This document shows positions 1 to 64,000 of a stretch of DNA of 64,000 nucleotides, piece after piece. Numbering within the stretch: the stretch's first letter is position 1; the number at the start of each line of letters is the position of its first letter. The position numbers and the translations under genes were made by a program. Source of the stretch: Eudromia elegans (taxonomy: Eukaryota; Chordata; Aves; Tinamiformes; Tinamidae); the NCBI GenBank assembly GCA_003342815.1, contig PTEX01000011.1:3410302-3474301 (forward strand), read 5' to 3'. A model generated the notes under the pieces. It was not told the DNA's origin. It was given only the letters and a program-made list of their open reading frames with translations, and did not search any database.

Positions 1-6008
<6,008 letters not shown>

Positions 6009-9000
6009 ATGAAGGAGTAAGTTAAAAGCAGGATTTCCTAGAATGGATAACATCCATCTTTACTAATTTTGCCTGAGAAACTTGCTAAAGAGAAGAAATG
6101 CAAGCAAAAGTTGCTGATTTCTGAGCCCACTTCCGTGTTTCATTAGGAGAACATTAGCTTAGCTAGGGACAGATGAATCAGTTAAGAGATAAGTTTTGGG
6201 TGTGGGTAGCAGAACAATCCTTAAACCTCTTATTTCTCTGTATGGTGCCAAGAGTGTGTACTTTCCTACCCCCATCCCCTAATTGTCAGGTACTACTCCA
6301 TAATAATGCATTAGTACACTGTCAAAACCCAAAGGCATAGGAAGCTTCTTATCAATTTAAAAGCTTTTTCTCTTTCTCCCTTTTTGGTTATTTTGCAAGG
6401 TTTTGGACAAAGAATTTTTTACGCTCTTTTTCTTAATTGGCAAAAGACAGATAGACATTTTACAGTGTAATTGTACAAAACATATTGCCCGGATTTTGGA
6501 AGGTGAGGAGATGGGCGAGGGCTAACGTGTGCTGGCATCTGCATGGAGGCATTTCATTCTCCCAGGTAATTTTTAAGGCCTTACAAACACTAGGTCTTCG
6601 TCCTGAAGAAGATTGTTATCTTCTCTCTTGATTCGGAGCAGCAGAAGCTAAGTAGCCTAGAAGCTTTTTGCTGACCATTTGGCTGTTGAGTTCCTCACTA
6701 AATATGACATCTTTTGGCAGCTGCAGTCTAAGTGTGTAAAGGATCCTTTATAATAATGTCCTGTTTATCAATGGCTTTCTTTACACACTTAGCAAATCCG
6801 ATTTCAAAACAAACTAAAAAAACTAAGCAGATCGTATGTAATTGTAACCTGGTGTGATTACTTTGCAGTACACGTGAACACCATTTTTAATGGGAATATG
6901 GTATTAAGTGATTGTAATTGCCAAGACGAGATTTTTAGAGCTACCCAGATTCCTAAAGATGTAGACGAGCACAAAGTGGGATTTTGAGCAGTGCCTACAT
7001 GCTTTGGAGTTCTTTAAAAATCCCTCTCACGGTCCAAAATTCCTACTTCTCTGGCTGTGGTGTCTCTATAGAACAACAACAACAACAGCAACAATCACTG
7101 AAAGATACAATAATCTCCCTATGGAAAGTGCTATTTCAAAGTATAAAATATGGGAAACTATTTAAGGCAAAAACATGATCCAATCAGTTGTAGAATAAAT
7201 TTTAGTAGTGCATAGAGTATGGATTCATAAAGGGAATTAGGGATTACTTTGTTTTCTAAGAAACACATAGAAATCTCCTTTTTAAAGCCTTTAGCTTCAA
7301 GGATTACAATGCTGGTCTTCCTTACTGTTTCAGCTATTTGCAGTAGAAGGTATCTGTGTATCAGCCGGGAGTATTATTATGCAGGCTAATTACCTGGCAA
7401 CTTTGTTGAGATTATTTATGGAGCCAGCTACTTAAATTCTTTGAAATACATGCTTCCTACCAAGTGAAGTAGTAGCACTTCTGAAGAAACCCTTTAGCAG
7501 CTTGAATAAAACTTTTTAGCCTGGGCATTTAATTCTGCTTTTAAAGAATGGCAGTTGCACAGAAGCACACCTAGTTCACAATAAGGTAATGCAGTTAAAG
7601 GGGTTTTAGTTGCTCATTGCTTGAAAAAATGACTTACTCTTAGGGAAAAAAGTATTTTATGTTTATTTCCTATTTATATATTTCTGCTAGCAGAAATAAG
7701 CTACAGCTATAAATCTAAAGAAGGTGGCATATGTAGTGTACAGTCTATTGTGCTATTGCTGACTAAAAATGGCAAACAAGAAAACAACATCTTATTACAA
7801 CTTCATGAAGCAGCAGAAAATCTAAAGGCCAGTGTAAAAGACACTAAGATTCCAAATATATTTGGTGATTTTTTAAGTGATTCCCTTAGACATCTTCAAC
7901 TTATTCTTTTGGGTTGAGTACTTATGCTTATAAATCAGTCTGCAGAAAGTTTTTACTTGAAAATTGGACTGGATCTTTTGTGTCAGAGATATTTAAGGTA
8001 CATGACACAGTTAAGAAGTTATTATACATAATTGTCAGTCAAAAGCTTTTTTTGTTAAAATGTAAAATCCATCTGTATGACCATTTAAAAATATGAATCA
8101 TTTTCTTTAGTTGAAATTGAGGTAACTTTTAATGGGGCATTGTTCTTGTCCTATTGACACATGTTCTATTTTCAATTCATGTCAAAGCAGCAAATTATTT
8201 GGAATCTATCTGGTCTTTATCGTTCTGAAATCCCATTTACTGAAAAAGGCAAAGGTACAGAGAGATCCATAGTCATGTTGAGCTACCTGTCTGTGTTCAC
8301 AGAAACAATATTTTGTCACATTCTTATTTTTCAGTAAAAGGATAGTGTATTTTAAAGTTGCTATGCTAATAGAAAAATAGGTGAAAATCTTGCACTCGTG
8401 AGCTGAGAGCAAGATGGCAGTGACCCAAGACTTACAAGGCAAGTAACTCTGGCTCAGAATTAAGGGCTTGGTGTGTGGGGGCCACACGGGCAGTGTTAAG
8501 TGTAGCACACCAAAAGTCACTGTCATGGGATGACTGAGCGGGATGCTTCTGTTTACAGCTTCTCTTTGCCATCTTGTTGCTTTTTGCAGTTTGAGCATGT
8601 GTTACTACAGTACAGTAGAAAGTTGGTTCCCTCGAAAACTCTTACCAGCCCTAACAAATGCCAACAAACACTTCCCTGCCTGCACAGAGATTAGCTCACT
8701 GTCTCCACATTGCTTGCCGTCAGTTATCATTAAAAAAATCCCATGGATTTTATCAGAAGTTCTGCATAGGCTCACTTTTTGAAAGCAAATTATTCCTCAG
8801 GATATCAGCTTACAAAGTGTGTGGTTGGCTTGGTTGCATGTTAGGTAGGGGCTTTTCAAGCACATTTCCAGGTTACCAACACTGCAGTCTTCCTCTTTCT
8901 TTAAGGTTTTAAAATATTTTAGGATCTTCTGTCACAAAACTATTCGTTGATCACGAATAGTGAGATAGATATTCACTTGCTGTTTGCTTTGAATAGATTT

Positions 9001-9650
9001 TTTTGGCACATGAACTGTAACACACAGCTTTGGTTTTAAATGCCTATGCTTCTACTAAAGAGAAGACTTCATTCATTCTAGACTATACTGATAAATAGGT
9101 GGGTAATTCATCCTTCCGACTTATACTTGGCCTGAAGTGGTTTTCAGTCAGAGTTACTGTATTTTCCTCTTTCAGAAGCACTTATTTAATCATTTTTAAA
9201 ATGTACAGTTGGTGCTCAAAGTAACATTTGTTAAGATATATTTAATATAAATTTACATTTGCATTTGATATTCATGGACATGGGTACATGTATTTTTTTA
9301 AGAAAACATATTGTAACACTATGGCACTGCTTTTATAGCCAAAGTATAAGAAACTTAGAAAACTGACATGTAAAGACTGCAGTTAATTCTGATACTGTAT
9401 CTTATTAAATAGGATGATTTCGTTTTATAAAAATTATCCAGCACATTAAGCTGCATGCCTTAAGCTCTCTCGAGGATTGTGTTCCTGGTAGAAGACTGTT
9501 TGGAACTACGAAGCAAAGTCTGTAGTACTACTTTAACTACCTTCTGAAATACTGTACAATGTTAGAATAATTTATTTTGCTTTACAGGAGTTTGTCACGT
9601 ATTGACTTTAATATTGTATTTTGGTAATAAACCTTTTTTTTGTTAAATGC
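6009..9650 (+). other. ZNF507: ZNF507 probable 3' UTR
   Basis: No further coding exon is seen after the stop. AATAAA hexamers occur at 7505-7510 and 9626-9631; the second is followed by a T-rich stretch, a good downstream element, so the main cleavage site is placed near 9650. The extent is inferred; transcript 3' ends were not seen. ORFs on both strands here lack domains or splice logic. Confidence 0.55.
9626..9631 (+). terminator. Candidate distal polyadenylation signal of ZNF507
   Basis: Canonical AATAAA followed within about 25 bases by a run of eight T and a second T-rich tract. It is the last good signal before the CR1-like element and the CpG island of the next gene. Confidence 0.5.
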
Positions 9651-9942
9651 TGTAGTCATTTTTTTTGACATGCATGAAATATGACTGATTATGGGAAACT
9701 CAAGCACTGAACTAATGTCCATAGATATGGGTCTCTGCTTAAATCAAGAAGTATTTGGAGTACTTCACTGCCATTTCTCACTGGTGTCAAGATAACAGGG
9801 TGCTAATACTGTTAATGGAAGTTTTGGAAAAGTAACCGTAGTGATGAAGTACAAGACCATTAAAACAAGTCAAAACAGTAGCAAGTCTGGATGCAGTTAT
9901 GATGCAACGATGCTGACAGACCTGTACCTTCAAAATTCGTAA

Positions 9943-10180
9943 TGAATCATAGAATCATTATAGTTGAAGAAAACCTTCGAGATCATCGAGCCCAAACATA
10001 AGCCATTCAGCAACGTGCCTATAAACCCTGTCCCAAAGTGCTTCAGCTACACTTCTCTGGAACACAAACCTAGTGGGAATTTTGCCTCTGATATAAACGG
10101 AGTGCAAAACCTTACACTGCCTTTTTTCAGGGAAGCAGTTGACTCTCACACCTCTTGTAACCTGAATTTCAATGAATAGT
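9943..10180 (-). mobile_element. Diverged CR1-like LINE 3' fragment
   Basis: The + strand begins with a duplicated AATCATAGAATCAT, followed by a purine-rich stretch and GATCATCGAGCCCAAAC, then AACCCTGTCCCAAAGTGC and a CAGCTACACTTCT block. Read on the - strand, this is the layout of the 3' end of avian CR1 elements, whose tail ends in ATTCTATGATT-type repeats. The copy is diverged, and the right edge is approximate. The ORFs crossing it are shadows. Assigned from memory of the family pattern; a repeat library search would settle it. Confidence 0.65.
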
Positions 10181-11018
10181 GCAGTTCTCACAGTGCTGGA
10201 GCTTCCCCCCTCCCACCTCTTGTCAGTTGCTGGCCAAATAGAGGAAGGAGATAGTAACATAGTAACATGGTAGTGCACACAAACAAGGGCTCTAGCTTCC
10301 TTTCCTTGCTACAGTTGCAGCTCTGTGTCTGACACTTAAAAACAAAGAAAAAGGGAACTGCAAGAGGGCTCAGCTGCCGTGCTGCAGCGTCCTAAACTCC
10401 ATTGCTTCTTAATGTAGAATTGAGGGGAAAAAAGTCTCTGGAGTAGAATTAGGCGTCTAGGTACTGTCCTATCCATAAAATATTGGGCTTGCTTTGACTT
10501 AATAAACAGAAGTGCCTCAACAGAACTTACTTGTACCACAAATAGCCCAGTCAGGTGCTCCAAGTGGTGTCCTAGATCCCCACGTCTGACGCTCCTCCGC
10601 ACGTTTCCTTCCTGAAATGGAGTCTTACACGGAGCATCCTCTGCACCACCCATGGCCAGCGCAGAGCCGGGGCCGCTTCCCTGGAAAGACAGTTTTGGCC
10701 TTAAAATTTACTCAGGCAGAACTTCAGTCCTTTTGTGTTTCTAGCTCCATTCTAGCAATAAAAATGAGGTAAATCTAACGCTACACATTGTAAAGCCCCT
10801 AATTTCAGTTCCCATATTCTTTGCTTAAGTGCTCAGCCGCATCAAGTTCACTTGCCTTGTTGCTAAAGCAAAACAAGAAAAGGGAAGTGCACATGCAGGC
10901 CTGCTGTAAATTGACCTGTAGTGGAAATTTTGAGTGATTTTATTTGGTGAGCTTAAAGGAGGAAGAGAAAACAGTCATCCTGTTTGCTTTAGGGAAAGTA
11001 AAGCATCATAAATGAGCC

Positions 11019-11041
11019 AAAAAAAAAAAAAAAAAAAAAAA
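11019..11041. repeat. Poly(A) run (23 A)
   Basis: Uninterrupted A homopolymer. No retroposon body with a target-site duplication was recognised beside it. Confidence 0.85.
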
Positions 11042-11668
11042 TTACAAGCATTTTCTCCTCTCTGATTTCTTAGTCAATGGCTTCAAGCTCTGAAATGCTG
11101 TGACCGCTACCTGGGCAGCTTTGCTTTGTCCTGAGCGCATTCGGCATGGTTGGAATGTCTCTTTTCTGTTCAAGATCCCAACTTTGCTAAGGAAGCAAAC
11201 TTTCAACATAAAACGGAAGCAGCATCGCTGGCCCCGAGAATGACACAGCCCTTGAAAGGGACCGAATAGCACACGAGTGCTGCCCTGCCCGCGCCACAGT
11301 GCCGGCTCCGGGGCCGTGCTCGCCTCACCGTGAGCTTATTGGAGGCATTGCACGTTAAAAACTGCAATAAAGAGTTACAGGCAGTTTGGGGGATATAAAC
11401 AGGATAGAAGACAGCCTGGACTGCAGCTCTCTTTGTGCTGCAGAGATGCAGCCGTGCCCCCAGCCCTGCCACTGAGTGTGATGGTGCCAGTAAGAGAGAC
11501 GTGCAAGAGAACTGAGAGAATAGGAGACAAAATTCGCCTCTAAGTTTGAAACAACCGGGAGCCTAAAGAATATTTAAAAAAAAAAGAGCCCCGCAGGCGC
11601 TCGGGGCCGCGGGCGCCCACGCGAGCGCGGGAGGAGCACGCGGCGCCCGGGGGCCCGGCCCGGCCCAG

Positions 11669-12129
11669 NNNNNNNNNNNNNNNNNNNNNNNNNNNNNNNN
11701 NNNNNNNNNNNNNNNNNNNNNNNNNNNNNNNNNNNNNNNNNNNNNNNNNNNNNNNNNNNNNNNNNNNNNNNNNNNNNNNNNNNNNNNNNNNNNNNNNNNN
11801 NNNNNNNNNNNNNNNNNNNNNNNNNNNNNNNNNNNNNNNNNNNNNNNNNNNNNNNNNNNNNNNNNNNNNNNNNNNNNNNNNNNNNNNNNNNNNNNNNNNN
11901 NNNNNNNNNNNNNNNNNNNNNNNNNNNNNNNNNNNNNNNNNNNNNNNNNNNNNNNNNNNNNNNNNNNNNNNNNNNNNNNNNNNNNNNNNNNNNNNNNNNN
12001 NNNNNNNNNNNNNNNNNNNNNNNNNNNNNNNNNNNNNNNNNNNNNNNNNNNNNNNNNNNNNNNNNNNNNNNNNNNNNNNNNNNNNNNNNNNNNNNNNNNN
12101 NNNNNNNNNNNNNNNNNNNNNNNNNNNNN
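11669..12129. other. Assembly gap (461 N)
   Basis: A run of N bordered by extremely GC-rich sequence on both sides, typical of a sequencing dropout in an avian CpG island. Translations crossing it have no meaning. Confidence 1.
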
Positions 12130-12863
12130 CGCCTCCCCGCGGCCGCCCCTCACCTGCGCGCGCCGGCGGCTCCCGTGCGGGGCCGCCCTCCGTCCGCGGC
12201 AGGTGCGCGGCGCTGCCCCCGGGCACCTATATATATATACATGTGTATAGGCGCGGGGCCGTAGCGTGGCAGGGCTAATTAAACCATTCGGTTTCCCGGA
12301 GCGCGCTCGCAGGGTGCGGAGCAGCCGCGCCTCGCTCCTCCCCGCTCTGCTCGTGCCTGGCAGCGGCCGGGGGTCACTTGGCGCCGGGCAGCCCGCGCCT
12401 CTGCCAGCGTTCCTCGTCCTGCTCTTGCAACCCTCCATTTTGGCGTTTCCTGACAGCCAAGGTCTGAAAACAAACGGCTCTGTCCTCCGGACCGAACTCA
12501 AGCACCCCCCGAAGGGCAGTTTCTCTCGGAAGGGTGGGTGCTCCGTGTTCGCCAAGGAGAGGAGCCTGGCGGGCCCAACACAAGGACAGTCCGCGTTAGG
12601 GGCATGCCGAGCCCCTGGAGAAACGCGTGGAGCCCTCGCGCGTTGAGCGTTTCCATCGCTTTCGTCTGAAATCTGCGCTGTAAAAATTAATAACCTTGCA
12701 TTTTACTGAGGTGATCTTTGTCTAAAGTATAGCTGGAGTCTTCAACCGCCCTCGAGGGCTGCTCTGTTGCCAGCGGTTCCCCGCGGCGCGTGGCAGGACG
12801 CGTGTCTGGTTCGTGTCCCCGCAGGAGGCGAGGGCAGGCTGGCGGATGGCGCTCACGGACACC

Positions 12864-12975
12864 ATGACAGCCCCAAGGCAGAGGAAGGGGCTCCGGCTCG
12901 CCGGCGCCGCCGAGGAGCCGCTCGCGCGGGAGGAGAAGGACGCGAGGCCGCGTTGGGAAGCGCCGTCCGGTGCCG
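12864..12975 (+). CDS. DPY19L3: DPY19L3 coding exon 1 (residues 1-37)
   Basis: Encodes the charged cytoplasmic N terminus. A good acceptor (TGTCCCCGCAG) ends at 12824, so a non-coding first exon is expected upstream, as in mammals. The donor is GTGCGT from 12976 and the exit phase is 1. GC-rich because it sits in the CpG island. Confidence 0.8.
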
Positions 12976-15900
12976 GTGCGTGCCCAGGGGCTGCCCCGGG
13001 AGCGGGTTTAACTAAGCCTTTGGTTGAGGCCTTTGCTGCCCGTCCTGGTCTGTACAAATACACGGTCGTGCCGTGCTTTACCGACTGTGTGTTACCGACC
13101 AGAGGAGACAGAGGGCAGAATGAAATACTAGACCACTGCATGAGGATCTCTACTTCATAATCCAGAAATTTAAATGAGTAAAAAAAGAATTGCATTTTAG
13201 TAACATAGCGACTTTTATTTTATTATTATTTTTCTTCCAAGATCCTACATGTGGAAGGCTGTGGAACACACTGTCATTAGCAGTTGGTGGGATTGTTGCA
13301 GTCTGCCTGGGTCTTCTCACTTCTGTTTACATTGCTACACTGCACGAAAATGACCTCTGGTTTTCCAATATTAAGGTAACAGTTATTTTCATAGTTTCAT
13401 CAGTGTTTTCATAGAACGTTAATATGAGTATTAGTTTAAATTTCATTTATTTACCTCTTTACCTCTTTTTCTTGCAACTTGCTCAAAACCAGAATATTCT
13501 TCGTTTTTCTTCTTAGGTATCTAAAATCAGGAGCTGTCCTATGCTCCACTACCACGTTTCACATAATCATTTCCATAAATGACTTTTCCCTAACTGTGTC
13601 CTACACCCATTGCCATACAACTCTGCCATTATTCTGCTGCCGAAGAAATAGCTACTCAAATTCTTCCACCCATTGGTCATCATGTGGGGTTACAAGAGTC
13701 TGTTTATGTTGTTCTGTAATGATCTTTCTTGTATCCAAAGCAACCACAGAACAAGCAAAGAGGAGAAAACCAAAGTAACTTTAAAAATATATGCAAATTC
13801 CTGACATACAATTCTGTAATTGTATTTATAATATGATCTTCTAATGCAGTTTAGGCACAATCTCTCAGTATTCAATACTAATTTTATGTAGTGCTATCCA
13901 AACTTTGCTTACCTCAAAATGTTTTTAGGCATTTACCAATGTAAAACCAACATCTGCAATGTAGGAGAAATTGAATTGGCAGGATCCAGGACTGACTAGA
14001 TATTTTTCCAGAATCCTTGCATGGGAGAATAATGCAATTGTACATACATCTAAATTTAAACAGGGAAAAGAAATAGGTGAGTCATTTTCCTTCTGAAGAA
14101 GCCTAAATTCACTCTGTGGTAGGTCTACATGCATTACATTATACAAAGGTTATATCTATTTAACTGCAATGCTTATATCACAGTCTGCTTTTTTCTTATA
14201 CTCTGTGTTTTCATATCCCAGAAACTTTTGCACAGTGATAATAAAAACAGTTCACACTTAGTGAAACAATTAATACTATATTATACATATAATAACTTAT
14301 GTACCCAGGCTTATCTTTCTTTGAACATATGGGAAAATATGGATATTCAATATATACTGAATATAATATACTGAAGGTGCCTCTCAGATTTGTCTTCTCC
14401 TTCCTAAAGCCAGTATTAATTAATTCCACAGAAATTACATTTTTTGAAATACCAGTATATATGGCCAGAAGTCTACATCTGAACAAAACAGAGTATTTTA
14501 TATTCTCCTGTTTACTTAATACAGTGACAAAAAGTGCACCAATAGAAGTAGGTCTGTAGTTGCCTAAAATGTTTGAAATGCCCATTTTATTTCATAAATA
14601 TTTTGTTTGTTGTAAGAACACTGTATTGCCATTACATATCCAAAATGGAGAAGGAAAAAAACATTTCTAGTTTGATTTCTGCTCTCTCTGTATCTGTCAT
14701 TTCATCCTGAAGACTGGTGTGATAATCAGTAGTACTGGAACCTGGCACACAATTTCAGCCAGTGTGATGGAAGGATAAAAGTCTCAAAATTATTAAGTTC
14801 ATCTACAAGCAGTGTAAAGAAGAAAGAGATGAAGGTACTCTCAGTGAAAAAGGTTATAGCGTGAGATCAGACACGCTTACTACGTTGGAAAATCGATGTG
14901 ACTGCAGTATTAATTATAAAATGATAGTAACAGGAGAATCTTCAGTTAGAGATAGCATATTTTTCAAGATAAATTAACCAGTTCTAAAGTAGAGCCAAAA
15001 GTGACCAGAATTTGTACATTCTCCTGCATTCAGAACTGTATGTCCAGTGTGTGTGTCCAATTGGGTGTTTTGCATGTGCACGCTCTCAACTTATATAACT
15101 CTTGCATGGTCAGACATATGCAGTTTATTTTTGAATTTGCCTAAGTTTGTAGTAAGTAGTTACTTGTAAACACATACTTTACAAGGAAGATTTGAAAGTA
15201 CTTGTAAATGCTTGTTCTCAAATTATTTAATACAATTTAAGAACAGACCGACTGTATCCCCTATACTTTATTTGCTAATAAAAGTAGTTTTGGAATGACT
15301 TGAGTTTCTTAAAGCATTTACTGCAATTGCCTGCAAATTCAAAAATTGACTCTGCTTTTGCTTTGGTTAACAAGGTTTTCAAAAGTTTTAGTGTTGATGA
15401 AAATACAGCCCAGACTCATTACCTTGCCAGTATCTTTATTTAACAGCCAGAAGCGAGAGTAGAAGTTAACAAGTCTAGACTGTGTTTTGATATGATTTCT
15501 CTTAACTAAACAGAGAAGAAACATATTGGAATGTATGTGGATGAGATAAAGTACTGTTTTATGAGGGTTGGGGGAAGAGAAGAGATAACCTATGAAGAGC
15601 TTGTGAAATCTGCTGTTGATTTGAGATGGGAGAGCTCATCCTAAGTTCTGTGAAACAGTATATGGACATCTATGTGCCTAAATGCATCGGTGGGCTAGGG
15701 TCTGTAGATATATGTGCTTGTCAGCAATTCTAAATGGTCTAGTCTACTTGTAATACATACCATATACTAAAATAGACAACAGTAAAATACACTGTGTAAC
15801 AATTTTGAAACACTATGACTTATCTTGAAAATAAATAGAAATTTCCTGGTTTTTTTCAACATTTTATAGTTTTGTCAATACATATATTTCTGCATATTTA

Positions 15901-18900
15901 TCTTAATCTGTTTAAAACTGTGAAGTAATAAGTTTTATTTCATTGCACACCCTAACACCAATTCCCAGAAGGGAACTGTAATCTAATCCTTGACACACAA
16001 TTATTGTGTGCCTCAGTTAATAAAATGCAGAATTTATTTTAATTTATTAAACACAGAAGTAACAGAAGCACCACTAAAACACATTCAGTGTTTCATTAAC
16101 CCCTATACCTGTGAAACAGGAATGAATTGCCATTGCTGTGAATTCAGGATCTGTCTCTTTACTTGCTTACTCATCATCACGCATCAATTAATAATGTTTC
16201 TCTGTATTCCCAAAAATAGATGCAAACAGAACTGTTCCCAACAACATGTAAAGGTACCTCTCCTTTTCCACTTTCTAGAATGCTCAGTGCAGGAGCTTTC
16301 CCCCAGTTAACCTTTCTTATGCTAGAGTAATAGTGGAAGATAATTGCCCTTCCACAGATGCTTTGCAACCAGAGAGGTAGAAGTAGTTAGTGCCTTAGAA
16401 GGCCAGCCATCTTGTGGTAGGAAGTTCAAACTTGACTAAAAAAGTCATATATGCATGATGCTTACTTCTTTGCAGTAATTTTCCTTTAGCCTTATCTCTC
16501 ATAACGTAGGTTACAAGAGGGTAAACTAGAGACAGCTTATTCAGAAGTATTTAAAATGTGCAGATTTAGAAAGCCCCATTGTTATATGGCCATCAGAATT
16601 GCTACATTTTATGAAACTTGTCACCTGAAATGAAAGTGAACCTGTAAGCCATAAACAAAGGAAGGACAGCCCAGTGCTTTGCTGGCATCTTCCCAAAAAA
16701 GTACCTGTGGCTTTGGGTACTTTTACCCTAGATCAAAAGTCTGATCAATATCCGAGTAGGAACCGTGCCATTCTAACAGATGGCCATGAGGTTAACCAGC
16801 CAAAGAAACCATGGATGTGGATTAAATACTTTTGCTGAGGGCAGGATTGGCAGCCTGGAGCACTGATAGCAGCTGGCTTTGCTACACTCCCACTCCTATA
16901 GTATTTGAAAATCATTCTGATCTGGATTAAATTGAACAACTAAAAATAATACTAAAAAAAACCCTCAGTGATACAAGTTGTGCTTTAGCTTTTTCAAAAG
17001 AAGAGAGTAGTGGTGGTGAGAAAGTCAATGGAATGAGAGCTTAGATTTTGCTCTTTATCTGTAGATATTCTCAGCTCAGACTGTCTGCATCTGTAATATT
17101 TTGAAAGACTTGGTTAAGAAGTTTGAAGACACTTAAGTTTCTTTTGAACACTTAATATTATTGAAATATAATTCCATAAATTGAAATCAGATACAACTGT
17201 ATGTATCTCAGAGGTTTTATTATTCTCTGTCTTCCCCTCTTTCCTCCTTTTCCCCCGCCACCTTGGACCGCTGGTAGCTTCTTTGTACAGTACTCACAAA
17301 TGGAATACACAGCAAGATCAACATGTGCTCTTAAAATGCCTACCCATAACTCTACATGTTTTTATTGTCATGGAACACTAGGAAAAGTATAAATTGCCAT
17401 AGAACTGGAGAAGTATTGTGAGTGAATAAAGCAGATGTTATCCTAGCATGAAACAGATGTAAAACTCACTAGTGTTTGTCTCGTAAAGTATAGCATTTGG
17501 TTGAATACAGCTGGTGCCAGGATAACAAATTAATCATGTTTGAATGCATTTTTGCTAATTAGATCCCCCTCTGAGATTACTCTCTCCCCCTTAATAAATT
17601 CCAAATGTTAACATTTCTTCTGTTTGATAGCAGCCGCTTTCTGGTATTATTAGAAAACTTTTCAGTAGTGATGAATTTAAAACTAGAGCTTGTTCAAAAT
17701 CTAGCATTCTCATTCTGCTAAGTATGTGGCTTTTAGTACTTGGTGCCAAAGTCAGTTTGCACTGCTGGTATTAAAATGTTTTGGACTGTAAAGCAGCTGG
17801 AGAGTTTAATTGTGGACTTACTTTTAATCGGATGCATTTTTATCTGTTGATTTTTCTCACACCAGAGCTTCTATTGGTTTACTTCGTCAACAGTTGACTT
17901 CAATAAAACACATGGCTTCAGATAAGATTCTGTGGTGGGCAGTAGAGGAAGGAGGGGCAGCATTTTTTGTCTAGCTTTATGTTAGCTCTGAAATAGCATT
18001 GATTCCGTTCCAAAATAAGAGATGAGATAATCAATGGGACTGTATAAAAGAACGAAAGTCTTAGAATTTTAGGCAAGACTGCATTACACAGATCAGCATT
18101 CATAAAAATCTGGGAAAACAGTATTATTCCATTATCTTGGTAATGTTCTTTTGTAAAGAAAGATGCATTAATAAGATTATATCTTTAGAAATCTCATTTA
18201 GATTTCTTAATGTATTACTTGTTTACATCACATATGCGAATCTTGCTAGATTTTCCAATAAAGATTAAACCTTTTCTAATTTACTGCTTAGTAAATATGT
18301 TTGCTGGGTTTTTTTTATATAAACTGAAGCAAAAAAAAAATCTCTAATAATAAGATAATTTTGGATAAGATGCCATATCTTTTCAAATTGGCTGTTTATG
18401 CAATCTAAGTTTGTTCAAATGTGGTCATCCAAGTCTCAACTTGTTAAATTTCATTAACTGTTCTTATCTCATGAGCTACTGAAAGCAAGTGAATTGCAAA
18501 GCAGAGATCCAGTAGTGAAAGCAGTTTTCTCTAAGATATAAAGAGCTTTCATGTCTCAATAGGCCTTACCTGCTGCAGTATCAGGCAAAGGGAAAGGCAG
18601 AGTTTGAAATGTACTCAACCCAAATATTTTAAACATTTCTAGATTAGGATGCACAAAAAAGAATCAATTTTCCATTAACTTGTTACATAAATGTAGGAGT
18701 CGTACTAGCTGTATTCCTTCAAGAAATAACATTTAACAAGTGGGCAGCTGCATACCCTGTGAGATAAAGTCTCAGAATTGTACAGTGATTTAGTCCCAAG
18801 TATAGCACAGAGGATTAATCAAGCCTGAAGGTAGTAAAGACATGGAACACTATTGGGTGTACACATCTAGAAGAAAAAAATAAATGCTTGTAGTTTTAAA

Positions 18901-21900
18901 ATCCATCTGTCAGCCACTGCCCCTATCTAAACATCTGATATGACCCAAAAATGTAAAAATCCAAAATATTTCATATTTACACATCAGAATCACAAGTCAG
19001 ATACCTTACCACACAGGTAACAGAAGTATTAATATCCGAGCCATTTGCCTCACCCTAATTTGTCCATGTATTTTACTATTGTTTGGATGAGCTGCACAGA
19101 ACACATGAACCCAAAGCATCAAGCCACTGTGCAGGTGAATTTCCTTAGTATAAACAGAATTTCCTCGTTTCCAGTTTTTATTTATATTAGAACTTAAAAT
19201 AAACTTCCTAATGAAATAGTACCATATCTGTCAAACTGACTTTACAGGGCAAACTTACATAACAGTGAAATGCTATCAAAGTGAAATTTTTGTTGAACTT
19301 ATTTGCAGGAAGTAGAAAGAGAAATTTCATTCAGAACAGAATGTGGACTGTATTATTCCTACTACAAACAGATGGTTGAGGCTGCATCCATCCAGCAAGG
19401 TATTGTAATCTGTAAAGTAAGTTTTACTTTGTAATGCCAGCTGTCTGTCTGTAGCATTTTTCCAAACACAGTGGAGGACAAGGAAGCCCATAAGTATGAG
19501 AGCTGGTGTAACAGTTGTACTGGAGACAGATCAGTCCTTACTCTAAAGAGCCACCAAGTTACGGACACAGCAAATTCACAGTGATAGAATGGTTTGTGTG
19601 CCACCCCTTCACTTGGAGATTGTACAGTCACTCAGAGGAACAACTTCCTTAGCTGTTAGGTTTCAACCATGCAGGTTTATTCAGCAGATTATACGTGTTA
19701 CTCTTTTTGTATATTCTTTTTTGTACTCTTTTTTTCTTTCTCTGTGTGTATTATGAGCCATTTATGGAAAGGAACACTTTGTGCTTGTAAAGTCAGTGAC
19801 AGAACAAACTGCTTCCAAGCAAATCATGTTTGTGGTGTTTTCTAGCTACCTAAGCAAGCTCCCTAGTATCTTTGCTTATACTACACACTTGGCAGTATTA
19901 ACTTGACCTATGTTCAAGATAATCACAAGATGGGTTCTTTGTATCATTCCAAATGCCGAGAGTCCATTGGTCAAGAGCCAGAATCTGCCATAAATCCTAC
20001 ATTAGAAATATAAGTGTAATACACATTTCATACGTTATTAAATACACAATATTTGAATTAGCACATTGTAAGCATGGAAACTGAAGACCTCAGAAGGTCA
20101 TGGTAATGTGATTTGAATTCTCATCATTGCCAAAGTTTGAGGTGAAAGATGCTAAAGTACATTTGAAAAGTTTTTCACTGTTCAAATGAAGATGGAAGGG
20201 GAAAAATGACATTTTCCTATTTCAATTTCTCTTTATCATTAAGGTTTACATGGTTTAGTATATGACAATAAAACTGAATCTGTGAGGACAATTAACATAC
20301 TTGAAAGAATGAATATTTACCAGGAGGTCTTTCTCAGCATTCTGTATAGGATTCTTCCAATTCAGGTAGGCATTTATTTATGGCTTCAGACTGTAAGTGT
20401 GTTATGAAGATTCCCCAATGAACCATAGCTCCCCTTTTCAGTTGTATTCCAATTAGAAATATTCCCAATACCTTTTAATTTATAAAGGCAAAACCTAATT
20501 CATATTAAATAAACTTTTCTTTTTCCCAAATGTTTTATGTCAACATTAATATCCTTCTGTTTTACAGCAATACTTAGAGCCTGTTTATTTTTATATCTAC
20601 ACTTTGTTTGGACTTCAGGCAGTTTATGTCATTGCTCTATATGTAACAAGCTGGCTTCTTAGTGGAACATGGCTTTCAGGGTTGTTGGCAGCTTTCTGGT
20701 ATATTACAAACAGGTAAGCCATATTTAACATTCAATCTTTTTAAAACCTTACCTTATGTCAAAGGTAAGGAATTAAACCTTCACATGCATGATTAATCAG
20801 AGGTGGAAAAAAAAAAAAAAGAACCTACAAGGCATTTCTCCAAATCAGTCAGAAAACAGTATGATGTTTATGTAACAGCAAGTTAAATAATGAAATCAGA
20901 AATGAGTTGAAATTGCAGGCTTAGATTTTAAATTTTCAAGATGTTTGAGTACAAAGTCAAATCACTGTCTAAAAATAAACATCTTTTGGACTTGTCTAGA
21001 TCCTCAGATGATGTATCCCATCTTTTCCAGCCTAGGATCTCTTAGATGTTACAGACATCCTCTTACATGCCCTTCATGCCTCTCCTCACCTCCCCACACC
21101 TAACCTCCAGGGACTGTTTCAACAACCTATGATCATCAGAAGTTCAGCTTCTCCATTCCATTATTCCTGTAGACATCTTCTGCACTAAGAGTCAGGAAAA
21201 AAAAAAAAGATGGCAATTGAACTGCTCTGCTGCTTCATCACCTGAAGATATCTCAGTGCAGAGATACTAAGGAACTGGCTTTAGGCCAGCACAAAGCAGC
21301 TGGAATGAGGCTAAGACTGGTAACATAGGCTGTTATTTGTAACTTAATCAAGGAAGTGAAAGTACAGTGTCAGTTCTATCAAAACTGTTTGATATGTTAA
21401 TCAGCAAATCTGCAAGCCTGAAAAATACAGCATGATTATAGCTATGCAGTGGTGAAGCTAGGGTTCTTTCTCCTAAGTTGGAAATAATTTAAGGTACATG
21501 CAAAGTAGTCACTCTTCATTTCACAAGGTCATCTTTTCCATTCATAAAAGATTTGGAAGAGATTTGTTTTGTCCAGCTTTCTAATAATTCATGGACAATG
21601 GAAGCTTGCTACCATTTTTTTCCAAATAGCAGAAATAAATGGAATTGATTTGGACAAAGACTTTTTGTCCAAATGAAGTATATCTGAGGTTATGGAGTAG
21701 CTCTATTTTAGAAATATTTATTAGTTCCTGTAGCTAAGAATGTCTCAGATGTGCTGCTTGGTTTCATCTTTAGCAGATATTTCATTTACAAAAGAAAAAA
21801 AGACTTTTTTTTCTTACATTTAATTAGATTTTGTAGATGACTGCCCTCTGGGGAGCTTCTGTCAATTTATTTTTTTTTATGTTAGAACATTCCAAAAATA

Positions 21901-24900
21901 ATCAAAAATTTTTTATTAGTTCAATGAGTATTCAGATCCAATGCACTGGGATCAGAGGGAAGAAATTGATAATTTTATTATTATATGTGCTTCACACAAA
22001 CTAAAAATGGAGTAAAATTAATGGTTACCTGAAAACTCCACATGCCAGATTTTGGGGTGGTTTTGTTCTGGATTTTGTTTTTAAATCACCAAAGCTCTGC
22101 TTTGTAAGGAAGATTTAATCCATAGCATATGACTTTTAACAGTAAATTGAAGTACAAGACTTGAGGTATCAAGAATGGAGGATTTGCAGAACTTTCATAC
22201 TGATGTTTTCTCAGTCAGATGTGCTGAAGGGAATAGACTGCAGAGCTGGACATTTATTGATAGGATAAGACAGTTATAGTTAAAATATTATATATTTATA
22301 TATACACTATATAAATATATTTGTGTATATATAAATACATATACGTATATATATACACACACAAAAACACGCCTATCATTGCAACCTCTCTATCACCAGA
22401 TTGGGATTGTTTGTTTTATATTGAATAATCTGTTTCTTTTGAACAGAGTAGATACTACAAGAGTAGAGTTCACCATTCCCTTAAGAGAGAACTGGGCACT
22501 GCCGTTCTTTGCGGTTCAAATAGCAGCCATCACATACCTACTCAGAACTCGTTTACAGCCTGCTCATGAAGTGAGTATTTTTAAGGGTGACAGTAAAACT
22601 AGTATCAGAAACATCAGGTCTGTGGCTGAAACATGAAGTGCAGATAATGGTCCATAAAATTAAGGACAAGATTTATAGCAGTAGAGAGAGATAGGTATCA
22701 CTTGTGAAAATGAAAACATTAACCAGGCAAACCTTCTATTAATTTAGATATAGTTGAAATATGAAGAAATACCTTTGCTCAGCTTTGAAATAAAATTAAA
22801 GGGACACTTTTAACTTTAACGAGAATCTCTAAAGAGCACAGGAAACAGTGCTGTGTATTTGAGAAAACGTAAGAGGCTAACAAAGAGCGGGTAGGGGAAG
22901 CGCTTGCAAAGCTCAAGCATTAAATCTTTGCTTTTGATTTCATTTGTATTAATAGTTATTGTCATTTGCAGGAATAAAAGCAGACTCATGATACAGTTTC
23001 TCTGAATAACAGTTCTAAGTCATTACTCCACAGTTTGTTTAGGTGAACTAATATTTATAACATAAATTCTGCATGTTAATCTACCGAGATGAGAACTCAG
23101 TTTTCTTGAAGATGGTATTAAAACAATAAAACATAAATACAAGAACATGCAATTTTTAAATATATATCCTAAAAGCAATTACTCTCATTAAATGTTAGAT
23201 TATTCTTTTTTTCCTTTTTTTAATTTAATATATTTAGACAAAAAGTCAGATTACCTTTCTAGAAAGGGCTTTCTTTATTAGGAGAAACTGAAGTTAAGTA
23301 CAAGTTCTTTCCTCCCCCTCCCAGAGATGGACACTTCTGGCTGTATTCATAGCAACCTTCTTCTTTAGCCTGACCTGGCAATTTAATCAGTTTATGATGC
23401 TGATCCAGGCACTTGTATTATTCATACTGGACTGCTTTGACATGCTTCCCACAGCAAAGGTAAGATCATGATTAGAAATGACTGAACTTTACTTTTTAGT
23501 CATAGAGCTAACAGTTTTTGAAGTTATTACATTCTTCAGTGATCTGTATGGCAAGAGCAATGCCGAATATATTCCATGCTTCTCTGATGGGCTTTTAAAT
23601 AATCAGTGTATTTACTGTCAGTGTAGAAAAGAATACGCACAAGGTATACCCCTTCTGCTTTTTCAGCTGGTTATATTTCAATCTAATTCACTCTCTAATT
23701 TTATTCCAATTTTTACATGCTATTGAAATCAAATAGCAAGATATTTAGACTCAGCTGTTTTGACACTACTAAGGGATCGCTTTTAACCACCATTGTAATA
23801 CTGGATCTCATTATTTGCTTGAACCACCAACTTTAGCATCAACTCTAGATTTGTCAGAAAGAATTGAAGGCACAAGAGATCTTTTTCTTAGACAAATCCA
23901 TAGCAATGTATAACTTTTGTCCTATCTTGCATCCTTGTATAGGCACTGCACCCTAGAAGAAGAAATAGAATAGACCAGATGGCTCAAGAAAAGTAGCATC
24001 TTTTCTACATTGAAATTCACCATAAAATAGCAACATTATCACTACCACATTGCTGAACTGAATGAGCCAAAAAGTAAAACAAGTGTTTCTGGGAGGATAA
24101 GCAAGCCTTGACTGTCAATCCCAAGAAATAGCAATATGTTGTAATAGATGAAAACATACTCTTTGAATTCAGTGTCACAGAAATTCTGCTGAAATGATCT
24201 CAGCCTATTTAAATGCTGCACTGTGTGAAGAAGCTTCTTGCTTAAACTTTATGGAAAGTTATAGCAGAATGAAGAGTAGCTCATTTCATTGTAAATTTGC
24301 AGCTGACAAATATTAGTCATTGTGTTTACCTGAACGTAAGTATGGTGGCTGCATGTCAAAATGTCAAAATAGCTTATTTAATAGTTTCTAAACTCCTCAT
24401 CACATGTAAGAACATAAGCTGAGCTTAGCAGTTCAGGTGACAAATCAGCTACCTTGTAGTTTGGCCCATACCAATTTCATCTTCAATTGTGCCAAAACTG
24501 ACTTACCACAAAGCTATCACTCCATATGAATTTTCCAAAAAGTGTCACTTAAAGCTGCTAGAGCTTACTGAATTGTCTGGTACTGACCAGAGCACTGCTG
24601 TAATACAGAACTGAGCCCAGGATCTACTTTGTATCAGGTAAAATATATGTGTTAGTACCACGATATCAAAAATCAACTGTTTTCCAGTCAATACTTTCAG
24701 CTGAACATTAATAATAGCTTTTTAGTATAGCTTGATAAGACAAAAAGTTATACAAAAATCAGCTAATGTTTGAGTTGTAACTCTTGGGTCAAAAAGGCGC
24801 ACCTCTGTGACTGAAAAGGATAAAAAAAAATCCCCAAAATATTCAGTAATAAGCTTTTCTCCATAGCGGATATCCAAAATATTAATCTAACTACTCTGGA

Positions 24901-27900
24901 CATAAACACACAAAGGATATGGTAATAGCTATGAACCTGATGATTTAGTGCAAGACAGTATGTTTTTGTAAATATATGGTTGAAATCTATTTTAAAATAT
25001 TTGTGGAAAAATAGCTAAGACTGTAAAGTTTGGCAGGCATGAAATATCATTATTTTTACAGGTTACATGGCTGTATATCATTCAAGTTTCTGGATTACTG
25101 CTAGTCTGTGTCCTGCAATTCTTTAATTCCATGATTCTTGGATCATTACTTATCAGTTTTAATGCTTCTGTCTTGATAGCAAGGACAATTCAGGTATGTA
25201 CTGAAATATTTTTGAAACAGTAAAGAAACAGTGAGGGAGAAGAAAGTAATTTTCATAAAATCTCTCCCCTTGCATGATAATCTTAAATCACTAATACTAA
25301 TTAAAGGAATTACTGTAAAGAAATAAAAACATTGCATGATCAAATAATAATGAATTCAATTACACTAACTGTAGCAATAACCGACTACTTCACACTCTAT
25401 AATTCAGTGATTGCTATTAACATTTATGATTGTGTAAGCTGCAGTTCGCTGCTTTAAAAAAACACAAAGGTCTTTGTTTCAGCAGGACTTGTCTTTGTCT
25501 TCCAGCCTCCCACAAAACCTTCTATGAGAAGTAGGCAATTGTTAAATTCATTTTACTGGAATGTATTGTATCCCTCAAAGATTAGGATTTTTTCCTTCAT
25601 TTACCATTCTCTTTTTCTGATACTGGTCTTTGTTTACAGCCTCCAAACAGAACATGTAAATATACAGAGCCATTTGTGCTGCAGCTCCCTCGGTCTTTCT
25701 GCATCTTCCTCAAAAATCAGGACTGCGTTTTTTATACTTAGATGGGGTCTGCACACATCCCAAATTGTCTGCAAACAAAAGACAATTCTGGAGCTCTGAA
25801 CTGGAAAATTGCTAAAAATAGTATCACCTGACACAATCAGAATATGCATATGCCCTTGCCATATTTAGGTGGAAAATTATCAAATAGATGGACGGAAAGG
25901 CACAAAAAGATGTTGAAGTTGGGGGAGTCCTGGATCACAACCACTGCTGAAACACAGATTTGATTTCAAACAGTCTCTTTTGTCTTTGTTCCAAATATGT
26001 ACAATCTTTATGTTAAATATGTTAAAATGCTAATATATGATTATTTCTAGAAAAATCTTAAAAAGGGAGGCTTACTTAGTAGGCTTGGGAAACTTCTCCT
26101 CCATGTACTATTCGTTTCATGCTTGACCCTTCTAGTCAATAAAGTCATCAAGGTAAGCAAATTGTTTTCCTATAAAAACAAAATATACAAATTAATTATA
26201 TTAAAAACTATTTGTGAAAAGGTTGTCTAAAATAATGTCTTTGAGCAAGAATCTGCAGTGAGTATCCACAGCATACGAGAGAATAGGCTTTAGAAATTGA
26301 AGACAACTTTGTTAAATCTTTTTAAAGCATATAATCCAGAATATTACCATAAATTAACACTATGTAATCAAATATATATGCACAGAAGTTCATCTGCTTT
26401 TTATAGTATAGATCTGTCCTACATAATACTGCTGAGCACTTGCATTTTTATCTGATTCTATCTACTTATCAATAAATCTACTTAAAAATGAGTACTTGTT
26501 ATAAAAATAGTATAGAATATCCCCTAGTTTTATTTGCTTCTTGTGCAAAGCAATCTGCAAAGCAACATTAGCAACAGTGACATTTCTTCTGCTTTAGAGT
26601 TTTAGTCTCTACAAGAGACTGCACATATAGCAGGCTAAAAACCAAGTATACATTGAGGTAAGATGGGATAAGCCATGAACCCAAATATATTTAAAACCAA
26701 TGTGATCAGTAATTAAAAAAAAAAATCTACTCTAGTACTTTCATTTCTTAAGAAAAGGTAAATAACTTGCCCACAGCACCATGATTGCAAACTGAATGCT
26801 TATTATACATCTTGTCTCAAAGTTCCAAGTTTCAGTAAACCTATGCTGATTCTCAGTTTCATTAAAATATTTTAAAAAAATGTTTACTATGTAAAGGGTT
26901 TTTTTATAGTTAGATTTATTTTATTTTTTTCTTAGAAAATTCTACATCTTGAGTCAGATGAACATATATTCAAATTCCTGAAAGCAAAATTTGGATTTGG
27001 GGCAACAAGGTATGATATATTAGGCTTTTTTTTTTTTTTTTTGTATGACTTAAGTAAAGTCTGCACTTAAATGTTACTCATTTAAGAGCTTGATCATTAA
27101 TCAAACAAATCAAACAAATCTTGTGTTTATGTCTTATGTTTTTCTCCTGATAATCACATCTGCAGATTCATTATTGCTTAGGAAAAATGTAACTTTTTCC
27201 TTTCTGGCATCAAGTTATGAGATACATGGTGACAAGGATTATTCTTTTCTCTTTAGAGATTTTGATGCTAACCTGTATCTTTGTGAAGAAGCTTTTGGTT
27301 TACTACCATTAAATACCTTTTCAAGACTTTCGGATACTTTACTTTTTTATGTCTACATTTTTGTTCTCTTCTCTATGACAGTAACAGCTGCAATTGTTGC
27401 CTTTCAGAACCTCAGGTACAGTATGTTTGACAATTTCAGATGTTTGTCACTTTCTTGTCTAGATTTATCCAAACTCTTTTGCTTACTGTGTGTCTTCTTT
27501 TTAACATTATTTTTCCATCTCCTTTCCCACGTGCAATGCACTTCACATTAAAAATCTCCCCTGGAGATATCCCCAAGCTGCTCAGAGGAGAGCTAGGATA
27601 AACCCTTGTGATCTGGAATGGCAGACTGCAACTTTGCTCCAGCAGCTGCTGCCTAAGGGTAGTTTCCTTGGCCAGATAGTTCAGGTACTGCCTAAATCAA
27701 CTTACTTTTCGTTTACAGGATTCAGAGGAATTCATAGAAGACTAAACGAAATGAGTGCTAAGCTGTTTACAGGGTTAGAAAGGTTAATTGTAGTCCTCTC
27801 AGTTTTACACTGAATTTGGGCAAAAATTAGAAGGGATGATATAAAAACTCATTAATGAAAAATTCAAGGGAACTTAAATAATCTGTAACAGTAGTTACAG

Positions 27901-30900
27901 ATTTTATGGAATATGGGATAGCAGCAAGGCCACAGAGATATTACCATAGTCCTAAAACTGTGGTGAAATAGTAGTTGTGAAATCAGCTGTGTGTAAGGCC
28001 TTTTGTACCAAACTGCACCAGTGAGTTTGAAAACAGACTCTGCAGCTCTTTTTTTTCTTTTGTAATTATAAACACAATCCTAAGCTTTACCTTATGTTTT
28101 AAAAAGTGCCCAGTTAGCTCAATTACCTTCAAATACAAAAAATAAGCTTTTTTTTCCCCCTGACCAGCCTTAAACTTACAGCAAACACTATCCACATCAA
28201 GCAGTAACCAGTCCTTTCAGCATGTAACTTCCTTTCCATGTCGTTTGTAAAATCCAGATACACCAGCATAGCCCACAGAGCACAGCTAAGTTCTTCACTT
28301 GCATCAACAGCCCTCAAATAAAACTTGTGAGATTAGGTGCTTCAAGCAATAAATCAAGGTGCTCAAGCGTTTAAGCTTTTAAAGTCTGTTTTTAAGTCTG
28401 TTTTTAAAGTCATTTAAACCCATTGCACTTCCAGAAAACCACCCTTGGCTGACACTGTCTCAGCTTAGTGCTGTCTTAAAGATATCATAGAATACCAGGT
28501 GAATAAGTGATTGTAGCCTGAGAGCAACAGTATTTCTCTCTAGCATCAGAAGGACAGAATACTTTTTTAGATGCATATAACTACTATTTGAGGTATAGGA
28601 CATAATATACTTTTATTTCTTGAATTTAATCAGTGGTTCAACTGAAGTTGAAAAATCCATGGAAAAAAAAGAAGACTGCCCAATAGTGCTGAAGCCTGGA
28701 ACTGCTTACAACTTGATTCACACAGTCCTTTTTGGATGCTTGGCGTTAAGCACAATGAGGTATATTTTAAAATCATATTACTGAAAGTTTTGCAAACGAG
28801 AGCATGAAGTATGCTGGCCACAATCTGCTGTGGCCATGCACCTTCCTTCTCTCTAGCTACTCCTGGTGTACTTCTACACTGAGGTACTTCCAAAAATCCA
28901 AGCACAAAGTGTTTGGGATCAGAGGTGTGCTAAGGAGTTTACGCATAAGTACAAAGTTGATCTTTTACTGAATTCTTTCAGTGTCCTGAAAGTCCAAGAA
29001 AGTCGTGTTCAAAATTTCCCTAGCGTAACTGATCTCATTGGCACAGTTTCGAAGAGCATGGGATAATCAGCAAAAACGTGTCTGTATTTTCCCAGGATGA
29101 AGTACCTCTGGACATCCCACATGTGTGTATTTGCATCTTTTGGTCTGTGCAGTACAGAAGTATGGGGACTTATCCTGAAATGTGTTCGTCTCTACACATC
29201 ACAAAGGGTTGGCACTCTACTCACTGTGTTTTGTGAAATTGCTTTGCTCCAAAGCTAAAACAGTCATGACTCGGGAAAACAAGCCTTGTATCCAGTGAAT
29301 AATGTTTTAGACTAGATATTTCTAAAATGTATGTGTATACATTACTAATGTTTATATATAAAAAACAATTCCATTTGAATGCACTAGATGGCAATATTGA
29401 TGCAGCTATGAAAAATAGCAAAGATTTTACTAAAACATCTTAGTTGCTGTATTAAGAAAGTAGCAGCCTGGAGAAAAATTTACACCCTTATACTGAATGA
29501 TACAATGTTTTTCCATTTCATAGTGCAGATATAAACATTTTGTGGTAGGTTCTTTTTTCTATAAATTATGTTACTTTTTTAAATAGAGTTTTAATTAAAA
29601 CAGAAGTAGAATAGGGTCTTAAAATTCCACTCTGTGCCAAACTTATCAGGCATTAATACAATAAAAATAAGTTTATCCAAATAAATGTACCACCAGAACT
29701 AACTGATGTATTTTTTGTGATTTCTCTTAGACATCTGTGATTAGATACACTCTACCAGTAATTGCATTACTGTACATTTCATATAAGGTAAGAATTTTTT
29801 TTAATAGTCAATTGTCTAGCATTTTTTAGGTGTATAGGATTTTCCTTTTCTGCTGAAGGGACAATTAAATACAAGATTTGTTGCTGAATTTCAAGAATGA
29901 TAACCCACCCTAATTGCAAATGCTTTTATGCATACAAAACTGTACCTGAAGGGTCATGTAAGCTTATGTGATCCCACATACTTGTTCATAGCTAGGGTGT
30001 TTGTCTAGCTGCATGAGCTACCAGGTGTGATTGACATGCAGAATTTGCTGAAAAGGTTAGCTGTCTGTTCCAGTTTGAACTATTAATTAATAAGTTCAGA
30101 TAAGGTACAGATTGCTTCAGTGAGACTAGATTTATGTATTCTCCTTCCAAGACCTTCATAACCAAACTGATAACTCAAATAGATTTTAATATCACAGACT
30201 GACTTATCTCTTTTCCAGACAGGACTTCACCTGGTCATGCACAGTGAATGTTCAGACTGCATGAATATCTTGCATATTCAGCACGCAGATTTTTACTGGC
30301 TAGCATGACTAGGTTTCTTGAACTAATAGTAAGCAAATCTATATTTTATTACCTTTTAGGGTTACATTTGTGATAGGAAATGGGCTTCAGTGCCATTCCT
30401 CAAAATAGGAGTTCTATCCTAATCCAGAATAAGCTAACGAAAGCCTCTTTTGGGGCATGTGGTTACTACAATCCCAAATATGTCCCTTGAAAAACAATTT
30501 ACTCAAATACAGATGCAGCCACACACTAGCTAGCCTTCTGATTACACATACAGCATTGTTTGAGACCTGCAAGATAACTCTATTACTCTTTACATGTGTT
30601 TTCTTCATCAGAACAGTACAAAAATCTCTCTATTGTAAAGGGAAAGTTCTGGAGTGTTCCCACACATACTTTAGCTGTGTTACAGATTACAACACATACA
30701 CATACTCCACATAGTATAGGCAATGCTAAATATTCTGTACATTGCACTTCATACTCCTTGCATAGAGATTTCAGTAGCATTAGTGTCCACTGCATTTAAC
30801 TATTCAACAGAATGATGTCCATCAGATTGTGTTTAAATGAATCAGTCATTTCTAAATTTGCTCAAAAATTTGTTGGCACTTAAAATTAGTTTCTGAACTT

Positions 30901-33900
30901 CAACAGTTCTGGTTTTTTGCCAAATAATTTTGAAATTTCTCTGATAGTAAAAAGGCACTTTGGGGAATTACATGAATACATAGCTTGTCTTCATGGTAGA
31001 CAAGTACGTTTGATTCAGTCAAAGAATTATATGTGGGGCAGCATATAGCTCAGCCTGTGCTAATCATCTGAGCAGTCAATTGTATCTTTGGCTGTACAAA
31101 AGTTCTTCATACTTTTCATTTGTATTGTTTAACCTAAAACTTGAAATTTAACAGTATGTAAAAGAAACAACAAAAGAAAATGGCAAGGCCTAAAAATTTT
31201 TCCAGGTAAGACAAAAATCCCTATTAGTAATTTAAGGCATCTGCCAATAGCCTTTTTTTCCTGAAGTCTTGCCCCCAGAGACTGACACATCACCATTTTG
31301 AAAGCTCTTTTATATACCATTCATTATTCTGTGTAATTTGTCATATCCCCCTTTAAGGAATCTGATATACATCATCTGTTTTTGATCTCCCTTACATATG
31401 TCATGTTTCTGCTTTTCATGTTTAACATGTGATTTACAACACTGCATTGTTACATTAGTTCATATGCTTTAGCTTGCATCAATCAGTGTTTATTTTGTCA
31501 CTATTGCTCTGTTGTTTCTGGATTTCTGTCTGTTCCTCAGTTTTCAGTGAACACTCAGTGAACCTCAGTGAACACTAGGTTCAGTGTTATCTGAAAACAT
31601 TGCTACCTCAGAATTACCATTTTAAATGTAATTTTTGAAAAAACCTCTTCCAAAGCTATCCTCTAGTGAAAGGCAGTGGTTTCTACTCAGTCAAAAGTTG
31701 CAGGAGCGTCACATGGCTATTCATCCATACTTGATTTAGACATTCTCTGTCTTTGGTGAATTTTGAATTATTAGTTTTCCCCATACAGTCTATTGGATGT
31801 TACTGTGCAGGTGTTGGAGGGGGGGGTTGTTTGTTTATTTGAGGCTTGTCTTGTGCCTTCATAGTTCTCTTTTGACTCAACCTCTTGTAATTCATCAATA
31901 GCATCCACAGCACATCTAACCATGGGACATTTTCTACATCTCTCTCTTTAGCTGCTTCTTTTATAAAGGTTCTTTTTTAAAGTTAACAACACTGTTAATT
32001 TCTAGTGCTTGTTCTCCTGCCATCACAGCCGTTATTTGATGGTTTGACTATTGTATCTTGAACTGTTTCATGCTGTTTCTTTTTCTTCTCCTCTTAAAGC
32101 TCACTATAAAAAATATAACCTAAAACACTTTTTCTCCGGTCAGGGAGCTGAAACAACTTGTTGTAACGTATATGTAACAGGCAAGCATAATACTCAATAG
32201 CAACTTGTAATTTCCTGTCAAGTTTAAGGTAAATTCCAATGGCTAGCTAAAAGAATCCCAGGATTCTCCAGCAAGATGCACACCAGGGAAGAGCTGTTCT
32301 CAGGCACTCGGGAGCTTATTCCGTTCCTTTCTGGTTATCTGGTAGGAGCTACAGTTCCCAACCTCCAAAATTGCCTATATGAATTATAACGGCAGTCGCA
32401 CATCCCTCCTAAGAGGAGGGGATACTCTTACAGCTGACATCTTAGCATAAACCAGCCTGAGCTCGGCTTGCCAGCTAAGAACACACACAGACATCCATTC
32501 CAACGTGCAGAGCTTTTCTTGTTCCTTCTGCCTTCAGTGTGTTTTGTTTTGGCTTTAGTTCTGGCCGGGAATAATGGATGAACTCTCAGAGCTGAGAGAA
32601 TTCTATGACCCAGACACTGTGGAGCTGATGAACTGGATTAAGTAAGAGGATTTTTTTCTCCGTTTGAATGCTATTTATATAGATCTAATGTTCTTAGTTA
32701 TAGTGCTCTCTCCTATTTGTCACAGGGCAGTAAACTCTAGTGACCCATGGGAGTAGTTAAAGAGGAATGGGCTACCCAGAGATTGACATATTAAGGGCTG
32801 TGGACAGCAGTGAGATGTAAAGTCTCAGAGCTTGCTCTGCTCAGTTTTGTGGCAGTACATTGCGTTCCATGTGTCTGAAACCAGTTCACTCCCATAAATA
32901 CACAAAGTTCCCTGGGGAAGGAATGGACAGTTTGGAGGTGTCATGTTTCTTGCATAATACATCTACCTCCTGGCATCAAGAATACTTAGCACTGAAACGG
33001 ATTCCCTCCCCACTTCCTCAGTCAGATCGCCCTCTCCCACTTTATAGTTTTAAAAATCTTAGACGTACAGAATTGCAGGGCTAGAAAAGTAATTGTGATC
33101 AAGCTGGAGCTTTCCAAGGTACAGCCTAGGCGCAAAGCCTGTAGCAGGAATATGAATTAAAAATTTCAGTCCCACCTCATCAGTTTTGCTTTTTCACAAG
33201 GCCTTTCTCACAGTGCATAGGACAGTATTTTCGGTGGAAACCATTTGGGACATTGCATGTAGAACACCCTGAGAGAAGGGCCAGGTAGGGCATTCCCTGG
33301 AGGACTGTGAACATAAAGGGCATGTTCAATGAAGTAAGGTCACCCCTGAACACTTTAGGAATATCTCTAGACAGAACTTGACTCTGTGTATGGAACATAT
33401 TTGGAAAGTGTTTCCTTCTTGAGGAAAATAGTCTGAAAAGATAGCCAAATATGCTACATTTGGCCCTGCTCTGTTTGAAATATTTCTTTGGCACACTGTG
33501 CAGGGTTTTGACATACAGTAAGCTTTAGGAGAAACCAGTCAGCCAACAATTAAAGACAACTCCACCCCCAGCAACATTTTCATGATCCATAATGTTACAT
33601 TTCTTTAGTCTATCAGCCAGAAGGAATAATTTACCAGCAAAATATATGGCAGACTTTCCCTGACTTATTTTAAAAGCAGACCATGTTTTTTCTATCGTTT
33701 AGTATCTGTGTAGCCATATTGACATCTTCTCATGAGTAATGTTTACCAGCCCGTTCCACTTAGCAATGCTGTTTTATTAAGAGATGGTAAATGTCTGATA
33801 GTTCAGGTCTCCTGTGTACAATATATGGAGTTATATATAGATTTATACATAAAATATGCATGTGGAGTTATTCCCAGCCATGAACTGGATTTGACTGGAT

Positions 33901-36900
33901 CCAATGAGAATAATTTTTCTTACATTTGTAGTGCTGAGAATGCTAAACTGATGCATGTCCCCTTTTCATTTTAAGTCATGACAGACAATTACAGAGTGGA
34001 AATTTCTCTTTAGAATTTATTGTGTTTAGAAGTATTATTCATGTAAAAGAAAAAGCTAATTATCTATGCATTAAATATCAGTCAACAGAAGTCTATTATA
34101 TGTTCCTCAAGGTGGGACTCATTTTCTTAAATTTTGATGTGCAAGAAAAATATTTTACTGTATTAACACTTGATAGTTCTACTCTAGGTAATGATCTGGG
34201 AGGTTTGCATTACGCCCATTGGTGTCAAGAACTAACTATTAGCACTCAATATGTAGACCTGCAATTTTCCATGTGTATCCCAGAACTGAGAATAACTCAC
34301 CTGTGCTGCAGCCTCTCCATATCAAGACAACCCTTCTATCTGCTTAGATTTAAATGCCTATTCACTTTTTCAAATATACTGAAAAATAGTCAGCTATTCC
34401 TCTAATATAAGCTGTCTATAGTTCTCCTTACTAGAACTGCCATAGCATTTCCAGAAGTTTTACCAGGTTTTTAAATCATTACCATAAAGTTTTACATAGT
34501 TTTGGACTGATGCCATCCTAGAACACAGTTTTTGACATAACAATCTTATTTATCCCAGTCTCCTGTGTTATTTTTTACCTTCACCTGCCTACCACCTCAC
34601 CTTACTTTCAAGGTATCCTAGCTCCACTTTTTTAAGCATATATTAAAAAGGCTTCACACATTACATTGTAGGGCACAGTTTTCCCAATCAGTTCAACTGT
34701 AATTAACTTGTTGAAGGCTCAGAGCTTAAAAAATTGAGATTATTTGTTCAAAATGCCATCAGGTCTGCTTGGAATTACATTTAAATTATATAATGCAAAT
34801 CAGTTTGACCTGCAAGTCCTTGTCATTATTTAGTGATGTTTCATACAGAATAAATTGTTTGCAGGTTGAGCAGTGTGGTGTGGAGCTTGGCAGAAAGCTA
34901 TAAAAACAAATTATCCTTTCATTTTATACACCATTTGTTCAGACATCTGTAAAAAATGCTTTTCTTCTCTGTAATAGAGAAGTGTCATTCCATGGTTTGA
35001 AGCACATTAGCTGCCTTGGATACAGCCCAGAGGAGTCAGTGCCAGACTCAGGGAGGGTGTTGGGGAAAGATGCTTGCTTGAAATACAGAAGTCACAGCTC
35101 TTGCAAAACAATACTATTAATTGTCAGGCCTCCCTCTTGTGGCTCTTCCTGAAGCTAACAACTTGGTAGCTGCTACCTGCTCGACTTCTTTAAGCTCCAC
35201 ATAGGGAGGGCAGATATCACTTAAGGCCGGGTGTCTGTCCCCGGCAGTGTAGCCCAGGGACACGTTTGGTTTCCTGGCATCACCAGGAAAGCGCAGGAAA
35301 AGGTCCCACATCCAGCAGCAGTGATGGCAGCCGCATGCTGCCCTGGGACCACCCCGGGACAACAGGGACAGCACGTGCCGAGCCAAGCGGGTTCCTTTCC
35401 TTTAATGCAACCTTTACTTCATGACACTGATGCCTTTGAATGATTTAGATAAAAAGAAACATTAGAAATTACGTATTTTCAGAATTTAAAAAGCAACTGG
35501 TTTTATGAACTGCTAAAAAACTAGTCTTTCAATAAAACTAAACTGGTATATTAAAAACACTATCTCTGTCCCCTCTAGAGGAGATTAACATACTAGCACT
35601 AAAATGTTTAGAAATGACTTGTAACAAGTATTAAACAATTCTAAGCATTTTCTGGCTGAAGATAATAGTAAAAAATAATGCTTTCTTAGCATTTTTAGTA
35701 TTTATAGTTGAGGTTCCAAAAGGCTTCTAAATGCATCCTGGGGTCTCTCAGTCACAACTGCCGTAGACTATCATAGTCTAACAAGAATGTATTTTTATTG
35801 CAGTTTATTCACTTCACAAGAGTATGCCTTCTTAGAAGATGTCAGTAAAGGGAATATTGGAATTTAAGGCTTCCTGTTGAAAGGGAGGAGGGACAGGGAA
35901 GGTGCAAACATTTGCTTCGGCAGTTGCTCCCTGAAAATAGGACAGGCCAAAAAGTATTTTTTCAGTCTTTGTCCTCCTCCTGATCAATAATAACTGAAGC
36001 CACAATACCCCCCCAGAGACTTCTCAGACTTATGAACATTTGTTTAGGTCAAACACTCCAAGCACAGCAGTGTTTGCTGGGAGCATGCAGCTACTAGCAG
36101 GAGTCAAACTGTGCACTGGACGAACCTTAACCAATCATCCCCATTATGAAGACAAGAATCTGAGAGAGAGAACGAAACAGGTAAGAATGTTTGGTTGTTT
36201 CAGGTGATACTCATCCTGGGCACAGGCCCCGCTCGCCCAAACAGCTGCCATCTCCAGGAACACGTCACTGGGCACATCTCACACTTGGCCTCTTGCTCTA
36301 GGTTACTTTCCAACACAGCCTCAGGATTTAATTTAATCTGGACACCTCAGTAGTACTTTGGGTGTCTGCTAACTCACTACTAGTGGCTGTTATGTTTCTG
36401 AACAACTAATTATACCTAGATACTCCAGCTAGTGCTGAATGAACAAGTTTGGGTTCTGCTGGCAAAAACAGACCCTGCCTCTCAGCCAGGTTGTTCACCT
36501 TTATGAAGCATTTCCTTGATTTGCCCAATACTCTTTAGCTCCCAAACTAGCATATTAAATTGAATATAAGAACTGCCTCTACACAGAGCTGGAGAGAGAG
36601 TTTTAAGCAGTCATTCCCTGTAAGTTAGGCAGCCTCCAAGAGCTTTACAGGTATATCTGTCAAAGACTTTCTGCAGGCTGAAGCACAATTCGCTACCTTT
36701 TGGCTTTGTAGTCAACCAGAATGCTATTTTGCATCATAGTAGCTCTAATGTAGATACAGTAGATTGTTACCGAATACATCAGATATATGTATACATTTTG
36801 AAAATACTGAAGTCATGTGGATTATAGCTGTCATTTCTTTCTCTGGTTCAGGGTAAAGGAATAATGAAAGAAGCAAACAAAGGAATGCACAGCAATATTA

Positions 36901-37759
36901 TACTCGCTGTCTTACAAGGCAATTTCTTCCTTTATAGATTTATCAGATCTATGCAAAGAGATCTCCTGAAGATGTTTACAGGATACTGCAATCCTTTGGC
37001 ACAGACTACGTGATCCTAGAAGACAGTATATGTTACGAGAGAAGACACAGCAGAGGCTGTCGGTTACGTGACCTGCTAGACGTAGCTAATGGTCACGTAA
37101 GTATTTATACAAGTTTTAGGAAATTATGTGTTTTGTTAAGCTTTTTTGGGAAGAATTACAATTACAGTTTGAAGCAGGGTTTTCTCCATCATACTATAGC
37201 AGTGGGAAGTAAATCTAACAGAGCCTTTAAACGAGCTCACAACAGCCAGGACAAGCCCTACTTGCTTTTAGTGGTGTTGATAATTGGCAAGGAGGACTTC
37301 AGCCTGGAGAAAATGCTTAATGCCCTCCTGCTGAGTATCAGGTTAGCAAGGAGCCATGGCAGGCAACATAACTGAGAGCAGCTAGTGCCCCTGGCACACC
37401 AGCCAGGTGTGAATAACACGGGCCATGATACTGAATTTAACACTTCTCCCTCCCACTTGTCTCACATGACCACTGTTAGCATGTCTGAGCAGTCTAACCC
37501 TTTGAATGTTTGTCCAGGGTTGTTTCTGTTCATTATTATTGCTTTTAACAGTGAATTGACCAAGTATGTTTCACAAATCTGCTCATTTTCATTACAGATC
37601 ATGGATGGTTTGGGAGAGAATGAGCCTGATTTGAAACCTTCATTGTATCCTCGCTTCTGTGAGGAAATTAAAAGAAATCTGCCTTCTTATACTGTGCACT
37701 TCACTAAAGTGTTTCAAAACAAGACATTCCACGTTTACAGACTTGCTAAGCATAAATAA
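12864..37759 (+). CDS. DPY19L3: DPY19L3, ER C-mannosyltransferase (spliced, complete CDS)
   Basis: Eighteen coding exons join in one frame to 720 codons plus TAA; human DPY19L3 is about the same length. The family are multi-pass ER enzymes that transfer mannose from dolichol-phosphate-mannose to tryptophan in WxxW motifs; DPY19L3 is known for C-mannosylation of R-spondin 1. Visible features are a short cytoplasmic N terminus; a first membrane helix (about residues 46-70); the lumenal block [11 protein letters not shown] then [15 protein letters not shown] with the conserved acidic E93, likely catalytic; an N-glycosylation sequon (DNKT); about ten further hydrophobic segments; and a soluble lumenal C-terminal part ([30 protein letters not shown]). 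The start at 12864 was chosen because [11 protein letters not shown] aligns with the human N terminus and has A at -3. An in-frame ATG at 12846 would add six residues. The gene follows ZNF507 in the same orientation. Confidence 0.95.
13242..13375 (+). CDS. DPY19L3: DPY19L3 coding exon 2, first membrane helix (38-82)
   Basis: Begins [12 protein letters not shown] and holds the first transmembrane helix ([14 protein letters not shown]), then the lumenal block [13 protein letters not shown]. The acceptor is TTCCAAG and the donor is GTAACA. Confidence 0.95.
13376..19308 (+). other. DPY19L3 intron 2 (5.9 kb)
   Basis: AT-rich intron. I see no exon, RNA gene or well-kept repeat. Several short ORFs on both strands have neither splice support nor recognisable content. 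Confidence 0.7.
19309..19399 (+). CDS. DPY19L3: DPY19L3 coding exon 3, catalytic-loop acidic motif (83-113)
   Basis: Encodes [20 protein letters not shown]; the Glu in FRTE is the family-conserved acidic residue. It follows the longest intron of the gene (5.9 kb). Exit phase is 1. Confidence 0.95.
20244..20365 (+). CDS. DPY19L3: DPY19L3 coding exon 4 (113-153)
   Basis: Encodes [11 protein letters not shown] with an N-glycosylation sequon, then [18 protein letters not shown]. Splice sites AAG/GTAGGC; exit phase 0. Confidence 0.95.
20568..20713 (+). CDS. DPY19L3: DPY19L3 coding exon 5, membrane segments (154-202)
   Basis: Encodes [19 protein letters not shown] and a second hydrophobic helix around [14 protein letters not shown]. 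Only 202 bases from the previous exon. Exit phase is 2. Confidence 0.95.
21648..21674. repeat. Perfect 11-bp inverted repeat (hairpin)
   Basis: Arms ATTTGGACAAA and TTTGTCCAAAT, with a five-base GACTT loop, inside DPY19L3 intron 5. It is a hairpin in RNA or cruciform DNA; function unknown. Confidence 0.75.
22284..22371. repeat. AT-rich simple repeat
   Basis: Imperfect TA, TATATAC and CA runs, ending about 75 bases before the acceptor of DPY19L3 exon 6. A likely length polymorphism. Confidence 0.8.
22447..22570 (+). CDS. DPY19L3: DPY19L3 coding exon 6 (202-243)
   Basis: Encodes [20 protein letters not shown], a block strongly conserved in the DPY19 family, followed by a hydrophobic helix. 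The donor is GTGAGT and the exit phase is 0. Confidence 0.95.
23325..23459 (+). CDS. DPY19L3: DPY19L3 coding exon 7 (244-288)
   Basis: Encodes a helix ending [20 protein letters not shown] and the motif [10 protein letters not shown]. Phase is 0 on both sides; the donor is GTAAGA. Confidence 0.95.
23460..25061 (+). other. DPY19L3 intron 7
   Basis: AT-rich with no supported feature apart from a short direct repeat (ATGTCAAA twice, about 24354-24369). Confidence 0.7.
25062..25193 (+). CDS. DPY19L3: DPY19L3 coding exon 8 (289-332)
   Basis: Mostly membrane sequence ([20 protein letters not shown]). Phase is 0 on both sides; the donor is GTATGT. Confidence 0.95.
26051..26152 (+). CDS. DPY19L3: DPY19L3 coding exon 9 (333-366)
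   Basis: A basic start (KNLKKGG) leads into a hydrophobic helix, [15 protein letters not shown]. Phase is 0 on both sides; the donor is GTAAGC. Confidence 0.95.
26936..27009 (+). CDS. DPY19L3: DPY19L3 coding exon 10 (367-391)
   Basis: Encodes the soluble block [20 protein letters not shown]. The exit phase is 2; the donor is GTATGA. Confidence 0.95.
27257..27415 (+). CDS. DPY19L3: DPY19L3 coding exon 11 (391-444)
   Basis: Encodes [17 protein letters not shown], a conserved lumenal motif, then a membrane helix ([20 protein letters not shown]). The exit phase is 2. Confidence 0.95.
28634..28759 (+). CDS. DPY19L3: DPY19L3 coding exon 12 (444-486)
   Basis: Starts with a variable charged loop ([16 protein letters not shown]), then [20 protein letters not shown]. 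Acceptor AATCAG, donor GTATAT. Exit phase is 2. Confidence 0.92.
29096..29207 (+). CDS. DPY19L3: DPY19L3 coding exon 13 (486-523)
   Basis: Encodes [18 protein letters not shown] and a helix ending LYTSQR. The donor, AGG|GTTGGC, is weak, but it restores the frame exactly with the next exon and matches the homologous join. Confidence 0.85.
29731..29787 (+). CDS. DPY19L3: DPY19L3 coding exon 14 (524-542)
   Basis: A 19-codon micro-exon encoding [19 protein letters not shown], the last membrane helix. Acceptor TCTCTTAG, donor GTAAGA; phase 0 on both sides. Too short for ORF finders. Confidence 0.93.
29788..32558 (+). other. DPY19L3 intron 14
   Basis: No gene content. A small tandem repeat of CAGTGAAC units lies at 31544-31575. 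Confidence 0.7.
31544..31575. repeat. Short tandem repeat (CAGTGAAC units)
   Basis: CAGTGAAC occurs three times with 3-4 base spacers, followed by a further TTCAGTG. Local slippage is the likely origin. Confidence 0.6.
32559..32641 (+). CDS. DPY19L3: DPY19L3 coding exon 15 (543-570)
   Basis: Encodes [20 protein letters not shown] and VELMNWI, the start of the soluble lumenal C-terminal domain. Acceptor GGCTTTAG, donor GTAAGA; exit phase 2. Confidence 0.95.
32642..36047 (+). other. DPY19L3 intron 15 (3.4 kb)
   Basis: AT-rich except for a GC-rich patch at about 35115-35400. The ORFs there (both strands) are not recognised and lack splice support. No RNA gene seen. Confidence 0.7.
36048..36180 (+). 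CDS. DPY19L3: DPY19L3 coding exon 16 (570-614)
   Basis: Encodes [20 protein letters not shown] then [17 protein letters not shown], the highly conserved lumenal block. Exit phase is 0 with donor GTAAGA. Confidence 0.95.
36938..37096 (+). CDS. DPY19L3: DPY19L3 coding exon 17 (615-667)
   Basis: Encodes [20 protein letters not shown], then [20 protein letters not shown] and [13 protein letters not shown]. Phase is 0 on both sides; the donor is GTAAGT. Confidence 0.95.
37598..37759 (+). CDS. DPY19L3: DPY19L3 terminal coding exon 18 (668-720)
   Basis: Encodes [40 protein letters not shown] and [13 protein letters not shown], then TAA. A last N-glycosylation sequon (NKTF) lies near the C terminus. 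Confidence 0.95.
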   Translation: MMDGLGENEPDLKPSLYPRFCEEIKRNLPSYTVHFTKVFQNKTFHVYRLAKHK

Positions 37760-38380
37760 CATTTCCAGCAGTGGCTTCGAGTTCAGTATTTCCGTGCTAG
37801 AGCCCACATTAGATGATGTTTACAAATGTTCTAATATATTTTACATTAACGATTTCTTGTGTAATAACTTTTCATTTTTAAAAGACTGCCTCATTTTGAT
37901 AATACATTCCTGATTTTGCCAAAATTTTCATAGATTCATAAATAAATGTTAGCAGGGACCATTTTGATTATCAACTCACCTCTGAATCCCTAGGATATTA
38001 CATCCTTTCCATTTTTAACCAAACAAAAGACATGAAGTGAGCAGCCTGCATGACCACTGCAGAACAGCTAACCTGTGAAGCTCTGCTCAGGGTTTTGGAT
38101 TTTTTTTTTTTTTTAAACTATAAAAGTGATAGAAATTCAATGAAAGCAAGCCACACTACTGAATTATTAGGTATGCTTCATCTCCATGAACCATGAAAGT
38201 GGGAACAACATTGGGTCTAGTCTCATCACCTTGATCCTCTCTGACAAACCTGTATGCTTTTTCAGTGCCTCTTTTTTTAATTCGTTGGGGCTGTATATGG
38301 ACAGGAGTTTCCAAGCATATGTTTGCAGAATCAGCAAACAAGTTTAAAGAATAAAACTTTGATGATTGTACAGCATTTTT
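37760..38380 (+). other. DPY19L3: DPY19L3 probable 3' UTR
   Basis: AATAAA hexamers at 37941-37946 and 38350-38355 follow the stop; the second is followed by a T-rich tract. The end is inferred. Confidence 0.55.
38350..38355 (+). terminator. Candidate polyadenylation signal of DPY19L3
   Basis: AATAAA about 590 bases after the stop, with TTTTTTAAATC about 25 bases downstream. The alternative is the hexamer at 37941-37946. Confidence 0.45.
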
Positions 38381-41320
38381 TAAATCATACAGAAACTCAC
38401 TGTTTTATAATGTTAAGCATTTAGTGATGGAGTGTTGTGTATTTCTAATGAGAATCAAGGTTGGAGCATGCTTTGAATACGTGTTGCATGTTTGTATCCT
38501 CTCACAGTGCTCAGGACAAAGAACAAATTCTCTGCTTGGACTCTCACAACACCGTTTTCTGTATTTGCTTTCCAAACCACAGGGGATCCCTTTCACCCCT
38601 CAGGTATCCCAGAAGTAGGATACCAAAATGGGACACTGCCAACCTTACAACAGAAAGATTCCCCTCAGACTGGCAGGAAATCTAGGTATTTAAATGACGT
38701 TCAGGTACTAGAGTTTTGCTTTACAGTATTTCAAGTAATGGAAAGACCCGTTTTTAGCACTCTACATTGTCAGGATGTCCTTGCTCCTCTTCCTAAGGAA
38801 GAGATTACAGGAGGGTTTTTTTGACCCGATTTGTAAGTAGTGAAGGCAGACCTCAGTCTCTGAGAACTTTGCAATTTGTTTTTAGCCATTAGCATTTTCC
38901 AGGGTGGAACTTTGTGAGTTTTATTGGCTTTTTAAATGCTACGTAGAAAACATTTCATTCTTACTGTAATTTAGTGCTATTTTGATTTTACACTGAAATT
39001 AGAGATTAGGGCCAACAAACTCTAACAGTATTTTCCAACCTTAATTAGGTATCTACTAGGATCATTTGTTTCTTATGAAAAAGAGACTTGTAGTAATCAA
39101 GTGCCTCTAGGCCAACACTGAATTAACATTTGAACACCTATTAGATTGTTTGTGATCTGTGCAAATAACTGAGTTACAATAATTACCACTGCAATTAATT
39201 TCTAATGATGAGAAACTTAAAGTGCTCCTGATAGCAAACTCCACATTTAATTTAATCAAGATGTGTAATGAGATTAACTTTCACAAGTGAGCTGTGTTCC
39301 AATTCCAAGTGATTTAAATATTTTCCCTTTTCAGCTGTAGCAAGGTAAATTACAGAAGAGATGGGAGACAGTTATGTCACATGCTCAAGCAATTTTATAT
39401 TCCGTAAATACTCATTAAACAGCGTTCAACATCTCCCTGCACTTTCATGCCAACACAAAAGGAAAGCGCGCTTTAATCACGCTGGGTTTAAATCAAACAT
39501 TGACAGCAGCTAGATTGTTAAAGAGAGCAGCTGAAACTCCTGAATGGTTTCTACCCTGTAGCCCTTAATGAGGTTGGAGACCACTGCAGTTTAACATAAT
39601 ACAATAATAAAACATTTTAATCAGTATTAAAACTTTAATTAGGCCTGTAATGATGCATGCCTGTTCTTGCTGAAAGCATGGGTCAGTGGTTTCCTCAGCA
39701 AGTGCCTTACAGTAAATGAAAACAAGCACATGTAAGGTGAAGTATTGCTAGGATGTAGTGTCTTCTTTTAAAACGTGGTTGTGTTTTTCTGTAAAGGTGC
39801 ATTAACTTTCTTCTAATTGAAATGAAAGATTCCAAGATCTAGTCACAGTCTAGGATTTGCAGAACTTATTTCTGGTCAAGAGCTGAAGCTAAGAAGTCCC
39901 AATTACTACAGTCATTTTTAAATAGAGTGTTTTTCTTCAGCAGAGCCTCTATCATTGCCAAAACAGAAAGTTAAGCTTTCTGTAGAAACTGCGGAGTGAA
40001 TGAAATTACCGAGGAGCCCATAAACTGGCTTTTTTTCTTCAGAAAGCATTAAACACATGGCTGCTGAGCCCTAGAATACCACAGTAGCATAGCACCTCCT
40101 TGGGGCTCAAACACCCCCAGATCAGCACAGCAGGAGCACAGACTGGGAGGCTGCCCAGTATTTCTGAAAGTGCTTTACCTTCTGCCCTTTGCAGTCCCTC
40201 AGGCCTCCATAGCTTGTGACACTTTGAAACAATCCCAACCATTCCAACATCTGAAAATTGACATTTTAAGTGGAGAGATCTATTTCAGTGAGTAACTAGT
40301 GCAGCCTTCAGAAGACTAATCTCCGTTAAACAGAAAGTGGCACTCACCAGCCCAGCAGAAGGGAGGAACTCCTCACTGCAGCGCTCCAGGCAGGCAGCCC
40401 TGGGCACCAGCTGCTTTTATGCCCTTGATTTAGGGGTGAGTAACTGCCCCGGATCAGGTGCTGGGCTGCAGGAGCAGCAGTGAAAGGGTTGGGTTTCCTG
40501 GCCCTGCAGGTTTGGTGTGAAGGTCTTCTAGGAGACTTCTAGGAGGTACTTGGTGTTTTATTTGTTTGAGGTTTTTTTCTTTACTTCCTGTGTCTTTGTG
40601 TGATATGTGTTTATTGCATTAAGACTGCGTTTTTGGTTTTGTTTTTTTTAAAAAAAAACCTTCTGCTTCTGTTGATCTATGTCACCCCAATGCATCTTAT
40701 GCATTGTATGCATAAGTATGAGGTGCCTTCACGAACAACACTTAGAGCACTCTGGCAAGTACCTAGCCATGTGGCTGACACCATCCCATCGTGACTTCTG
40801 CAGTGTTGGACGTTGTCTGCAAGGGCTTTCCAGCTGCGCAGTATCAGTGGAATTGAAGTGTGAAGAGCTGCTTTAGACTGCAGAGCCAAAATGTTATCCA
40901 GGAGCCAGAAGGGTCTGGAGGAGAGAAAAGCCTTTGAGATCCATAATTATATTTTCATTTCTCTTCCAATGTTCTGCTGCTGAAGTATAACAAACAACTT
41001 TTATACTCCGTTGTTCTACAGAGATGTAGTGACTATTGTACACTAAATAAACTTGTGTCACTGAGAAATCACATTTTCTGTTTATAGAGTGGGGTGTATA
41101 GAGAAATACAGCTGTGCACATGTAATGCTGCCCTTAGGAGACTTTGGGGGCATTAGCAATATTAACTGGGAACAAACACAGGCGTTCTATAAGATTATTA
41201 ATTCAATTAATGCCTTGCAATCATAAGGTGGTCAACTGGTAGAATACGGCGTGCCAGAGACCCCAAGTGTCTCGAACCTGTCTCAGCCATCAAGAATTAT
41301 CAATAGCATAGTGCAAGCTA
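38381..41320. other. Intergenic region between two convergent genes
   Basis: No coding exon can be supported on either strand. I looked here on the - strand for a beta-catenin-binding exon of the cadherin and found none. A weak tRNA-like patch at about 41225-41290 was noted and rejected. Confidence 0.6.
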
Positions 41321-41419
41321 TTTATTTAAATCCCCAAGAAATGGCCATGTTTTCCATCACTTCTCTAATTAAGGAACTGCTTGAATTCCCCCTAATCTCC
41401 TAATCCTGCGTCTTTTATT
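41321..41419 (-). terminator. Candidate polyadenylation signals of the cadherin gene
   Basis: AATAAA on the - strand at 41414-41419 and 41321-41326, about 560-660 bases after the provisional stop of the cadherin. Which one is used, or whether the gene ends elsewhere, is not known. Confidence 0.3.
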
Positions 41420-41981
41420 GCCAGGTTTCCCTTCTAAACCTGCTGGATCTAGCCAGTAGGTCACACTTAAGGACAAGCAGCTTTCGTTGGCTGGACTGCA
41501 TGTTATACTGGGCATGTTATTTTAAATGGGGAAAAACACAGAGATTAATATAGTTGACAGACAGACAGATTAAATACTAATATCCACAAGATTATTTGAA
41601 TTTCAGACCTTTACAAATATTTTATACTAAATAAAATGGTCTTACTACATGTTAAAGTCTGTAAAGAACTTGGAAGGAGATTAGTAAAAGTACCAGATTA
41701 CTGAAAACCCAACTACCTAGGGACCTGCATGTATTTTTTTAATTCTAATTATTTAAGGTTTTCCTTCCCCCTTGGCCATTGTAAAGCTTTTGGTTGTCAG
41801 GCCAGCTGTCCCCGTTCTTGAGAGATGTCCGTGCACCCTGGGGTAAGCATTTTATGTAAAGAAATACCAAAATGCTTGCATGCATCTGCAAATGTGGGAG
41901 AAGCAGAGAGGCGATGTCAGCATCTCAACGGTGACTAGACCAGTGGCACTAACACAGATAAATCGAACTGATTAGTGAGCC

Positions 41982-42116
41982 CTAGGAAGGGGACAGGTGG
42001 GTTGTGACAGGCCATTGCAGCAGCAAACGGGTATGGGCAAGAGCTCCTTTCTTATCGAAGCAGTAGCCTGGACTGGTTCGGATAGACACCTGCAGCTCTG
42101 CCATGTTGTACACATC
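41982..42116 (-). CDS. Cadherin provisional last exon
   Basis: The acceptor TCTCTCTCCAG precedes a phase-0 start, DVYNMAELQ, which fits the DFDLSQL-type continuation in other classic cadherins. The frame then runs VSIRTSPGYCFDKKGALAH and on to a TAG, 44 codons in all, without any beta-catenin-binding sequence. Either this is the true short tail, or the exon ends at the moderate donor CAG|GTGTCT after DVYNMAELQ and the rest lies in an unseen exon. Confidence 0.5.
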   Translation of the reverse strand, partial: DVYNMAELQVSIRTSPGYCFDKKGALAHTRLLLQWPVTTHLSPS

Positions 42117-45100
42117 CTGGAGAGAGAGAACATTCACCTTCAGTTAGGATTTCCTGTAGGTACCAAACTTCCAGATTCTAGCACACGGAGAGAGGGCAGC
42201 TGAGGCAGCCTCTCCGGCCTGAACACCAGATCCAGGACTGGCCCGTTCAGGCAGCGCCGCGCTGGGTACAAGACGGTCAGGAACCACCCCGGAGGGGAGG
42301 ATGGCTGGTGAAGAGCTCACAACCGGCATCACGAGCTCTGGATTCAACATTAAATAAACCAGGTTTTGCAACTAGAGCTAAATCGGAATGGTTGAAATGC
42401 CCCATTTTTATTTTAATTCAAATATTAATATTTTTTATTACACGCTGATACTGAAAATAGCAAGCGACATGAGAATGCAATTAGACAAATGGTTCTGCAA
42501 GTAGGTCCAAACACCTACTGGGACTCCTGTTCCAATTTGATCAATCTGTAGAACATTTGCTAAAATTACCTTCTGTGGAAGTGGAATAATTGTAAAAGCC
42601 AAATAACCACTCCTCATACAAAACTGTTTTCCCCTTGTTTCTCCCAGTCAGGATATGGTCAACAATGTCTGATAACTGTTCTGTAGTTCTGAGGTGCAGC
42701 ATCAGTCAGTGAAGCTACCAGTGCCATACGTGTTAATTACATCAACTGCTCATCAGCCCTGGATGACAGCTGAAAAAGAACAGTTTTATCCTGTAGTGCC
42801 CCTGTCCCTGCTGCACTCTAGTGTCGATCTGTGCTTGCTAAGATAACATAAGGATGGCTAGAATGGCTAAGGCTAAGGTCCCCATCGTAATGAGCATAAA
42901 GAAGCACGTGTTTCTGTTAGCATCGCGAGCCCACCTACTACTGTAGTGAAAAAGAACGAGTCTTACTTGGTCTTGTTCCCCACCACCTTCCTCACTGTAG
43001 TTGAGGATTGTTTCTCTGATGTCCTCCACATCCTCATGACATGCCGGCCCGCGGTAACCGCCTCCATTCAGACCTCTGCAGCCCTTGCAGCGAGCCCACC
43101 AGAACACAGCACCAAGCAGAGCTCAGCAGAACACGGGAGCAAAGCTCAGCCCCGCTCACACACGAGGCACCCACGGCCGGGACGGGAGCACGGCCGGGAC
43201 GGGAGCTGTCGGACGGTGGGACAGGAGCACGGCCGGGACGGGAGCCGTCGGGCACGCGTGGCGGGAGGGCTCCCGCTCGGCGCCGCGGAGGCCGCAGCCT
43301 GTGCGGGGCAGCGTGTCGAGCGGCACCGGGCACAGGAGCCAGGAAGAGCTCTGCAAAGCCGGGCTGAGGCAGCTCCTCCAGACCACCGAGAAGGCGCCGC
43401 TCGAGCCTCGGGAGGCCACGTCACGGCCCTCATGTGCAGCTACACTGCAGGTGCCTTTGTAATTGTAGATTTGAGCATCTGCTTCCATTGAACAGCAACG
43501 GAGTTACAAGCAAACATCAAAGACAGCAGCAAAGGCCTTCAAAGAGCACCTTTAAGTTATAAGCATAACAATTACTGAGGAACTGAATGACACCAGTCAG
43601 TTTCAGAGACCTATTTACTGTATTGACTTTGATCTTTCTCAACAGAAAATGTATACAAAGATGTAGCACATAAATAACAATGAGTTGAAAACAACACGTG
43701 AAATTACACAAGTAACAGAAATGAAGTATAAGACGACATAAGCAAAAGAGAAAGGGATGGGTTTTTACACGGTATTAGAAAAAAAAGTCAGCTACATGTT
43801 TTCCCTTAACCATGAATTTAAAGATTTATCTTAAATGCTTAAGATAATACTTACAATCATTAATCTTAAAGACTTCAGCAATATCAGAAATAGAGTATTA
43901 TGTATATAGGAAGTGGCATACCATACCCACGCTACCAACTCTACACGCAGAAGTTCCTAGCAGGACCCATGGCAGACAAACTAAACGCTGCAGTAAATTG
44001 CAGAGACCCCGTGGGTTATCGGCACACCAGAGTGCGGTTCTGCGCAGCAGTATCTAGCGCTGGGAACTAAAACTTGCATTGCTGAGGCCTGTCCCTTGCG
44101 CTGCTCCTCCCAGCAGAGCTGCACTCTTCAAGCTGAGTCAATTCAGTTTTGAGATGTCTTTTTTTTCTCCTCCAAATTTACAAAAACATGACACAAGGGT
44201 TTCCCCAATACTACAACTGTTTGGCCAAGTCATTTTTCCACCGAGCTGCTTTGACATGAGTGTACTATGGGCACGGCTGAAGTTCCAGAGACACAAGTCC
44301 ACTCCAGTACCAAGACTGCAGGTCAGCAACACCCCACTGAAGAGGAGCCTCTTGCATCCAGGTAGCAGCAGTGTAACCTCACCTCCCACTCTCTGCTCTA
44401 CTGTAAACTTATACATTTATAGATAATATTAGCACTCTTTGGAAGCTATGCAAGAATAAAGGCATTTTAAGTCTTAAAAACAATAATTTTATTTAAAATT
44501 ATCCAAATAAAATCTGCAGTTCTTTGATAATACCACAGTTACTTATTAAGATTTTCAGCAATATATAGCATATGGCTAAAAATAACCATTTCTAACCCTT
44601 AATTTATACCTGAAATCAGGATGATTGAATAGAAATGTTGTGGGTTTTTTAATTCAGTCAGTGCATGTATGCACCCAGTCAATTCACCACAAAACTACTC
44701 TGAAACAATGAAAATAAAAGTCTGTTTCTGTAACAATCTCTCATGAATTTTAAATAACTGATTCCAAATCTGCAAAACCAGTTAGCTTCCCATCTTACCT
44801 GCTGCTCAGATTTGCATGGCAAATACAACACGTAGCGGAACTGGATAAAGCAACGTTTTCTTTCCAAGTCCCATAGTTTCAAGATAGTCCACAACAACAA
44901 AGTCTATGGTCTTACTAGAAAATATGATTTATAAAATGCTGTAAAAGCCAAGAGAAAAAATATCCATTTCTTTATGCAGGTAAACTTTCATGCGATTGAA
45001 CAGCCCTAGAAGACGGGATTCCTCATCACTCCCGAGATCCTGCTCACGGAGTGACTCTATACGGGTCTGGTAATCACACCAGCCCGAAGCAGCCGGGAGG

Positions 45101-48100
45101 AGCTGTGACAAAACGGGCGAGACGCAGGAGGCTGCCCGTGTCTGAGCATTCAGACACTCCTATCACACAGCGTATTTCTCCTAGGGTGAAATACCTGTTT
45201 CAGCATCAGTATTATTTTAAACAATGCTTAGCTGCTAGTAATTTGTTCCTACTCAATTGAATTTGCTTCCAGTTTATGCATCTGGAGAGCTTCCTAGCAA
45301 TGAAGTGAAAACACGAAGACGACGATGACTGCAAAGACTGTCCAGAGCTGAGGAGTGTTGACTCACTTGGCAACATCTGCAAATGGGGATGAGAAACGAG
45401 CTGGTGAAGCAGACAGAGACCAGCGAAGGAAGAGCTGGGCCCCATGAGGAGACGGACGTTTCAGCAGACAGGTGACACGTGGAGCACTCAGGACAAGATG
45501 GAGAAACGAATTCACCAAAGGTAATATAGGATGTAGTTGCCATAGCTACCTAGCAGTGCCATAAAGCAAATGCAGATGGCGAACATGGAGCTGAAGCTCA
45601 GGCCGGTGTCCTTGTGGAAGATGGCCAGGGTGACGTCGCACGCGCGCCCGGCGTAGCCGGCGGCGCAGTCGCACCGGAACGCGCTCGGCGACTGGGAGAC
45701 GCAGGTGCCGTAGCGGCAGGGCCGCCGGGCACACGCGGTGCCCACGCAGCGCCGGCCGCTGCCGTTCTCCACCAGCACGCGTCCCGGAGGGCAGCTGCCA
45801 ACGCAAGAGCAAAACGGAAACGGCCCTTTCAGAAAAGCAAGCACGGAAGACCGCGTTTAGGACTGCAAACCACCCTTTGATGGCCTTCCCTACTCAGGAT
45901 TGCTGAAATATCCCCTAGAAGTAAAAACCCTTACATGAGTGGCTGTCAAAATTCAAGTAGTTCCCCAGGCTTCTGGGTAATTTCCTTCATGGAAAATATC
46001 GGGATTAAGATCATGATCTGCATCTCTGCCAGTGAGGAGCAGCTCTGCTGTGTTCTCCATGTTTCCATCAGAGGGAATTTCCAAGCACTCGGTCACGTTT
46101 ATAGCACTTAGAAAAAGCAATTGCCTCTCCAGAAAACGCCCTGTGTGTGGACATTGCCAGCTGGCAATGCTCGAGGTGAGCAGAGGCCATGGCTGACGAC
46201 GGTCACAGCCAATCACCAGCAGAGACAGCACGCGTGCGTTGCGCGGCACACGCTGCACACGAGGCCGGCGGCCATGCGAGGCCAGCGCAGCACCTTTCCC
46301 TGGCTTTCCTTTTTGCAAATGGAGTTTTTCCATTAACATGGAACCATTACAGAGGCTCTGCAGATCTACGTGGGTGACGGGCAGTGCCCAAGAGCCCAGC
46401 GCCCCCCGGGTTCACGGGCAGACAGCGAGCTCCGGGCTGCCAGCAGTGCCCTGGCCGGCGAGACGGCCCGTGGAGCCTCCTCGCGCCCGCGGCCACCCTC
46501 CTCATCTCGTCTCCTCTGCAGGTCCTGTGGTTTCCGTTCCACAAATTACCTGCACTCATGCATCATCCACAGGTCAATGCAAACAAATTCCTGGTGACAA
46601 GGGTTGCTCCTGCAAGCCTCTGAAGAACAGCCTTCCTGCACCCCGCGGGCACTTAACACCGACACCAGCTCCTTCGTGTCGGTGTCCAGGGGCAACCTGT
46701 AGTTATTATATCTGACATCCTTCATACAGCCTGGGGCAAAACACAAGGAAAACAGTTTTAAATTCTGTTAGCAAGAATTATTTGAAGCAGACATAAGATC
46801 TGGCATAATTTAAAGAAGGATAAAGACTGCTAAAATTCAAATCTAGGTCTAAATTTCCTTAAACTTTTATAATATTTTGCTCTTTTTTTTCGTCTGAATG
46901 TGTTGAAGTCTTGATCAAGATTGTCAACGTTTTCAGCAAGAACCTTCAGCCTACGTTCTGAATAGCGAGATCAAGAATTCCTCACCTTGAAAGCTCTGAT
47001 TTTGACTGAACGGGTAGGCGTTTCCCAGGACCAGGCTGCTGGGGTCAATCACGATCTCTCTGTATACTCCTCTTGCTCTCAGAATTTCTCTCTTCCCACC
47101 TCCTTCATAAAGGCGAAGGGTAAATTCATTTTCAATTCTCTCCAGTGTGATATGATGCCATTCACCATTATCAATGTTGTAGAAGGGGAGGCTTACAGAA
47201 TAGTCTCCATCACCCAGATTATATGAGACCATTAAGAACCCCTGAACCACCTTGTGGATAATTAACAGGGTAGTAAGAAAGAAAAGAAAAAGTCACCACC
47301 TAATATTTTCTGTTGACCTGACACATTACTTGGACCAAAACTGGTACATAATCAACAACATTAAATAAAACACTGCTTTAAATTCAGGGTATATTTACCT
47401 TGCCCATACAAAAAATGGCTGCAATATACTACAAAGGTACCTGCGGTGCTACTCAACCCAAATCCTGGTGGCAGGAGCGTACCAGCCAGTGACAGCATAC
47501 AGCTCTTTCTGAGCAATTCTACCTGGCTTCTCTAATTACACAGCAGATCTTCTGGGCAAATCTATGAGACTTAAGTGGTTCCAGATATGGGATATCCCTC
47601 CTACTTGGGTAGCTCAATTCAACTTAGTTCAAGAGGTGATCCATACAGTGACATGGGTCAGGATGAGGAGGATGTAATTTTCAGAAGCCTGCATCACTAA
47701 ACCTGCTGTTCTGCAGGGTCCTAACTAGGTAGACAGTAGAGCCATTGCTGAAGTGGACACCAGAGCAGCCAGACCACCCGCTCTACGTGGTGAACTGGAC
47801 ACTGCACTGCAATGGGCAACCGATTCCCTTGAAGCCATGGGATTCCATGGCTGGGCAACCAGGGTCACAAAAGAAGCATCCATAAGCGTGGATCAAAGAA
47901 CTCTAGTTCCAGGGATTTTGTGCCTGGCATGAGGGTCTGTCTTGATTTTATTTTCAACTGTCAGGCTGATGTTTCACTTGATTAAGCAATGGCTGGGATT
48001 GACGGAATGTTATGCCAGTTATTTCCTGTGTGTTTTTGCTCACCTGCAAAGTGATGTACTCATCCTTGCTTCGAGACGACATGCTCATGATGACACCGCT

Positions 48101-51100
48101 GGGCTGCCGTGTCCTGACCATGGCCTCCACCAGGGTCCGACGGGCGGGCGCGCTCACTGGAAGCTGGTAGCGGATGTGGCTTCCTGGCCCAAACGTGTAC
48201 TCCTTGGCAGCTAAAAAGAGGAGGTCAGGGCTTTCATAAGCGTTCTCTAGGGAGAGGGAGGCGTCCGGCGATTAATAGCGCAGCAGCAAAGCAGGCTTTA
48301 CCTTTCTCGCAGGGATAGCCGTAGTAACCGGGCAGACAGCGACAGGCAAAGGAGCCCCAGTCTCCGAGACACCTGCCGTGCGCCCCGCAGGGAGACGGTC
48401 CCAGGGCGTCACAGCTCCCGTCGGTGAGGGCGCAGCCGGGGGAGCTGCGCAGGGACTCCGCGGGAGCCTGCAGGTCCTGCACCTGCCGGGACAGCGCGGG
48501 ACGACGGCGCCTCGCTGCGCCACGGCCGAGCAACCCGACACAACGCGCTCACGCTTGGACAGCAAGAGCCACGACGCCCGAGAGCGCCCTCGCTACCTCT
48601 GGTGTGCCCCACGCAATCTGACGTTTGATTTTACATTATTTTAATTAAAGTCCAGGTTTCAAATATTAACTATCAAGACCATATTTCTGTCTTTGAATAA
48701 ATTCAACTGACTATGAAAGCTAACAGGCCTAGCAAGTAAACAGCATGAGGGTTGCCATTCACAAGTTCCCTAAATGGGCAAAAATTCTTGACGAGAGGTG
48801 TATGAGCCAAAGTACAAACAAAAAATGTAGTGTTTTGGCTCATAACTACATCTTTCTGTAGGTAAGAAAGAACTTTCAAGGTAATTATTCTAATTACAAT
48901 AAAAAAAGCAGGAGAAATTTCTTATATATGGGCACAGAACAGGATTAATAGGTTGTAGCCACTGTTCACCTGCATGAACGTTATTACAGCAAAACTGAAA
49001 ACCTGGTTGCTATCACCAGCCACAGAAACAAGGTGACGTGATATTTAAACCAAACAGATACCAGCCAGCACACGGCCAGACACGGAGGTGCAATTCAAAG
49101 GCTGCAGTGTTTTGCAAAACGTGGCAAATATCTTGATTTCTATGATTCCATGCTAATGCCAACCTAAATGATTATTGATCACTCCGGGGAGGTTTAATGT
49201 GAATCCCATGATACAGACTCAACAGCTCTGTTCATTGACAGTAACAGAGGCTTTTCAGTGCCCATTCCTTTTTGCTACCAAGCCTGGTTTCCTAACAATT
49301 TAATATGAACATTTATTAATGTTACTCTTTTCTTACCTGAGTATCCAAGATGACATTGCGCAAACAACCAGTAAAGTGTTTGTGCAGCAGCTGTGGGTAG
49401 GAATATGGTAACGATTCTTTTACACCACCCAGCTGAAGAACATGGTTCGCATTCAAATACCTTTGAAAATGATATGCATAACAACAGTGACTGAGAATTT
49501 ACCTTCAAATATTAGAGGAGTCATAAATAACATCTAGACTGCACTTCCAAACAATAGAGGCTTTCTGAGGATAAAAAAAGAAAACACTATCTGCTTCTTT
49601 CTCTGAAATAGTCTGTCCCTGAGCAGAACCTCTGACCTTTAAGGGTATTTTTTTTTTTATATGGCTTTGAAGCCTACTGCAAGTTTTACAGTGTGCATTA
49701 TTCGATTATAATTCAAGTCTGTGTGTTCAAGTCAAGAACAGCTGTGATATTCTAGATATTGTACTTTCAAATCCGTGTCTGTATCTGTTAGGGACTTTGT
49801 TAGGTGAGCATCAAATACATGCAAGGTGCTCAGCCTAGAGGATCCAGAGTGCTCCGGGGTCTGCTGTGGCTACTCTGCCATACCTGCTGTGTCAGGAATC
49901 AACAACAAGGATGACTTCATCACCAGTGGAAAATATTTACTGTAGAAAGCAGTTCATTGCATATTTTGAACAATTAGGTTGACAAGCTTGCCATGTCCTT
50001 CTCCATTGCAGGTATCTCCCATGAACACCCGAATGCTCCCCACAGCTTAAAAAGGCAACTTTCTTCTGATCTCCCACTGAAAAGGATCCCTCATTCACTC
50101 ACCGTTTCACACCAGGTTTCTCAGGGCCCTGGTGTGACTCTGTTCTCCACTCTGGAGGATTCATTCCACAGCAGGATCTCTAGTCAGTATTAATCTCTTG
50201 GTCAGCTTTCTGAACCCCACTGAACTTGCTCTTTCTTCCATCTCCTTGACATTGCACTCAGCAGCTGGCACTGATGTCAGAATGGTTGGGGATGCTCAAA
50301 CCCCAATGACTGGGCCAGCTTTCACCACCTTCATTTGCAAGAAGAGTGCATTTGACTTACTCAGGTGCCTGAGTTTTAATTAAACCAGCAGACACACTTA
50401 AGAATGGGACACTTATGTGGAATTTATCTGACTAAACTTACACATTGTGGATGTTAACAGCTACAGATGAGCCATAACCCTAGGCTGGTTTTACAGTCTA
50501 TATACTACAATCACTGGAGTCTACAGAGCAGTTTGGCTTGCCTGACGCAGACATCTGAAGCCAGTTGTATGAATCACTCCTGGGAACTGCCTCCTCGCTC
50601 ATCTATAAGGACAGGCTAGTCCTGCTGCCTCCAATCCGGACACTTACGGTGGGGACATAAAAGCCAGGCCAGCTGTACCCTACAATACCCTGCTTTCTGT
50701 TCAAAGGGTTGTTCCTCCCTGGCCGTACCCAGCAGGTCGGTACCTATCTCGCACTGTGGTTCACGGGACTGAGCCCAGACCTGCAGCTGAGGCCTCGCAG
50801 TGCCAAGCAAGCGCAAGCATTACCTCTGATTTCTTACATGCGATGAGGTACTGCTGCACGCTGCTTGTGTACACTGCCCTGTACGCTTGCTCTGTGACTT
50901 TCCGCATGGAGACACCGTAACCTTGGGCTGCCTTCACACATGTGCCAGAATTTGTCAGCAGGAGCCCTCAGATTTGTAGGAATGAGGCTGTAAGACTGAG
51001 GGAGCACCCAGAGTTACTGCCATTAATAAGTCAACCGGCCTAATTTTCAGAGGTTCTCAAGAGCAGATTTCTAGTGATTTACTAAGGAAGTTCTGTGGAT

Positions 51101-54100
51101 AAGGCAGGGTACATCTCACCCACAAGAGCTTCATCATTAGCCACGCAGCGCTCTGCAGTTGCCACTACTGGGGGGGAAGCCTGGCTCCTCCAAAATAGGA
51201 GGAGGATCAGTACTCCTCGTCATTGATAAACTGCTTTTTATCTGATGGAGCGCTCCAAAGCTTTGGACTAGGCCGCTCGTTGCAAGCGGACCTCCAACGG
51301 TGCCGTTACCTTGCTGGCCGGGGAGCCGACGCGGAGGCTTCGCAGCCGCTGCGGTCCTCGCTGGACAGCCGCTCGCCCACTCCTTCGGCCTCCGCGCCCC
51401 GGGCGGCGCCGCAGCGGTCCAGGGTGAGCCGCACGCCCTGCGCCGCGCCACGAAACACACGTCACCCCACCGAGCGCGCCGGCGAGCTCCGCCACAGCAC
51501 TAGCGCCTCTCAGAGGACTTCAAGGAGGACACCGTCCTTTTTCTTTTTGCACACACACAAAAATTCTGCTGCATTTTCCACCTCACAGCAAATAGCAAAG
51601 CCAAAATAGACTCATTTAACAAAGGAGAAAAAGACCCCTACCTCAGTATTTAATTTGTAATTCAAGGTATTCTGATCACATTCATGAAACAAATAACTGT
51701 ATATGCAAATAAATAATTCTCTGCTTTTTGTGCACAGGCTTTCAGCATTCCAATGTATAAACTGACTGTGCAAATTATAACTAACCCTGTAGGCACCTTC
51801 CTTCTGTGCTGCAGAGCTTTGAAAGAAATATCAGAACAAACAAAAAAAGCCTTGATTCCAAAATTTAAAAGATGGCAACACAGGGGGATTCGGAGCAGAC
51901 AGTGCAGTCTCCTCAAAATTTGTATTATTCACCAAGTCTGAGCAACACAGCTGGATGAACGTAGGTAACTACCCAAGCTCAGTCCTTTTACCGTTCAACT
52001 TCTGCAGGGGCAAGTATGATGAAAGCAACATTATTCCGATAGGGAAAAAGGAAAGAACTGACCTGACCACTGGTTCTGACTTCCAGGTGATGCCATTTTT
52101 TGTCCATTACATTCAGGTGACTTGGTAACTGCAGCATCACTGCACCTCCGCCGAGGCTCATCTTCAGCACGGGAATACCACTGGACAGCTCTAACACCAC
52201 AAGAAAAATCAATTAAATGCACCTACAAACATCTTCTGAATTTAGATATTGTAGCATAGATAGTGAATGTACTGACTTAATCCTTATCACTAATCACACA
52301 AAGCAGCGTCCAGTATAGAAATATGGAATTATAGTCTATGGTCTTTATGATGCAAGAATATTCACACACTGTAGTATGGATTTTTATATTTTAGCTTTTG
52401 CCACTTCTTTGTCAAGAGTAAAACACTAGAACTAATATCTGATAATCTGTACCTTCAAAATGCATTAAACACACACATACAGCTTTTTACACCCTCCCAA
52501 CTTCTACCCACATCCACAAGCAACTGCAAAACAAAGCCAAAACGAAGATAACAATTAACAATATCCAACAACATAATGCTTCAAACAATTAGAAAAATAT
52601 AGAGGACCAATTATACCATGCACTTGGTATGGTAACTCATAAAAAAATATGCAGGAGTAAGCCAGTCTTTTAAATACATATCAACTTAAAGCAATGAATT
52701 CTACTTGTGTATAATTTTTCCTATATTGGTGCTTTGGTGCTGGATTCATTAATCAAATCATTGCCCATTTAAAAAGAAAAGTGCAAAAATACCATAAGAC
52801 AGGACGCAGGCTAAGTGGATTTCTTTGCTCATTAAACTAGATAAGAATAACATATATTAAGGCTGGATTAATCACATAATACTCATCTTCAAAGCACCTG
52901 AATTCCCTTATAGCACTAGAGGTTTCCTAGTAGGATTTTTTCTCCTATATACAGATTTGGCTGCTTTATTTTCACCTTCACTTCTACATCTCTTTGATGA
53001 ACTTAAATCAGGTTATGAGGACACACCAAAGCAAAATGATCTATTAAAGAATGTTTCAAAATACTTTCCAGCGTTTTCAATCCAGAAAATAAGTTCTCAT
53101 AAATAATTATCTCCTAGGATAGAAAGAGAATCCCCACTTTAACTACCAGACTGTTCCCATGACGGTCATTCCCAAAAGACAATTGATTTTCCCACACCGT
53201 TGTGCAGAAGTACCTATTGCGATGAAGGTGTCCGCACGTCCAGGTTCCGGGTTTGCTAGAGGACCGCTGTACAGCAACAGGCCGTCCGGAGCCGCGGTAA
53301 TGAACTCCAGAGAGAGGGAGCTCTCCAGGCACGGCCGGAGGGGCGGAAACCACGCGTAGCCATTCCCATGGAAACTGTGCTGGGTCTGTTGGCACTCTGG
53401 TCCGTGAAACGAAGCGGGACAAACACATCTGGAAAGCAAGAAAATACACACACACAGAGTCACGATTCTTTCGCAATCAATTTTTCTTTGGCTTTACATA
53501 CAACAAAACTAGTACTTAAATCACATTAAAAACTGCAGTGAAACAATGCAGATTTTACTTGGGTTTCATCTATACAAGGATGATCTACTTATTAAAATAT
53601 CTTTATAAGTAGAAAGCATATTTATCCACCATACTGTTTCCTTCCAAAATCATTTTGAGACTCCGTTAGACATTCCCGCGTGGATTCCCAGGTCTGAGCT
53701 CACACTCGTGCACTCTCCCCACTGGCCCCAGGACACGAGCACCGTCACCGGCCCGTGACGTTGCTGTCATTACGTGTGTGTTCCAGGACACCTCGGGCTT
53801 TGTTGCTCCTCCTCTGCAGGAGCGTATTGATCTCTTCTAGACGTGAATCTTGTTAGCCACGCTCGGCGTTTTACAGGCAAAAGCAGGATGAAGGAAGGGA
53901 AGCTGCAGTAGGGGTTTCCTCACCTGTAACCATGGAGGGTGTCAATGCACCTCCCACCGTTGAGACAAGGGCTTCGAGGGTAGGAGGCACAAGGCCGGTG
54001 GAGTCGGTCCTTGGCTGCGCAGCTGCAGACGGCCTCGAGGGCGGCGGTGACAGAGACAAGCGACACGCTGCCAGCGTCCGTCACCGTTGGGATGTCACCC

Positions 54101-54861
54101 ACTGCCAGGCGGTTGGTGCAGTCGGTGCCACCGCTACAGTTCGCCCTCCTACATTCATCTACATCGATCTCTGAAATGTTCACTTGTAAAGCTGACTGGA
54201 TCTAGGAGAAAACAAAGAAAATCACCCATCTTTCCCCAAACAGTGCTTCTGTTTACCAAGTCATCATAAACTTAATGGAATGGTTTGATTTTTTGAATAG
54301 TAGTCAGCAGCGTCCCTGACAAGTGAAGAGCAAGCACAATGACTTAACAAGGCCAGGAATTTTTTTTAGAAGTTGTCAGCAGTGATATTTCCTAACACTT
54401 AATCATTGGCACAACTGAGCATGCCAGGTCTGTCCTGACCCACTACCATTACTGCTAAGGACTAAGCTCGGGTAGCAGTTATACTTCACCTGGTGAACTG
54501 TGTGGTCTGCACTGTCTGACAGCAAAGAGAACACTTGGCTCAGACCCGGATGAAAACACGTCCTCATGGGCTGCAGCTGGGTATTGCTTCATAACTCCTC
54601 CAGCAATCTGAAGGCCCAAGCCTACCAAGAGGTGCACCCAGCGCCCCGGCCTCCACCCAGGAGAGCTCACTGCTCTCCCAGCCACGCGGGCCCAGAGTGA
54701 ATCACGGGCAGCAGGGACATAGCACCGTAAATCTGACAAGGTGACATCAGATTCAGGCTCTCATTACTACTTATATAGTTAATATAGCATTCCAGTACAA
54801 AATACAGGACAAGTACTTTAACAATAAGCTTTGAAAAGACTAAAATATATAAAAGCTAATA

Positions 54862-54906
<45 letters not shown>

Positions 54907-57900
54907 ACTTTGCTGGTACTTTCAATTCAATCCAGGACTCCAAGAACTTTGACCTTTATAACCAGTTTTGAAGACATCCTCAAATACCGTAACGTGCTGA
55001 GAAACAAACTCCCAAAGGAATAAAAAAAACCCATATAATGACACAATGAATCCCGCCAATGCAGTCTGGGGTCTCATGTCCACATCTATAACCATTAGTA
55101 GGCAGCCTGTATCAGACATTTAGACAGCTATGCAGTACTGTAACAGAAAAAAATATGGAGTATATAAATACTCTTAGCTCCTTTATAGCAGAGGATGGAT
55201 TACTTCTGCTACTAATGGAAAATGGTTGTGGTAAAAGCATACAACAAGCAAATTAATAAAAACATATTATTTATTTAGCTATTCAATGAATAATTCCAGT
55301 GCTAATTGCTTATTTTCTATAAACATATATACAAAAAATACTGAAAAAAATCTCTGGCTGTGATTGGTTTCTGCAGTCTATTGGTGATCACTCACCAGAG
55401 CTATTCATTAAATATTGAAAGGTGATATATATTTAAAATATACATTTTTTTCACTAAAATATGCGAATCAAGACCCTTGTTACCAGTCTGATGAATTCAC
55501 CGGTCATATTTTATGGCACAGAATATTTGAAATCTATGCAATTTTCTGTATTATTATTTTAAAAGTTCTATAAATATGCATAAGCAGCTGCAGTTATGCT
55601 ACATGAAGAGTATCTGTCTCTGATGCTTCCAGCTTTGGCCATTCTGAGGCTCCCAATAACCCGCCCATCTATTTAAGATCCAAGCAGAGTGTTCTGCTGT
55701 CTGACAGCAGCTGGGCAGGGGCAAGTTGTGCTCTTCGGCTCCCAGACCCATGCAGACACTACGATACTGACACCAACAGCAAGTGTTGCTCTCTCCTCCA
55801 GAACCACCCGCCATGGGATGGTACCACCCCATATCGTGTGCAAATACCCGCTAGGGCTGCAAAGGGAAGGCGAGGAAGGGAAGCGCTGCCTTGTCCGGAG
55901 CGGGACGGGGCTGGCCGGCTGAGCGGCAGCATCTCGCCCTCGCGCAAGGCACGAAGCTTCCGCCGCGGCAGCCGCTCGGTCACTGCCCCGGCGCACTGCA
56001 GCACAAGCCAAGATCCGGAGGACTGCAGAGAGCGGCACAGGAGAGGGGCCCAGAGGGGCTGCGTGCGGGCACCGAGCCACGAGGCACGCACGAGGCAGCC
56101 AGCGATCAGCACAGGCGGGTCCTCGGGGTTAGGAAACAACTGCCATGCTAAAGCCATTCCATTACTGAGACACGGGCGAGGTCGCGGGTTAGAACTGACC
56201 CGCAGCTGGTCAATACCCCCATGGAACTGGTCGTTTCCATCTCACTCACCTGCTCCATCCCATCTTCTGAGCTGCACGTGCGCTCCAGGAGGATCCTTTC
56301 CCAAGGACCGCAGCCCATTCGTGCAGCGCAGTGTCAGCCCGGATGGCATCAAGCTGCTACTATAATACAAACATCTAACCAAAGGTGGGCAGCTGGGGTA
56401 TCCCCGTCGGCACCCGCCATGTGGAACGCTGTCACTTTGGAGACATTCTCCATGTCTCAGCACCACTTGAGCTTCCAGCTGCTTCCGGGTTCGTGCTCAA
56501 AATTAGGTAAACTTCACAACGAGACTGACTCTGGAGAAGCCCGCGTGCCACCTTCTCCCACCAGTGTCCGCCTGGGACCAAATAGCAGGTCTACATGACA
56601 ACGCTAGGGCACATACCTCATACTTAAATGCTGCCATCTCAGCATGCAGCTTCTCTGGTCTGTAAAACGCAGAGCCATCCACGACTGTGAATCTGACGTC
56701 TGTCTGTTTTCCACCAGTGTTCAGCACGCTGAAGACTGTGATATCGCTAAGCCGAGCTGAAAATACTTTTGCCAGCGATTCCTTGAACCTGTCATGTCTG
56801 TTTTTGCCATACTCATCCCTTCTTATGAATTCCTCTGCTGTGACATCTGAGTTTGAGATACGTAAAAACATAAACACAATATACTGGAGATTACAGGTTA
56901 GTCCCCCAACTTACTTCTTCCTTAACAATGGGGAAACATACTAGAAAGTACATATGCATACATAAAAATCAAAGATTTTCTTTTCAAAAAAGAAGAAAAA
57001 AAAAAATCACACAAACATTTAAAATATTTAAGTACCTGATCTAACTCTCACCTGGCAAATAAAACTAACCTTCCAGGCGCACAGTGGCTGAATTTTGGAT
57101 GGCTTCATTTTCCAACTCTTGGACATGGATTTGTATCGTAGATATAACATCAGGCCAAACTCCATCAGAAACTCTAACTCTTAAATTGTACGTTCCTTGG
57201 GGAACGTGATCCACCATCACCAGAGAGCCACTCCTCTGATTTAATCTGAAAGCTCTGAACGTAAGAGTTCCAATAAGGAAGCTTAATAAATCAAAGCTGA
57301 AAATATTCCCTATTCATTTACCTAAGTTAAAAGCCCCAAACTACAAACATTCTAGGACCAATATTTAGACCAAAACCACCTTAATTGTGGCATGGCAGTG
57401 TGGAGAGTTTAAAAAAGCTGTTTTTATAACTCCCAAACCCCCAGACTTTCTCATTCCTGAATAAAAGCATGTAGTCCATAGGAGTCAGTGTAGCCTTGGG
57501 GTTCAATGTAGGAATCAAGCACAAGTCTATACGGCAAGTAACAGAAAACAACAAAAACAAATAAAGGATTTCTGGATTCTCCTTCACCCGTTTAAAACAG
57601 AAGGGGCTCTGTGTGAAAGCCACGGTTCCATCTGCAGGTTCAACCCAAAGGGACAGCACTCGCTATCTGGAAATCTCTGCTAACCCAATCACTAACCAAG
57701 AGTCACCTCTCCAAATGGAAAACAGGCCCTGTGGCTGCGGATAGACAGGAACTTTTACTTTGATCTTGATAAAGCTTTAAAACCCTCATTCTTCCTAACG
57801 CAGACAAAACCTCATATTCATTCTCCATAAAACCTTCATCTATATTTCAGGGCAGAATATAATTACATTATATGTCATCTCACCTTTTGATATGAATAAA

Positions 57901-60900
57901 CAATGTATTAGGAGGAGTGAAGGATCTAATTTAGTATTTCTGTAAGCCGAAATAACTACCAAATTAAAAGTTATGATTGCCCACACAACTGTAAATTTAG
58001 TCATCAAGGGACATCAAACTCACTTCCATGGCTGAAGAAATGATTCCCTTTAGAATTTATTTGTATTCAATCGACTAATCAACATTTGGGGGTTTGCATT
58101 TAAAATACAATCTATTTTTAAATTGAGTCTTACAAAAAGCACACGGTCAAATAAATTGATGAGGAGATCTGACTGAAAATCAAAGTCCTGGTATGACCCA
58201 AAAGAGGGAGGTATTTCATGCATTAATTTCTTGATACCTTATTATCAGAGCTTAAAAAACAAAAACAAAAAAAAAAACCCCACACCCAAAAAAAAACCCC
58301 AAAAAAGGTATTCATAAAATAAAATAAATTCCTTAGCATACTCAATCCAGGCTTTAAGCACACCCTCACTCAGGACAGTGAAATATACAGTAAATAAATT
58401 AATTAAAGCAGCATATCGATATAACTCATTTTGACATAAATACAAGCCTCACTTGAGCAGTTTTCCTTCAGAGAGAAATGTTTTATTGTCCCAGTCATCC
58501 TGATCTGGTGCAAACACTTTTCCAAGCACTGTTGGTGACCATTTTCCTGTTGAAATAAATAATAATAAATCTGCATTTCATTTTTGCTTTTCAGTGGGCT
58601 TTAAATTTCCCTGCATTCATTACCAAACTCATCATCGTAAAATTCCTGCATGAGTGGGTGACAGTTACGATCTCAACCTCCCAAAACAACAGCCTGTCGT
58701 ACGATTTCTGCTCCCAGCTCTCCTGGAAAGGTGAGCAACCCATGGACGCCAATGAAAGGAATTAAAACGGGACGGGCACCAGAAGGACACCCTAACACAA
58801 CCCTTCATGCAGCGGTCAGCCCGGCTCCTCAGCAGGAGTCACAAGTCCCAGACCTTCCCTTCGCCCCGCTCCTCTACACGGCAGTGAATCGCACACGGGT
58901 GGGAGGCAGCAAGCAAGGGCAGAGCATCTCCGGGGCTGCAGCTGGGAGGTAAGAACACGGCGGAGCAGACCAGGCTCTGCCCGCCCTTGGCACTTCCACT
59001 CAAGGACACGTCCAGAAGAGCAACTTTTTTTTGTCCAAGACTGCCTGTTCTAGGAAGCAGCTGCTTACGGCTTCCTTAAGATTGTCTTTGCATCCCGTCC
59101 TAGCAAAGCACCGACCCAGCTTTTCCTTAGGTATTTCCTTTGCTGGTATAAGGCCTCATTTCACATAAATTATATGCACAGAACGGCTGTCACAGTGAGG
59201 GTGAGCCTGATCTACACTGTCTGTGTAAGGCTTTTCTGGGCATCCAAATCACTTCAGTTCAATCATTTTCATCCCTAGACCTCTCAGTGCCAGATGATTT
59301 TTGCATCTTCTGCACACAAAATAACTTCTGATTGGTGAAAACATACAATGAACACAAAATAGATGCTATTAGTTTATAAAAATACTACATATTTACTGTT
59401 GTAGATAAAAATATTTCAGAAAAAATATCTGTTTGTAGCTAGCAGTCTTTTGACAGGTATTTTTACACATCAGGGTCTAAATTGGTAAAGAGACAACCAG
59501 TAAGGCCCATCTTTCCCATACTTTATTTAGGATATCTCATTTTATATATTATACACTTAATATTTTACAGAATTGGAGCTTTAGTCCGAAAACAGGTAAA
59601 CCATAAAGATAGAAATAATGTGCAAAATTGTACCATATTCACAAGACTGATCCTACAGGTAACACTTACCCTTGTCACTGTACACATAGATGTCCTTATG
59701 GCCAGATCGATGGGGGGTGTCGTTTTCATCACCAATGGTTATCGTCAGCGTGTTTGTAGCGCTCATAGCTGGAATCCCGCTATCTCTTATAATTATTGGC
59801 AAGTGAAACACCTTCTGCTTCTCTCTGTCAAAGGACCTCAAAGCTGTAATGGTTGCTGTGTTATTTCCGTTGTCAGTAAGAGAAAAATCCAGCGAATTCT
59901 GATAATCTGGTGGCAATGAAAACATAAAGGGTGGTCCATTTTCCTCACTGTCCGGATCAAACGCATGCAGCAGCTTGGACGTATGGTTCATATGCACCAC
60001 CTCAGGCCTCAACGTGTTTTCCCAAACCACAGGCACGTAGGGTGCCTCAAACCTCGGCCCGTTGTCGTTCACATCAAGCAGGTCAATCACAACAGTGACA
60101 CTCCCCGTTCGGGCTGGAGTCCCCTGGTCGGAGGCATGCACAACTAAACTGTATTTCTGAATGACTTCACGATCTAGAGCACCCACCACCATCACACGGC
60201 CATCGTGGTCAACTGCAAAGTGTCTCATAGGATCCGAATCTGACCGTATGGAATATACAACGTTCCCATTCAAACCAGAATCCTTGTCGGTAGCGCTCAC
60301 TGTGGTTACTGTAGTACCTACAGGAGTATTTTCTAAGATGGGACTTGTTTCAATAAACTGAGAATGAAAAGCTGGGCTGTGGTCATTAGAGTCTTCGACT
60401 TCGATCAGACACGACGCAGTACTAGAAAAATCACGATCCTCCACCTTGACAGTAAGGTTGAACTGCCTTTCATGTGCTTTCTCAAAATCCAGGGTTTTTT
60501 TCAGTCTGATAGTAGCACATTGACATTCTCCATCATTCTCAATATAAAACTTCTGATCCGGATCTCCTCCAACGATGCTGAAAGTCAGGCCAGCGTTTTC
60601 CCCAGCATCTGCATCTGTAGCAGACACCTGCAGCACCCCCGTGTCAACGTCGCTGCTCTCGGGAACTGCTGCCTGCCACAACCCTTTGGTGAATGTGGGC
60701 ACGTGATCATTAACGTCCGCAATCCAGACCGTGGCAGTGCCAGTCCCTGCCAGCCCTCCCCCATCTGCTGCCTCTACAACAAGAAAATACTTCTCAGTCA
60801 TTTCTCTGTCCAGCAATCCCTCTGCTACGTGGATGGTACCAGTACTGGGATTGATATTAAATAAATCGGCACCAAGTTGATTTTTCACGTTCTCTGTTAT

Positions 60901-63708
60901 CCTGTAGGTCAGGACTGCATTAAGACCTACATTTGGATCGTCAAGATCAACCGCACTCATCTCCATGACCAACGTGTCTGCAGGAGAATTTTCGAAGACC
61001 CTCCCGTTGCAGCCGCCCAGCACGCACACGAACCTGGGGGCATTGTCATTTACATCCCACACGTTAATAATTACGTCAGCAAACCCAGTAAGTCCTTCTC
61101 CACCTTCGTCGGTGGCCAATACAACAAATCTCCACAGTGCTTGCTCCTCCCGGTCCAGCGGCTCCTGCGAATAGATGCTGCCCGTGTTCTCATCTATCGT
61201 GAAGGCATCAGCTGCCCCGTGCCCATGCAGCGAGTATCTCACGTCTCCTCCACGAGGATTATCAGGATCCTTTGCCACAACCTACAGAGGTTTTCAAAAC
61301 AGAGATCTAGGACTTGTATAACATGCAATGTTTACATTGTAGTCCATATCCTGCCACAGTCTGAGGAAGGAGTTCAAGCTGAGGTGTGCGATATACTTAA
61401 TATACACATTAGATCAATGACAAATGAGAGGTGGTTCAAGGACAGTAGACACTAGATGTATATGCTCTGCATCATAACACCTCCAAAACAGTATTAAAAT
61501 TATCTTTTATCTTTTCATATTTATATAGCTAATTTAACTATACTATTATACTATAACCATACTAACTGTATGTACTAGCTGTACCAGCTATTTAGGATTA
61601 CAAGAGTCATTCTGCTTATCTTCATTTTCATATTTTTTTCATAAACCTCTATTTTTCTTCTTCCATTGACAAAAATACTCAGAACTAAGTTTCATTAATA
61701 TGTTTGCGCTGGATTATTGTTAGTTTAACTGTGGCTATACAATCTGGGCTCTCCCCTGTAATATTATAATCTCTGAAACTACACGTTACCTGAAGGACAA
61801 AGACTGGTAACCCATCCAGTTCCTCAATTACACTTCCATAGTATTCATTGATAGAGAAAACTGGAGCCTCATCATTTTTATTCATGACATTGATGATGAC
61901 AACTGCATAATCTTCCCATTTTCCATCAGATGCCAACACGTGCATCTCATACGTTTCTGTTTCTTCATAATCTAGTGGCTGGGCAATAAAAACGGCTCCT
62001 GTTTCTGGTTCTACATCAAGTTTCCCTCTTGCATTTCCAGCTGTGATCTGGTACCGTAATTTAGCATTTGTTCCTGTCAGTTACCAACAGTGTTAGAAAA
62101 CATACAAGTACATTAAAACATAGTGTGTTAAGATGAAGTACCAATAACGTAGTAATTAATTTTTGGTATTACAGATCAAATTGATTGAATACCATTGACC
62201 ACCATGGCCAAAAGATGGAAATCTGCATCTCCCCCACAGAGTTACGGGGGACGGCTTATGTACTTGCTTCTACATGACTTGTTGCTGAACTTCTTACTGA
62301 TTTGGAGATAAATCAATACAGCAAGGACTGATGCATTTTTAGAGCATCCATTTTCAAACATGACAACTATAGTATGCAAGAAAACAAAACAATCTCCCCT
62401 GCCCTTAGAGAACGAAAATGAATCTCACTGACATGAAGTCTGATTAATTCTCATCATCTCACATCAATACACTGCCTCATGTACTTAGCTATTTGGCTTA
62501 TGCCCCACAGCTCCCTTCCCAACTAATATTCATGCTCCATCAACTCAGACAAAGAAGTCTTAAAATGTAGAGACATAAAGACATTTTCCTTGTATCATCA
62601 CTAAATATGTCTTGGTGTGGCAAAATTAACTCTATTAATATTTTAGATACAGCCATAGGGAGTTCCAACACTCTACCTTCGTCTTCATCGTTAGCACTGA
62701 CTGTAACGACAGTGGAGCCCACATCCTGGTCCTCATCCACATTCACCTCGTAGACACTTTGAGTGAAGATGGGCTTGTTATCATTCACATCACTGATGAA
62801 AACGCGCACGTAGGCCACGTCTGGAGGGACAAGGAACAAGAGGCTGAAACACTCAGCGGGGCCACTTGTGTCAGCTGCAGCTGCTTAAACTGCCGAGCTG
62901 CACGTTGATGTGCATCAACGTGCACGCCGTGTGCATGCTGAAGGTGAGCGTGCACACAGCACAGAAACAAACCCTCAGGACTGCCCACAATTCATATAAC
63001 AGCACCACTCAAAGGCATTTGGATATCAAGTGAATGTCACGTCCAATCTGATATTTAATCAGGGAGCACATAAAAACTGTACAATTGTCTTATTGAGCAT
63101 AAGTCATAACTTTTTGTCCTAAAGCCACAAAAGCAAAACTTAAAATCTTTATCTAAGCACAACCATGAGCTTTTTGTCTTGAACATTTCTGCTTCATACT
63201 TCATAATTACTTTCAGCTGTGCAGTTTGAGCAGTACCACGTGCAGTGCTCTGAGAAAGAGCACTACCTAAACAAGGTTTGCATCCCACGGATAGCAAGAA
63301 GGTCATTGCTACTTAGAAAAGCATCTCTAAAATCTAAGCATGAGGCCCTAGTTTTCTTTCCATTTTAGAACAAACAAACAAAAAAAAAAAACCACAAGTT
63401 CACCTGAAAACAAGCAAACAAACAAAAAAAAAAAACACCACTAAAATTTAGTTTTACGTTTCAAGATCTCCTCTTCACAGAGATCAATGCACATAATAAC
63501 ACACGGCCATCAGTTTCTTACCAGAGTTTGGCTGCCCCCGTTTTCCAGGCCGAGCTGATTCAGAGCCATCTTCTGACCTGACTTCTAAAAGGTAGGACCC
63601 CTTCTTCTCTCTGTCAAATACTGAGGTTGTGTAAACGGAGCCTGTCCGCGAGTCCAAGCAAAAATGTGTGTAGTCTCCACTAGGGTCATGTAACAGTGAG
63701 TAGGTTAT
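41982..63708 (-). CDS. Type III (non-chordate-type) classic cadherin, Hz-cadherin-like; 3' part of gene
   Basis: Nineteen exons on the - strand join without a frame break into 1645 codons; the 5' exons lie beyond the window. Order: about seven cadherin repeats with Ca-binding motifs (DVNDN, LDRE, DxNDxxP); an NE-type region beginning GKWSPTVLGKVFAPDQDDWD; a cysteine-rich domain with DVDECRRANCSGGTDC; EGF; laminin-G; EGF; laminin-G; two EGF-like units; one transmembrane helix; and a cytoplasmic p120-catenin core (EDIRETILNYSEEGGGEQDQ). This complex before the membrane defines type III classic cadherins, such as Drosophila DN-cadherin. In vertebrates it is known from chicken Hz-cadherin of retinal horizontal cells and from fish, and is reported absent from mammals. 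It is a calcium-dependent adhesion receptor of the plasma membrane. It could also be called a neural-cadherin-like gene. The last exon is provisional. Confidence 0.92.
42117..42966 (-). other. Last cadherin intron with orphan hydrophobic ORF
   Basis: An exon-like stretch (42838-42940) with acceptor-like CACTACAG encodes SRWARDANRNTCFFMLITMG and a hydrophobic end before TAG. A Pro/Ser/Ala-rich ORF at about 42160-42350 has no usable splice phase and is not accepted as coding. Confidence 0.5.
42967..43121 (-). CDS. Cadherin exon: membrane helix end and p120-catenin core
   Basis: The acceptor CTGCTGAG ends at 43122, and phase 1 joins to give a helix ALLALLGAVFWW, then the stop-transfer ARCKGCRG. 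The juxtamembrane part ends EDIRETILNYSEEGGGEQDQ, the p120-binding core of all classic cadherins. The exon boundary after GEQDQ falls where E-cadherin also splits (GEEDQ). Donor GTAAGA, exit phase 0. Confidence 0.9.
43122..45549 (-). other. Cadherin intron within the membrane-helix codon
   Basis: Contains the GC-rich minisatellite next to the acceptor; the rest is AT-richer and without supported exons. Confidence 0.65.
43172..43244. repeat. GC-rich 17-bp minisatellite
   Basis: Three perfect copies of CACGGCCGGGACGGGAG at 43172-43188, 43189-43205 and 43228-43244. A related 22-base unit lies between the second and third. It is about 50 bases upstream (in gene sense) of the transmembrane/juxtamembrane exon. 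Confidence 0.9.
45550..45794 (-). CDS. Cadherin exon: last EGF modules and first half of membrane helix
   Basis: Acceptor CGTTGGCAG, donor GTAGCT. Ends one EGF-like unit and encodes another (CRYGTCVSQSPSAFRCDC, AAGYAGRACDV), then TGLSFSSMFAICICFMALL, the start of the transmembrane helix. Exit phase is 1 inside the helix. Confidence 0.93.
45795..46549 (-). other. Cadherin intron, GC-rich
   Basis: GC-rich short intron between the EGF-bearing exons. ORFs on both strands come from GC content; no domain seen. Confidence 0.65.
46550..46730 (-). CDS. Cadherin exon: laminin-G 2 end and EGF-like start
   Basis: Acceptor TTGCCCCAG, donor GTAATT. Encodes GCMKDVRYNNYRLPLDTDTK, then a cysteine-rich start, CSSEACRSNPCHQEFVCIDL. 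Exit phase 2. Confidence 0.92.
46986..47250 (-). CDS. Cadherin exon: laminin-G 2, main part
   Basis: Acceptor ATCCACAAG, donor GTGAGG. Encodes VVQGFLMVSYNLGDGDYSVS, DNGEWHHITLERIENEFTLR and VIDPSSLVLGNAYPF. Exit phase 1. Confidence 0.94.
47251..48043 (-). other. Cadherin intron inside laminin-G 2
   Basis: No coding content. A 7-bp inverted repeat (GCCATGG/CCATGGC) lies at about 47834-47851. Confidence 0.65.
48044..48210 (-). CDS. Cadherin exon: laminin-G 2, start
   Basis: Acceptor CTTTTTAG, donor GTGAGC. Encodes KEYTFGPGSHIRYQLPVSAP and VRTRQPSGVIMSMSSRSKDE, then YITLQ, a laminin-G N-terminal half. Exit phase 0. Confidence 0.93.
48302..48482 (-). CDS. Cadherin exon: second EGF module
   Basis: Acceptor TCCCGGCAG ends at 48483; donor GTAAAG. 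After a linker it encodes a six-cysteine EGF: CGAHGRCLGDWGSFACRC then LPGYYGYPCE. GC-rich, exit phase 1. Confidence 0.92.
49337..49460 (-). CDS. Cadherin exon: laminin-G 1, end
   Basis: Acceptor TTTCAAAG, donor GTAAGA. Encodes YLNANHVLQLGGVKESLPYS and YPQLLHKHFTGCLRNVILDT, the standard laminin-G C-terminal strands with FTGCLRN. Exit phase 0. Confidence 0.93.
49461..51309 (-). other. Cadherin intron inside laminin-G 1
   Basis: No supported exon or repeat. The flanking exons already join in phase, so nothing is missing here. Confidence 0.65.
51310..51437 (-). CDS. Cadherin exon: laminin-G 1, GC-rich insert
   Basis: Encodes GVRLTLDRCGAARGAEAEGV, then a Ser/Ala/Arg-rich loop ending ASASAPRPAR. 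The acceptor GCGGCGCAG has a poor pyrimidine tract, but phase and the laminin-G strand (VRLTLDRC) support it. Donor GTAACG, exit phase 2. Confidence 0.82.
52063..52190 (-). CDS. Cadherin exon: laminin-G 1, middle
   Basis: Acceptor GTGTTAG, donor GTCAGT. Encodes ELSSGIPVLKMSLGGGAVML and DKKWHHLEVRTSGQ, with the typical laminin-G WHHLEV strand. Exit phase 0. Confidence 0.93.
52191..53213 (-). other. Cadherin intron inside laminin-G 1 (AT-rich)
   Basis: AT-rich, no feature seen. Confidence 0.65.
53214..53428 (-). CDS. Cadherin exon: EGF end and laminin-G 1 start
   Basis: Acceptor GCTTTCCAG, donor GTACTT. Completes the EGF (CVCPASFHGPEC) and starts the laminin-G fold (FHGNGYAWFPPLRPC, LSLEFITAAPDGLLLYSGPL). 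Exit phase 1. Confidence 0.93.
53924..54201 (-). CDS. Cadherin exon: Cys-rich domain and first EGF start
   Basis: Acceptor TCTCCTAG, donor GTGAGG. Encodes IQSALQVNISEIDVDECRRA, then the block VTDAGSVSLVSVTAALEAVC, and the first half of an EGF module (SPCLNGGRCIDTLHGYR). This is the signature of the type III membrane-proximal complex. GC-rich; exit phase 2. Confidence 0.95.
54866..54904. repeat. Poly(A) run (39 A)
   Basis: Uninterrupted A homopolymer. No retroposon body was recognised upstream and no obvious target-site duplication around it. Length in the assembly may be unreliable. Confidence 0.9.
55860..56110. other. Intragenic CpG-rich patch
   Basis: Dense CpG in an otherwise AT-rich intron. 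No coding sequence is recognised on either strand. It could be an orphan CpG island or internal promoter; unproven. Confidence 0.5.
56617..56846 (-). CDS. Cadherin exon: NE region, third part
   Basis: Acceptor AACTCAG, donor GTATGT. Encodes DVTAEEFIRRDEYGKNRHDR, a domain with FSVLNTGGKQTDVRFTVVDG, and PEKLHAEMAAFKYE. Exit phase 0. Continues directly into the cysteine-rich exon. Confidence 0.93.
57070..57254 (-). CDS. Cadherin exon: NE region, second part
   Basis: Acceptor TACGTTCAG, donor GTTAGT. Encodes AFRLNQRSGSLVMVDHVPQG, TYNLRVRVSDGVWPDVISTI and the linker QELENEAIQNSATVRLEG. Exit phase 1. No ORF of 60 codons covers it. Confidence 0.92.
57255..58452 (-). other. Cadherin intron inside NE region
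   Basis: AT-rich. An A/C-rich low-complexity tract lies at about 58256-58308. Nothing else supported. Confidence 0.65.
58256..58308. repeat. A/C-rich low-complexity tract
   Basis: Alternating A runs and CCCC blocks inside a cadherin intron; likely slippage. Confidence 0.75.
58453..58546 (-). CDS. Cadherin exon: start of NE region
   Basis: Encodes GKWSPTVLGKVFAPDQDDWD then NKTFLSEGKLLK, with an N-glycosylation sequon. The DxDDWD core is typical of the type III membrane-proximal region. Donor GTGAGG, exit phase 2; too short for ORF finders. Confidence 0.92.
58547..59669 (-). other. Cadherin intron before the NE region
   Basis: No exon seen. The flanking exons join to DKGKWSPTVLGK, as expected for the family. 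Confidence 0.65.
59670..61281 (-). CDS. Cadherin large exon: four full EC repeats plus the end of another
   Basis: A 1612-base exon. After the end of a repeat (DVNDNAPRF), four full repeats follow with linkers DVNDHVPTF, DSNDHSPAF, DVNDNGPRF and the atypical last DENDTPHR, which leads into the juxtaposed NE region as in DN-cadherin. Acceptor CTCTGTAG, donor GTAAGT, exit phase 1. Confidence 0.95.
61282..61789 (-). other. Cadherin intron between EC exons
   Basis: AT-rich short intron; no feature seen. Confidence 0.65.
61790..62073 (-). CDS. Cadherin exon: EC repeat
   Basis: Acceptor AACTGACAG, donor GTAACG. Encodes LRYQITAGNARGKLDVEPET, then a linker (NVMNKNDEAPVF) that departs from the usual DVNDN, and a further repeat start ending LPVFVLQ. 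Exit phase 0. Confidence 0.92.
62074..62676 (-). other. Cadherin intron between EC exons
   Basis: No supported feature. Confidence 0.65.
62677..62820 (-). CDS. Cadherin exon: repeat boundary with DVNDN motif
   Basis: Acceptor TCCCTCCAG, donor GTAGAG, phase 1 both sides. Encodes VAYVRVFISDVNDNKPIFTQ, the Ca-binding linker, then the start of the next repeat ending SANDEDEG. Confidence 0.92.
62899..62924. repeat. Perfect 12-bp inverted repeat with 2-base spacer
   Basis: Arms TGCACGTTGATG and CATCAACGTGCA around TG, about 80 bases upstream (gene sense) of a cadherin exon. It can form a stable hairpin or be a dimeric protein site. Confidence 0.85.
63371..63436. repeat. A-rich AAAC low-complexity tract
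   Basis: Two runs of A with AAAC repeats separated by about 25 bases of unique sequence. Confidence 0.7.
63522..63708 (-). CDS. Cadherin exon: first visible EC repeat
   Basis: Acceptor CTCTTTTAG, donor GTAAGA. Encodes ITYSLLHDPSGDYTHFCLDS then TSVFDREKKGSYLLEVRSEDG, the middle of a cadherin repeat. Exit phase is 1. The upstream exon is off-window and must end in phase 0. Confidence 0.9.
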
Positions 63709-64000
63709 CTAAAAGAGTTTTTAAAAAATTGTTAATCTAGGCTTTCTTTTAGTTGGATAGCTCAGAATTGAAGAGGAACTTAAAAACAGAAGGACGTCTT
63801 GTGGTTAAAAACTTGGACAGGTAGAAGAAACTTGAGTAAAATTACCAGTCTGCTCAACTGAGGCTAAGTCAGTTAGCTTTCTTGTGTCTTTGAAGGTCCA
63901 TCTGTAAATGGAAATAATTTTCTCTCTCATCTACGTAGCCCATGAGTTCAGTATTTCCCATGCTTGCACTACACGCTTGTATGTTTTGTCCGTTGCTGTT
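63709..64000 (-). other. Cadherin intron reaching the window edge
   Basis: No exon seen before the end of the window; the 5' part of the gene lies beyond. Confidence 0.6.

Follow-up and report, generated by a model that had tools for sequence, protein, structure and literature searches.

A type III cadherin gene next to DPY19L3 in Eudromia elegans that seems to keep a p120-type core and has no detectable beta-catenin-binding domain

Type III cadherins are defined by an ectodomain in which the EC repeats are followed by the order NC-CE1-LG1-CE2-LG2-CE3, and they are regarded as the ancestral form of classic cadherin in bilaterians (PMC5473995). Type I and type II classic cadherins have five repeats and are devoid of the NC/CE/LG block (PMC5473995). 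Drosophila DN-cadherin is cut within the NC domain, before SPYYK, a cleavage for which, according to the same paper, no functional significance was revealed (PMC8325961). An "apparent loss in mammals" of the type III cadherins is stated in a further paper (PMC10734073), in agreement with the original prediction on the locus described here, which held that mammals are reported to be without them. DN-cadherin, itself of type III, has a domain order like that of the gene that we have analysed, and chicken Hz-cadherin and fish Pn-cadherin have the ectodomain order in common with it, a likeness drawn by way of the type III definition. The tail of DN-cadherin is catenin-binding, whereas no beta-catenin-binding domain was detected in that of the present gene. 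As for chicken Hz-cadherin, it was reportedly the subject of a 2004 article by Tanabe, whose title is said to link it to the horizontal cells of the retina.

We analysed a stretch of 64,000 nucleotides from Eudromia elegans, hereafter the window (C3:3410302-3474301), which belongs to a 944-megabase assembly of 723 contigs. On its minus strand, where nineteen phase-consistent exons had been predicted, the window contains a genuine type III cadherin gene with an open frame. These 19 exons (63708-41982) were rebuilt with the same count and the same two end coordinates, in an open frame and with GT-AG introns. With 13 exons located upstream, the joined model comprises 32 exons (75527-41982 in window numbering) with consistent phases and a reading frame of 2,433 codons, which contains zero internal stops and a single, terminal one; all of the 31 introns can be placed at GT..AG. 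The splice sites were picked semi-manually, after an automatic exon chain with strict splice thresholds, which recovered many exons, missed others and added spurious ones, had been dropped. We did not find the 5′ end of the gene, to which the signal peptide and one or more initial repeats belong: above 75.6 kb, a profile of the gene's own repeats returned three chance-level matches only (E 2.2 to 7.4), and inspection of 75600-83600 by eye revealed no cadherin repeat. A run of N of 1,180 bases with GC-rich edges (81447-82626) is situated between the first recovered exon and the PDCD5 gene and may be the hiding place of the promoter and of the signal-peptide exon, while runs of N are absent between 12130 and 81446. 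A search of 37700-64000 against Rfam at the gathering threshold gave zero matches.

The composition of the encoded protein, which had been given as cadherin repeats, an NC/Cys-rich/EGF/laminin-G complex, a single membrane helix and a p120 core, emerges alike from Pfam and from reading of the sequence. Pfam recognises 15 cadherin stretches, two laminin-G and four EGF stretches in the joined protein; by eye, 15 EC repeats and the end of another can be read and, since the 5′ end is missing, their number is at least 15, within the 14 to 17 that serve as the repeat criterion of type III cadherins. The first exon inside the window (63522-63708) encodes a cadherin repeat, at residues 789-850 in the numbering of the joined, partial protein, and is followed, always on the minus strand, by an exon at the boundary of a repeat (62677-62820), by one with further repeats (61790-62073) and by a 1,612-base exon (59670-61281) with about five repeats, which is 57% identical to the exon of a paralog on contig C113. 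Two more exons contain the last repeat (58453-58546) and its end together with the start of the NC domain (57070-57254). This domain (Pfam Ig_Shg, residues 1612-1753, E 5.2e-19) adjoins the last EC repeat, continues through the exon 56617-56846 and ends in 53924-54201, where the first Cys-rich EGF-like region (CE1) is also found. The end of CE1 and the start of laminin-G 1 share the next exon (53214-53428), and laminin-G 1 occupies 52063-52190 and 51310-51437, and ends in 49337-49460. The second Cys-rich EGF-like region (CE2) is at 48302-48482, laminin-G 2 is at 48044-48210 and 46986-47250, and its end is joined to the third Cys-rich region (CE3) in 46550-46730. CE3 and the first part of the membrane helix are encoded by 45550-45794, the remaining helix and a p120-type juxtamembrane core (EDIRETILNYSEEGGGEQDQ) by 42967-43121, and the last coding exon (41982-42116) begins with DVYNMAELQ and reaches its stop after 44 codons. 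Overall, the Pfam stretches placed on this exon map give the order NC-CE1-LG1-CE2-LG2-CE3 before the one membrane helix, which was read from the sequence. Two linkers between repeats, SIIAGLRPPQF and ITSAKNQPPQW, appear by eye to be without the usual calcium-binding motif; counted back from the NC domain, they fall one linker earlier, and the match is inexact.

The nearest relative of the gene was sought in its own genome using the 537 residues of the long exon. Self scored 1226 bits, the C113 locus 648 bits, and any other place at most 170 bits (81 of 272 candidates scored; the places at or below 170 bits are cadherin loci, left unnamed). The outcome that the original prediction had named as counting against it, a higher score for FAT, DCHS or some other cadherin outside type III, therefore did not occur, the closest relative being a type III paralog. 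The NC domain itself is found at two loci of the genome, on C3 and on C113 (all four first-look candidates were scored, and two matched). The C113 match of this domain overruns its exon by approximately 25 bases and crosses one TAA.

The paralog (G000:C113:4781655-4749683, minus strand) was noticed because CE and LG exons lie upstream of one of the catenin-binding domains of the genome. Its model has 27 exons that encode 2,233 residues, and one more exon was identified afterwards. The 5′ exons were not recovered, and at that end is a run of N spanning 11.3 kb (4782595-4793897). The two proteins are identical at 53% of the aligned residues (1,133 of 2,121, a count that leaves out the first four window exons and the exon skipped in the C113 model), and their exons match. 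Both genes are of type III and have a p120-type core, whereas a catenin-binding domain (PF01049, 76 bits in the Pfam scan) is present in the C113 protein only. A second difference concerns the position at which DN-cadherin is cut. There the alignment of the two proteins, compared by eye with the DN-cadherin cleavage site, has VVDG-SAFYRPEKL (G-S) in the window gene, within the NC-domain exon 56617-56846, and VVYG-PPYYKTEKL (G-P) in the paralog, within the exon C113:4761661-4761429. Compared with the DN-cadherin site, the serine is thus kept in the window gene and absent from the paralog.

The surroundings of the two genes were compared as well. As predicted, the window cadherin lies tail-to-tail with DPY19L3 on the plus strand (19285-37759): Pfam Dpy19 matches C3:3429586-3448045, i.e., 19285-37744 of the window, the last coding ORF ends with a stop at 37759, and further 5′ exons are situated upstream of 19285. 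On the other side of the cadherin is PDCD5 (plus strand, C3:3500097, about 89796 in window numbering; one exon, E 7.6e-6). On C113, a DPY19-family gene (minus strand, about 4826018 to 4803015) is followed by the cadherin on the same strand and then by INTS8 (Pfam TPR_INTS8, E 4.7e-8, in one of three candidate ORF peptides). The genome has three Dpy19 loci only, on C3, C113, and C269, and two of the three adjoin a type III cadherin. In the presumed human gene order, DPY19L3 neighbours PDCD5 and DPY19L4 neighbours INTS8; the names L3 and L4 of the C3 and C113 genes rest on this order, the number L3 being also that of the original prediction. Human DPY19L3 maps to 19q13.11 and DPY19L4 to 8q22.1, and the duplication that separated them predates the divergence of the fish lineage (PMC1475853). 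The two type III cadherins look like ohnologs, and the simplest account, drawn from synteny, would be the duplication of one ancestral DPY19-cadherin block along with the early vertebrate genomes. Two further features were observed at the far side of DPY19L3. A run of N of 461 bases (11669-12129) occupies a GC-rich stretch upstream of this gene, perhaps a promoter island, and open frames at 5101-6008 on the plus strand contain a stretch resembling C2H2 zinc fingers (Pfam zf-C2H2, E 0.003, under the cut-off). Judging from the human order as we assume it, these frames may be ZNF507.

The cytoplasmic tail is the part in which the gene departs from the description that had been given of it. The p120-type juxtamembrane core is present (NYSEEGGGEQDQ), as judged by eye from a comparison with cadherin tails of the same genome, and binding of p120-catenin by the tail is predicted from this motif. 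Among the type I and type II cadherins of the genome, 12 tails include the core in their open frame, and there it reads EGGGE; the tails of these cadherins were retrieved via their catenin-binding domain, whose presence there is consequently no independent test. Beyond the core, the two type III genes diverge: the last exon of the paralog starts with DAYDIDELK and runs for 133 codons through the beta-catenin-binding domain, as compared to the 44 codons of the window gene. PF01049 was unlisted in a Pfam scan of the window protein at a threshold of E 1, a limit to be read with the HMMER filters in mind, which discard most matches above about E 0.1. In a six-frame profile search of 10.5 kb (36000-46500), the best match to the catenin-binding domain was at chance level (E 0.37), although the same profile, built from six cadherin tails of the genome with the tail of the paralog excluded, recovers the latter at 6.6e-22; the stretch between the two convergent stops (37760-41981, taken on the minus strand) is thus without a significant match in any frame. 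Likewise, tblastn of the paralog's last exon in the region around the window tail gave a best E of 0.53, again chance level.

At the genome scale, PF01049 yields 19 matches over the cut-off, 17 of them at 84 bits or above and two at 36-39, and none of the 19 is on contig C3. When read individually, 12 are type II-like (each a single open frame including the membrane helix and the p120 core), four are type I-like exons, one is the type III paralog, and two are the weak ones, on C47. The latter we take to be desmosomal by their look. The power of the search was determined by placing a simulated, decayed catenin-binding exon at the locus (20 trials per level): the profile found it in 20/20 trials when intact, in 19/20 at 10% substitutions, 15/20 at 20%, 6/20 at 30% and 1/20 at 40%, and in 0/20 at 50% and at 60%. 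An old unselected remnant could therefore escape detection once its decay exceeds about 30%. On this evidence, the window gene keeps a p120-type core and seems to be without a detectable beta-catenin-binding domain, a part expected of any classic cadherin. The label of classic cadherin consequently holds by half. The type III ectodomain and the p120 core stand; as written, the label is not supported, because it requires a beta-catenin-binding domain and none was found, an absence that the original prediction had left unmentioned.

The gene could nevertheless be an ordinary full-tailed type III classic cadherin whose catenin-binding exon was lost from the assembly or from our gene model. A single assembly is at hand, and the presence of PF01049 in the last exon of the paralog indicates that the ancestor probably had a beta-catenin-binding domain. 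In addition, the TAG that ends the last exon (41982-42000, minus strand) doubles as the AG of a good-looking acceptor (TCCCCTTCCTAG, score 4.1) and a weak donor is found at 42090 (score 1.5), so that the 3′ part of this exon could be misread. However, if the donor at 42090 is joined in phase to an alternative exon that follows 41981, this exon encodes GSLISSIYLC followed by a stop, i.e., ten codons; the region is free of N, profile and tblastn searches found nothing in its 10.5 kb, and the 19 PF01049 matches of the genome were read as tails of other genes. We consequently hold a hidden full tail to be unlikely. A short tail that is peculiar to this species or to the one assembly examined could also account for the data. 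Replacement of the tail by a repeat element was considered and set aside, as a 901-base query around the stop (41300-42200) has no second copy in the genome, in a search that passes over very common words.

Some signals near the tail are recorded here for their own sake. On the minus strand, AATAAA motifs that include those at 41419 and 41326 lie beyond the stop, and others fall inside the last intron, at 42439 and 42412. Read-through of the donor past the p120 core (42966-42838, minus strand) would give a short tail with a strongly hydrophobic end (CFFMLITMGTLALAILAILMLS), then a stop. A transcript ending at the AATAAA of 42439 or 42412 would thereby add a second membrane-like segment, possibly a product of chance.

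Whether the reading frame is maintained or decaying was judged from its integrity and from the distribution of differences with the paralog. Under neutral drift, if 0.08 frame-shifting indels are assumed for each substitution, the probability that such a gene shows zero stop, frame-shift or splice lesions would be about 0.01 at 0.5% substitutions per site and about 1e-4 at 1%. At codon positions 1, 2, and 3, the repeats differ by 0.31, 0.24, and 0.63, the NC-CE-LG part by 0.43, 0.34, and 0.62, and the membrane and tail part by 0.40, 0.37, and 0.61, a pattern that places the strongest constraint on the repeats and less on the membrane and tail block; the NG86 estimate against the paralog gives dN 0.40, with dS undefined by saturation. 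Taken together, the lesion-free frame and the codon-position pattern make it very likely that the gene is coding now, or was until recently.

The words "until recently" leave room for an early stage of decay, in which the tail would already be gone and the remainder would be open only through the recency of the loss. Such a course would fit three observations: the last exon is truncated, the later portion of its counterpart in the paralog is unrecognisable at the window locus, and constraint is weaker in the membrane and tail block. On the other hand, 2,433 stop-free codons and 31 usable introns would survive a drift of 1% only with the small probability given above, and positions 3 and 2, which differ at 0.63 and 0.24 of the EC codons, respectively, testify to long constraint, though not to recent constraint. 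We regard decay as somewhat less probable still than a concealed full tail. Finally, that the gene is a FAT, Dachsous or CELSR member, families that also have cadherin, EGF and laminin-G domains, is extremely improbable, provided that the NC match is genuine: FAT4-type and CELSR2-type Pfam repeat models do exceed the cut-off in its protein (88 and 65 bits) and, of the solved structures in the PDB, that of CELSR1 comes closest to the long exon, but the same models also match the type III paralog (68.7 and 47.3 bits), which outscores all other loci and shares the NC domain with this gene alone, and the gene has one membrane helix and a p120-type core. PDB relatives were found for the repeats and for the laminin-G domains; among the best 60 of 89 and 177, none is a type III entry by name. 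A search of the contigs of other organisms returned a single distant match, a cadherin-like repeat stretch in the spirochaete metagenome contig VFJS01000049.1 (30% identity, query residues 117-212).

Overall, the most probable reading, in which we have good though not full confidence, is that the gene is one of two type III ohnologs and encodes, in 32 exons, a single-pass adhesion receptor whose tail has the p120 core and no detectable beta-catenin-binding domain. Such a protein would adhere through its cadherin repeats, would undergo cleavage within the NC domain, as DN-cadherin does, and would be retained at the surface by p120-family catenins without being directly coupled to beta-catenin, alpha-catenin and actin. 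Where both type III proteins share a cell, it could lower or redirect the adhesion of its full-tailed sister; alternatively, it might serve to label the surface in places where anchorage is unwanted. The designation "Hz-type" is retained in the sense of type III. In the sense of an orthologue it is unproved, as the genome has a second type III gene, the one with a beta-catenin-binding domain, and either of the two may correspond to Hz-cadherin.

The difference at the cleavage site, combined with that in the tail, suggests that the two genes have divided the features of one ancestor. A wider proposal, which we put forward tentatively and consider possible rather than probable, is that birds or a wider group keep two ohnologs with a split ancestral job. 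The gene on the DPY19L4 side would have kept the beta-catenin link and lost the NC cleavage serine, while that on the DPY19L3 side would have kept the cleavage site and given up the coupling to beta-catenin. The DPY19L3-side protein would be a stable p120-only adhesion receptor of classic type, conserved across species and used in neurons in which actin anchorage is not wanted. Among the titles and abstract openings of the literature that we consulted, none describes two vertebrate type III genes and none describes a type III tail without a catenin-binding domain; the subscription literature lies mostly outside this set, and a publication on two such genes may exist.

The presence of two type III genes in one vertebrate genome, both of them adjoining a DPY19 gene, would place the origin of the pair in the early vertebrate duplications. 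The search for a remnant of the lost mammalian gene, which had been directed to the region downstream of DPY19L3, can be narrowed to the interval between DPY19L3 and PDCD5, provided that the presumed human order holds, and the interval between DPY19L4 and INTS8 would, under the same assumption, be the place for that of the second gene. Moreover, a p120 core without a beta-catenin-binding domain would allow the two halves of the cadherin tail to be separated in a natural protein, and not in a construct.
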